From Polytrichum commune (Eukaryota > Streptophyta > Polytrichopsida > Polytrichales > Polytrichaceae), in assembly GCA_950295325.1 (NCBI GenBank), contig OX485805.1, positions 2,852,501-2,916,500 on the forward strand: 64,000 nt of DNA. The letters run 5' to 3'. Made by a program: the position numbers and the translations under genes. Under the pieces are notes generated by a model that was not told the origin of the DNA, ran no database searches, and was given only the letters and a program-made list of their open reading frames with translations. The stretch's first letter is position 1. Each line of letters opens with the position of its first letter. Shown in pieces: positions 1-64,000 of the stretch.

Positions 1-3000
1 GCTATGCTAGCGAATTTGAAGGTGTTATGGAACATGAAACTACAATTGGTGTCGCCAATGCAGAGGATGATTTCATACCAACATGTGAGGGTTATTCGCG
101 GGAACAATGGATTGATCTTAATGTTGTCATAGTCAATGGATACGGCGTCCCCGTGGCCAATGGTGTTTGTAGGAACTCAAATCCTATGGACTGTATTGAT
201 GCAAATCCCCTTGGGGAGGAAGATGTTGGGGTGTGCATTTTGAACTCCTTACATCCATTGGAAGTACCTCCTGGTTGGAGATTCTCTCTTCGTCGATGGC
301 CGTTGCGAAGTGTTCTTCACGATGGTGTCAGCTTGTGGAATCATGCACGTCGTTTTGAGGAAATACAAAAGACTTTGTTCGCCACAATGCGTCCTAGACA
401 AGGTCGGCGTAAATATGATTCCGTTCGCGTGCCCCGTGAACCCACGCAACGTCGTCGAGATCTAACATTGGGAGACACATCTATTAGGTCCGTAGCAACA
501 AAGGATTGTTGTGCAAAAATGTGTTGCCAACTATTTCCCCGTGACAAAATCAAATCTTTGAGACAAGAGATGTGGCTTGCGGACTTTCGGATGCGATCTG
601 CAAAGAAACTTGAAGTCCATCGCAACATGCACTTTGATGCCGAAGGTCGTAAGGTTGTGACCTTGGAAAATATAGAGGTATGCTGCACGGCATGGTACAT
701 TATACATGCAGTTTCAAAGGCAGATTTTTATAGGTTCCGGAACTACTCGCTGCAAGGACGGCGTTCTCGGTTCCATGGCAACTCTGGTACAAAGAAGCCC
801 AGGGAGGCAACACTCCAAGCAGCTGCAACACTATCAACCATCATTATGCCATTAGCAGATGCGATGCCACACAAAACACGGACTCTGCCGTCGGGGGAAA
901 AGGTTGTCCAGATGGTTTTAGCTACAGGGACAAAATGGAAGAACATACTTATGGATGTTAATGAGGTTGGCGAAAAGGCTGGATGTGGGCCGATTTCGTT
1001 GTCAAAATTGAGTGTGATCAAGAATCAACAATTTGCAGAGTACATTACGAAGAGGCCTGGGGATAAGTTTGCCAGGTGTTCTGCTTGTGAAAAATACAAG
1101 GGCCTTCGAGATGCACATCCCATAGGGACTGAGTCGCACAATAGACATCAACGGAAATACATTGAGCATGTCAACAACCAAGAGGCACACCGTCAAGACT
1201 ACTACAAGAATCGCGCATTATCGATAATGAGGCCGAATGAGGTTTTGACAATCATTCATGACAAAATGGACCATGCGAAGACTGCGTGCCCTTGTTATGC
1301 ACGGAAAATAAAGGCTACAGATGGATATTTCAAGCTCCCAATATCTGTCACAGGTTCGTTGGTTTTCACATTTTTTTTGCGAACCCACATACTCATCGTT
1401 AAGAGTTACGGATGTACATCCGTAAGTGTTTGTTCATTTTCTTGGCCTGCTTGCGGAAAAATTGAATTTCCTTATTATAAATGATATTGGAATGTACTTC
1501 TCATTTGTATGTCTTAATTCAGGTATGATCGCACATGGCCATGTGGACGTCAAGTATGCACATTATGGCTTGGATTTCTATCCAGGCGACGCCAATCATA
1601 CCGTAGGGTCTTTTGCAAAACTTCTACGAGATCTTGAGAGTCCGCCAACATCATCCTCTCGCGCTCTTTTTGTTGGATGTGGAACAACACCGATTTATGA
1701 GGCTGTGCTAGAGGGGAAAGAAGTATGTCTATCGTCACTGCAAGAACCGCCTGAACAAACCGTTCTTGCTAAACCTTTGCCTCCAACTCTACATGTGCAA
1801 TTGAACAATTGTGCCAAAGACAACAAATGTCGATACGTGTTTTGTTTTTGGTCATTGCTCGTAGCCAAGGGCATTTTCAAAGAAGTGTTTGTGTCTTTTT
1901 TGATGGTTGGCCACACGCATGATGACATTGACGCTTCATTTGGACGTTGGAGTATGAAGTTGCACGAGGAGGATTTTCCGACGATTCCTCTTCTCATGAA
2001 ATCATACATGGATTTGGATAATGTGCCAGTCATCCCGCATTTGATTGAAGAAGTGCCCGATTTCAAAGCGTTTATCGAACCATTCATTCTTAAGGGAGGT
2101 GACCGTTTAGTGGACCATACCAAGGCTCAACAATTCCGATTCTATATGCGTGATGATGGTTTGCCGGCCATGCAATTCAAAGTTTTGTGCACTTCCCCGG
2201 ATTGGGGTCCAGAGGAAGGGATACTCGTATGGCGCCAAAACGAAGAAGGCAAATGTATGCTACCTGATGGGGAGCCGAAGCCTTGCAAACCCAACCCCAT
2301 GAGGAATGGACCAGAAATCATCAAAGGTATATCCGGATTCATCCAATATTGGAAAGAATTGTGCGAGGAAGACATCACAAGGCGTGTTCGGGATACCCAC
2401 GAACCATTGATTACGTACTGGGATCGCATTCGCTCAGCATTGCTAGCACCCGATGTCGAAACACATTCATGTTTGACACAAGGTTTTTGGCCACAAAGCC
2501 GAGTGACAATCGTGGAATCTGAGGCCATGTTCTTCGACAATGGGGACATCCGTGAAGAGTTCGTAGCGGACGACCATTATGTTGGCCCAGCTCGTAATCG
2601 TCCGGCTCCATCATTTCGTGTGGCTGTTGATTGCTACGAAGGGTATATGATCCTCGTACGTCCTGGAGATGAGGAGCACCCTAAACCGATTTGGTTGGTA
2701 AAAGCATTGTCATCACCAAATTTTGTTCCAACTAGCCCAAATTTTCATCAAATTGAGGTGGAATATTGCCGTCCCAGCACCAAAGATCAAAATGTGCTCC
2801 GCACATATTTAGGGTGGGACACCAAAAAAGGTTTCAAATGGACAATGGACTCAGCATACGAACCAATATGGATAAACACAGATACCATACTTTGTGCTTG
2901 GAAACCACGCAAAGGTTCCAAATCAGAGACAATGACCATCCCCCAAAAACATATAGATTTTGCCAAAGACAACTTGGCACGTATTGCTGCTGCAGAAAAC

Positions 3001-3045
3001 GATGTCGAGAATGGAAATGAAGCTGAAGATGAAGATGGAGAATGA
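1..3045 (+). CDS. DUF7869-like protein, two exons, 5' end outside window
   Basis: Exon 1 is open from the left edge to 1353 and exon 2 runs 1523-3045; the 169-base intron has GT/AG ends and joins in phase (VT|GMIAHG). The first methionine in view is at 27, but the frame is open upstream, so the gene is partial. The first half has a possible metal-binding CSAC motif and a basic helical stretch, then MDHAKTACPC. Exon 2 carries LHVQLNNCAKDNK followed by VGHTHDDIDASFGRWS, the layout I associate with DUF7869 proteins (conserved acid, then H-x-H-D-D-x-D). The first acid, usually D in LQLDN, is N here. The C-terminus is acidic (EAEDEDGE). Function of the family is unknown to me; the many-copy, transposon-like habit of such genes and the repeat array just downstream suggest a mobile-element gene. 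That last point is inference. Confident on gene structure, moderate on family. Confidence 0.7.
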
Positions 3046-3720
3046 TATTGACGTAGGGTTGGACCACAATTATTTGAAATGTGTCTTGGTTTTTCATGAA
3101 ATATATGACATTGGGGTCGAATACTATATTAGACACATTTTATAGCAATTTTATAGATTACAATTATATATCATGATTGTATTGATTTACGGATGTGGAA
3201 TCCAACTTCACATGCGCTATCAAATGTTTTTTATATGTTTGTGTTTACGGATGTGGAGTCCAAACTATATAATTATATTGCAGATGCTAATTTGCAATTT
3301 CTTATACACACTGTCAAATTATTTTAATATTGTTGCGTTTGGGATGTGCCGTTCAATTCACCCACAATTGGCTAAGATGTTATGTTTGGGATACGCATCC
3401 AAGAGTCCCTAGATATAAAATCAGATGGCTATTTATAGATTCATTAATTTTGTTCAATACAAAATCAAAAATACAAAATAATTGTGAATTTGTGACATTG
3501 GAATATTGTGTTGGCGTAGTTTTGATTATCCCCCAAATAATTACTATATTTAGAAACATATATATTCATCACATATGGATCTTTCGAACATTATGTTGCC
3601 ATTGTTCCCCATGTTCCCTACGTTCACAATATTCGCATCCGAAACTACGGGTCCAATTTATTTTGAGACTTTCCAAAGTCTCCAATTAACGAATATAGTG
3701 TTAAATTGACTAACATATTG
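3046..3720. other. AT-rich 3' flank of the DUF7869-like gene
   Basis: No coding sequence is supported. The words TTACGGATGTGGAATCCA and TTACGGATGTGGAGTCCA occur at about 3187 and 3243, and a related GTTACGGATGTACATCCG lies in the gene's intron near 1406. They may be terminal-region repeats of the same mobile element; no element end can be fixed because its left end is outside the window. Confidence 0.4.
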
Positions 3721-4010
3721 TCTTCCTTTAGGTCGACTCAACCTAAATTGACTAACATATTGTCCTCCTTTAGGTCGACTCAACCTAAATTGACTAACAT
3801 AATTGTCCTCATTTAGGTCGACTCAACCTAAATTGACAACATAATGTCCTCAGTTAGGTCGACTCAACCTAAATTGACAACATAATGTCCTCATTTAGGT
3901 CGACTCAACCTAAATTGATAACATAATGTCCTCATTTAGGTCGACTCAACCTAAATTGACAAAATATTGTCCTCATTTAGGTTGATTCAACCTAAATGAG
4001 TCGATTTCCC
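3721..4010. repeat. Seven-copy 41-bp tandem repeat with palindromic core
   Basis: The core TTTAGGTCGACTCAACCTAA recurs at about 3727, 3769, 3812, 3853, 3893, 3934 and 3975, spaced 40-43 bases. Each core is an inverted repeat of TTTAGGT and ACCTAAA, and six of the seven contain GTCGAC. The last copy is diverged (GGTTGATTC). The position just 3' of a transposon-like gene fits a subterminal transposase-binding array; that role is inferred. Confidence 0.85.
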
Positions 4011-4029
4011 AGCTTAACATACTCTCATT

Positions 4030-4598
4030 CACGGGTAGGTCACTCTAAGGCATTTTTGTGCACCACGTGCGGCTGGGGTTTTTTTTTTGTTTTGTTTTGG
4101 GGCTATTTACCTTCAAGGGCTAAATTAAAGCCTCCCTATAATTACATAAATTAAAAAAATGGCCCATTTGTTTGCACCCTTCCATTACTTATATTGTCCA
4201 AGTCATTGCAATTTTTTGTACTCTATATTCCTTTTAAGTAATAAAAGCTAATGTACTTCCTAAACACATTGACGAGTGTTAAGGGAAACCATGGAAACAA
4301 AGAAGGGTGCAAACAGTAATATCATTGCAAACAAAGTTATGAAGAAAACACATAGGAGACCATAGCAAACATACTAAACATACCTTCTAGGATCCTTATC
4401 TTCAGCCCCTATATTAATTTTACAAAAAAATAATGGCCCACATTTTATGTCCACTAACTTACTTATAATGGGATTGTCTACATTTAATGGCCCCTTCATT
4501 ATTTGGAATTCCTTTATAATTTTTATTTCAAATGATTTTAATCCTCTCTATATTATGCCGCACGTCGTTTTTAAAATGCACTAAGTGACCTACCCGTG
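4030..4598. mobile_element. hAT-like MITE, copy 1 (569 bp)
   Basis: Terminal inverted repeats begin CACGGGTAGGTCACT and end AGTGACCTACCCGTG. The element is flanked by a perfect 8-bp duplication, CTCTCATT (4022-4029 and 4599-4606). It has no coding capacity. A closely similar copy with its own 8-bp duplication lies at 36972-37531, which fixes both boundaries. Eight-base duplications and a CA-starting end fit the hAT superfamily; no transposase source is in the window. Confidence 0.88.
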
Positions 4599-4606
4599 CT
4601 CTCATT

Positions 4607-6764
4607 TTAATGGAAACTACACGTCTGAAGTATAATCTAGTATTTATCAACCTAACATGACTTTTAGGTGTCCAAATGGGCAATATTATTTTGAGAGGAT
4701 CCCACTCTCTCACGAGCTCTCTCAAAATATTGAATATCGTGTTAGATGGTCTTTGAAAATAGTCCAAGTATGAAACATGATCCATTTGATACCATGTAGG
4801 AATTCGTGTAGATTTTACATCCATCTTGCATTCACTTACTCCATTGGTCCCTCAAGCGTATTGTGAAGTGAACTTGGACCGGCTCCACCTTTTCCACCAA
4901 TGAGAGTGCTTGGAGTGTGATGTTCACGGGCCCTCGGTCTCATGTGTGAAGCGGTCAAATCTAATATGACGAAGACAAATTCACAATATTTGTAGGGAAA
5001 TAAGCAATGACTTAACTTAGCGCCATTCAAAGCAAAAGAATGACATCGTGCAATAGGGAACTTTGATATGATTATAGCATGGGATCATGTAGAACAAAAA
5101 TTTAGGCTATAGCCTATAGATAGGAATTTTTTATTTCTTGTCTTTTGGACTTAAGATGAAATTAGCAAGTTATAGTTAGATATATGTTGTTTAGAGGCCA
5201 TTGCAGCAGGACATATGCATGAGGTAGAGGTTACGACTATATATTAGAGACAAGGATAAGAGACTTTTGCATGAGATAGCAAGCATGCCATTTCCATGAT
5301 GATAGTCTAGCAATAGGTTGTATAGTGAGAGGCTATAAACATGGTAAGGAAACAGGCAAGCAACTTGATTACAAAATGTTAGTTTTATTTCCGGTCAAGA
5401 GCCGAAGATGAGTGATAGCATTACCGCCCGTGATAAGAGTATTGTGAGGCAATGCGGCCCCAATTCAATGATTACAAACTCAACATGTCACCCATGACCA
5501 TGAAGTAGATTTTTTTTTAATAAAGTAGAGCGCAATGTGATAATACCAAAGTTTGAATGTGAGTAAATGTATATATATGTGTGTATGTGAAAGGGGAAGA
5601 AGAGGAAGTATATGTGAGTGAGAAGTGAGGAAAGAATGCTTGGTGGAGAGGAAGTATGAATAGCAAGTGGATAATGCATGAAGGATGTGAGATGTTATTA
5701 ACGAAAATCACATGTAAAACAAAAAATAAAGAGTTGGAGGGGTTGTTTCGGACAAGGAATAAAGTGGGATGTTCCTTCTTCCTTTGGACTTTGGGCTTGG
5801 CCTTTGGAGGCTTCACATTGTGCCCGATAGAAGGCTCTAATTCTTATATTTTATTGGCTATTTTCAGCCCATTTCTTTTGGACTCTCAACAAAGTTTGGC
5901 CATTCAATCCTGTGGCCTCTCGACTTGGATGGCCACAATGTGAAGCGGCTCAAAGACCCAATGGCATCCCACTTGGAAACTATATTCCGGCAGAAGTAAT
6001 GATGAATTAGAGAGTCCTCTACAGTAGTCCGCTGGTCATAGGGTGGCACATATCCTTAACCCCTAATTTCCAAAGAGGCCAAAAGTGACAACATGTCAAA
6101 GAGCAAAGGTCATATGGCCAAGCTAAGTTAAACATGGGCCACGCCCGACAAGCATGTAGTACTAGTACAAATCAAGGCTCTTCTGAACACGAAAAAGGAG
6201 CCATTTTCACATAAACATATCTATTTTAAATAGTGTTTAAAAATAGGTCCAGTTGGTCCCAAAAATGTTGTTAGGGTCGTGTTCTAAGGGTCATGCCCCC
6301 TTTGACACAAACCCCCTCCTATTGTTGGGCTTTGTCAGATTGCCTGGGTCCACCTCAGATTTCATGGCAAATTAATTATGATGCAACCTGACACATATAT
6401 ATTCTTGTATACAAGTGGTAATCTTGTGTTTAGTAATTACCAAATTCATTTTTCGACATGGTAAGTTTTGGTCCGTGGTATATTTCTAAAAATGAACACA
6501 TTCATTTAAAAATAAGACGTGACACCCAAAAGTAAGGCCCTTCCCACCTACTAGGTGTGGCCAAGAGGTGTTGGGCCAAGGATTCGAATTTGGACCTCCT
6601 AACCCTACTCCAACACCTTGGCCACCAGCCCATTACACCTCACATGTGCAAATAGAGGGCTTTTGAAGCTCTCTATATGTGAAGGTCGCTTTTACCATGT
6701 ATTGCATGGAATCTATGACTAATAAGTAGCCAAAAATATAATAGAAACTTCAGGAACCTTACGC
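4607..6764. other. Non-coding stretch with no recognised gene
   Basis: All open frames are short and lack family features. A short inverted repeat, GCTTCACATTGTG and CACAATGTGAAGC, lies at about 5808-5820 and 5932-5944, and an imperfect GTGGCCAAGAGGTGTTGG / CCAACACCTTGGCCAC palindrome at about 6550-6625. These could be remnants of small non-autonomous elements. Nothing else is supported. Confidence 0.4.
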
Positions 6765-7179
6765 ATGGCCAACAAAATAGCAAGATGGCACCATGGGCCA
6801 CAAGAATGTGATTATAATCTACAAGATTTTGGTCCTTCTGTTTGTTTACCACCACCGGAGGTGATTTTTGAGATACAATGTAAACTAAGTAAAAGAAATA
6901 AAGATAATGTCTATAAGGAGATTATGGCTAGCATGGGGCTTGATAGGCCCACAACTTCATCAAGAGATGAAAGAAGCAGAGAAACTAATCATGAGAATAA
7001 TCAAGGGCCGGGTGGCCAACTAGTTAACACTCCGATACGTAATAATGCAGCTAGTCTTATGGCATTAGGCAAACATGTGTTAACACCAAGACAAGGGAGA
7101 ATATGGGAGTTTCGGAGCAAGTCCCACCTTGGAAGACAGTAAAAACAAGGTGTGGACACATACCATGGAGTAATTATTA

Positions 7180-9142
7180 TGAAGTGGAATATCATCACAC
7201 ACAATATCCGGGGGCTCAATGACCCGGAAAACATTACAAATGAACGATGTTTTATTAACTCCTTAGTACTTAGGGCGGACATCGTCATGCTACAAGAGCA
7301 TAAATTAAGGGGCATGGCATTAGATAACTTAGGATATAGGCTCATGCCGGGATGCACTAGCTGGATCCTTAAAGCGGCACTGGGGAAAGGAGTTGGCTCA
7401 ACCCCAACACGGCGGGCAAAGGGGGGGGGTGGGAATTTTACTTGCTTAGGGTACTATATGATAATGGAGTTGTATAGATCAAACTAGAGGGGGTGGAAGG
7501 GGACAATATAGGAATCGCATGTATCTATGCGAACAGAGTGAAGACATTTATGGCATATTATGGTTGATGCCTTACCTAAGGACTGCGAATGGATCTTAGG
7601 GGGAGATTTTAACATGACAAAAAGGGTGGAAGACAAATCTAATGACTGTGGGAGAGCCGTAAGTGACTTAGAGAGATATACATGGAATGAATTGCTTAAT
7701 GCCTTCCAAATAAATGATGCATTCATCCATCTAAGGGGGCCTAGATTTCTTGGAACAACGGGCAAAAGGGCAGGTACAATGACTTCCTAGGCTTGACAAA
7801 TTTTACACGCCAAAGTATAGTAGGTTAGAGATGAAGCAATTGACATACTTCATTCATGGATACTTGGTGGGATCAGACCACTTGCCGGTCCCACTAGAAA
7901 TATGCTTTGGAAAAGGTGAAGTTAGGAAGTTAGCATTCAAATTGAATGTAGCGCATCCTGGGGGGGGGGGGGAATTGGAGAAAAACTAAAAGAAAAATGG
8001 GACAGTCTACCGAAGGACGCACCCTTCTTCTCCAAACTCAGACATATAACTAGGTATTATAGACAATACAGTAAGTAAAATGCAAAAGAACACAGGTGGG
8101 AGGAGCTTAGTACTAGGGCCAGATTGGAGATAGTAATAGCCAACTTACACAATGATATCTACAATATTGAAAAGTAGGGGGAGGTCAATCAATACAAGAG
8201 TATTCTAGAGGAAATAGAATCAAGGAATGCACGAGGGGCGGTGGTTAGATCCAAGGTTAAATGGCAAAAGGTGGGGAATAAATGTATTGCTGAATTTTTC
8301 AAATCAGTATGGCAAAAGAACACAAAAGCAATCATCTTGGAGTTGCGGGACAACCAGAGTAGATGTTTTACAAAGAAAGAGGAGTTGGAAAAGATGTGTC
8401 TAGAATTTTACAAAAATATCTATCAACATAAGGAAGTTTCGGAATGCACACTTAGAGAATCTCCCAAACACATTTATGGCCTCTATGAATGAAACCTTAT
8501 CACATGAAATTACGGAGAAAGAGCTCTCTTCGGCAATTCTCTCAATTGCTAAAGGGAAGACACCTGGGCACAATGGGATACTGATAGAGTTCTTCCAACG
8601 TTTTTGGCCAACTATTGGTCTAAATTTTTACCAAATGCTACGTAGAGGGGTAGAAGATTGGGCTTTACATGAAGGGGTGAATAAAGGGCTTATCAACCTC
8701 ATTCCAAAAGACGGTGATTCCAAAGACCTTAACTACTGGAGGCCAATTACCCTCCTAACGGCAAGCTATAAAGTTTTTGCTAAAACCCTGTAACTTAGAT
8801 TACAACCCATACTTAGGGATGTGATCAGTCCAGAGCAAATGGCCTTTCTCCCACTTAAGTTTATCTTCAATAATATTGTTCTAGCCCAAGAAACCTTACA
8901 TTGGGCAAAGGTGACTAAATAACCCACAATTTTCTTAAAACTAGACTTCTCTAAAGCCTAAGACAAAGTGTCTTAGAGGCTTCTTTTCAGCACAATGTAT
9001 AGGATGAATATGATTGAGAAATTCATAAAATGGGTTAAATTATTGTTTGAAAACGCCTCGGCCGCTATTAACCTTAATGGCATTCCGGGCAATAGTTTCA
9101 AAATAGGGAGAGGAGTGAGGCAATGTTGTCCACTTGCCCCTT
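7180..9142 (+). pseudogene. LINE ORF2, endonuclease and N-terminal reverse transcriptase part
   Basis: The frame starts MKWNIITHNIRGLND, the usual start of an L1 apurinic-type endonuclease, with ADIVMLQEHKLRG and later WILGGDFNM at about 7590-7620, where the catalytic GDFN box is kept. From 8476 the reverse transcriptase begins with KGKTPGHNGI and LIPKDGDSKDLNYWRPITLL. Further on FLKLDFSKA occurs beside in-frame stops (about 8935-8985), and GRGVRQCCPLAP ends at the insertion point of the Mutator-like element. At least four frame breaks or stops occur. Family assignment is sure; the protein cannot be made. Confidence 0.85.
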
Positions 9143-9235
9143 GAGGGAAGCTATCTTATGAGCGATGAGCAGTGAGCGGTGAGCGGTGAGCAGTAACACA
9201 TGAGCAATGAGCAGTAACATATGAGCAATGATTCC
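9143..9235. repeat. Left terminal region of the Mutator-like element
   Basis: The terminal inverted repeat GCTATCTTATGAGCGATGAG is followed by degenerate short units of GAGCGGT/GAGCAGT and AACA(C/T)ATGAGCAATGAGCAGT. The same GAGCG(A/G)TGAGCGGT words appear inverted at the right end. These short tandem words are probably transposase-binding sites by analogy with other Mutator-like ends. Confidence 0.75.
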
Positions 9236-9359
9236 AAATTTAGTAAAGACACACGGGTTTAGGGTACACAACCAAAATTTTGACAAATTAATTGCATATT
9301 TTCAATTGTAAATTGCCAATATTTTAAATGAAGCACAAGTGAAAGGGCCCTATTTCCAT

Positions 9360-10140
9360 AGATCATTTAAAACACTTTCAATTCATTGCTGATTTTTATT
9401 ATAATAATCCAAACCAATACATGTCATTTATTGACATCCTTATACATGTAGTTACAACCAACACTTGCACAACTACTCACATTCCACAACACCATCAAGC
9501 TCAAGTAGGTGCATAACCTCATTATACGTACATGTAGGTGCCATAATTGTGAGCCACTCAAACTGCTCACGGGTTGAATTAAGGCACATAATCTACAAAT
9601 GAAAGGAAATTAGATATTAGAAATAGTCAATATGTAGGTAACTACTAGGTTTTGAGACATCCGCCTGTGGATGCGAGTTGTGTAAGAGACTGGTATTAGG
9701 TCTGTATCAACCCGGGTTCGAATCCGGTTGGTTACATTGATTGGTGCTATCCCAAATTGAGCTAGTGATAAAGCAGGAATAATTTATAGGCGGATACCAA
9801 GAAGACGTTACTACGCGGATGTGCGTAGAATCTTCTCAATTATTTTTTATTTTTAGAAACTTGTTATTATTTATCCATGTCAATCAATCAAACCGCTCAC
9901 GGTTGGGTCGTAGTCTAAATAGAAATGAAGTTACTGAATCATTTGAAATACTTCCAGCCCATTGCTGATTTTTATTATAAAAATCCAAACAAAAACATGT
10001 CATATTTTGACATTCAAATATATGGTACTTAATAGACCATTTACAATACTACTCACACTCTACAATACCAGCAAGTTCAAGTAGTCGCATGACCTCGTTA
10101 TAGGTATATGTAGGTGCATGAATGAATTTGTTACTCTCGT
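9360..10140. repeat. Tandem duplication of the transposase 3' end
   Basis: The stretch about 9370-9590 is a diverged copy of about 9945-10140. Both contain CATTGCTGATTTTTATTATAA, ACATGTCAT, a TACTCACA block and the last codons of the transposase (CCTCGTTATA / CCTCATTATA). The copy nearer the element end is older or unused; the functional stop is at 10049. A tRNA-like short repeat separates the two copies. Confidence 0.7.
9655..9860 (+). repeat. Possible tRNA-derived SINE
   Basis: GCGAGTTGTGTAAGAGAC resembles a pol III A box and D arm, and GGGTTCGAATCC about 45 bases downstream is a strong B box. A tail of about 100 bases ends in an A/T-rich run near 9840-9855. The T stem does not pair well, so it is not a working tRNA. 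No clear target duplication was found. Moderate to low confidence. Confidence 0.4.
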
Positions 10141-13100
10141 AATCCACCTTGCACAAAAATCTAAACACATAATAAAGATGTTTACAATACACCCATTTTC
10201 CTTTCTTTCCCAATGCATGAGAGGACATTTTCGTGAAATCCGGGCATGTGCAATGCGGGATGTCGCCAATTGTGACATGGTAGGTGATATCCTGCTTGGA
10301 GACAATGTTGATTATCACTCCAAAGCCCGGATATGGAATGGCAGTGACCCCAACCACATAGTAACCCTCCATGAGCCCGGCGCTCTCCCATTTGTTTTTG
10401 TGATCCGCTAGCGGTGCTGTTGGATTACGACGCACTGTCTTTCCAAACCTGAATGTAGGGTGGGCGTCCGGGTTTGGTGGCATAGAAAAATGTGAGCGAG
10501 GGATGGGGAGAGTTGCGATTGTTGAAAGCCTACGACGAGGGGACAATGCCTCCCTTTGCTGTAGTTGAAATCCAGCATCTTCAAGTGCCAAAACCTCCTC
10601 TCGCGATAGATTGGTACCTATCTTCACCGGCCATGTGTTGGGTACTATAGGCCAGTCCAACACATATTTCTTCTTACTGCCACTCACACAACGTTTGATG
10701 TCGTCAGGGCAAAACCAAAATTCATACTCCACATTGTTGGGAGAGCGAAATTCCTTCCTGAGCCCTTTGTATGTTGGAGCAGGTGTGCCATGTTTCCCAG
10801 TCCCGACTTTGGCATTGCACATAGTCCCTGTGATGGCCTGCAGTGCCCAACATCGTTTGGCTGAGTTGGGTGGTAATCTTGTAATGTGCCACTTGGAAGC
10901 AAGATAATCTGTCTCTAACACGGATGTAGTATGAGCCACACCATGAATTGTAGAACTCAACGATTCCTCTATGCGTTGACGAGTTGCTCGGGTGTTCGGA
11001 CGAGGAATGGAATAGTTCACTTTGTCGGGTCGATGAGAGTCACAATCAGCACCCGGTGGTAGGTTGAGTTTGCGTTTGGTGGAACCAAAGAGCTCTGACC
11101 CTTCCAATGCACAATCTCTAGTGTTGACGTCTTCTGCCCCTGGATAAGACTTCATGGCATCGGCCAACATTTTTGGATCTCCACACCTAGCAGCCGCTTT
11201 GAGTTTCAAGGATGCCGAATCAGGACCTTTACCATCAGACCCCTCTTTCAACCATGTCCGGTAATTTGCAATTTGCATGAAGGCACGGATCATGTCGTCC
11301 ACTGTAGCTTCATATAAACAAGTCATCTTGTTGCCGGACTGTTGGAGCCATTTGTTGTGTACAGTCTCTGCAAGGTTGCATGTTGGCATTTCCGCACGCT
11401 CTTCTATTGTCATATCCTATGAACAACACACAAATACAAGGATAAGACAAACATAAGATAGATTATATATCTAGGTTTGGGTCGTTCAACCCAAAATGGC
11501 TGCCACGTTTGGGTCGAACGATCCAAACTGCCTACAAGGTTTGGATCGAACAACCCAAACTGCCTACAAGGTTTGGGTCGAACGACCCAAACTGTTTGTT
11601 ATTTGTTATGTACAGTCTCTGCAAGGTTGCATATTGGCATTCCCGCACGCTCTTTTATTGTCATATCCTATGAACAACACAGAAAGACAAAAATAAGAAA
11701 AACATAGGATATATTACATTGAATAATGAAGTTTGATATGTACTTACAAGTAGCATATGGCCACCCCATTGTCTGTAACGAAAGTGCCAAAATCCCAACC
11801 ACTCTGAAAGGCCAAGGATGCCTTCTTCGGAGGCAGCTCCAGATGACAACCACCAAGAACGAATAACATGGTACTTGGTCTCAGCGTCGTCCATTGTTTT
11901 CGCGTCTTTGTAATCCTTGCATATTTGTTTGTGTTGAAATTGCAAGGATGGTTTGATATACTTTTGGGTCACCTTATCCAAGCTTGCGGACCAATGAAAA
12001 AGACATGTACGCTCACGTGCAACCATGGGTAGACTTGGATCACCATCCCCATAAATCGCCCTCACCGCATTCCAATTAGCTTGAGCACTATTACCCATAA
12101 ACCCTTTGAAGTTTACGTTTGGTACATCATTATCTGCCATGACAGCATTCAAATTTTCCCAAAAGAGAATTTGCGCTGCACCATCTTCAGATTGCATGTC
12201 ACAACACGCAATAGTCAACACTTTACAGTATCGACTGTCGTACACATGGCAAGCCATGGTCGTCCAGTCCTTCAAACGTTTGACATGGTCAAACATAATC
12301 CATGAATTCTCCATATCCCCACCGACTTGCATCCTCTTCACAAGCTTTACACCACTACCTGGAAGGTCTACAGACATCTTAAAAACAAACACTTTGTCCT
12401 TTGACTGCCCTAGGAACCGACTACCATGGACGAATTTGAAAGCAGAATGGTCTTTGAGCGCCATAATACTATCCATAGTTCCCATTCCACTACGCAAAAA
12501 ACGCTTTGATCCAGATACAAAGTTACGACAATTTGGAGAGGCAAGAGTGCTGAATTTGTCCATGACGACCTCTAGGGATGAACCAACAAAGTGATGGCCT
12601 TCGACATTTGCGGGAGATTTGAGAAGGTAATCGGCCAAGAATTGTTTGCTCGCCGCCATAACTATGGCTGAATTTTTTGCTGTGGGTGTTTTCAATACTT
12701 CATTTGCAACGCATTGGTATGCCATGTCCAATGATTCACGGCATGTGCCATTGGCCACAGGGTGATCATGTACACCAAGATGAATGCAAGCCCTAGACAT
12801 TCCAACGGATGTGGAGTGAATGTATATGATTCGAGCATTACACAAAGCAATGCACACAGGTGTGGAACGATATACCTTACATTCGACAGTGGACTTAGTA
12901 GGGGTAACAACACCCACAACAAATGGGATAGGAGTTGAACCGGCCCATTCAGTGTTGTTCCGGAGGCCCCCATTGCGATTCATGTAATCACAGTAGTCAT
13001 TATGACATTGGAGATGACCAGCACAAGTAGAGCGCCGGAAGGACAGTCCAAAGTCATTTTGGATATTCGTGGTTTGGTGGTGTACCAAGGGTGACCGTCG

Positions 13101-13849
13101 CACATCTTGTCCATGCCGTCCATTGAGCGACCATACGTACTTGGAGCTTTGAGTCCCACAGGAGGCAAGAGAAATAAAACATTACCATTAAAAGAAGATG
13201 GTAAGTACTTGACTTCACGAACATCTATATTGTCAAAATCAATGGATGCAAGATCGGACTTTGATCTTTTTCTTGACTTTGTCAGCTTCAAGGCATCAAC
13301 CATAGTCAACCCTGTAGATGAAGGTGAAGGGTGTAGTGGAGGACGTTGAAAAGGTGAGATTTGGGGAACCACCTTTTTGTACATAAGACCGCAAGGGGAT
13401 TTGGCTACACTTCTAAATGGAAATGGCGATGTGTTTGAAAGATCAACAGATGCACAAATGTCATCTTCTGAATCTGATAGCACAAATACACTATCATCAA
13501 GGGGTTCCACCTTAACAAGTGTCATAGAGGGAATTTGAACTGTGGATGTACCGGATTCGTTTGTCAAAATGACAGTTGAAGCTTGCATTTGAGACTCAGA
13601 AAGTCCTATCACCCTAAATGAACCAGGTCCTAAGATCCACATAAAACCAACATCAGTTCTATTTTTTGGAACCAAAATCGTTTCATACACCTCTCCATCT
13701 GAAGAGTACATCTCATGCTCTAAATACATGGTTCCTATCTGGAGGTTGAATCTCAAACTAAGTAAATCCTCTGAAACACTCACATGACCATCATCTTGGA
13801 GTGGCAAGATGAAGGGAACAAAAGATCCATGAGCTCTAATGGTAGTCAT
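10049..13849 (-). pseudogene. Mutator-like transposase with WRKY-GCM1 zinc finger and SWIM domain, frameshifted
   Basis: The start is at 13849 (MTTIRAHGSF). The N-terminal part (to about 13050) is acidic and serine-rich. A one-base frame change at about 13050-13100 is needed to enter the next frame, which reads CAGHLQCHNDYCDY...HLGVHDHP, a WRKY-GCM1-type zinc finger known from MULE transposases. The catalytic region follows (about 12300-11990), with GFMGNSAQANWNAVR and ERTCLFHW. The usual acid before SAQAN is N here. A GT-AG intron (11747-11417) joins HMLL to DMTIEE. The last exon ends in a SWIM finger, CTCPDF...CKH, at about 10260-10185, which probably binds DNA at the element ends. It is divergent from the plus-strand gene of the same element. 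The frameshift and D-to-N change argue that this copy is inactive. Confidence 0.8.
11475..11592. repeat. Four-copy GTTTGGGTCG/CGACCCAAAC palindrome array in the transposase intron
   Basis: Four near-perfect palindromes at about 33-bp spacing have differing central bases (TT, AA) and CTGCCTACAAG-like spacers. A duplicated segment of about 110 bases that includes CAGTCTCTGCAAGGTTGCAT lies on both sides, at about 11345-11470 and 11605-11730. It looks as if the array arrived with, or was copied during, a local duplication at the exon edge. Confidence 0.85.
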
Positions 13850-14690
13850 GGAAAATCAAAAGAACATATGAACAACACATCACAAAAATATGGGTGAATG
13901 TTGCTTTTGTATAGAGTTGTGTGAGGAAATGAATGGAAATGAAAACGTGTGATACAATAATGGATGGAGATGAAAGCGTGTGATACATAGCATCTAATAA
14001 TATAGAAGTGGACATAATACAATAATAGTCAGAGACTATTTACGAGCAAGATATACACAAAACGGCGTCAAATACTAAAAGGATTGGTAGAAATTTAAAA
14101 TATATATGTGTGGACTGACGAAGATGTAGAAAGAATTAAAATTGGTTGGAAAAATAAATTATTGATCATTATGAATAGAACAAAGTAGGTGTCAGAAAAA
14201 TTTGGCGGATATAACAAAAATAAACATATAATGACAAACGCGTTGAAATATCTCGTTCATTGAACGCCAATTACAACATGTGATCGTAATATACGCCGGA
14301 TTTTGTAAGATAGATATATTGGAAGAATAAATGATAGTACCTGATAGAAAACATATCATAGACACCAACAATGGTAGACGATGCAGAGAGAACACCCGTG
14401 AGGCCGAAGAGAAGACGTAGGAAAACTTTGTATTTCACTTCCGAAAAAAAGAGGTTCAAACTTAGTGTGGGAAAGAATGATGCAAAAAAGGAGGGGAAAA
14501 AAAAACTTGTTGAATACGGTAGAAGAAACTGTGAAGACACTGGATTTTGATGCGATGGAGGATGATGAAGGTGCAAAGAGCAAAGAAGATGTAGACGATC
14601 GTATATCAGAGTCCGAATTGAAGACGGGTTCAAAGAAGACGACAAACAAAAAGGTAAGTCAGTTCAATGTTCACATAATTTGATAGTGCA
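13850..14690. other. Intergenic part of the Mutator-like element
   Basis: This lies upstream of the transposase start. A plus-strand frame at 14465-14683 (lysine/glutamate-rich) has no recognisable domain and no partner exons, so I do not call a gene. The sequence is AT-rich and probably holds the transposase promoter, but no TATA box is convincing. Confidence 0.35.
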
Positions 14691-14699
14691 TAAGTTGTA

Positions 14700-15215
14700 A
14701 GTTAGGACGGAGAACCTTGTACGTTCACTCACATGTCATGTAGTAGCAATTTATAGATGTTATAAATTGGAGAGGAGAAACCCTATACGTTAATGCACAT
14801 GGTATATAACAGAAATTTAGGAAGGCTAGAAGTCAGGAGGAGAACGCACAGGGTTTATAAGAGCAACTTAAGAGACGAGAAGTTGGGAGGCGAAACCATG
14901 TGCGTTAACGCACAGGGTTTATAAAAGCAACTTAAGAGGCGAGAAGTTGGGAGGTGAAACTCTGTACGTTAACGTACAGGGTTTATAAGCGCAACTTAGG
15001 AAGACCAAAGTTGGGAGGCGAAACCCTGTGCGTTAACGCACAGGGTTTGTAAGCGCAACTTAGGAAGGCCAAAGTTGGGAGGAGAAACCCTGTGCGTTAA
15101 CGCACAGGGTTTATAAGCGCAACTTAGGAAGGCCAAAGTTGGGAGGTAAAACCATGTGCGTTAGCGCACAGGGTTTGTAAGAGCAATTTAGGAAGGCCAA
15201 AAGTTGGGAGGTAAA
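14700..15215. repeat. About 65-bp tandem repeat with GTGCGTTAACGCAC palindromes
   Basis: About eight units read AACTTAGGAAGGCCAAAG, then TTGGGAGGCGAAACC, then the palindrome CTGTGCGTTAACGCACAG and GGTTT(A/G)TAAGCGC. The first two or three units (about 14700-14860) are diverged; the middle ones (14900-15120) are nearly identical. One unit has the compensated variant GTACGTTAACGTAC, where both arms changed together, so the palindrome itself seems maintained or gene-converted. Confidence 0.88.
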
Positions 15216-15668
15216 ACGACTAGGAGAGCCTAAAATTAAAACAAATATCTATTGTATAAATTTAAATCGATGTTCAGAACATAGGAGCAAAAAAACTATT
15301 CAAAACGAAGTTAGAATGCAAGAAATGACAAATATGACTAGTCAAGTACTCATGCAATACGTTATAGGAGCTAGAAAATGACACAAAATAGCATAAATTT
15401 TTTTTGCCCCGAAACCCAAAATCTACGAGGTGGCCCAAAACAAGGAAATAAATAGAAGAATGAGAAAAGAAAATCATTTCAAACCAAAACAAAATATAAG
15501 AAGAATTTGTAGCTACGGAGATTTAGATAATATAGCATATTTTTGTTTTTTTTTTTGATCCCATTAGCATTTTTTCCAGATTTTACAAGTTTTGGCACAT
15601 CTACGAATTCCAGATTAAATTTTTTTTTAATTTTAAAAATAACGTTTTTTTTCAAATTCACGTCTCGG
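15216..15668. other. AT-rich stretch between palindrome arrays
   Basis: No gene or repeat family is recognised. Long A/T runs, such as the T tract at about 15545-15556, make the short open frames here meaningless. Confidence 0.4.
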
Positions 15669-15892
15669 CCCTGTGCGTTAACGCACAGGGTCTATGTGCT
15701 AACGCACAGGCCTTATGTGCTAACGCACAAGGTGTATGCGGTAACGCATAGTGGCTAGAAAGTTGCTAGCGCAGACCCTGTGCGTTAACGCACAGGGTCT
15801 ACTTGCCTAGCTAGAGGCTTCGCAAAGTTGGGCAAGTAGACCCTGTGCGTTAACGCACAGGGTCTGCGCTGGCAACTTTCTAGCGGCTATGC
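15669..15892. repeat. Nested palindromes: TGCGTTAACGCA copies inside a 147-bp inverted repeat
   Basis: CCCTGTGCGTTAACGCACAG occurs at about 15670, 15777 and 15840, with shorter GTGCTAACGCAC forms between. In addition 15746-15892 forms a large inverted repeat: GCATAGTGGCTAGAAAGTTG...TCTACTTGCC pairs with GGCAAGTAGA...CAACTTTCTAGCGGCTATGC, arms about 60 bases and spacer about 20. Each arm itself holds a perfect palindrome, so cruciform extrusion is plausible. Confidence 0.88.
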
Positions 15893-15937
15893 GGGGCCAC
15901 GAAGAGCCATGCTAAATATGGCTGCAGGGACAAGTAG

Positions 15938-15945
15938 TATAAATT
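15938..15945 (+). promoter_or_regulatory. Candidate TATA box of the ParB/methylase-like gene
   Basis: TATAAATT lies just after the big inverted repeat, followed at about 30 bases by pyrimidine-rich TCTTTTTTCTCTCCTCC, a common plant transcription start context. The first ATG of the gene is about 590 bases downstream, after a probable 5' leader intron ending TTTTAG at about 16525. Inferred from composition only. Confidence 0.35.
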
Positions 15946-16098
15946 GCCACAACCCCAAAGCATTTAGTCTTTTTTCTCTCCTCCGTCGGATCTGAGCTCA
16001 TCGCTGCAAGCTCTCTCATCAACAGGTGCAGTACAAGGTTTGTTTACACTTTCGTGGTGACTGGGTAATTGCGCATAATCAGGCGTAAATTGCGGACA

Positions 16099-16312
16099 GT
16101 TTGGGTCGGCCGACCCAAACTGTGAGTATGGTTTGGGTCGATCGACCCAAACTGTCTACCTAGTTTGGGTCGAACGACCCAAATTGTGTGCCTAGTTTGG
16201 GTCGATCGACCCAAACTGTGAGCATGGTTTGGGTCGTTCGACCCAAACCTCGCGTCCAACTTTGTTAGACCTGTAGTTTGACGCACAGACCCTGTGCGTT
16301 AACGCACAGGGT
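16099..16312. repeat. Five-copy GTTTGGGTCG/CGACCCAAAC palindrome array plus one TGCGTTAACGCA copy
   Basis: The palindromes GTTTGGGTCGGCCGACCCAA, ...TCGATCGA..., ...TCGAACGA..., ...TCGATCGA... and ...TCGTTCGA... lie 31-34 bases apart from 16099 to 16248; the central two bases vary but mostly keep dyad symmetry. CCCTGTGCGTTAACGCACAG follows at about 16289. This is the same word as the intron array at 11475-11592, so the element carries the motif beside both genes. A 5'-leader position suggests a regulatory or transposase-binding role (inferred). Confidence 0.87.
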
Positions 16313-16534
16313 TTGGCCTTGTAGTTTTGGGATGAGCGGCCACCCTAATCGTACAATATTTAAAGGTGCAAATGACTGTGTCTAGAATAATTTTTGTCAT
16401 TCTTCCCTGTGTTCGTGGTATTCTGTTGTTATTGTTGTTGCTATTGCTGTTGTTTTTGTAATGTTATTGCTAATGTGTTGCTACTTGTTTTGAAATATTT
16501 ATAAAACTTATTTCATTTATTTTAGGACCAATCA

Positions 16535-19500
16535 ATGGATTTGGAAAGAACGACTCCTATTTCTACTGATGATGATTCCACAATGCATTCAACTCAAGAT
16601 CGTCCATCTCAACAAGTTCATCATCATCATGACATATTGTCAAATCTTCATAATAAGAAAAAGAAAAAAAATAAATGAATCCCTCGATAATTTTGACTCG
16701 GATGAAGATAATGATGGTGACAATAAAATTTATCAAGAGAAAGTGTGGGAGCTTACGAACAAACGAAAGGTCAATTCCACTTCCACAATTTCTTCAATCC
16801 GTGCTGGACCTAATGCTCGCTTGCGTGTACCCTTGTGTCGCATGGTTCCTATGCCGATTGTGCGTCCTGCTTTGAAGGGTGACATTACTAAATTGGAGGC
16901 TGATTTTTTCAATGGTTATCGTGATGGTGACCGTGTGTTTTATATATCGGCCACCGATTCTAAGGGAAACTTTCAATTCGTGGATGATGAGGTTCGCGCA
17001 TCTTGGAGCCCAAATTGGGCTCAAGCCAATGCCCTGTTTGAATTTCAATTGGATACAAATTTGTCATTGACGTCATACAAGAACAAGATGTTTTTTATAT
17101 GGGATGGAAATCACAGATTTCTTGCTTGGAAAAATTATATTGACCGCGTATATACCGAAGATTATGAACGTCATGTCTTTGTGGATTCTATCATTTTGGC
17201 GCCCGAGCCTGACGACATTCCAAGTTTGTTGACTGCTATGCATGACATCAACAAGTAATGTTCTTACCTATTTTTTTACACTTATTTCTAGTTTATATTT
17301 TTTTTTCCAAATTATATCATCATGAATCTAATCAATTTAATGTTTCTTTTAGGTCAACCGAAAATTCTCACGTATCCACCAATTTGGTGCATACTTTATA
17401 TCGGATGCAAAGTATTGGTACCATGCCTTTGACTTCCTTCCGAAAGCAACTGGATCCAAAGAGTTATAAACGATGTGAGGAGAAGTCCGTTGAAACTTTG
17501 TATTCTTTGACACGACCAATTTTTTGGATTACATGTACAGTGTAAGTTCTTCTACCATTGCTAATATGTGCCTTATGTTTATTTACCTTCATTTTACATT
17601 ACATCTATATGAACTTATAAATATTGACTTTTGTTTGATTTTTCAGCAAGAACTTGCTGAGGCTAGCGATATTGCTTTCAACCAGTACAATGAAATTCAT
17701 CCTCTTGAACGGACATCAGACGGAGTTTCAAAAGCAATGTCCGCAGCTGTCAACAAAAAACGTGCAATGTTATCTTCTAGTTTTACGAAACAACTAGCGA
17801 TTGCCGATATCAACCTTACCTCTACTTTCCTTGAAGAAGTTAAGCACCATTGGGGTTCATTTTCGGTGCCTGAAATGCTACAAGAGAAACTTCATCGTGT
17901 TGCTGTCAGTAATGTGGATGCAGAAGTCAAAGTTGGATGGCTCAAGCTTTGGAATGGCAATAGATTTGACAAAGATGCATTGCATTTTCCGAAATCGGCC
18001 CTCTCTGATTCTGCACTTGATGATTGGTTATCAAAGTCTACATATTGGGCACAGTTGGAAAAAAAGGCTATCGAAGAGCTTCAAAGTATTCTTTCATCTC
18101 CTCTTCAGTTGCCTGCAGATGTGCCTACTCTCTCCGAGTATATCCAAACCTGGAAGTTTGCGGCTTTCAATTCAATATTCTATCGTGAATTCCAAAGCGG
18201 AAAAGTTAAAAAACACAACGGTTGGGATGAACAACCTAATATTGATCTTGCTATGAAACGTGTATTATACAGGTACAACCTAATTTTATTATTTTTTTGA
18301 TTTTTTTGATTCCATTTGTCAAATTGTCATGGAATATTTGACTTACAATATTTTTGTGTATAGGTATTTTCGATATGTTTTGATTCCACATAAATGCGTT
18401 ATAGGGGAACCTCGTTTTTTCCCAAATTGGCGTGACACTGGTGCAGAAGATTCATGCATGTTCACTACTGAGATTTATTTGAATTGGTCACTCCCACACT
18501 ATGAGGATTGTGGTTGGTATCTTGATTGTCCTAAGGATGCATGTCCGTCAAATGAGAAGACAATCCGTCAGATAAATGATGCTAAAAATGTGGATCCTCG
18601 TGATACTGCAATTTTGCAAGTACAAATTGTACAACTTAAACTTAGAGAGCCAGAACCAAAAGAGATAAAACGTCGTAAGAGGAAACATGTTCCTGAAACC
18701 AAAATACAAGATCAATCGGAAATTTCACAACATGAAGAATTGCTTGTTCTTTCCAATGATTTAGATAAGAATCCACTTGGAGGCGAAAGTCAAAGTCTGG
18801 GTGCGATGTATTGGAATTCCATTACTCAAGCACCTATGACGCTATTCATCGTGCGCCAACGAATGTTTTGAGAAAATAGTTATTCATACTGAAGAACTTT
18901 CTCACGCTCTCTTTTGCTCGATCTACTGCTGTCAAGAACAAGTCTGAAGGGGTTGAAGTAGGCCCTCCTGAGTGGATCCAATGGCGGACATTTCTTGAAA
19001 ACGTAAGTATTATTGTTTTGGTATTTTCTGTAATGTTCTTACTTTCATTTGGATTTTATTTTGTGTCTTATATTATGATATGTTGTGGTATTTCAGTTCA
19101 AAGACAATCGCGAATTTCATGTCAGGGGAAGTCCGACTCCATTTGCCGTTGACTTGGTTTTTCTGCAATTTCCCGACGGTCTTGACTTCAACCTCTCCAA
19201 TAGACCTGCTGAAATTCCTCTTTGGAATAAATATGACAAGAACTGGATGGTTGCAACAATGTCCTTGTGCAAGTCCATCTTGTCTGATGATGGCGCCCTC
19301 ATAGTATTTTCTGCTATCGATATGCAAACCAAGAAGGTTTTGAATTCAACCTTACACAACGGCAACATGAAAGTTCTAAGGACTTTTATTTGCCTCAATT
19401 CGTACATGGTGTTCAAGGATCCGGAGTCTCCAACCTACACCGTAAGTATAACATATCACAATTGTTTCTATTTAATTATTTTGGTGTTATTTGCATTGTA

Positions 19501-20352
19501 TATAGTTTTAACACAATTTATATTTTTTTGTAGACTCCGGCATTTATGGCTCATGTCTTGGTAAGGGATTTTACTACCACAAAATCCACGAGACAACCAA
19601 ACTCCACTTTTTTCGGCACTGGATTGAAAAGCAAAAACTTGCTTTTCAATTTTGTGGATGAAAAAAACATGCTTCTTCTAAAATCGGGAAGACCTTGGAG
19701 GGGGCCATATAAAAAATCGCCGCGTTTTTTTTAAGATCTTATTGAATTGTTTACACCATCGAATGGACGCGTTGTTGATTTGACATGTTCCACTGGAGCT
19801 TCTATCCTAGCAACACGCGCATGTGGCAGACATCTTCTTGCATTTGAGGGTGATAATGACATGTTTGAGCACATATTGAAACCGCTTTTGGAAAACGTTT
19901 TGAAAGAGGGGTCATCTAAAGAGAATATACAAGATCTCACAAAAGAAGATGATAACCTCTCAGATGAGGAGATGCTTGAATTTGAGTGTGAGTAAGTTTT
20001 AATACAATAAATTTTTATTCAATTCATTCGTTTCATTTAATTCATTGGTTCATTTTGATTTCTTCACATTATTTACATGTTTCATCGATTTGATTTCAGG
20101 AATACGATTGGAAAGAGGACATGTCTCCCGTTTTGGGCACATAGACAATTCCTACGAAGTCCAAGCCGTAGCCCGCGTCTCCCATCATATGCCGAGAATG
20201 TTGCAATTGCAATGTTGAATCTCGAAGATTCGGATCCAAATGAAGAATCTTGCTATAGTTCCAAAATCAATTCGCAATGCGAAGGTGCTCGAATATATAT
20301 AGATGACGAGGCAAAAGATAGTTTCATGTCTAGTGCTACTACTGATGAATAA
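16535..20352 (+). pseudogene. ParB-like domain fused to N4/N6 DNA methyltransferase-like domain, degraded
   Basis: Exons read about 16535-17254, 17353-17539, 17647-18272, 18364 to about 19002, 19097 to about 19440, 19534-19991 and 20100-20352, with GT-AG borders. The N-terminal region has VPLCRMVPMPIVRP and then MFFIWDGNHRFLAW at about 17090-17130, resembling the GxHR box of ParB/sulfiredoxin-fold proteins. The C-terminal region has AVDLVFLQFPDGLDF, a stretch SILSDDGALIVFS, and finally DLIELFTPSNGRVVDLTCST followed by GAS and GRHLLAFEGDN. The order motif IV then motif I is that of beta-class DNA-amino methyltransferases. Motif IV, normally (D/N/S)PP(Y/W/F), is degenerate, so catalysis is doubtful. 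Damage: a frame change at an A run near 16665, about two or more frame changes at 18800-18960, and an in-frame TAA at 19733-19735. Splicing is strongly indicated; the domain calls rest on motif pattern only. Confidence 0.6.
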
Positions 20353-20479
20353 ATTTTTGGACTTCATGTTGTTTATCCTTCTCAACCCTCTTATTACTAA
20401 ACCCTAAAATCATCATTTTTAAGGCCACAATTCCACAGTTATAGGATATTGGTGGCCCTATTACCAAAATTTTCATCTT

Positions 20480-20570
20480 CCTCACTGCTCATAAGTTACC
20501 GCTCATCGCTCACCGCTCATCGCTCACCGCTCATCGCTCACCGCTCACCGCTCATAAGATAGCACTCCCC
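20480..20570. repeat. Right terminal region of the Mutator-like element
   Basis: Repeated CGCTCACCGCTCAT units end in CGCTCATAAGATAGCACTCCCC, the inverted partner of the left end. The units are more regular here than at the left end. The LINE resumes at the duplicated CTTGCCCCTT. Confidence 0.8.
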
Positions 20571-20766
20571 CTTGCCCCTTATCTTTTCCTCATTATAGGA
20601 GTTGTGCTCACACATATTATCAAGAAAGCGGTAGCCGCAGGGAGGTTAAGAGGGATATTGTTGCCAGGATAGAACAAAAAACAAAACACCTCATAATACG
20701 TGGATGATTCTTCATTCACGATTAGAGGAGATAAGCAATATGTTGACGAGTTGGTCCGCCTCTTTA
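20571..20766 (+). pseudogene. LINE reverse transcriptase, catalytic YVDD segment
   Basis: The frame restored after the target duplication reads LFLIIGVVLTHIIKKAVAAG, then YVDDSSFTIRGDKQYVDEL. YVDD at 20697-20708 is the catalytic box of the L1 reverse transcriptase. Stops lie just before it (TAG near 20669 and TAA near 20694). It ends at the TTA target of the MITE. Confidence 0.8.
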
Positions 20767-21151
20767 GGGCCGGTTCACACTATGGCCAAACTTCGAGAGG
20801 AGAAGCGTTTGGACCAATGAAAATGCAAAAATGTCCAAAGTCTGTCCTCTCGGCCTTCACACTAGAGGCCGAAGTCCAAAGGACGTCGCCTCCAAAAGAG
20901 CCTAGGTGGCAACACTTTTAGGAAGTTATGGCGCCAAGAGTTTGGCCTCTCGAACAAAGTTTGGGTCGAGCAAAATGCTCGACCCAAACTTCCATCGAGA
21001 GGCCGAACTTTTTTTTCATTAAAATATTCAAAATCTGACAGTGGATTATTTTAATATATTTTTTTCAGCCCAAAGGCTTCTCCTCTCGACATAGTTTGGT
21101 CCAAAAAATTGACGTTTTTCCTTTTGACTTGGACATACTGTGAACCGGCCC
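20767..21151. mobile_element. Harbinger/Tourist-like MITE (385 bp)
   Basis: Ends are GGGCCGGTTCACACTATGGC and, inverted, GGGCCGGTTCACAGTATGTC, with the 3-bp duplication TTA (20764-20766 and 21152-21154), as in PIF/Harbinger elements. Excision restores the LINE frame VRLF|KVFSEASGLEINW. The interior folds back: CGAGAGGAGAAGC pairs with GCTTCTCCTCTCG. At 20937-21010 there is a strong hairpin, with arms GGCCTCTCG...AAGTTTGGGTCGAGCA and TGCTCGACCCAAACTT...CGAGAGGCC. No coding capacity. Confidence 0.9.
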
Positions 21152-21838
21152 TTAAAGTATTTAGCGAGGCATCCGGATTGGAAATTAATTGGGAGAAATT
21201 ATGCGCATATTGGTTCGATAAATGCACGTACAAGCCGGAATGGTTTAACGGGTACAATTGATAGTGGGCAGAAGAAGGTGACCTCTCAAAGTTACTCAAC
21301 ACTTCATTCGGGTTGAACCTCAACCCGCATGATGTGGATCGTTTTCTCTATGGGAAAATTGCTAAGAAATTGGAATACTGGAGTACGATGAAACTTTCAC
21401 TTGTTGGGAGAGCAGTCATATGCAATCAAGTGCTACTCTCCACCCTCTGGTTCTTCATCGCGGTGTGGGCGGATCTAAAATCTTAAGCAAAATTAAAGAT
21501 GCAATTCGCAATTATTTATGGTCCGGGAAGGAGCAACTTACCCAAATGAGAGTTAGTTGGAGAGAATGTTGCTTGAAGAAGAAATATAGTAGCCTTGGGC
21601 TAGTGGACCCAGAGGCAACTAAGATTAGCCTCCTATGTAAGTGGATTGTTAAGGCTATGGAACCGGGCGAATTTAATCTACAATTGTTGCTTAGGTATAG
21701 ATTGACTAGGTTCAACCCGCAAAGAGGTCGTAATTGGGGGGTCAGCCTTGACTGGTTTACAAGCAAATTGCACCAAGATTTCCCGGGGTCCAAGATATGG
21801 GACAAGATTAATCTACAAGATTAATAGCACAAATTTAG
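21152..21838 (+). pseudogene. LINE ORF2 C-terminal domain
   Basis: The frame continues from the MITE junction as KVFSEASGLEINWEKLCAYW, then after a frame break NLNPHDVDRFLYGKIAKKLE and YWSTMKLSLVGRAVICNQVL. An open stretch to 21824 contains IRNYLWSGKEQ and LCKWIVKAM, typical of plant L1 ORF2 C-termini. Homology stops at about 21830. Stops at about 21262 (TGA) and 21268 (TAG) and a frameshift near 21470 show decay. Confidence 0.8.
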
Positions 21839-22430
21839 TGGTGGCCCGTACGACAAAATGGCTCAATGGCGGATTAAAATAAGCATGGTCTAGACAACAT
21901 AAATGACCATTGTGTTCATTCCAAGTGTACAAAAAGCCATGATCTCTACTTGTGTAGTAAGTAATTAATAAGGACTCAGGGCAATCACCCATTATACAAA
22001 TGCGTATCATAATCTTGAAATCGCCAAAAATGGCCCGGAAGTTTGACTTTGAACTTCATAAAGGAGCCGTGCATATATTTGAAGACAAAGCATGAGAATT
22101 AAATGCCACCTGGCACCTCCAGGCAACCTGCACGGCAAGTAGCTCAGTAAATAGTAAGTAATAAGTACTGGCAAGTGCTCCTCAATTCAAACCGACAAAG
22201 TCATCACACCAACAGACTGCCAAACCGGGAAGGGTCCCGCATTAAAGTACCAGTAAACAAGTGCCACGTGGATTAAATCAAATCTCAAAAACCCTAAGTC
22301 ACTCTCGATTTAGTTTGCCACCTGCTTTCAGATGTGTAACTTAACTGCCAGAGCCTCGCATCAGTAGGGAAGTCAAAAGAAAAACTTCAATACGTCATGC
22401 TGACTTGTGATGCATGGCCAGGAATATTAG
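21839..22430. other. Intergenic, nothing recognised
   Basis: No open frame with family features and no clear repeat. It lies between the truncated LINE and the long inverted repeat. Confidence 0.4.
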
Positions 22431-22432
22431 AC

Positions 22433-23268
22433 TTAATATTGTATTTAGTGTTATATGATATTTTAATGTTACGGTGGTATTGTTTATTTGTGACACGTCT
22501 CATGAATAAGTTTATAGGTATTCTCATCCGAACATACTTTTAGTTCATCCAAATGCCAATTAGTGAAGCAAAGTTTGGTATCTTTTGCATCCCAATAAAG
22601 TTGGAATGAAATATTGTCATGTTTGGTGAAAGTTGGGATGGAAATACACTTCATAATTTGTGACAGTAATTATAATATTATAAACCTATAATGCCCCAGA
22701 TTATTTTAATGAAATGACAAATAACGTTAGATTTATATTAAGTGTTGGTAAGACTATATGGGTGGTTAACAATTAGCTTAGTATTGAGCAAGACAAATAG
22801 AATTGGGGACACTAAATACAACATTTGGTGTAGACACCCAACACTCTTTGAGATAGGCTCCACCAATATTTACCAAGGGTAAGGGGGTCTACACCAAATA
22901 TTGTATTTAGTCTCACCAATTATGTTTGTCTTGTTCAATACTAATCTTAAACCTTTACTGCAGTCTCACCAACAATCAATGTACACCTAACATTATTTGT
23001 CATTTCTTGGACAATTTCTTGGGCATTATAGATTTACAAGGTTGTAGTTATTGTCACTTACTAATTGATTTTTCATCCAAGTTTGAATCATCCATGACAA
23101 TAATTCATTGCACAAATGTTAGGATGCAGAACATACCAAAAGTGGATGAGCTAAACGTGAATTAGAATGACAATATCTGTAACCTTATTCATAAGAAGTG
23201 TCATTAAAAAAGAGCCCACAATGACATAAAATACCATATGACAACAAATACAATGTTAGTGTATTAAA
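22433..23268. repeat. Long inverted repeat (fold-back, arms about 400 bp)
   Basis: Left-arm words AATATTGTATTTAGTGTTAT, CATGAATAAG, TTCATCC, CCTATAATGCCC, AAATGACAAATAACGTTAG and AGTATTGAGCAAGACAAA recur in the reverse complement, in order, down to about 23268, and the middle near 22862 is unpaired for about 40 bases. The arms are roughly 80% alike by eye, with small indels. No coding frame is present. It may be a fold-back MITE or a hairpin-RNA source; no target duplication was identified. Confidence 0.82.
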
Positions 23269-24616
23269 CACTTGACCTCCATAGGTTTGTGGTAAATTCA
23301 TCTCATGTCACTCCATTTCAACTAATTAACTGTCTTTAAGGGCTAATTTTGGGATCAAAACATCCAAAATAGATATTTCTATACTATAATATAGTTGCTT
23401 GCGTTTTGTAGACGCATTTGAAAAAATATTTATTTTATATAAGTGGAAATACCTAATATGTGTTTTTCAAGAAGTACCTCGTTATTATAACAAAGAAGTC
23501 CAATTTGTCATATTATTGAATATGTGATGCCTTGATAATATAACAGTTTTCTAAGAGGTAGGACTGTAGGTTTGTTGTCCATTCATCTCAAATGAACTCG
23601 AGTAAACTGATTCCGATCTGTAAAGTTAAATTCCAGTGTCGAATAATTAAGAAAAAAAGAAAGTAGCCTACTCGGGGTCAAGGCGTTGATGATACAAGAT
23701 GACGCTCGGTTACCAATATTCCCTCTCTCTTACTCTCTCGCTCTTCTGCACAGTGGTAGGGGCTCAGCTCAAAGGGGTGGGCGTCTAGGTGCCCCGGCAA
23801 TTCTTTGAGTGTGAAGCCATTAGTGAGTGTGGCGAGATTTGGAAATTTGTATAACTTAAGTGCAACATGCGACTCATTTGGGAGGGCTTCAACACCATCA
23901 TGTTGTATGATCTAATCTAAGCTACTACTTATTGAGCTTTGAAGGACGTGAAGGGAGGAGTCTCAAGCACCTTGTGCTTGCTGGGAGCTCCGTTTGGATC
24001 GGTCTTAGCGAAAATCCATCGGCACCTGGATCGCTCTTCAACATCAGCATCACCATGTGAGTAGTATCGATCAACCCACCGACTTCAACACCATCCGGCA
24101 AGTTTTTTTGGTGGACTGAGATCTCTTGAAGTAGTATGTATGTGTATGTACATGCTAGCTAATGAATAGACTAATTAATTAAGCGGTGGTGATTCGGATT
24201 GGCACCGGCCATGGTACTTAGTCATCATGTCGACAAGTCTAGCTGAATCCATTAGAGCTTTAACAAGAAAACAAACTAACCTTTTGCAAATTAAGAATTG
24301 GAAGCCTGAGGTGCTGCTTGTTTGCTGATATTGATTGTTCTACGAAATGGGTGGTATGAAGCTTAGTCAATTTTTCCATGGGGGGTTTACCTTTCTCAGA
24401 GGAGTATGATTGGTTTACCGGCAATAGTCATCAGATTTTGGTGTTGTCACAGACTCTGTGGTGTGGGATCTCTCGAAGCATTATTTATATGCACGGATAG
24501 CTAGACAGCCTAGTTGCGTGATGCTTCATTTTGGAACAGTCTGGCACTTAGTCACGTCGGCAAGTCTGATTTCTTTTAACTCACACTGATGCGTTTCGAT
24601 TTTGATTGCGATCGAG

Positions 24617-24722
24617 CTAATGTCACCGTAAAGCGCACTGTAATGTCAGAGTGGCCATTCTCTCAGCGGAAGCTTAGTATGTGCACTTTGTGACATTATA
24701 GTGCGGGTTAAGGTGACGTAAC
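24617..24722. repeat. Short inverted repeat / hairpin
   Basis: TAATGTCACCGTAAAGCGCA...TGTAATGTCAGAGTG pairs with CACTTTGTGACATTATAGTG...TTAAGGTGACGTAA, arms about 36 bases and loop about 33. Each arm holds an internal GTCAC/GTCA repeat. It may be a small MITE or part of a regulatory hairpin. Confidence 0.55.
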
Positions 24723-25715
24723 CTCTATCAAAAGCACTAATCTTTGGATAAAGATTTGGAAGAGGTGCTTGTTTAATGATCTTGGATCACAGATTGCAGT
24801 GAGCTGAATCTTAGCATCATGTGATGAGTAGTATGCGATGCATCTATTGACGTGTGGGCCCACTAGTCTCGCGTCAAATTGCATAAAATCATCGGTCGGA
24901 ACTGGTTTAGTGGCTAGTCCTGATTGGGTTTCGGAGGAGTGGGATTGGCTGATTAGTTGAGGGGAACAAATGGATCACAGAATTATATGTACTTTTTCGG
25001 AATGGCATACATGCTTAGATTAGCTTGAATACGCATGCACCAGTAGTGTTACGAAACTAATTAAGCTGACTATTCTTCTATAGAAGACACTGATGCGCCA
25101 GTCTGAAGAGTGCTTACTGATTGAACAAGTGTGTAAGAAAGCATTGAGCCGGTGTGCAATAATGCGAACCTGCTAGTTCTAGGACCTTGTACGAACGGGG
25201 AGATCAGACCGCTAGTCACAGATGACCCGGCTGAGTTTGAGAAATAGCGGGTTCAAATTCTTCAAGTCTTCAGGGAAGGTTGCGATCACTTTAGAGGTAT
25301 ATGTAAAATATACTTGAAGCTAAAAAAATGAAACTGAAAGACATTAACATGTAAGCAGTTGGACTTGGAAACACTTGATCTCGACAGATTTTGCCCAAAA
25401 TCTCCGTGGATATAGTCTAGGACACGGGTTGTATATATAGAAAGAGTAGAAAATGACTAGGTAGTACCACTTGATAACCTCATATATCTCCGCCCATAGC
25501 TGGTTCTTGAGTATGTCGTCGGCGGTCTTGTTTTTAAGGTTCTGCCAGGGTGCTGTTAAACTGCATCTGATGCATTATAAGGTTATTGCATCTGAACGTT
25601 GTTAGTGATGGCTCACACGTGAGTACAAGAGGTTGAAATCATCAGCAATGAGCTTTGAGATTTAGATCTTCTAATTCCCATCTTCTCATTTTGTTCTACT
25701 TGAGTCACTGATGTC

Positions 25716-25723
25716 TATAAAAG
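25716..25723 (+). promoter_or_regulatory. Candidate TATA box upstream of the receptor kinase
   Basis: TATAAAAG lies in a locally GC-balanced stretch, but about 1.75 kb before the proposed start codon, so a long leader or a leader intron would be needed. Weak evidence; the true promoter may be nearer the gene. Confidence 0.2.
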
Positions 25724-26865
25724 CAGAACTAACCTTGGACTCTGGAGACTGCCTCAGACCTTCTGAACATTAAAACACGACAAAGTTAAGTTGTTATGAA
25801 CCCTACACGAGGATTGTGGACTTTTCACCTGACATTATAGAATTGTTCGAGAGATTTTTATTGTTCGTGAGATTTCATTTTGTATCACAGCTGACCTGCT
25901 CACATCTATATATATATTATAGATCCCTATTTATATATATATATATACATATTATAGATCCGTACATGAGGGGGTGGTGTCCCATAACTTGAACTTCCAA
26001 TTTTCGGGAGTTTGATACTTGGAGTTGACAAGTAGCTTTCATCCAAAGCATGTCAAACAATCCTCAAGCCCTCAAAAGTGTGAGCAAGTGTAAAGTGAGT
26101 ATCGCGAGGGAATGATAGCACACGATTGAGCATTCATGACAAGCCGAATAATGCTTGAAAGTCCATTGGCTTGGGACCCGCAAAACAGTAGTTCGAGTGT
26201 GGAGGTAGCTTAGGGTTCTGACGGAGAGTTTCCTTGTAAAAAATGACTGAGCTTGGCATCGTCATTCCACATGGGATGCATCAAGCCGCCATCTAAGCAT
26301 ACTTAGCATGCTAAGTTCAAGCTCTCAGAATGAGAGCTCATTAATAGAGTCAAATTGAGTGCACGCGTTAGAAGCTCCCCGCCGCCAATGACAAAGATCC
26401 TTTGTTAGAGCTCTCAACTCGAGCTCTAGAGTAAAGGGGCCTTAGTCTAGCTGTGTCAATTTTACCGCATGTTTCCTCAGGTGATAAGTTACCCAAAGTT
26501 TCCTGTGATCTGAACATGACCACAGATTGTTGCAGAGCCTATACCATAGCTTATTTGGAATACACATAATAGCTTCCATAGGTTACAGTTTCATTTGTGT
26601 AACTATACATCCTTTGACCTGTGTAGCTACTTGGAGCGACACTCTAGTTTCTTCTTAGATGCTGATATATCTGGTGAGGTTTTTGTGGCAACGTCGTAAT
26701 TAGTTGATAGCAACTAGGCTCCTCTGTCAGTCTCAGATTTCCATTCTCGTGTCGAACTGCAGTAATTCAGTTCATTGAATCTGAGGACTTGAAGTTGCAT
26801 TCAGTCACAGTACTTCATCCATGTGTCTGTATCTGGTGGGGCTTACAACACAAGGGAATTGAACT

Positions 26866-26963
26866 TCAACACCTCTGCTCAATATCTAGGATGAATGTAG
26901 ATAGTACTCCTGGTGAAAGGGGTGCATCTCCCCCCATCCTAGATATGGTGACAGGGGTGTTGA
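26866..26963. ncRNA. Candidate microRNA-like hairpin (98 nt)
   Basis: The left arm TCAACACCTCTGCTCAATAT continuing CTAGGATG pairs with the right arm CATCCTAGATATGGTGACAG continuing GGGTGTTGA, leaving a loop of about 41 bases. Twelve paired bases next to the loop are unbroken (ATATCTAGGATG) and the outer half has a few mismatches, a shape seen in plant pre-miRNAs. I recognise no known family. It could equally be a small inverted-repeat element. Expression is unknown. Confidence 0.35.
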
Positions 26964-27473
26964 GCATTACAGCCGCTGTGTGCAAATGTCTCTGGATAAC
27001 AACTTGAGGGCACATAAGTTAAATTGAAGCGCGTGTATTGCGGAAATTATGCGTTGGTTTTCTACATCTTCAATTTGATTGAGAAACTTTCGTACAATAG
27101 AGCTAGCTACAGCCTACAGTCCTTCAATAGGGTGTGGCACATGCAAATTGTCTTTCTTGGAAAACTGTAACTGTCTACAATATGTATTCATCGAATTTCA
27201 TATGCATGAAATTCACAAGTTACTGTGGACATAAATTGTGCTGAGGTGGTGCCTGCATGCAATCTCAAAGAGTACTAGGCTGCCGAATTTGAAATAGCCG
27301 TAGCTTCAAACAAATTCAATCTGAATCAGTACATTGACTCATGAAAGTTGCATGATGAGGTGGGTCTGCCACAGTTTATAGCAGCTCCCATCGGACTAGA
27401 GCTAGTTCAGCAGAACTTTGAAATGCAACATTGGAATGTGTTACAGCGAAGTAATTTTTACCTGAATGCAAAT

Positions 27474-30400
27474 ATGGCTAGATGCACACAAGGTGCTCGG
27501 ACATTGTACTTGGTGTTTGGAATGATGAGCAGTTTGTGGAGTCTCAACACTATGCCAATCAACGGGGCTACAAATCCACCAGGTACTACTCAATGGTTGC
27601 AGTAAGTTTCTAAGTTTGTATATTTATGTAGCGAGGGGGTTGTAAAAGTTTACGTCAATCATGACTGTAGTTATAGGCTTCTACCCAATGTAATCTCACC
27701 TCTTGCTGCACAATGCTGTCCTTTGATTGTCATCTTCGCATGAATCAAAATTTTGATATTGAAGTTTTTCCCTTGCTAGTCATATTTGACTGACGAACAA
27801 GTATATTTTCTCCTATGAGTGGCAGGGTTCGTCTACATCGATTGTGGTGCATCAGCTGCATATGCTGACCAAGTGACCGGCTTACAGTGGGTCCCAGATG
27901 ATGGCTTTATTACGACTGGTGTGAACGTTGGCAATGTAACTGTCGACTCGTCTCATTCGGAATTTCCTGAGCTTACAACCCTTCGATACTTTAATGAATC
28001 TTATCCCAAAGATTGTTACAGCCTACCGGTGACACCCAAGGCCAAGTATTTGGTGAGAGCAAGTTTTTATTATGGAAACTATGATGGTGCTTCAACGCCT
28101 CCTACTTTCCAGATGGCAATTGATGCAATAATCGTGGCCAATATATCCACTTCAACAAGTACCTTTGTGTATGAAGAGTTTGCAATAACATCTCAAAGTA
28201 ACGTGACCTATCTTTGCCTTCTAAGAGATTGGTCTAATACAGTGCCTTTCATCTCTGCTATAGCTTTACGACCTTTTACATCATATAATTATGTTATGGA
28301 TGATATCCTTGCTTCTCCTCGATATCTTTTTGTTATTGCGAGGTTGAATCTTGGCGGAGTTGGTCCCATGATAAGGTACGATTCCTCAACTTTGTTGATT
28401 TGGCCATCAAAAGCCACATGTTTTATGTAGTTCGGTGCATTAAAGAGATGACTTTGATAAAAAGAGTCGATGATAAGAACACACATGTCAAACTTGAAAC
28501 TTAATCAACACATTTTATAATTAGTAACTTAATCATCATGTTTATTGAACTCTTTTGATCTATTCATAATTTGGAGGTTAATAATTTCTCCAAACAATCG
28601 AATCTATGTGAATAAAGACTTGATAAATTTTGGCTTGATATTTTCTTTGAAATCCTACGAATTGAATCATTTAGAAACCAATCAATGGGAAATTTTGATG
28701 TTAGTATAATTGTGTAGTTTTAAATTTTTTTAATGGTGGTCAAATTATTTGCAAAAAAAGTCAAATTCGATTGCAAGTTTTTGTAGTGCTCTTAATAGGA
28801 TGTTGTTGATGCAGATACCCGGATGACAAATTTGATAGATATTGGTACCCTGAGAATGTGGATAGTCCATATGTTTCTACAACAACAACATTAACCAATT
28901 TATCCACATCTTATGTGGTGGATAAGCCGAGAACTTACGCAGCTATCCCATCGGTTGTTTTGCAAACTTGTTTGACCGTGACCAGCCTTGGAAACATGAC
29001 AATCTTAAGCAATCTCATTCCCCAAAATGTTGAAGCATATGTGGAATTCCATTGGGCTGAATTGGATCCAAAAGTAAATGCATCCTCAAGACAATTTTGG
29101 GTACAAATACCTTCTTACAATGATGCATATGAAGATACCTTCAATTCTAGCGGGGGACTATATAAGCAAGATTATTGGTTCTTTTGGAGTGTACCTTTAA
29201 CTACATCAACAACATCAACTCCTGAATTTGTATTATATCCAACCCCACAATCTATATTTGGGCCTTCATTGAATGCGTTGGAAATATATGGAGAAACAAA
29301 CAATATATCTTTGACATCCACTGAACTTGATGGTGAATATTCTACTTCACCCAAACTAATTTGATGTAGATGTTAGAATATTGGTGTTGGTGTTAGAATA
29401 TTACCAAAATACATCATGTATTAAGTCGTTGGCATCATCTCAAATATCCATTGTTGATATTTGCAGCTGAGGCTATTGAGGCTATCAAATCAAGTATGAA
29501 TCTAGGAAAATGGAGTGGTGATCCATGTCTTCCGTCTCCTCATTCATGGCTCACTTGTGACAACATTTCACCTCCATACATTCTTGCAATGTAAGTATGT
29601 CTTCTATCTTTCGATAAATCCTAGATATAATTAGAATGCTTAGGTTAATCGATATAATTTGATTCGATAAATAAATGACTTAGCTCAAAAGAATCATTTG
29701 TGTTTTTGGTCTATGATTTGTTTATTCATGTGTATATGTATATGTGCATGTGATTAAACAATCATTGGTTTATTTATGTGCATACTTGGACTTGATTCTA
29801 GTTGTAAACCAATGATATCAAGTGGCCCTCAACTATTTTATGTTTTCATAATACGGAATATCAACTAATAGTTGTTAAAATCAGCTACAAACATTGTATT
29901 ACATGATATTAGGAAGAGAACCTTAATCTTGAAATTTGAGCATACAAAGGTGGTCAATATATATGTTTTGATTGTCATTGCAGAAATCTATCCGGATATC
30001 AATTAAATTCAACCATTTCTCTGAGCTTTGCCCAACTTGTGAACCTCACAAGCTTGTAAGTAACTTTGACCATTTATTTATATTATGTTGTATTTTCTTG
30101 TTGGTGTGATTGAAATCATGAACTATGAGGACTTTTTTGTTATAACCTTGTCATGAAAATTGGGAGTAAATTGTATTTTTAATTTTGATGAATAAAAAAT
30201 ATGATTTAGTATTAGGTTGCTATTGTTGGAATGCATTTATTTTATTTATGCAAAAGATTATGAGTAACTTATAATTAGTGGATGAAGGATTAAACTAGCA
30301 TTATGGTAATTTAGAATATTTTGGCCAAAACTCGACAAAACAGGTGCATGTTGTCATCCTCCGAAACCCCTTGATATTGTGACTTCTTCCCACAACTTGG

Positions 30401-33400
30401 TTGCTGTATGTCATATGTGGGATCTGTTGGTTTTTATTTTCTATCATGTATTTATAACCATATAGTTTTGTGTGTGCATATATTTTGTCTTGTTTGTTGT
30501 CATATAATGACCTTAATACCATTTATTAGTGCAGATTAGCATTTCAAACATCAAATTCAATTAAAGAATTTTTTTGTTATATCTTATTTCTATAGTACCT
30601 ACATCGCATTTTAGTTCCAATGTGAATGAAATTATTGATATTTTTTAAAGTATATTGATGATCATATTACATCCATAAATTGTATGCAGGGATCTATCTC
30701 ATTGTGGATTGTCTGGATCATTGCCGGATCTCAGAACATTGACAAACTTACAAAAATTGTAAGTACGTAAGAATATTCAAAGACGAAAATTTGGATCAAT
30801 TTCAAATGTAAAAACACTTGGCAATTGGCATTGGCGTTTTTGAATGATTGATTGGCATAATTATTGATATAAAAACATGCTATATGTATTTGAAGTAGTC
30901 TGTTCTATGAGTTTTGGTCGTGATTGTCCAAAGATTTACAATAATAACCAAATCAATTAGCTCAGAACCTAACTTATAGTTTTTGTATGACTACATTCTA
31001 ATTTTAGACTTTAGACTTTCATAGAATCCTCAAGTTGTTGATGTAACGACTTGAAAATGCTTTAGCATTATGATGTTAAACTATTCTAAGATATGACTTG
31101 GTATCAACTCATCACTTATTTTTGTGTTTATATGACAGACATTTACAAAACAACACGTTTACAGGATTCCTCCCTGAGTGGTTGACATCATTGTCAATGC
31201 TTACAGAGTTGTAAGTTTAAATGATTTTCACTTGTATATTATGTGTACATAATGGTTGATTTAAGACATGATTTACAGAGTTTGAAATCTAGTTTTGTAT
31301 ACTTATATCTCACCTAACACATTCCAAAAATCAAAATTGTGGGTGCTTTATTCTTATTGTGTTCGTTTCAACTTCTTGGCAATCTAGGTTTGTGGAAAAC
31401 AACAACTTTTCTGGAAAAATTCCTGACAAACTATCAAATACAAATGGTTTAGACTTCAGGTCCTTCTTGACCTTTATCGTGACTTGTAAATATGTTGTAA
31501 GCACTTATTTAAAGTTGACATTGAATTTGACTTACAAGGCATAAAAATAGTATATGTGCATTTTTATTATCATACTTTATTTACATTCAATATTTGAATA
31601 CTTGAATACCTGTGTTGCAAGTCCTATCGTTATAGTCATTTGTTCTAAGTAATAACTTTGTTTTTTTAATGATTATCAAAGGTACATGCCTGGAAATCCT
31701 CTACTTGGCAATGCATGGAACTCCTCTACTTCAACACCACCTCGAAAGCTTGGTGTGATTATTGGTGTTGTTGTTGGGGGTATCATAGCATTAACAATCA
31801 TTTTATTTTTTGTTATATATTTTGTTTGCTTTCATCATCGAACAAATGGAAATAAACATCTTTCACGTATGAATGATGTTCCGATGCCACATTTTTCAAA
31901 GACAAAAGTGCTTGGTACTGGAGGTAAAAATAGACAAACCTTTGCTATAGGAAAATCAAGTAGAATCAACAAAAGCAATTGAGGAATTATTGCGGTTGTT
32001 ATCTTTTGTTTTATAGAAGATCATGATTTGTGATTCGTTGAATTTTTTTTTTACAAAATTGAAGTGTGAAATTGTCTTTACAGTTATGAGACAAGAATAT
32101 TCAAGATGTTTATAGTCTATTTAATAAATTGGGCCATTTCATTGCACGATCTTAATGAACTTGTAAGATGGTATTCTCATCATTCATTGAACTTGATTTT
32201 GTAGGAGCAAAACCTTATTCATTACCAGAGATTGTTACTGCAACTCAAAACTTTGAGAAGGAGATTGGAAGAGGTGGATTTGGCCGTGTATATTACGGAA
32301 AACTTCATGATGGACAAGAAGTGGCCATCAAAGTACTTGATGTTGCCTCTCGGCAAGGGTCAACTGAGTTTTTTAATGAGGTTTATTTTCAATTTTGATT
32401 ACTTTCGAATGATATAACTGACCACAAAAATCCAACACAATTCTATGCTTCGTCAATTGTTTTGTCCTAAATACTAAAAGTATGGTCCTAGTCTTTTATA
32501 ATATTTAGCATCCAAATGATTTTCTAACCAAAACATATATGCATGTACATACTTTGGTCTAGTAGTAACTTTATATTTTTGGTAATTCAATATTTAACAT
32601 AGTGTGTTAAAATAATGCTTTTAGGTATGATGACATTATGTGAGGAATTATATGTAGAGATTCAATTGTTGAACACTTTATACATGGGATTGGTATGTTT
32701 GTTTTGTAGGTTGAAGTATTATCAAGGGTCCACCATAAGAATCTTGTATCATTGGTGGGATATTGCGTAGACGAAGACACACAAATATTGATCTATGAAT
32801 TTATTAGCGAAGGTTCTTTGTTTCACCATTTGCATGGTGCGTATCACTCATGTTCAAAGTATTCGCATAAATTATTAATGATGATAGATTTCAATTTAAA
32901 ATATAAATTTGTAAAGTTCATGTAATAGGGTGAGAGATGACCTCAAACTACCAGATGATAGTGAAGAGGTATCCAAAACCAAATGAAGTGGTTGGCGGTT
33001 CGATTCGCAACCATGAAACCTTTTCTCTACTTGATGAAAAAACTAGCTAGTGCACCATGCGCCTCATGTGTTCCAAAACAACCAAATAAGAAGTTCATGT
33101 AATATGTGTTGCGGTCTCATAGTCTTATTGTAATGTTGATAGTATGCAATGTTGGTGTCTTTAACTTAACTTGTAATCACTAATATATACATGTTTGTTG
33201 AATTGTCGAAAGGAGCCTTAGCATCAACATCTACCCCCCTTGATTGGAAATCACGACTCAATATTGCCATGAATGCGGCACAAGGTAAACCACGTGCACT
33301 TTTTGCATATATCCATATACTGAAAAAAAAATCCTTCAGTTGTGTAGTGAAGAATTTGATGATTTATATTGATCTATTCATTATCGTAGTAATCTAATAT

Positions 33401-34554
33401 GCAAGTATAATGAGCCAAAATCAAATACTATGACAAATATGAAACTAACTTTTGAAAAGCATGAATGAATAGGATTGGACTACCTTCATACAGGATGTAA
33501 TCCAAGTATGATACACCGTGATGTGAAATCAAGCAACATTTTAATTACCAACAAAATGAAATCTGCCAAAGTGTCTGATTTTGGACTTTCCAAATTGGTG
33601 GAAGATCAAGCTGCAACACATGTTTTGACTTGTGTGAAAGGCACGATGGGTTACCTTGATCCAGAGTATGTCCTAACCTTATGCTTTGGTTTTATTTCAT
33701 TACAATACGCAATACACATTAGATGTACATGTTTTTCTTTTCTTTTATTCTTGATGTTTTTTGTGGTTTGTGAATATCATAATTGTGTGCTTGAGCATGT
33801 ATGTCGAATTGAAATCTATTTTGGTAATTGTTTATTGAGCTCCAATCTATCTAGAGCTAGGAGAAGAAAAACTCTTAACTATGTCTCAACCATCAAATAC
33901 AGTTCCAAAATATCACAATGCTCAACCTTCATCATTTGCATGCAGGTATTTTTCCACTCATCAACTATCTCCCAAGAGTGATGTTTATGGCTTTGGTGTG
34001 GTTTTATTGGAATTGATAACTGGACGTACTCCAGTTAATGCAATGGATGAAAATTTTCAAGAGACAAATATTTGTGAATGGGTAAGGGTTTTCTTTCAAC
34101 TTTCACCTCTAATCACAATATATTTTAATGTGCCTACATAATATATAATTATGAAATATGCATTTAAAATCCCAAAACATACGCAAGTTACATATTAAGT
34201 GTATTTTCTCTATATTGTTGAGCCCATTTTGAATGATTTGACAATATGCATTAATGTTGTCTTTATTCTATTTTGTAGGTTCGGAATTCTCTAGAATCAG
34301 GCAACATTGAGAAGATTTTGGACCTTAAATTGCACCAAGCTTTGAGTGCAACACTTGATTCCGTATGGAAGGTTGTAGACATTGCAATGCAAAGTGTGGA
34401 GCCTAAAAGTATTAATAGACCAACAATGCGTGAGGTGGTTGATGAATTACGACAAGCATTGGCCATGACAGATTTTTCACCTCCTACCGTCCACAAAGCC
34501 GCAAATAACTACACATCATCAAGCATCACAACTGATTCAATTCAACCAAGATAA
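27474..34554 (+). CDS. Malectin-like LRR receptor serine/threonine kinase
   Basis: Fifteen exons fit GT-AG borders and sum to 2808 bases (935 residues): 27474-27582, 27826-28375, 28815-29332, 29467-29590, 29984-30055, 30690-30758, 31139-31210, 31388-31459, 31682-31923, 32205-32380, 32710-32836, 33213-33284, 33473-33665, 33946-34081, 34279-34554. Order: hydrophobic signal-like start (about 10-30), malectin-like domain beginning FVYIDCGA (about 37-400), [13 protein letters not shown], short LRRs in 69-72-base exons (about 435-525), a membrane helix [20 protein letters not shown] (from about 553), and kinase (about 620-900). Kinase motifs are intact: [32 protein letters not shown]. It should sit in the plasma membrane and signal from the cell wall or an extracellular ligand; the ligand is unknown. 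The start is chosen because [12 protein letters not shown] joins in phase; a different first exon is possible. Confidence 0.9.
32930..33090 (+). repeat. Possible SINE remnant in a receptor kinase intron
   Basis: GCGGTTCGATTCGCAACC near 32996-33012 matches a pol III B box (GGTTCGATTC). The upstream GATGATAGTGAAGAGGTATCC could be a decayed A box. It lies wholly inside the intron between the exons ending at 32836 and starting at 33213. No target duplication was seen, so this is tentative. Confidence 0.28.
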
Positions 34555-35695
34555 ACATTTTCAATCATTCTTATGCCTTGAATTAACCTTAATATTTAGT
34601 CATACCTATATAGAATAGACAATATGGTGGTGGTAGTGGTTGTTGTTGTGCTATTCTTCACAGTTGCCCACACTTGCGGTTAGGTGGGGGAACCACGTAA
34701 AATGGTGTGTCATACGCATGGGTGCAAAAAGTTGGGACAACACATGCCCATATTGGTTTCTTTACATAGAACTTGACTCTTTATGCGTGCAAAAGAGTGG
34801 AATATATATACACCTTATTTTCCTAGAAATGTCACTTGGAACCGCTTTGGTGATTATTTTGAAATTGGAAAAGTGTTTGAAAAGATCAAATTTGTCTACC
34901 TTTTAGATTTGCCTTTGAGTTAATGATCACTTTTAGGCTTTAGGATTTCTATATTATCACTATGACCATAGAGTTTGTATAATGTGTTTTTTAGTTTGTC
35001 ATAGATATCATTATATTCGGTAATCGGAGACTTTTTGATGATTTTGAGACTTTTTAAGCACGCGCTTTTAAAATGTGGACCAATAATGACAACATAAAAA
35101 TTCCATATATTTTTAGTTTTGGTTACAATTATTAGACATAAATGCATCAAAGTGAAAAACAAATATGAAGCATACATGAAAACATTTGCGTATGAAATCA
35201 GAAATCGATGCCAATGGAAGGGAATGTGAGGAGAACAATTGCAAATTGAATCTATTTAATGGGCTTGAAATACAAATATAATGGAAATACCATTAATGTC
35301 TTGAAGACCTACAAATATAATAGATAACCAAGCACTACGTTTTACCCCTACACGCATTTAGGTATCAAGTAGACGTTTGTAGTCCCACTTGCGCGTCCCA
35401 CTATGTTTTTTGGCGGGTGTGTCCTTGTTTTTGGCGGCCTCCATGGCTTTGAAAATCTCCGGCCCGCGGTTGTATCCATGTTTGTTGACTGGACCGGAAT
35501 ATGTGTCGTTCTTTCATATATCCAGACGCACTCCCGAATTATACGAGGTGGTATTGTAAATAAAATGGCGTTTGCAAGAGGGAACGTCTTACACTTCTCC
35601 GGAGGGCCAAACAACGATTGGACTCGGAAGATGCAGCCTTGAGAGCGTGCTTATCCAATGAAGAACTCGAGGAGGGTTGGGCACCAAACGAGTGG
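34555..35695. other. 3' flank of the receptor kinase
   Basis: No gene is recognised. Several T-rich and GTGGTGG-type runs follow the stop. The last 300 bases before the LTR (35400-35690) are more GC-rich, with short open frames on both strands that show no family features, and could be an older insertion. Confidence 0.35.
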
Positions 35696-36670
35696 TGTCA
35701 TGCACCTCTCCATGAGGAGTTCCCGAAACATCATGGGCACAAGGAGGACCCCGGAATGACACCTAGGACTTGTGGCGCCATTGGTGAGAGGGCCCAAGTG
35801 ATCCTAGTGTGGGGGAGGGCCCCGGGCGTTGGGAACGCCTCCCACCCATGGAGACTAGGAGGCACAAGGGTAAGGCCATGAGCTTTGTGTAGCTTATGAC
35901 GTGTAGATTCTAGAATGCTCAAGAATACCTTAATCGGAGGTGTGAGCTAGGAGATATGGCAATTTGAGTGGGGCGTTGTCCCGGGACAGCGCCCTGGTAC
36001 AGCAGTGGCCTGGGAGTGGCTCTCGGGACTGCCAAGGTTTAAACAGGCATAACTTCCTCAATACTTGCCCAAATGGGGCAAGTGAGGGGTTCATTGGCAT
36101 TTAAGTGAATTGTAGATGAAGATGGACTAGTCGCTTGTTAGCATCAGAGATCACATAAAGAAGTTAAAATGGTCTGAAGCTATTGGGGGCTTCTAGGCCC
36201 AACAGCTAAGGGAAAATGTCTACTTGGCCCCAACTCTTGGTAGAGAGACAAAAGGTTTCTTGACGGTGGGGTAGGGGCCCCGCGTAGAGTCCTAGAGGCT
36301 TATATGGGTGAGGTGGTGTGGCCTCACCCACCCGAGGCCGAACGGCACGGCCTTCATGGGCATTGGCCCAATGTGACGCCATAGTTGCCTAGTACGCTTC
36401 GGGTTGTTGTAGTGTTGCTCCGGCAACGCGATGATCAGCATAGGATTGGACTTCCATGGATGGAAGTCCACATCTAGGAATTGGTTACCGATTAAGGGGT
36501 GAATCCTAAAAAGCAAAGTAGGAGGGTTGGTTCCCTTCTTATGAATTATAAGGTCTGGGGTAGAAGGAGCTAACCATTTCCATGGCGGAATGCGAAGGGT
36601 TAGCGCTCGTGACCCTTGCTAGAGATGAAAATCGGCAAGTTTATTAAGGGGGCTAGCAAGGGTTGCAACA
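35696..36670 (+). repeat. 5' LTR (975 bp)
   Basis: The TGT...ACA ends and the adjoining primer-binding site define it. It contains a short direct palindrome GACTTCCATGGATGGAAGTC at about 36449 and GTGGGTGAGGCC-type inverted words. Its first 600 bases match 39840-40444, and its last 370 match 55000-55357 in reverse complement. Confidence 0.78.
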
Positions 36671-36672
36671 TG

Positions 36673-36685
36673 TGGTATCAGAGTA
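36673..36685 (+). other. Primer-binding site complementary to initiator tRNA-Met
   Basis: TGGTATCAGAGTA starts two bases after the LTR end; plant LTR elements primed by initiator tRNA-Met have TGGTATCAGAGC. One mismatch at the twelfth base. It fixes the LTR end and the plus orientation. Confidence 0.85.
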
Positions 36686-36971
36686 GGGTTCCAATTTTTG
36701 AGCTCGCATTTTGAGGGAAACATGGTGTGAGCCCTAAAACATGTGCCCACATGGGCGCTAAGCTTAGAATTGATTAAAGATGATTTTGGTTTTATTATTA
36801 TCTGGTTGAAACATAAAAAGAGTGATATTATGGGTAAAGGGTAGGATTGGGTGTTAGGTTGGAAAGGGTAGCCACATTCAAGATTATTGGGGAAAGAATA
36901 GACTAAGGGGAATAGGGAGTATGGCAGTTTGGTGAGGATTGGGTTTTATTGACCGAATTAGGCTTGGGAGG

Positions 36972-37531
36972 CACAGGTAGGTCACTCTAAGGCATTTTGT
37001 GCATCACGTGCGGCCGGGGTTTTTTTGTTTTGGGGCTATTTACCTTCAAGGGCTGAATTAAAGCCTCCCTATAATTACTTAAATTTCAAAAATGGCCCAT
37101 TTGTTTGCACCCTTCCATTACTTATATTGTCCAAGTCACTGCAATTTTTTGTACTCTATATTCCTTTTAAGTAATAAAAGCTAATCTACTTCCTAACGCA
37201 TTGACGAGTGTTAAGGGAAACCATGGAAACAAAGAAGGGTGCAAACAGTAATATCATTGCAAATAAAGTTATGAAGAAAACACATAGGAGACCATAGCAA
37301 ACATACTAAACATACCTTCTAGGATCCTTATCTTCAGCCCCTATATTAATTTTACAAAAAAATAATGGCCCACATTTTATGTCCATCTTACTTACTTATA
37401 ATGGGATTGTCTACATTTAATGGCCCCTTCATTATTTGGAATTCCTTTATAATTTTTATTTCAAATGATTTTAATCCTCTCTATATTATACCGCACGTCG
37501 TTTTTAAAATGCACTAAGTGACCTACCCGTG
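36972..37531. mobile_element. hAT-like MITE, copy 2 (560 bp)
   Basis: It starts CACAGGTAGGTCACTCTAAG and ends AGTGACCTACCCGTG, flanked by the perfect 8-bp duplication TTGGGAGG (36964-36971 and 37532-37539). It is nearly the same as 4030-4598 through its length, differing by a shorter T tract near the left end and scattered substitutions, so the two copies moved fairly recently. It sits inside the LTR element. Confidence 0.9.
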
Positions 37532-37539
37532 TTGGGAGG

Positions 37540-39259
37540 CCACCAATTAGCCTCATAGCCACTGCGGTTTAAGGGCAGGAACCGTTGGTTCAAGTTGATC
37601 TTCGAGCGGTGGGAGAGGATTAGGCAGCGAGAGGAAGAGAGCGGGGTTCTAGGTTTTTAGGGGCAACACCGTGTGGAAGAGAGAGGGGGCATGGGACTCT
37701 GCCGCAAGCAGCTGGAGGCTAATGCGAGGAGGCGGGGAGAGGTTGCGAGGACCGCACCTGCTGGTTCAAGGCGATAATGAGCGCATCTGGGACAGGTGCT
37801 CCCGGGAAGAAGGAGGAGATTCAGACTCGCCTCCGAGGAAGGCAGGAAGAGCATATTGAAGGTTCGGGGATGAGCCTGAGTCTTCCCGGACGAATTGGCG
37901 GAGTGGGGAAGATCTCAAAATGCACACCTGCATTGCCGAACAAATTTCCAGGAGCGCAAACACAATGCGAATTCACACTCGGAGGGTGGGACCTCACTTC
38001 CAGCATTCCTCATTGATTTAGTTTTAAATCCAGGGTGGAGGGATTGAGAATGAGGGAAGTAAAGTCAGTGGCTGGCAGCAGACGGAGCGCAGCTGCTGGG
38101 CGAGTGGTGGTATGAGTTCAGAGGAGTGCCGAAGAGGCCTCTGATCCCAGGGCAGTTCCGAGATCGGTCCAGGGAGGCAGCTGTCTGGGGATATTTGGGT
38201 GGAATTCTGGTCAATCTACCGAATGGCTGGTGGCCGCTAGCAGGAGGGGCGCAGTATGAGACCAGTAGCTTCGGCATAGTGCGAGCGCTGGAAAGGCCGA
38301 CTGGGTGGAGACTGGCAGTCCAGGGGCAACAGGGTAACAGGAGGGTATGACACATGAGGCCCATTCTGGCCGAAACTCTGAGATCCGAGGCTGCAGCCAG
38401 AAAAAATAAGCACTGGAGAAGCCGACTGGGTGGGCTGGGTTTTGATTTTTAGGTGGGGGTTAGTGAATCAATGTAGGATTAGGGGATTAGCATGCCAATT
38501 GCATAATGGGCATGGCTTTTAGCTTAGTGGGAATTAGTTAGGGAGTTGGCTACTTTAGGATTAGGGATTAGAGTTAGAATTGTTGGGTGTTCATGAGACC
38601 ATGGTGCATGGTAATGAGGCAAAGGAGAAAAATATTATTAAATGCTCATCACCTTGTGACTCGTGAATAAAGTTGTGTGTTCTATATCTCTAGTGTGGGA
38701 GGTTGGAATTGGGATCTCAAGGCCAATGTGGTCAGGGAAGTTCATGTGAGCCTGGGCTTCTACCCGGACTAGGATGCTTAAGGGGTGGGAGTTTAGGCCT
38801 CACACATGGCTATCAAACGTGCGGGTTATGATGGTGAGCCCGGGGTTTCCAAAAGGTTGTGATGCTCAAATTGGAACAAGAATCATGTACAAGTGGATTT
38901 TGACCACATCATTAATTGTAATGTCAATGGTGGGGATGATGGTGAATTTTGTAAGGAAAATTGAGGAGGCCTATGATAGGGCTCCCGCAAACCTCGAAAA
39001 GTATTCGGGGGCTAGAATACCGAATGCACCCAAAAGCTTGGACGGTAATAATATTGGATTGAAATTCCAATTCGATATGCTTAGAAGGTAATGATGTTGG
39101 AATGACCTTGGTGCAAATAAGGTGCCGGGGGACTCTTTAGGCCTTTGTAGGCAAAACTCACACCCAAATGAATGGTACATGTAAGATGGACGAGTTTTCT
39201 AAGAAATGCATCGTTTTAGGTGGGATTTCAAAAGTGGGTGGTAGATATCATGTTCAAAT
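37540..39259. other. Interior of the non-autonomous LTR element
   Basis: The first kilobase is GC-rich with GAGG/GGGAGAGG runs; short frames on both strands have no recognisable domain. A 105-codon frame at 38774-39091 has a hydrophobic stretch but no family match that I can name, so no gene is called. No protease, reverse transcriptase or integrase motif is visible. Confidence 0.4.
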
Positions 39260-39545
39260 TTCCAAACCAAATCATATTTGTGCCGAAGATGGAATGTTAA
39301 ATGTTGGCTTGCGGACCAAACCAAATCATTTTTGTCTTGCAGACAAAATGTAAGAAGTTGGATTTGTGGTACTAAGCCAAATCATGTTTTTGCCGTGGAC
39401 GGAATGTTAGAATTGGCTTGGTGGTACCAAGCCAAAACATATTTGTGCCGCGGAAGGAATGCTAAAAGTTGGCTTTGCGGACCATGCCAAATCATATTGT
39501 TGCCGCGGACCGAATGTTAGATGATGGCTTTGTGGCCAAGGCTAG
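39260..39545. repeat. About 63-bp tandem repeat, four to five copies
   Basis: Units read AAGCCAAATCATATTTGTGC, CGCGGACGGAATGTTAGAAG, TTGGCTT and TGTGGTACC with variation; the clearest starts are near 39268, 39330, 39378, 39431 and 39486. The repeat lies about 300 bases before the second LTR, within the untranslated interior. Confidence 0.72.
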
Positions 39546-39839
39546 TAACCTTAAGCCAAGGCCAAGTCTTTTGTATATCATGGCCCGAATCAATGGGAGA
39601 AATGTCTCATGGGTTGACAAAGAGGCTAGCACTCCTTCATGAGCCCAAAGCTCACAAAGGAGTTGGGGCTTGCCGACCGGTAGAGCGGGCAAGCCCACCA
39701 AGATGTAGTTTGCAAAGGGTGAACCGCATGAGGCAAAGGAGGTGGCGATGCATGTAACTTTTCAATGTGGGACATTGGATTTTTGTCAAGATTTCACACT
39801 ATGTGAAATAAATGAGGTGTTTGTTATTGTAAAGGTCAC

Positions 39840-40444
39840 TGTCACGCACCTCTTCATGAGGAGTGCCCACAACACCATGGGCACAAGGGGGAGCCCGGAG
39901 TGACACCCGGGACTTGTGGCGCCATTGGTGAGAGGGCCCAAGTACTCTTAGTGTGGGTGAGGGCCCCAGGTGTTGAGAACGTCTCTCACCCACGGAGACT
40001 AAGAGTCATGAGGGTAAGGCCATGAGTTATGAGTAACTTATGGCGGCAGAATTCTAGAATGCTAAGGAACACCTCAATCGGAGGAGCGAGCTAGGAGATA
40101 TGGCAATTGAGCTAGGAGATATGGCAATTTGAGTGGGGCGCTGTCCCGGGACATCACCCTGGGACAGCAGTGACCTGGGATTGGCGCCCAGGACTGCCAA
40201 GGTTTGAAGAGCCATAACTTCCTGAATACTTGCCCGAATGGAGCAAGTGAGGGATCCATCGGCATCTACACAAAGAATAGATGACGATAGAATGGTTTCT
40301 TAATAGCATCAGACATCATATGTAGAAGTTATGGTAGTCTGAAGCTGCTGGGGGGTTCTAGTCCCAACGGCTAAAAGAAAATGTCTACTTGGCCCCAACC
40401 CTGTAAAGAGACAAAATGATACTTAACGGTGGGGTAGGGGCCAT
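39840..40444 (+). repeat. Second LTR, 3'-truncated
   Basis: TGTCACGCACCTCTTCATGA onward matches 35696-36275 with moderate divergence, down to ACGGTGGGGTAGGGGCC. There homology stops abruptly and inverted integrase sequence starts. It is in the same orientation as the first LTR. The missing 3' third resembles, in inverted orientation, the piece at 55000-55357. Confidence 0.75.
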
Positions 40445-41327
40445 TCTTCCAAGTACTCCTTTGTCAATTTTTACTTTTTTTTATACTTGGGCTTCCTACA
40501 CTTGAGGATGCCCTCTTACCTCATGTTCCAAATAACCTCTTACAAGGTTGGGAGGTGCCCTATCACTTGCTTGCAATTGGGCCACAAGGTGTCTTCCTTA
40601 AATGGCTTTAATAATGAGACATGGAATGTCGGATGCAGTTTGATCTCGAGCGGTTATTCTAACTTATACATGTCCTTGACCACTCGTTGCACAATGGGAA
40701 ACCGAGCTCCTGTTTTGGACATGAACTTTGGAGTGAGGCCTTCGGGCAAGGGAAAGTTGTTCACATTCAACAACACCTTTTTGGCCCACCTCATTCTCCA
40801 CTTTGCGTTTTCCAACATTGATTTGCTCTTCGCGTAGCGCTTTTAGGCTTTCTCCACCAACAACTTGGTCATCTCCAAGACTTGTTCACGCTCCTTGGCC
40901 AAGTCCTCACCATCTTGGTTGAACTCTAGTGTTCAATGTGCCCCCTCGAGAGCTAGGTTAGTAGGTTGGAGCGCACTCCAAAAGCCACCATGAAAGACGC
41001 TTCCTTGGTCGCCGAGTGCGTGGCTACATTGTAACTAAACTCCGCTCGACCCACATAGTCCGCCCAATCTCTTTGGTCCGCCCCACCAAGTTCCTCAAGT
41101 ATTGTTTCAAGACTCCATTCACACGCTCCGTTTTTCCATCCGTTTGGGAATGGAAGGCCGTGCTAAACCTTGGTTTCATTTCGACCTCCTTAAAGAAATG
41201 CATTGAAAATGCACTTGTGAGCTTTGGATCTTGATCTGACACAATCACTCTTGGCAACCCGTGGTGCCTCAACCATCCTTTGAGAAAAGGCTATGCGGTC
41301 TCCAACGCGGTCGCGGTTCCCACAATC
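40445..41327 (-). pseudogene. Ty3/Gypsy integrase, C-terminal half
   Basis: Reading leftward from 41272: HHGLPRVIVSDQDPKLTSAF (second catalytic D), then FHSQTDGKTERVNGVLKQYL (catalytic E), then after stops LTPKFMSKTGARFPIVQRV and LHPTFHVSLLKPF, the usual C-terminal tail near the polyprotein end. Several stops and frame breaks. It ends at the CACTA target ATC (41325-41327) and continues at 54557, so it is one half of a single interrupted gene. Confidence 0.82.
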
Positions 41328-41500
41328 CACTACTATAATGTAGGGGGTATAGCAACGTTTTCTAGCAACGCTCGGATTATAGCCCCACTTGATTGAGCAA
41401 ACGTTGCTGTCACGGGGGCTGGGGCGGGCTACGAAGTTTTCAAGCAACGTATGCGAGTTCCAATGGTCTGCCTCCGTTCCCAACGTTCCCGCGCTGCCAG
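41328..41500. repeat. CACTA left terminal and subterminal repeats
   Basis: CACTACTATAATGTAGGGGG is followed by AGCAACGTTTT, AGCAACGCTCGG, AAACGTTGCT, AGCAACGTATG and CCAACGTTCC in both orientations. In En/Spm such motifs bind the accessory TNPA protein; the same role is inferred here. Confidence 0.82.
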
Positions 41501-42229
41501 CTGTTGAAGGTACTGCTCTACAGCAACCCCTAATTTAGGGATTTACCTTGCTCTTGCACAGCTTGGAGGTCGACCAACATACTAAATAGTGTTTAGGGCA
41601 TTTGTAACGGAACATCCCAGTTGTGAAAAAGTTTCACTATATTTGTTGATTTTGGACTTATTCGGCATTTTGAGACAGTAACAAATTTAAGAACATGGAT
41701 AAAATCAAACAGATATTGGAGAATGGTGTAAGATGTAAATACTTTGATGTTGGTGTTCATACCAAGAACCCAATTAAGAACTCATATCAAGATGCTTTAG
41801 GTAGGACGGCCCAAACATTATACCATGTTGTTGTGGTCCATATATTAATTTGAGACAAGAGAAAGTCTCAAACATTTCACAAATATAGTGATATTGATTT
41901 AATTTCTAATTTCTTCTATTGGCTTTTTGTTTCACAATAAACATAAAAGCTTCTAAGCCGAAGTCTGCAAAAAATTTCCAAAATGTAGTCCCCGTTCTTA
42001 TGGCTGCATATTCCATTAATAGCAATTCATAGTAAAAAAAACGTAGAGTTAGGAGAATCCCAATAACATATGGGGAATTCTATTTCATTAATTAAAACAT
42101 TCCGCACGGTGATCCCAATGATGTTGGGCACCCAACTCTCCAAATTATCCAAACGCAATACTATCCAAACATAGTTGTATTCTACCTAATTGCTATAAAC
42201 TTTTTCAACATCCAGAAGTAACATTGCGG
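41501..42229. other. CACTA left non-coding region
   Basis: This is the 3' side of the transposase gene. No coding frame or recognised repeat; AT-rich. Confidence 0.4.
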
Positions 42230-45200
42230 CTAGTCACTGCCTGACTCCCCTATATATTCCTCATTTCCGCTGTCAGACTCGGTCCCTGATATGGTCTCCT
42301 CTGATATTAACTGTTCTCCGATATATCTACGAACAACAGATCTATGCGTCACTGTTCCTATTCTTTGTGGCTCTTGCGATGCTACAACATTGACATCGAG
42401 CTCATGTTCGTAATCTTCCTCCTCTGACTCTGATTCTTGATCGTCATCATTCACTTCGTCATTTGACTCTGGTTCCTCATTCACAAAATCAACACTTATA
42501 GGCTCATTCTCTCCGTCGTTATTGGATACGCCAGTAACATCTTCTGGTACTGAACCCTCAACATCTTCATTGTCAATTTCACCGTCTATGCTACCACCTG
42601 CAGCTGGCCCACCTTTATAAACCACAGGGGTTGATCTTGGCTCCATTACTTTAATTAGACTCCAGCCCTTGTTGATTCTATCTGCGACAAAAAAAACTTG
42701 CTCGCAATCTTCTGGGTACATGAATGGTTCATGTGTTGGTAAGTGTGAAGGCAGGGTAGTTCTGGTTTTCACACGTAGGAAACCACATTCATCTTGTACT
42801 AAATTTGGAGATGCCCTGCGGGTTGAGTTGCTATCAAACCACTTTCCCTTCAGTAGGGTTACTTGGAAAGAGGTGAAATGAATTTGAACTATATTCTCTA
42901 TGCGCCCAAAATATTGTGTCGATGTACCTTCCTCACCATTTGAAGTGTCGTCATGAAAATGTGCACTAATTCCTATAAAAGGCCACAAAAGCCAATGTTA
43001 GATACAAATTTTTAAATTCCTCATAAAACCAAATAAAATAACCAATGTCAGTATATAACATAGAAACTTACCAGAGTCTTGTGTACTTTTGTTCACAGTT
43101 TCCCTTGCTTGTATGCGGAAAAATTTACCCTCAACCCACATATGGGTGAAGAAGCGCACCTTCTGATGAGGCCCTAGAGCTAGATGGTATTCGCGGTCAG
43201 ATATATTAATTCCCATGCCTATGAGTGCTTGGATTTGAGCCAATACCCACTCCTTGAATTCAGGAAGATTCTCCGGATCTTGGCCGTCGTATGTAGCTCT
43301 CCAGTGGGCCATTGCAGGGTCATTTCTAAGAACAAAATTGTGGGCTTGGTGTAGAAATGCCCGCCCAAGAGGGTCTCGATCCAACCTACGTAATTTATGG
43401 GATTTAGGCAATAACGACCCTGTCAGTTTGGGATCATCCCGTAAACGCCATAGTTGTGGTGACTCCGGAGATAAGCGGGTTGTGTATTCTGTGAGATAGT
43501 GCATCCCTTCAAAAAGGACATATCCTTCTGCCATAGATCCCTCTGGGCGTGCCATCTGTCTCACCCAGCCTTTCATGACTTTCATGTATCGCTCTAAATA
43601 GTACATCCACCGATAATGGATGGGACCAGCTAATTCCACCTCCTCGGGTAGATGCACGATCAGATGTGGTTGAATGTCAAAAAAACTAGGTGGTAAATGT
43701 TGCTCCATCAGACATACTAGCTCTGCTGCTTCATCCACCATGCTAGGCACTATTGCATTCAATATCTCTTTGGAACTCAACCACCGGAAAAATGCCCCAA
43801 GGCGGTAGATGATTTCTCTAATCTCTTTTGTCAAAAAACCTCTAATTGCTATAGGCAATAAATCGTGCAACAGATTGTGGTAATCATGTGTCTTCATTCC
43901 AGATATTCTATTCTCAGGGAACTTATATTGGAAGGAAGACCCATACCCACGAGGTGTTTTAATATTTTTCAAAATATCAATTACCTCCTCAAAGTCAGCT
44001 TTAGATAACACCCACGGAGCGGCCGCAGAGGTGTAAATGGAATTGCCGTTTGCATCCATTCCAGTCCGCTTTACATGCAAATGTGGCATGATGCCCATGG
44101 CGCCCATCTCCAGCCTTTGCTCCACTGAATTTGCTTTTGTGCCCTTTGCATTAGTAATAGTTTTGAACAAAGCGGAACACACATTCTTCTCAATGTGCAT
44201 GGGATCTAATAGATGAGGTATGAGGTGCTCCTGCGCAAAATTCAAAAATAAAATATTAGAAAACTTTCATCATACTGCCCAAAACAACCATAGCTTTTTT
44301 TATGAAATTAACATCCCAAGCAATTAAAGATTTTTTAATGTTTTTTCACACTCCTTATTTCTTACCGCCCAATACTCCAGCTCAAAAAAAATAGAACACC
44401 CCTTCATGCCGCTTCTCTCCATTGGTAGTGTGTCTTCTTCTACTTTTTCCCATTGCGCAAGCCATTGCCAACCACTCCACCTCTCTGGTGGCCCTAGACT
44501 TGGTTCCATTTTACCGTTGAAATTCTTCTTATATCGTTGATGTCTCCACTTGTGACCTCTAGCTAAGAACTTGCGGTGACCATGGTAAATGGTCTTCCCT
44601 AGATGCTCTGTGCCATATGATGGAACTTCTTCTGGACCGCATGGGGGGCATGCATAATAGCCTTGCGTTTGCAGTGATGATGTGACACCGTAACCAGGAT
44701 AATCGTGCATGGTCCACATCAACACCGCTCTTGCTACATATGAACGCTCTGCCTCATTTGCAATTGACATATCAGTCACTCTTGCACCATGCTCCCATAG
44801 ATTTTTCATTTCATCGATGAGTGGCCGGAGATACACATTAAAGTCCTTCACCTTTTTCTTCCCTTCATTGGATACAGACCACACGTGTGAACCCTTTGAG
44901 TGGTCCACCACTCTGCGGGATCACTTTTAGTTAGAATGTTAGCATTAAAAGTTAGAATTGATAGGGAATTTAGGAAAAATTAGTTCATTTAGCATTTAGC
45001 CTAGAAGAAGGAAGGTCAAAATGAAACTAAGTAGTGCTAGAAGATAGCAAAGTAGAAAAAATGTGCTAGCTAGTAAAAACAACTAGCTAAGCAAATATTA
45101 GTAGATGCTAGTTATTAAGCAAATGTTAGTAGATGCTAGCTAAGCAAGTGTTAGTTTATTAGTTAGTGTGAGGCACACAAGACTATTGGAGGTGTTTTAC

Positions 45201-48200
45201 GTAAGAAGATAAAATCGGCGTGAAGAATTTTGAAGACAAAAAAGAAAGAGAACAAGGGGGATACTTGCCCACTTGCCCCCTTGCCAACTCGATGGCGGAA
45301 AAATTAGAAAGATTTCTAAAGGTTTTTTGTCGGAGCCACCTCGGCGAGAGGGTGGCAACCTCAACCGGGAAAACCCCCGAGCCAAAATTTCGGGAAAGGG
45401 TTTGAAAAATGGATCCGGTGGAGGAGGGGTCCAACCCTTTTGTGAGAGGGTTTAAAAACCCCTCCTTCCACCTTGTAGCTCTCTCTCTTTCTCTAGTTTT
45501 TGGGCGAAGCCCTGCTTCAATGTAGTTAGGAAAAAATCCTTTAGCATGTATTCTCAATGGTCTAAAAGAAAGGCTTGAGAACCTCCTCTACTCTCTCTCT
45601 CCTAGTTAGGTTGTGTGTTTATTAACACACCAACAAAATTATTCCTTCTTTTGTAGAGGTAGGTTGGATGGTAGAGTTTTGAGTAGAGGCATTATAGACC
45701 TCATCTGCCAATGCCCTGAAGGCTTAGTTCAAAAGCTAGAACAAGATACTTATCATTTTTCTCTTAAAGAGATTTCATATAGCTATCCATAGCCGTTTCC
45801 CATTTGTGATTTGGTTGAGATGACAATTAGTTATGGATTTTCAAAGATGGAGTAGAAAAACTGGGTGGTCTTGTGGGTAGCGGCTGCTGGATCAGACCTG
45901 CGAGCCCAATAGGAATTTTAATTCCAAGAAATTATATTTTTCTCAAGTAGAACTTTTGTGTAGCTTTCCAAAATGGCTTAGAACATTTGATTTGAGCATG
46001 ATTTGAATTAGATATGAATTGTGCAAGATGGGACACATAGTTTGAGAACTTTTGGTTGACTGCTGCATTACAGAGGACCTGCTGGGTTCACTTCGGCTTA
46101 CCTTTCTAATCACATATTTTTATCAAATACATCTTTTTAATATCTCTCCAGGGTCATATAGAACGTTTGATTTGACTAAGATTTGAATTAGATATGAATT
46201 GTTGAAGGCGAGATACATAGTTTAAGCCTTCTTGATTGACTGCTGTGTTACAAGGAGTCCGTTGAATTTCTATTAGCTTAACCTGCTGATGTCATAATTT
46301 TTTCTAGTTAGAGCTTGTTCATAGCTTTCCAATGGTATAAGGAAAGCCTAGATCCAAGTAGTAAGGAATGTGCTATGAATTTTTGAAGTTAGAAGGTAGA
46401 TAGGTGGGTTGGAAGGGTCGGTTGAATCGACCTCACACTTCCAACCCTCATAACTTTTGCATTTCTTATCCGATTAGAGTGATTTTTAGATCATTGGAAA
46501 GATAATTTGGTGCACTAAGTATAAATATTATGCTTAGGATTAAATTACAGGGCAGAATAACACCTTATATTTTAATTGTTAACTAAGGTACGCTTACTAC
46601 CAAACTAGTTACAAAGAAGGAGGCAAGGTCGACGCTCGGAAAGTGGAGCAAGGAAGGAGGTAGCGGCTCGGCCTACATCAAGCCCAAATCAACCGAGGAA
46701 AATTGAGGTAAATTAACTAACCTTAAGCCTTCCATTTAGGATTGGAGGGAGCACGGCTAAGGTACGCATCTCTAAACTCACTCACCTATCTCGTAAGGTC
46801 AAGTGGCTTGACCACTTGACCGCCAAGGGAGTACCCAATTCCATTGTTTTCGGGGCCCTTGGTATGTTTTGTGTTAGTAGCTTCATTTATTAGCAAGTTT
46901 CGTGTGTGGTAAGTCGGATTAATCACCGACACGACCACTCTGAATGTTGTTGGTGGAAAGGTGGGGTTAATGACCCGCGAATCCACTATTATGTTGTTGG
47001 CCCCATAGATTGGGAGTAATGGCCCCAATTTATGAAGATTGCGCAACAGGTTGAACCTACAGGTCGCCCGTCACCCTGGTCCCATTGAGTTGCATTTCGT
47101 GGTCTATCCAGTGTAAACACATTTAACAATCAAAACATACAAAATAAATCGTAAACCCTTGTTGGCAAGAGACCCGAGGTAAGGGGTGATGCCTAATATG
47201 TTAATGTAGTAAGTTAGGACGTGCAAACAAAAGTAAGTAATTAAGAAGGAATTTGTGTGAAGGGTGGGACTTAGGCCAAGTTCCCCCGCTTAAAAAACTA
47301 AATAGAAATAAATAAAGAAATAGGAAGAATTGAATGGTCCATCAAATTGTCGTTATTCCGTTCGTTGAGTTGGGGTGGTATGAGTCACACCCGGTTGGGT
47401 GTATCAGAACCATCCCAATTCACAAATTAGGATTGCCTTGGTTTCAAGGCTGGTGCGTCTGCGCGTAGAATAGGTTGTAGGTTAAGGTTAGAACTAGATA
47501 TGAAATTGGTTAGTGGAGTTTAAAGCCACACTAGTAAAAAACTAAGGCCTAACCTCCGGAGGTACTACGACGCATATTTAATCTCCCTTAAAAATCTAAC
47601 TACTCACGTTATACACCTATCATCCGGGTTCGGCTTGGGCGCCTGCAAATGCAGGCCACCTTCACCGAAGGGCTTGTGTGATACTTTTAGGCTCCCTCGA
47701 AAGGGGGTGGCCCAAAAGTACCACAACACGCTTCAATTAGAGATACCTCGTCAGACCTTATTTTAGCTACACTGTCCTAGCTCGATTTTAGGGTACACCT
47801 CACTAACCTCTGATACCCTTAGATTAGACTCCACTAACCACTAGTGTCCTTGCAGGTAAAAAAAGAAAATGGATGCAATATGATATTTAGTACCTGGTAT
47901 AATGGCATTCAAAATTATGTGGCTTGCCTTAATAGCTAGCCATGGTGGAATGTTAAGATTCACCAACATGATGGGCCATGTGGAATGGCTCGTGCCATTG
48001 TTGCCCCACGGGTTTACCCCGTCGGTTGCAAACCCTAGGAAAACATTCCCTAACCTGTTCCCTAACTGTAGGGGATATTTTTCTGTCATGTGCTTCCATG
48101 CTTTGCTATCGGATGGGATCCTCATTACACCATCCTTGCTAGCATGGTCATAGTGGTGCGTCATCAATCGCGCAAGAGAAGGGCTACTATATATTGATTG

Positions 48201-49610
48201 TATCCTTGGCGTCAATGGAAAGTAGTGCATCCTCTGTTTTCACACATGTAGGAAAGCAATTGACTTAGTTTTCTCACGCTGCGTAAGACAAAATTACAAC
48301 TGCTATGTGATATTCTAAACTATAGGGTTAATGTTAAAAACCCATAAAAGCACATTGTTTAGCATTTTGGACTTACCTTTCTTGGTACTTTGTTGCTTAC
48401 AAGTCCTTCCTTGTACCTTGATCTGTTACACTTGGGGCAAGCGTTCAATGTTGAGTCAATTGCGCCATAATACAGAAAGTAATCACATGGACATGCGTCA
48501 ATTGTATTGTAATCCAGCCCAATTTCGGACACCACACGCCTTGCTTCCGCCCGGGTTCGTGGTATTTTGGACTCAAGGTTTTTGTTGATCACATGGTCAT
48601 TAATAGCCCCTAAAACATCATCCAAACAAACATTCGTCATGCCTGGATGTTTGGCTTGAATTTTGAGAAATATCATTATGAACGCTAATCGGTTTGTGGA
48701 CGATCCATTGAATATGGGTGTGGAGGCCTCCTTTTCCAAGTTGGTTATCCCTTCTCCCTCGGTTGCTGGTGATTCAGAGTTACTTGGTCTTGGTGCAGTG
48801 CCAAAGTGGTCCATAATAAAATCAGCCATGACTATGTCAGGGTGTTCGCCCTCATCGAACCCTTCTGATGTGTTCACATTGTCTGTGTCATCAATTGTGG
48901 TGGTAGTTTCTGGAGCCTCTATAAAATTGTGTCCTCCGCCCAATTCTCCAACCTCACCCAACCCTGCTCTATAGAAAGCCTGAGGCATAAGTTTTATGGA
49001 TGGTTAGTACATAACCCTTAATGCCCACATCTTATGACTTTATGCCGTTAGTTCAAGCAAGGTCATATTTCATTTAAGCCTAAGTGGGAACGGACCTTAA
49101 TATAAAGTCCATAGGCCCATTTGGAGGTCCCACTTCAAAATAGAATTTCCATGTTGGGCCCGTCAAGTGGGCCTATGGGGTTAAGGCCCACTTTACGGGC
49201 CACACCATAAAGTAGGGATAAAGTTTAGATTAAGTACACCTAATGAGTACCATGCAATACGGACATAGGAAATCACGTATTGAAGGTATTAAATAAAGGG
49301 TTAGGAAAAAAAAAACAAGGTGTATGTGGTATACCTCATATTTTGGTGCTATGGGCCGCGTCATCAAATGTCTTCCAATCACGGACATCAGTCTAACTAT
49401 GGGTCTTGGAAATTCCGCACATGACAGGCAAGGGCATATATTGTGAAAATCAAGCTCAATTCCTTCTCCCAATTGTCCATCACTCTCAGGTCCTATGGTA
49501 TTCCTACGCCTAGTTCTCCGTACATTAATTTGTGGAAAGGGGTCTAACACCACTTGGTCTACAAGGTTCACAGTTTCAAAATCAACAACCCTTTTTTTCC
49601 GCCTAGGCAT
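42230..49610 (-). CDS. TNP2-type CACTA transposase
   Basis: Six exons, read leftward: 49610-49335, 48979-48377, 48233-47894, 44862-44366, 44230-43072, 42972-42230. They total 3618 bases (1205 residues), all junctions in phase with GT-AG ends. The N-terminus is basic with CPCLSC followed by HL, like the transposase-associated domain. Next come DACPCDYFLYY and CPKCNRSRY, then ATDGVNPWG and the core IIPG|...NVYLRPLIDEMKNLW and YYACPPCG (Transposase_21). Residues about 700-880 resemble DUF4218 (LHDLLPIAIRG, HLPPSFFDIQPHLIVHLPEE). The last exon has FMYPEDCEQVFFV, as in DUF4216, and an acidic tail. It should cut and paste CACTA ends in the nucleus. Exon 3 to exon 4 is bridged by an unusually long 3.0-kb intron. 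No stop or frameshift was found. Confidence 0.88.
44863..47893. other. 3.0-kb intron of the transposase gene, probably holding an insertion
   Basis: The intron splits IIPG from KKKVKDFNVYL. It contains (CTAGCTAAGCAA...TGTTAGTAGATG) short repeats near 45050-45150 and diverged direct repeats of about 180 bases around 45960-46320 sharing TTTGATT and GAATTAGATATGAATTG. Stretches near 47570-47700 resemble typical LTR-element leader sequence in style only. No coding domain and no element ends were identified. Other introns of the gene are 121-355 bases. Confidence 0.5.
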
Positions 49611-50167
49611 ATTGCTTAATCAGACGTGATCCCTTAACATAAATTTTATTAAGACTTTGTATTAGCCTAGATGATATGTCCCGATGTCATCTACAATATC
49701 GATTTGACCACATGGGCCATATCATTTTGCGATCACATGAGTACTCTACCAATCATGTAAGTCTGTACGACCCAATTAAACTCTGCCGTCGGACAGAGTT
49801 GACCCCTCCACATCACACCGCCCATGCCACCTCGTTTTTCAAGTCTGCCACGTCATACAGGTGACCCGTTTTCGACCATGCCACCTCTGCTCGTACGTCT
49901 GCCACCTCTGCTCATACGTCTGCCACCTCGGAACTGAAGCCGGATAGGTTGTCCAAGCGCATGCCACCTGGGTCTAAAACCCTCTTGCCTGTTGCCAACG
50001 TGGAATTGCCCTAAACCCTAAACCCCCGCGTCTTCTCCCAACGACGCTTTGTTGCTCTCTTGCATTCGTCGTTCTTGTTTTACGCTCCTAGCGACTCAGA
50101 CTCGGTTGCAAGTCATCGCGCCATTGTATGTGCAACTCACACATTGTGGAAGTTACTTGATTCTTAG
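49611..50167. promoter_or_regulatory. Divergent promoter region of the two CACTA genes
   Basis: The transposase starts leftward at 49610 and the accessory gene rightward at 50168. The interval holds a short tandem GCCACCTCTGCTC(G/A)TACGTCT (about 49882-49930) and CCCTAAACCCTAAACCC at about 50009, a telo-box-like element found in many plant 5' regions. No clear TATA box. Shared control of both genes is likely by layout. Confidence 0.5.
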
Positions 50168-53100
50168 ATGGCGCTCACCAAACCTGGAAAACGAAAGCGC
50201 AAGTTGGTGGAGTCGGAGACCGCACCCCACAAACCCGCAAAGAGGATTCAGGCGCCCAAGTCCGCCCCCGCCAAGAGTCAGGACCGCATTCCAGAAGCCT
50301 CTGGATCTGGAAGTCCCGTCACCAGGCGTAGGGTGAAATTGAAAGAATCCCCATTGAAGGTGTTGCGTAATGGAAAGGCGTTTTCGTCCATAGCAGGTGG
50401 GCGGGGACGTGGTCTAAGAGCGTCGATGAAAAACGCCGTAGCCGAAGTCTTGGATGCGTTGAAGGCAGCAGCAGAGACTGGAGCTCAATCCAACAAACCT
50501 GTGGCAGCACAAGAGGTTAGAGAGCCCGAAACCTGTGGCATGAAGAAGGTGTTGGACACGGTGTGCACACCACCACTTTCTCCCTCAGGTGGTGTGCACA
50601 TCAACTTCTATCTATCTCCAACCAGCCCATTGTTGCAGGAGTCTCAATTAGTGAGCGGTAGAGTCCTGCGTTCAGAGAGCAATTCGGGAGTGGTCACAGG
50701 AACCCCGATTAGGAGTCCTCTGCCCCCTCGATGCTTAATTCCTCCTGTCACTCCTTCTGTAGCTAACCCTCAGCCACCCGCAAGTGCTCCTGCTGATGTC
50801 GCACCTTCATGTCCACTAAGCAGCCCTCAGTCAGTCCCTGTTGTAGATACCAACCCCCCAGCTGAGAACATTCAGTGTTCGCCAGGTTCAAATTTGGAAC
50901 AGAATCCCAACCCAGCTGCGCCATGCCATCCAGTGTTGGGCAATGCACGTCCTTGTAATGTCGTAGATAGCACCCCTAGACCTCATAACATTCCCTGTTC
51001 TCCAGATTCAGCAGTAGCCCAGAAGTCCTCGCCAGTTGTGCCTACACGTCCAGTTTGTGGCAATGCAAGTCAGTCAAATGTCGTAGATCGCACACCCAGA
51101 GGTCACATTCAGTGTTCTCCAGGTTCAGATGTAGCTCAGAATTCCACGCCTGGTGCCACTACCAATCCAGTTTCGGGAAATGTAGGTCAATCCAATTGTG
51201 TCCCCGATGTGGATGCCCGTGTGTCTTCCCCCACACGCCCACAACCCACAACATCTCTGTCCTACCTGTTGTCTTTCATGCCAGACAATGAAAAAAAAAA
51301 CTTTCTATCAAAGCACCCCAAAGCACGTCTATCCATTTCATCCTCACCTGTACCTATCGAGAGCCATGGTGGAGCAGACTCACATTACTCTGCCAACACT
51401 GTAATACTATCTAGCACACCTCCTGCTCTTCCAGTCCCAGATGCAGAACATCCAAGTTTGCAGGCGGGAGGCCCAAGTTTGCAGGTGCAGGCAGGAGGCC
51501 CAAGTTTGCAGGTACAGCCAGGAGGCCCAAGTTTGCAGGTGCAGCCAGGAGGCCCAAGTTCACAGCTTGAGAACCTAAACCAGGCCAACAGTAGGAAACC
51601 CCCTGCTCATCTAGTGCATTCCGCATCATTCCCATGCGGAAGCCAACCAGATGCAGGAGGTCCAAGGATGCAGGTGGAGGGCGACATTGAGCAGATTCCT
51701 CCTTCAACCTCCTGCCCAAAAGTTGGTCCACACCCTAAACCAGCAAAATACAAGATGAAGGCCGTTCGAGAGAAGAAAAAAAAAACCAAGCACAAGAAGA
51801 AGGGCTCTTCACCTGAAGCACTGCCGTCGACGTCTTGTTGCAACCGAGGGGACGACTGTGCAGCCGAAGATCTAGTACCTCAATTAGATGCAGCAGGTCC
51901 ATCAAGGCCTCCCATGCAGCAGGTCCAACCAGATGCAGCAGGTCCTTCAAGGCCTCCCATGCCGTCAAGTTCAAATGGTGCAGCCCAAACTAAACCGCGC
52001 CGCAAGCATAGGAGAACCAGGGCACACCCTCATCAATCCAGTGGAGCATCGACAGTAGCTGCATCCCCTCAAAGTGTTTCTGAGTACACAAAAAGATCAG
52101 AAGACTCCGTCACAGGTGCCACGTGGGGCAAGGCAGGAGATGTTCCACCATTTGAAGTTAACTCCCTAGCAGCACCAACCGGTGAATTTGCAGATCACAT
52201 GAAGCAATATGCATTTGACCAGGGTAGCAAGGAGTTTCCGTGGCACGTGAACTGGAACCGCCAGTGCCCTGAGCTAAAGGCACGGTTCACTATGAGACTG
52301 AGGAAGGTCTACCCTGGCCCATGGGAGTGTAAAACAATTCTCACTGCCGTGGGCACTAACTTGAGGGAAAGACGGTGCAGATTGAAGAAAAAATTTGAGA
52401 CGTACAAGAATTGGAGGACAGTGCCAAGACCTACTGGCTGCACAGCGTACTCTTTCCAAAAAATATACGAGCTCACAAAGGATGCGAAGATCAACCGCAA
52501 AGCCGAACTTTGCCGGAGTGCAGCAAACAAAAGGATGAAGGAAGTGGGGTACTCTCACAAATGTGGGCCAAGTGGTCTCAAGGGCCTGAGCGACAGATTT
52601 GTAAGTGTATTTTTTTATTGTTTGATTTTTTATTGTTTATTTTTTTACTTTTACACAGTATAAGGAAGTTCAGCTGTTGATAACCTTTGTGCTAGCTAAC
52701 GTGTAGGTATAATCAGACTAAGTATGCATAAAGGTTGGTTTTGTTTAAGACGTATGTTGGTATTCAAAAGTGAAATGTAGGTTCAGCCTCGGCTATGAAG
52801 TCTGTCTGGCTAACTGCTAGTAACCCCTAAACTTTATGAACTGGCTGTTGTGTAGAAGGCGACATTTAACAAAGTGCCAACCGAGTCTGACTTGGAGTAC
52901 GGGAAAAGACATGGGTTTGATAAACTGGAGGAGCGGGAGAATGCTAAATTGGCAGGCATTGATCCGAATGCATCGTCCACAGCCAAGGATGGGCAACTTG
53001 TAAAAGAAAAGACCAAGAAGCAAGCACAGCAGGGTCAGGGAAAGACCAAGAAGCATATTAATTCTGATGATGAAGACAGTATCTCAAGCGGAAGCACCTC

Positions 53101-53182
53101 AGACTCTTCCGAGGGGTCATATGTGGAGGTTGAGGTTACAGGCTCTGAATCTGACGACTCTGAGTCAGGTGGTGAGGAGTAG
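50168..53182 (+). CDS. CACTA accessory protein (TNPA/Ptta-like), proline-rich with internal repeats
   Basis: Exon 1 is 50168-52600 and exon 2 is 52856-53182, in phase (SDRF|KATFNK), 919 residues. The start ATG follows a leader with a telo-box and begins with a basic KPGKRKRK stretch, a likely nuclear signal. The long middle is disordered: three repeats of about 39 residues with IQCSPGS/IPCSPDS (about 240-350), then AGGPSLQVQ four times (about 429-470), and DAAGPSRPPM twice. The C-terminal 240 residues contain FPWHVNWNRQCPELKARFTM and RLKKKFETYKNWR, then a segment HKCGPSGLKGLSDRFKATFN like the DNA-binding region of En/Spm accessory proteins. It ends in a Ser/Asp/Glu tail. It probably binds the subterminal GCAACG motifs with the transposase; that is inference. 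Confidence 0.75.
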
Positions 53183-54399
53183 GTGGTATGGTCTTGGCTG
53201 TGGAGATAATTTGGTGGAGTTCAGATCAAATGAAGGGTGCATGGGATATGTCACATGGTTCTCTTGAGCATTTCAAGTCCATAGGTCGCCACTTTGTTTA
53301 TAGTGTTTATATTACAGACCTTTTACACAATGCAGATTGTACTATAGGCATGTACAAGTATTTTGTGAAGTATCAGCTTATTGGTGGTAATCACTGCATT
53401 TTTAGACATTGGCAAGAAATCAATGCCACCATTGAAACATTGAAGATACCATAGGTATTGGGAACTGAAACTATCATTTACAATGCCTTACAAGATACCA
53501 TGTTATGTTTGGACACACAAACATATTTCACAACTAACTTTACTATCTTTGAGAATGTAAGTGTAAAACTTGAATGATTTGCATGTATATAGCTTGTAGG
53601 CTGTGCAATTGAAATTTATTATCTTATATCATATGTTGTACAAAGGCTGGTGTGGTCCATCTTTAGTAAACCATCACCTACCCTAAACCATAGTCCGGTC
53701 ATGCATGGCAATTCATTTGTTGAATCCAAATTATGCTGGATGAATTTACCCATGATGGATGATAGTCTCTTCTTTTAAACTGGCTATTTGAAGTAAACAG
53801 CCATACCATCGAACCAATGAATGATGCTACCAATAGTTGGACGACACGTGCTAGCCCTAAACCTGTAAATAGGTTATTGCTAAAAAAAACTACTAGCTAA
53901 GGCACACAAATTGGGCCATTCCATTTGGCTAATTTCAGTAATACACCATAATCAGCACTTCGAGCATATAAGTCAGACACCCAATTACAGAATAGTACAT
54001 TTGTAACAATACTTTCGGCATGCCATAATTAGAAAATTTGCGATAAATTGACATGACTCTATATTGCCACGTGGCAAGGCAAAAAAAGATAGAAGTAATG
54101 TTAGCTACTAGGGGTTTTTTTTAAGTAATAAACTGCCATTGCAAATAAAGTGCCACATCAGCTTTTTACCACAAATTACGGACGACTCAAGATATCTTCA
54201 AAATTTACTATGTGACCGTGAATTCAATGTGTAAAAACAAGTGCAATAACCTGTTGTGTGATTTTACTCCGTAACTCAGAGTAGCCACTGACAAGAACCG
54301 TCAAATGGAAGTAGGCCTTTTAATAGTATGGTGGGACCATCTTACCGGTGAAGGGAACGCTGGAACTGTAGAAGATCCCCAAACCGAAGTGAGCCCTTA
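53183..54399. other. CACTA right non-coding region
   Basis: 3' side of the accessory gene. A short frame at 53188-53454 shows no family feature. AT-rich; nothing else recognised before the subterminal repeats. Confidence 0.4.
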
Positions 54400-54553
54400 A
54401 AAACGTTGCAAATGCATGTTCTCAAACGTTGCTCATTTTAAGCAACGTTTCTATCGTTGGTTCTGCATCGTTTGTGAAGCCCCCCCTACAATAAGTGGCC
54501 AGTGTATTGAGCAACGTTTATAGCGTTGCAAAGGCACCGTTGTTCTAGTAGTG
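54400..54553. repeat. CACTA right terminal and subterminal repeats
   Basis: AAACGTTGC, AAACGTTGCTC, AAGCAACGTTTC, ATCGTTGG, GAGCAACGTTTATAGCGTTG and CACCGTTG occur before TAGTAGTG. They match the left-end words, as CACTA ends usually do. CCCCCCTACA at about 54481 mirrors TGTAGGGGG of the left end. Confidence 0.82.
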
Positions 54554-54556
54554 ATC

Positions 54557-54999
54557 GGCATCTGTTTGCCAAGTTGGCAAACCGCTCTATCATCAACAAG
54601 ATGGCATCATACCCATGTGACTCCGACAAACTTGTGTCCATGGACATACTATGTCATGGCCCCGACGGAATAGGCAACAGTTGCAAGAAGCCGCCTTGGT
54701 TTTGGTAAGAGGCTCCGTTCACTTGGCACTTCATCCAAGCCTTCACAAAGTGGGTTATATCTTCCTTTATGCACCGCCAATGGTACTATGGCGGTTTTTT
54801 CTTTTTCCTTTATAGCCGACAATGTGACTATCATATTTTTCCTTCAAAAACCAATGGCCTCAACTTGCTTTATGGCACAAACACGCGACTTTGCTTATAT
54901 TTGAATAACCCGTCCACCAACTTAACCTCTTCGAGCACCTTGCTCTTGCAAAGTTCACCAAGAAGCTTTTGTACTTCGGGGTAGTCAATGTGCTTCTCC
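54557..54999 (-). pseudogene. Ty3/Gypsy pol remnant: integrase zinc finger and first catalytic part
   Basis: Reading leftward: KHIDYPEVQKLLGELCKSKV, DGLFKYKQSRVFVP, then broken remnants of the zinc-finger region (YDSHIVGYKGK), and MDTSLSESHGYDAILLMIER just before the CACTA target. It continues directly into the HHGLPRVIVSDQD segment at 41272. Many stops. It abuts an LTR fragment at 55000 with no gag or reverse transcriptase between, so there is a large internal deletion or rearrangement. Confidence 0.75.
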
Positions 55000-55357
55000 T
55001 GTCGCAACCCTTGCTAGCCCCCTTAACAATCTTGCCCATTTTCATTCGTAGCAAAGGTTACGAGTGCTAACCATTTGCATTCCGCCATGCTAATGGTTAG
55101 CTCCTCCTACCCCGGACCTTATAGTTCATAAGAGGGGAACCAACCCTCCTACTTTGTTTTCGGGACTCACCCCTTAATCGGTAACCAATTCTTAGATGTG
55201 GACTTCCATCCATGGAAGTCCAATCTTATGTTGATCATCGCATTGCCGGAGCAACTCTACAACAACCCAAAGCATACTAAGCAACTATGGCGTCACATTG
55301 GGCCAATGCCCATGGAGGCCGTGCCGTTCAGCCTCGGGTGGGTGAGGCCACACCACC
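55000..55357 (-). repeat. LTR fragment, inverted, 3' third
   Basis: The reverse complement matches 36298-36670 of the plus-strand LTR, with CA at its terminus (55000) and the shared GACTTCCATGGATGGAAGTC motif. It is cut at 55357 by the 3' LTR of the Tat-like element; the rest should lie right of the window if this was a simple insertion. Confidence 0.78.
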
Positions 55358-57050
55358 TGTAGTAAGTTTTTGGTTTCACTTTAAACAACAAAACCCAGGG
55401 AACAAGGTCTCCAGGAAGGCTGAGCTAGTGTCTATAAGGGTTAATGTCACATTGGATTAAGGTTCACAATAACATTTTAGGGTGATTCTCATTCTTTACT
55501 CTCTTCAATGTTAACTTATCCCATCCTTTTTCCTTCCTCTTATTAATTCATTCGTGATGGTTCTATAGTGAGTGTTGTCTGTCCTATCTTCCAGGAAATG
55601 CTCTATCATTCTATGGTTCTCGACCTATGTCAGTCATGAAGCTCAAAAGCTCGGCGAATTGTCAATGGCTCATAATCAGGACAAAGTCCGGGGTAATGTC
55701 TTAGTATCCGTATAGTCTTTGCTCATTTGAATGCACAATTGCGTAATTCAACGATTTAATTAATTCTTCGATTAACTTACAACCATCATGTTTGTGTCGC
55801 GGAACCAGTAGCCATCATCTTGTTCTTCCGGTGTATCTGGCAACTCATCTCAAAATTCACCCACATTGTCAATACATAAAGCAATGCATATTAAGCTAGG
55901 CGATATCCTGTATTACAGCATTATTCTGTTACTTTTACTCAGTCTTACACAAGAATTAGCCTTACTCTTTGCTGGTAACGTCTCCACTTCCTCAGGTACA
56001 GCCTATCAGCTTATGGCCTACTAGCCTCTCAGGTAATGGCGAGTTGGTTATTGTCCACCGCCAATGCTTTATCTCTCTATCTCTCTGATCATAGCCTGAT
56101 TAACACTCTTCGACGATGGCCTAAGGCTCCCACAGCGTGCACAACTGCTTTATCTTTCAGACCTCTCAATGTTCTCTCGGCAATTGCCCTTAAGGATTTT
56201 GACTATATCATGGCCTTCGACAATGCCAATCTCTATGCATACTCTGAACTTCACTCCTTCCTGATTGAACTTAGCTCTCACCGCTGACTCAAGTTTCCAC
56301 ACCCTTACGGTCAGGTACCTTCCACTCAAACGGCTATTGCCCTTAACATGTTACTGCCATTATTTCAAGGCAATGTTGGCTTTCCCCGACTCTACTCTCT
56401 CAGAATTACACTTAGAATCAATTTCACCGCCGGCCTATCGCCTGATATGTCAATTGCCTATTTCTTTTGATAGAACCACTTTTACTCTTTCTTTTTACTC
56501 TATGGTTTCTTCCAGACTACTTGCCTGATCCACATTCAAACATCAATTGCTTATATCACTGAGACTTCATTTCTGCTTCATATAGCTTGCTCAAACTTGC
56601 ACATACACATGCTGACTCTTCGAACACATTCAAATTATACTCTTAAATTCACACTTCCACTGCAAGGTCCAAATTCAGACTCTACCGAAGTCCGCATCTC
56701 ACGGCTTCCACAGTCTTCCTTTCCTTTACTAAATTCCTATTTGCTTGCCTAATAGCCGGTCAACCTCGATCACCGAGAATTGCCGCTGGTATTTGCCTAT
56801 CGCTAATGCTACGTGAGAGACTATGTAAAGTTCTGCAAAATGTCAATAGCCTGAATTCCAACTAGGCTGCCCTCTCCTCATAGTGCCGAGGGAGAGAGAC
56901 AGTCGGTTAGCCTAGTAACCGCTCTCACAACGGCGATAGCCCTTCCTTTTCACACTGACTTGTCTTCAGTGGCCAATAGCCGGATGAATCTCATCAAAAA
57001 GTTGAAATTGCGTCGCTCGACTAGGCGATAGCCCGAAAAGTGGTTTTACA
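55358..57050 (-). repeat. 3' LTR of the Tat-like element (1.69 kb)
   Basis: On the minus strand it starts TGTAAAACC (57050) and ends TTACTACA (55358), giving TGTA/TACA ends. A polypurine tract precedes it. The candidate 5-bp target copy is CCACC (55353-55357); the partner is outside the window. Open frames inside are short and are not genes. C/T-rich runs (CTCTCTATCTCTCTGA) lie near 56070. Confidence 0.7.
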
Positions 57051-57068
57051 TAGCCCCACACTAACCTT
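57051..57068 (-). other. Polypurine tract
   Basis: The minus strand reads AAGGTTAGTGTGGGGCTA just before the LTR start. AGTGTGGGG is a frequent form in Tat/Athila elements. It supports the LTR boundary at 57050. Confidence 0.6.
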
Positions 57069-57090
57069 TTTGCGTCTCGCAAAAAAAACT

Positions 57091-60015
57091 CTACCGCTTC
57101 AGCCTCTTGCCATCTGGTCCGAGCTTCTTGTATTGTCTTTGAGATGATGGCCCATAGTCTTCCACATAGCCTGGGGCCATTACCTCTTCCTGTGGGACCA
57201 CAGTATTGAGTGTCAGCCTCTGATTCTTCAGGGCTCGACTGATTACTCCGTAACGGGTAGCGCCGAATTCGTTCACCAAACTGTGGTGGGGCCCAATAAT
57301 GAAATATGTTGAGCACATGGCCTCTAGGCAACGATACCACCTAGCTGAATTGTAGTTGATCTTGGTTAAGAACATCGCCTCCCGATTAGCCTTGCTCAGC
57401 AAATTCACATTATACACAAAGTCATATTTCCTGCACCAAAATCCCAAGATTGCTGTGAAAATCGCCGCTCGGAAGCAGACTGGGTCTTGGTGCTCCCGAT
57501 GCTCGTACGAGAACTGCATATAAGACTCGTAGCAGTCTTGAGCCGTCATGAAATTTCCAGGGATCACTGGCCAATTATACTCTAGGCTATCAATGAGTGC
57601 CTGAGGTGGCCATTTCCAGCGCCTTGGGCAGTCGCAAAATCTAGGGTCATTAGTGACAGTAACAGGAGGTGTCGGACTCCAGCCGTGGCAAATTCTCCTG
57701 TAACCCACGTCATGCGCCTCTTCCGGTCAAGTGCTGATTTGCCTCGACAAACCTACATCCTCAAAAATCCACTCAAAAGCTTTCCAACTGGGAATGGGCT
57801 CCTCAATGTCAAAATCGAACAGGGCTGAGTAGTTGCCCAAGTACTGGTGCGCTAAGGGTGAAATTGGTGGTCTCCTCGTCGGGTGTAAAGCCCTCTGCAC
57901 CAGGTAAGCCGGGGGTAGGAAAAATGTAACCTGGTTCTGCAATTGTATCTGAATTCGGCCACCTGGCTGGGCGATAGCCTGCAAGCTTCTCATTAATCGC
58001 TCCTTCATCTGGTCAAATTTGAGCTGGTATTGGCCTGCTCCAAGGTCCAGCTGCTTGCTGATCGCCAACCTCTCCGAGGCCGCATCCATCACCGCCTGAA
58101 GGTAGGTGTCGTTGTCCAGGCTGGCACTCATCCTTTCAAGCTGGGCCCGCCATGACTGTAGCAACATAGGTGGGCATATTGCCATAGCTGTGGTAACAGC
58201 CTGATTCCACTGTTGCAAGTCAACCAGGCGAATAGGCTGGCTTGCCTCTGCCTCAGCGGCTAATCGTCTTCTCTTGCTTAGAGATAACTCCAATTGACTA
58301 TAGTACAGGAAGACGTGGACCCCCAAATCGACAATAACTTGAAATCCTTTGAATAAGTCGCGTAATTTGAGCTCTCCTCTCACTAGGATTTCTGTCAACA
58401 GGTTCTCACGATTCTCTCTGACAACCTCCTCCCATAGCCTTTCAAACACTATTGGCTCTAACACTTGAGATGGTTTCAGGTCATAGGCGATGAAGAAGAT
58501 ATCTCTCTGGAGTTCATAACTCTTGAACAGGCTATGAAAAGGTGGACATGCACTCTCTATGGCCCACAATCCTGACTTAAGACTATCGACTCTCTTTCTC
58601 AAAGACTCTACCCTTTCGGCCTGTGTCTCTGACAAGGATTTCAGACTCTTAACTTTTTGTTGTAGGTCCATAGTCTCTTTTTCATCTGTCAAAAATGCCC
58701 GTACCTGAGTTTCTAAACTCTTGACCTTGGCCGATTTAGTGGCTATGGCCCTTTCCTGTCTCTCCTTTAAATTCAACCACTCAGCTTTCTCCTTGGAAAA
58801 ATCAATTTTACTCTTCTCCCAGTCTTTCTTCTCTCTGGTTAATTGGCTGGTCACAGACTCTATCTCACCAAATTTTACTTGCCATTTTTTCTGCTCACCC
58901 TCTGACTGGTGAAGACTCTCTGACAGCTGTCGGACAGACTGGGTCAACTTGGAATTCTCTCTGGCCAATTGGGACACTTTCTCACTGGCTAAACTTAATT
59001 CCTCCTGTTGTCTCTCCATTAACCTCTTCTGCTCCTCTAACTCCTGTGTAACTATTGCCATTTTCTTCAGCCACTCAGCCCCTACAGCAGGCACGAGGGT
59101 TGGTAGTGGCGAATTCTCCTTCCATGGCAGACTGAGTCCCTTAGACTTGAACCCTGCTGGACTCTTGCCATGCAATTCTACATACTCCTCTAAAATGACA
59201 GGAGGTTCAGGACTACGCAGAGGACTAGAGGCTGGAGGCATTGATTCCTCACTGACAAAACCAGTAGGTTTAGGTAAGAAAGGTGCAACTGACCGACGAG
59301 TAGCCGAGGATGTGCTAGGACTAAATGACAATTGACACAACATGCCTATATACCCAGCAGATCTCAAAGGCACAGGTCGCAAACACTTGCCTTTGTCAAC
59401 TTCTTCCCGAATTCTCAGTCTCACCTCTTCTGCCCAATTGAATTTGGTGCCTCTTATCCAGGCCGCCAATGCCGCACAGACTATGCAATGCTCCATAAAA
59501 TTGCCATCTCGCTCGAGCTCAATGCGCTGGTGCACCAGCAATAGCCACTCCCGCCAGGGTGATATTGCCTTTGTCAGGTCCCAGCCTTGCTTTTGGGCGT
59601 TGAAGGCTGCATGGCCATTTTCGAACACGACTCCCCACTCTGGAGCATCAATTGCCCTGCATGCTTCCGCCACTGAGCCGCTATCGGCTCCAGGTAAAGT
59701 GGTCACTTGAGATATCGCCTCTGCTTCCAGGCGAATTAGCTGGTCGCGCACTCGCACTTGTCTGAAGTCACTTGCTCCAGCAGACAACACAAATTCTGCT
59801 AAATCAGCAGGCCATGGCCACGGAATCTCCAACTGAGTGACGAATTGCCATAACCCCGCTGATTTCAGGTGAGGTTCCTTCTCCCTGATTTTCTCCTTAA
59901 ACTCCTCAGGAATCTGATCAAATGAGATTGGTTCAATGAGCAAGGCTCCTCTCTTCCTTCCTTCCTTTGATGGTCCTGCCATTGGACTTGTCTCTCCTCT
60001 CAACCAATTTGCCAC
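57091..60015 (-). CDS. Extra ORF of the Tat-like element, coiled-coil, one in-frame TGA
   Basis: The frame starts at 60015 (MANWLRGETSPM) and runs 762 residues to TGA at 57729-57727. The same frame then stays open to 57091, about 210 more codons with no ATG at its start, so one gene with a single internal TGA is likely. Residues about 50-235 (VRVRDQLIRLEAEAISQVTT, W...MEHCIVCAALAAWIRG) have the layout of the plant transposon domain seen in Athila/Tat extra ORFs. Residues about 315-480 are a long coiled coil rich in E, K, Q and S. The part after the stop has CPRRWKWPP and FWCRKYDFVYN. The stop could be a CGA-to-TGA change or a read-through site. Function unknown; a structural or gag-accessory role is a guess. 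Confidence 0.65.
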
Positions 60016-60941
60016 TCAACAGAATTTCCTCACTCACCCTCTTGAATATAATCTGTTGCCAAGTTCTCACATTCACTCAGGCGATTGCCCAATGCTCCTG
60101 ACACAGACACCACTCGGCGATGGCGATCACCCTCAGACTATACTCAACTCCTTTAGACTCAACCTGAGTTTCTAGATTTTTCTCTCACATTGCCCTCTTG
60201 CACTCTCAGCTTCAGTCTATTGCCAATCTCTCATGCCAACTTGCAGCAATTACTCCAAATTCAGGTCCAGAATTCTCACTCAGCAATCTCACCCAGCAAC
60301 AATGTGCACACTCAGACTAAGACCTGGCATTCAAGCTTACTTAGACTCTACCCTGCTGGTCTCAAACTCACTTACTCAAATTTGCCCTCAAGCTGCTCTC
60401 ATGCAGCCACCTTGCCTATAGCCTGCTCGTCGCAAGGTGACGTCTTGGGTTGCGCCGCCCAGGCATCCACCTGATTGTCAAGATGATGGCCACCTCCACT
60501 TCGCGGCTACTTGCCATGATGATTCAGTTGCCGATTGCCTTTCTTGATGAGCAATGATTAGATTTTACCCAAATCCGTCGTCACTTCAACTCCTTAAGTC
60601 ACTCATTGGCGTATGAACTTCACATTCTGTTATTATGGTTATGGCCGTATCTTAGTTATCCCACTTATGGTCAATTCTACTTATCGCCTACTTCCTTTAG
60701 ATTATGGCCATTTATGGGTTGTACATACCAAATTCTAACTTACATGATACTAGGATTCTAATACTTAATAGTTTTAAAATCTATGTCTAACCCTTGATTT
60801 ATTCCATATTCTCATTAAAGGCTTAACATTAATTTGACTCCTAACTGTATTGCATAATATCAAAAAAATTTAATTGACTATCTTACGACATATTAATTTC
60901 ACCTAGCTACCCCCTCTCCCACTTAATGATACTAACTGTCC
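60016..60941. other. Spacer between pol and the extra ORF
   Basis: No coding frame of note on the element strand. It probably carries the splice acceptor or internal start signals for the extra ORF; none can be fixed by eye. Confidence 0.4.
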
Positions 60942-63900
60942 TCAGTTAGTGTGGTATATTTTGAGACGATTCCCATTAATACGGGTAGCTAATGGCCGGC
61001 CTTGGAAATCTTCCAGGTCACAGGATCCATTCTCGTAGGCTTTAACCACCTTATAGGGTCCTTGCCAACGAATTTTGAACTTACCTGGGAACTTTTGAAA
61101 TCGACTATCATATAATAAAACCAAATCATTATCAGCGATGATTTTATTTTTCATTTTGCTGTCATAATAGGTTTTGCGCCATTTTTGAATTGCGGCCGTG
61201 TTAAGATACGCTTGGCCACGTATTTCATCCAAGTTTTCTAGCATGGCTATACGTTCTTCTAGTGACTCTGAATCGTCCAATCGTTCTTCCAAGGCTATAC
61301 GCAAAGAGGGTAATTCTAATTCAATGGGTAGAATTGCCTCTTGTCCATAAACCAATTGGAATGGGGTAAATTTTGTGGTGACTTTGTAAGCTGTACGATA
61401 CGCCCATAAAGCATCTAGTAACTTAACATCCCAATCCACCATAGAGCCTTGGACGGTTTTGGTTATAATTTTACATAAAATGCCATTTGTCTTTTCCGTT
61501 TGACCATTTGCTCTTGGGTGGTATGGTGTAGTAAGTCGATGTTTAATCTTGTATTTTTCCGTTAATAACTCAATAACATCATTCACAAAATGGGTGCCTC
61601 TGTCACTAATCAACTCACGTGGGCATCCAAAACGAGATATAATATTGGTTTTAAAGAACTTTGCAACTGTTTCTTTATCATCACATTTAGTGGCTTCAGC
61701 CTCAGCCCATTTAGTAGCATAGTCTGTGGCAACTAAAATGTAACGATGACGCCCACTCTTACTAGGAGGGTTAATTGGACCCACAAAATCAATGCCCCAT
61801 TTCTCAAAGGGCGCTAGTGCTAGGATAGGGTGTAATGGCATTGCTGATGTGTCTGTAGGTTTACCCACTCTTTGACAAACGTCACACTGTCTAGCATAAG
61901 TGACACAATCATGAAATAGGGTGGGCCACCAATATCCTGCCTGTAACACCTTTCGAGCAGTGACATTACCCGCAAAATGACCTCCTGCTGGGTCACTATG
62001 ACATCCTTTTAAAATTAAAGGTATTTCTGAACTCATAATGCATCGTCTCAATACGCCATCTTTGCCTTTTTTGTATAAGGTATCGGCAATAATAGAGTAT
62101 GGAGCCGTTTTAAATATTAATCGTTGTTGCTGTTTTTTAGAGAGTTCCTCAGGAAAGGTATTGGTTTGTAAATAATCAATAATCTCAGCATATTCAGGAG
62201 ACACCTTTTCTATGAAAAACAAGTCAGCATCCGGGAAGGAGTCATCAATGGGTTCAGTACCTAATGCGTTACTTAACCGTGATAAGTGATCTGCGTTAGC
62301 ATGACTCTTACCAGGTCGAACTTGAATAGTGAAATTGAACTCTTGTAATAACAAAACCCATCTAGCTATTCTCCCACTCAATTGGGGTTTGTTTATCATA
62401 TACTTTAAGGCGTCATGATCTACGTGGAACACGAACTTATACCCTAACAAGTAATGTCTAAACTTTTGCACTGAGAATATCATTCCTAGGGCTTCTCTCT
62501 CCGTGACCGTATAATTACGTTCTGCCTGAACTAGTTGACGACTAGCAAAATATATGGGATGATCATGACCTTTGTCATCCTTTTGACTTAACACAGCTCC
62601 AACTGCTACATTGGACGCATCCACATATACTTCAAAGTCTTTTTCCCAATTAGGTGCCACTAATATTGGTGCGGCTATTAACTTCTTTTTAAGAGTGTTA
62701 AAAGCTTCTGTACATGCCTGAGTCCAAACAGGTGGGGTATCGGTTCGCTTTAACAGCTCCGTTAATGGCATTGCAATCACCGAGTAACGAAAGATGAAAC
62801 GACGATAGTAGCCCGTGTGTCCTAAAAATCCTTTGACCTCTGAAACGGTGGTGGGTAAAGGTAATGAAGCAATGATTGCAATTTTCTCTGGATCGGTAGC
62901 AACTCCTTGTTTTGATACTATATGACCCACCAACTTACCAAAGGGCACTAGGAATACGGATTTAGCGGTATTAATAGAAATTCCCACTTTCATACACTCA
63001 TCAAAACATTCTTGAAGGTGTTGTGCATGTTTTTCTCTTGCACTATAAACCGCAAAATCATCTAGAAAAACTTCCATCGTGCGATGGAGGTATTTCTGAA
63101 ACGTGTTAACTCCTAATCTGGAAAATGTCCCAGGGGAGTTACACATTCCAAACGGCATACGGGCATGTGCAAAAACACCCCATGGTGTGGTAAATGCAGT
63201 TAAGGGACGGTGGGGTGGGTATATAGAAATTTGGTTATAACCTGAGAATCCATCCATGAAGGAATAACAATCATAACCCGCTACTCCGTCCAACATGCTA
63301 TCTGTGAATGGTAAAGGAAAGTAATCCTTTTTGGTGACACTGTTTAACTTCCGGTAATCCACACATATCCGTAGTTTACCATTTTTCTTGGGTACGACGA
63401 CTATGGGTGATACCCATTCACTGTACGGGATAGGGTAGATAATACCAACTTCCAATAACTTATCCACCTCTTCCTTAACCAGCAAGGAATACTTTGGGTT
63501 CATCCTGTACTGCCTTTGTCGGACAGAAGTTGTTCCCTCTTCTAATACAATTTTGTGCTCACAAATCTCTGGAGGTACTCCTCTCAAATCTTTGTATGTC
63601 CATGCAAAGACTTTAATGTTCCTTTTAAAGAAATCTCTCCAAAACTTCCACTCGACATTTGTGATTTTCTCGTAGACTTTGATAATGCGAGGTGTCTCAT
63701 TATCACTCAAGTCCATGTCCTTACACACATTCTTAACAACATAATTCTTAACCGGTTGGTCAGACTCAAACATAGTAGACTCCCATTTCTTAGCTAGCTC
63801 GTCCTTAACTAGTATCTGAGGTTGGGTCTCTTCTTGCACAATATGTACTAATTTTAGCTGATCGAACTTAGAGGATCTCATGTTGCTGACTCGGTTGACC

Positions 63901-64000
63901 GGTGTAGTATTCTGCCATGCTAAGATAGCATCATCAGAATCTCCATCACCTAATGCACAGAAGTATTCCCCCATACCTATTGGAGCATATTGAAACGGTT
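60942..64000 (-). CDS. Ty3/Gypsy pol polyprotein (RT, RNase H, integrase), 5' end outside window
   Basis: Open from the right edge to the stop at 60942; the first methionine in view is at 63974, but the frame continues upstream (FQYAPIGM), so it is partial. Counting from that methionine: RT about 165-345 with KLRICVDYRKLN and FLDDF (near 300), RNase H about 440-560 with YVDASNVAVG, integrase zinc finger about 650-700 (GGHFAG...CDVCQ), catalytic D in WGIDFVGP (near 740), D in ISDRGTHF and E in QTEKTNG. A short C-terminal tail ends GPYKVVKAYENGSCDLEDFQ and no chromodomain is evident. No stop or frameshift in about 1018 codons, so the copy is young. It makes and inserts cDNA copies of the element. 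Confidence 0.92.
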   Translation of the reverse strand, partial: PFQYAPIGMGEYFCALGDGDSDDAILAWQNTTPVNRVSNMRSSKFDQLKLVHIVQEETQPQILVKDELAKKWESTMFESDQPVKNYVVKNVCKDMDLSDNETPRIIKVYEKITNVEWKFWRDFFKRNIKVFAWTYKDLRGVPPEICEHKIVLEEGTTSVRQRQYRMNPKYSLLVKEEVDKLLEVGIIYPIPYSEWVSPIVVVPKKNGKLRICVDYRKLNSVTKKDYFPLPFTDSMLDGVAGYDCYSFMDGFSGYNQISIYPPHRPLTAFTTPWGVFAHARMPFGMCNSPGTFSRLGVNTFQKYLHRTMEVFLDDFAVYSAREKHAQHLQECFDECMKVGISINTAKSVFLVPFGKLVGHIVSKQGVATDPEKIAIIASLPLPTTVSEVKGFLGHTGYYRRFIFRYSVIAMPLTELLKRTDTPPVWTQACTEAFNTLKKKLIAAPILVAPNWEKDFEVYVDASNVAVGAVLSQKDDKGHDHPIYFASRQLVQAERNYTVTEREALGMIFSVQKFRHYLLGYKFVFHVDHDALKYMINKPQLSGRIARWVLLLQEFNFTIQVRPGKSHANADHLSRLSNALGTEPIDDSFPDADLFFIEKVSPEYAEIIDYLQTNTFPEELSKKQQQRLIFKTAPYSIIADTLYKKGKDGVLRRCIMSSEIPLILKGCHSDPAGGHFAGNVTARKVLQAGYWWPTLFHDCVTYARQCDVCQRVGKPTDTSAMPLHPILALAPFEKWGIDFVGPINPPSKSGRHRYILVATDYATKWAEAEATKCDDKETVAKFFKTNIISRFGCPRELISDRGTHFVNDVIELLTEKYKIKHRLTTPYHPRANGQTEKTNGILCKIITKTVQGSMVDWDVKLLDALWAYRTAYKVTTKFTPFQLVYGQEAILPIELELPSLRIALEERLDDSESLEERIAMLENLDEIRGQAYLNTAAIQKWRKTYYDSKMKNKIIADNDLVLLYDSRFQKFPGKFKIRWQGPYKVVKAYENGSCDLEDFQGRPLATRINGNRLKIYHTN

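Follow-up and report, generated by a model that had tools for sequence, protein, structure and literature searches.

The 64,000-nucleotide stretch of Polytrichum commune DNA analyzed here (the window) contains an 11,428 bp Mutator-like element with defined boundaries and target-site duplications, which recurs in many copies in the genome and carries, divergent from its transposase, a multi-exon accessory gene with methyltransferase homology. The motif IV of this methyltransferase domain is changed in two families of elements, and arrays of palindromes lie between the two genes. As the best explanation of the whole, we tentatively favor a decayed two-gene MULE whose accessory protein may read the palindromes and serve in anti-silencing or gene regulation, without methyl transfer. 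A gene pairing ParB-like and methyltransferase domains opposite a transposase is already described, in the available part of a study of the Ectocarpus Sola1 element (PMC12477816); the new points here are the change in motif IV and the arrays of palindromes, in an element that is real and larger than first described. Its boundaries are the following:

9143..20570, no strand: whole transposable element, 11,428 bp, 40% GC; copies share its termini and have unrelated flanks
9133..9142, no strand: left copy of the target-site duplication CTTGCCCCTT
20571..20580, no strand: right copy of the target-site duplication CTTGCCCCTT
9143..9200, plus strand: left terminal inverted repeat GAGGGAAGCTATCTTATGAGCG, then GAGCGRTGAGC-type subterminal repeats
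20481..20570, minus strand: right terminal inverted repeat, reading inward GGGGAGTGCTATCTTATGAGCG, with subterminal repeats

A query with positions 16535-18535 returned at least 40 genome matches, counting that of the window, with identities of mostly 95-98% (40 of 162 candidates were scored), and 20 copies with flanks were fetched, the window copy among them. Similarity among these extends leftward past the fetched DNA in most, and reaches its rightward limit by position 20571. The right terminus GGGGAGTGCTATCTTATGAGCG stands before unrelated flanks in 19 of the 20 (the window included) and was not found in the remaining one, L022, while the left terminus GAGGGAAGCTATCTTATGAGCG has the same start as at 9143 (at most two errors), again next to unrelated flanks, in all ten further left ends fetched. 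The terminal inverted repeats are approximately 20 bp long and imperfect (GAGGGAAGCTATC / GGGGAGTGCTATC), and are accompanied by the subterminal repeats. Target-site duplications of 9-10 bp occur in nine of the ten left/right pairs checked (the window's included), the exception being L037/L024; the left end L038, for which no right partner was fetched, is outside this count. The common right terminus in 19 of 20 copies and the duplications in nine of ten pairs place the element ends beyond chance. Furthermore, removal of the element and one CTTGCCCCTT yields an empty site at which a LINE reverse-transcriptase frame, GRGVRQCCPLAPYLFLIIGVV, is restored. The first-pass annotation had proposed an element with defined ends, and the shared termini and duplications bear this out; the extent it gave, 16535 to 20352, is that of the gene, whereas the true ends of the element, 9143 and 20570, lie outside it.

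The gene interrupted by the insertion is of the LINE reverse-transcriptase type, split between window positions 8404-9142 and 20571-21824, with a frame that is continuous over the empty site. Once the left end and the duplications turned up, an early reading of a LINE-like 3' end was abandoned.

On the minus strand of the element, three open reading frames look like a single transposase gene in pieces:

10052..11416, minus strand: second long ORF of the putative transposase, with a SWIM-like CxC...CKH motif
11664..13181, minus strand: first part of the putative transposase, with a DDE-like region and a CxxH motif (by eye)
12983..13855, minus strand: N-terminal part of the putative transposase; in the window copy, its frame is broken relative to the following ORF

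A SWIM zinc finger (PF04434) scores E=0.079 here, too weak for the Pfam cut-off, and the CxC..CKH motif is SWIM-like; the ORFs tested gave no Pfam match to a MULE DDE transposase, the DDE-like and CxxH motifs being recognized by eye only. The window copy reads GNSAQANW vs. ADSAQANW in all three other copies compared. Mutator-like, as the element was called at first pass, is nevertheless the best label, because it has a 10-bp duplication (of the ~8-11 bp that defines such elements) together with terminal inverted repeats. A query from the transposase side returned 1,358 candidates (40 scored) vs. 162 for the accessory side, and, with the caution that repeats inflate such counts, the accessory gene may be absent from many of these elements. 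Part of the transposase region appears to be duplicated on its 3' side (window positions 9400-10118); positions 1-118 of the transposase query have a second match at 77-78% identity, approximately 0.5 kb off the main match, in many copies.

The accessory gene is comprised of seven exons separated by GT/AG introns, and encodes a 1,076-aa protein:

16535..17254, plus strand: exon 1, coding for an acidic N-terminus and the ParB-like region (GxxR, as DGNHRFFA in open copies)
17353..17541, plus strand: exon 2
17647..18272, plus strand: exon 3, middle region, recognizable in family 2 (below)
18364..19002, plus strand: exon 4, middle region
19097..19441, plus strand: exon 5, region of motif IV of the methyltransferase (VDLVFLQFPDG)
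19534..19991, plus strand: exon 6, region of motif I of the methyltransferase (VVDLTCSTGAS), with one stop in the window copy
20100..20352, plus strand: exon 7 and stop codon

The frame is open over all 1,076 aa in three of the 20 copies (L015, in which the last acceptor is non-AG, L019, and L022) and broken in the other 17. The spliced gene that had been described inside the element is therefore confirmed, although the window copy itself is broken, by frame-changing indels in exons 1, 2, and 4 (relative to the majority) and by the stop in exon 6; its motifs WDGNHR, VDLVFLQFPDG, DLIELFTPSNGRVVDLTC, STGAS, and GRHLLAFEGDN are all found in the order reported. Protein searches gave no homologue for the whole 1,076 aa (7,987 candidates scored at E<=0.1) or for residues 726-975 (769 candidates scored at E<=1), and say little on eukaryotes, since the host's own copies were also missing from the results.

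The C-terminal domain matches the beta-class DNA amino-methyltransferases in both profile and fold, and has motif IV before motif I, the permuted order of that class, in agreement with the assignment first made by eye. A PDB sequence search with this part gave one weak match (DpnA, E 1.1), and tblastn against phages gave 70 records at E<=10 (best 2e-3); among the 20 of these listed, 13 are annotated methylases, six are a Yersinia phage helicase/hypothetical protein, and one is unannotated. Proteins of the PhiCh1 type from phages and archaea (PF02195 and PF01555) are similar in having a ParB-like domain followed by a permuted methylase, with alignable motifs, but are only ~420 aa long, have DPPY intact, and lack the long middle region of the accessory protein.

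The N-terminal domain, labeled ParB at first pass, is better termed "ParB-like," an assignment that is weakly supported. GxxR, which is Box II of the ParB fold (PMC12704722, in the part available) and of the ParB/sulfiredoxin fold, is in place as DGNHRFFA in L019, and when the N-terminal 725 residues are shuffled, a DGxHRxxA pattern arises only once in 20,000 trials. The ParB-then-methylase order and the company of the two domains are also those of prokaryotic proteins: all PhiCh1 relatives listed (120 of 4,028) have PF01555, and roughly three quarters also have PF02195. Against the label, profile searches of this part gave no PF02195, other Pfam, or PHROG ParB match, and profile-profile comparison with phage ParB halves was marginal (probability 1.5%, P 0.035), with the DGNHRFFA motif alone aligned and a score equaled by 5 of 200 column shuffles. 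A PDB sequence search with the ParB part found no useful match, an AlphaFold2 model of exon 1 built from nine close copies (pLDDT 33) was unusable and was discarded, and the sole family-2 copy read at this position (L054) has GNHP at Box II.

This second family is 23% identical to the first in the C-terminal half of the protein. Of its 20 candidate places in the genome, nine are close to full length and 98-100% identical, and the rest, mostly partial or split, are at 82-99%; 577-aa open frames are retained in L052 and L053. The right end of family 2 is 82% identical to window positions 20366-20533 over 168 bp, and both copies read there terminate in CACAAGATAGCACTCCCC. Related copies of the gene thus do lie inside such terminal repeats, as far as the right end can show: the family-2 gene ends in a related right terminal repeat, which upholds the placement first proposed. 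Elsewhere in the assembly, strong beta-class methylase matches occur at three loci (L042, L043, and L044) on the small contigs C10 and C12 (47 and 61 kb); a GC content of 62-64% at the two C10 loci suggests that the assembly includes contigs of bacterial origin.

Among the copies read, in neither family does motif IV have the catalytic form [DNS]PP[YFW]. Of 19 family-1 copies, 16 read QFPDG and one each QFPNG, QFLDG, and QFPDV (QFPD in 17), and FQCPDG occurs in L045, an older relative of this family; motif I in family 1 is TCSTG. Among the ten young copies of family 2 that were read, nine have DIPDG, and DIPYG occurs only in L053 (near 1501). Phage relatives have DPPY (PhiCh1), DVPY, or DLPY at this position. 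In the bdelloid methyltransferase N4CMT, the change of SPPY to APPA, in which Ser and Tyr are both replaced, abolishes activity (PMC8885841, in the part available), which makes standard catalysis by the accessory protein doubtful. With motif IV altered in both families, the suggestion that the gene marks element DNA by methylation finds no support. The replacement of the aromatic residue by Asp is common to two families between which three of every four residues differ, and the change is therefore probably older than the recent bursts of copies, instead of reflecting the random decay of one copy. Judged from these motifs, the accessory protein resembles a DNA-marking enzyme of the phage kind in which the chemistry has probably been lost.

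Variation among copies provides weak evidence of past function. In 19 of the 20 copies (L017, which is disrupted, was left out), singletons comprise 308 nonsynonymous and 88 synonymous changes (pN/pS 1.37), vs. 90 and 45 for shared variants (pN/pS 0.78; Fisher p 0.012), with stops accounting for ten of the 90 shared nonsynonymous changes. When shared variants are split by region, the ratio is 0.57 for the ParB-like part (from 13 nonsynonymous and 9 synonymous changes), 0.66 for the methyltransferase part (from 10 and 6), and 1.11 for the middle region (from 51 and 18), which has no selection signal. A comparison of L019 with L045 over exons 5-6 gave 0.74.

The DNA between the two divergent genes is rich in palindromes of two classes, of which class B also occurs in the transposase region:

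14896..16311, no strand: class-A palindromes CCCTGTGCGTTAACGCACAGGG, 8 sites in the window copy (14-bp core, at most one mismatch)
16101..16246, no strand: class-B palindromes TTTGGGTCGNNCGACCCAAA, 5 sites
11477..11590, no strand: class-B palindromes between two transposase ORFs, 3 sites

The window has eight class-A and eight class-B cores (at most one mismatch), all within the element, and none in the other 52.6 kb; palindromes with arms of at least eight number 13 between the genes, four elsewhere in the element, and nine outside it. Eighteen of the 20 fetched copies have 6-15 class-A and 3-22 class-B sites, and none were found in L010 and L018, where similarity begins only at 16325 and 16373. 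In L019, at least one class-B site lies past the element. Genome-wide, class A has 1,212 sites (at most two mismatches) vs. zero in the reversed control. The 100 of these matches listed are all perfect and lie on contig C1, no farther than 39.2 Mb. Among them, several arrays fall on family-1 copies, and one (C1:9,401,158-9,402,698) lies downstream of the C1:9.41 Mb family-2 copy, ~8 kb away; none is near the family-2 copies at C1:9.66 Mb and C1:33.36 Mb, two of the three checked. The upstream 600 bp of family 2 (L055, joined to L054) has no palindrome with arms of at least eight. Class A contains GTTAAC and some class-B centers yield GATC, both known targets of amino-methylases. We hypothesize that the palindromes are tied to the accessory protein, the transposase or a host factor being the other candidate binders.

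Under the account that we tentatively favor, the minus strand would encode a SWIM-type transposase and the plus strand the divergent accessory gene of the same Mutator-like element, with a ParB-like N-terminal domain and a C-terminal domain of beta-class methyltransferase fold. The ParB-like domain, or the methyltransferase fold acting as a DNA reader, may bind the intergenic palindromes, and such binding would load the protein onto the element's own copies and keep host silencing off them, analogous to the action of VANC on Arabidopsis VANDAL elements with no methyl group transferred; alternatively, it might regulate both genes. The palindrome-reading part is weakened by the class-B sites between the transposase ORFs and beyond the element in L019, and by two of the three family-2 copies on the stretch of C1 that the listing covers, which have no perfect class-A site nearby. 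The account as a whole is weakened by the selection signal, which is weak (1.11 in the middle region, stops among the shared changes), by the ParB part having no profile match, by the broken frame in most copies, and by the one family-2 copy in ten that reads DIPY. A broader, more speculative and rather unlikely reading is that, in a lineage of plant MULEs, a ParB-methylase of prokaryotic type has become a pseudo-methyltransferase for reading the element's own family-specific palindrome arrays, a VANC-independent form of self-recognition and anti-silencing; the loss of catalysis would be old and conserved, as P-D-G in place of P-Y-G in both of two families only 23% identical suggests.

It is unlikely that the protein, with its non-standard motif IV, is instead active as a DNA amino-methyltransferase and, as has been proposed for the algal transposon relatives, places N6-methyladenine or N4-methylcytosine on the DNA of the element. 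Its fold and motif order do match active enzymes, the palindromes contain GTTAAC and GATC, self-modification is proposed in the available part of PMC12477816, and DVPY and DLPY in phage proteins annotated as methylases indicate that position 2 is variable; however, both families have Asp where motif IV should have its aromatic residue, family 1 has Gln for the first Asp and TCSTG as motif I, and loss of Ser and Tyr inactivates N4CMT (PMC8885841, in the part available). We give an equally small chance to a decaying passenger gene with no present role, the palindromes being slippage products or transposase binding sites. Frames broken in 17 of 20 copies, the singleton ratio of 1.37, the ten shared stops, and the class-B palindromes in the transposase gene are all as a passenger would have them, but families this divergent have retained the domain order, the ParB-like exon, and a related right end, shared variants lean synonymous, and two 577-aa frames are open. 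No more probable is a role as transposition co-factor, in which the protein would bind the palindromes and either assemble the transposase or target it, its methyltransferase fold being purely structural: the palindromes sit between the divergent genes, and canonical ParB loads onto specific parS sites (PMC12704722, in the part available), yet the intergenic palindromes lie ~4-7 kb from either element end, and the remaining three are 2.3 kb away from the left one.

Several known systems share parts of this arrangement. As far as the available part of PMC12477816 describes it, Sola1-1_Ec32 of Ectocarpus has a 1,104-aa gene with the same ParB-like and DNA amino-methyltransferase pairing on the strand opposite its transposase, for which self-modification is proposed; the likeness is by description only, and that element is a 21.5 kb Sola1 of a brown alga, whereas the one described here is an 11.4 kb Mutator-like element, with a 10-bp duplication, of a plant. 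The same text mentions ParB-methylases in green and red algal transposons (credited to Iyer 2011 and Petroll 2025), in which the domain pairing is, by that statement, as here. The titles and abstract beginnings covered yielded no land-plant ParB-methylase transposon, which does not prove that none has been published. The domain of VANC is DUF1985, for which the accessory protein has no Pfam match at E<=1. VANC of the Arabidopsis VANDAL MULEs is similar in being encoded by a MULE-borne accessory gene and in targeting element-specific motif arrays in noncoding parts that change rapidly in copy number (PMC5735166, in the part available), and differs in that the motifs here are long palindromes and no VANC-type Pfam match is present. 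Bdelloid N4CMT (PMC8885841, in the part available; PDB 8s9m) is, in contrast to the accessory gene, a host gene fused to a chromodomain, with an active SPPY.

Counter-silencing by transposons is known in detail for few systems. A prokaryote-type DNA-modifying protein kept in plant transposon families after a change in its catalytic motif, along with candidate target arrays, makes it testable whether transposon-borne ParB-methylases mark DNA or read it, and whether self-recognition through motif arrays recurs outside the VANDALs.

Beyond the element, the window has a DUF7869 ORF (1426-3042; E 1.1e-38) adjoining a 493-aa ORF that has no Pfam match, and Malectin-like (PF12819) and kinase pieces (27819-33978) that resemble plant receptor kinases and point to a land-plant host. 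On the minus strand, it contains pieces of a CACTA-type transposase (43001-44920; PF02992, DUF4218) and a 1,018-aa ORF of Gypsy-type RT-RNaseH-integrase (60945-63998).
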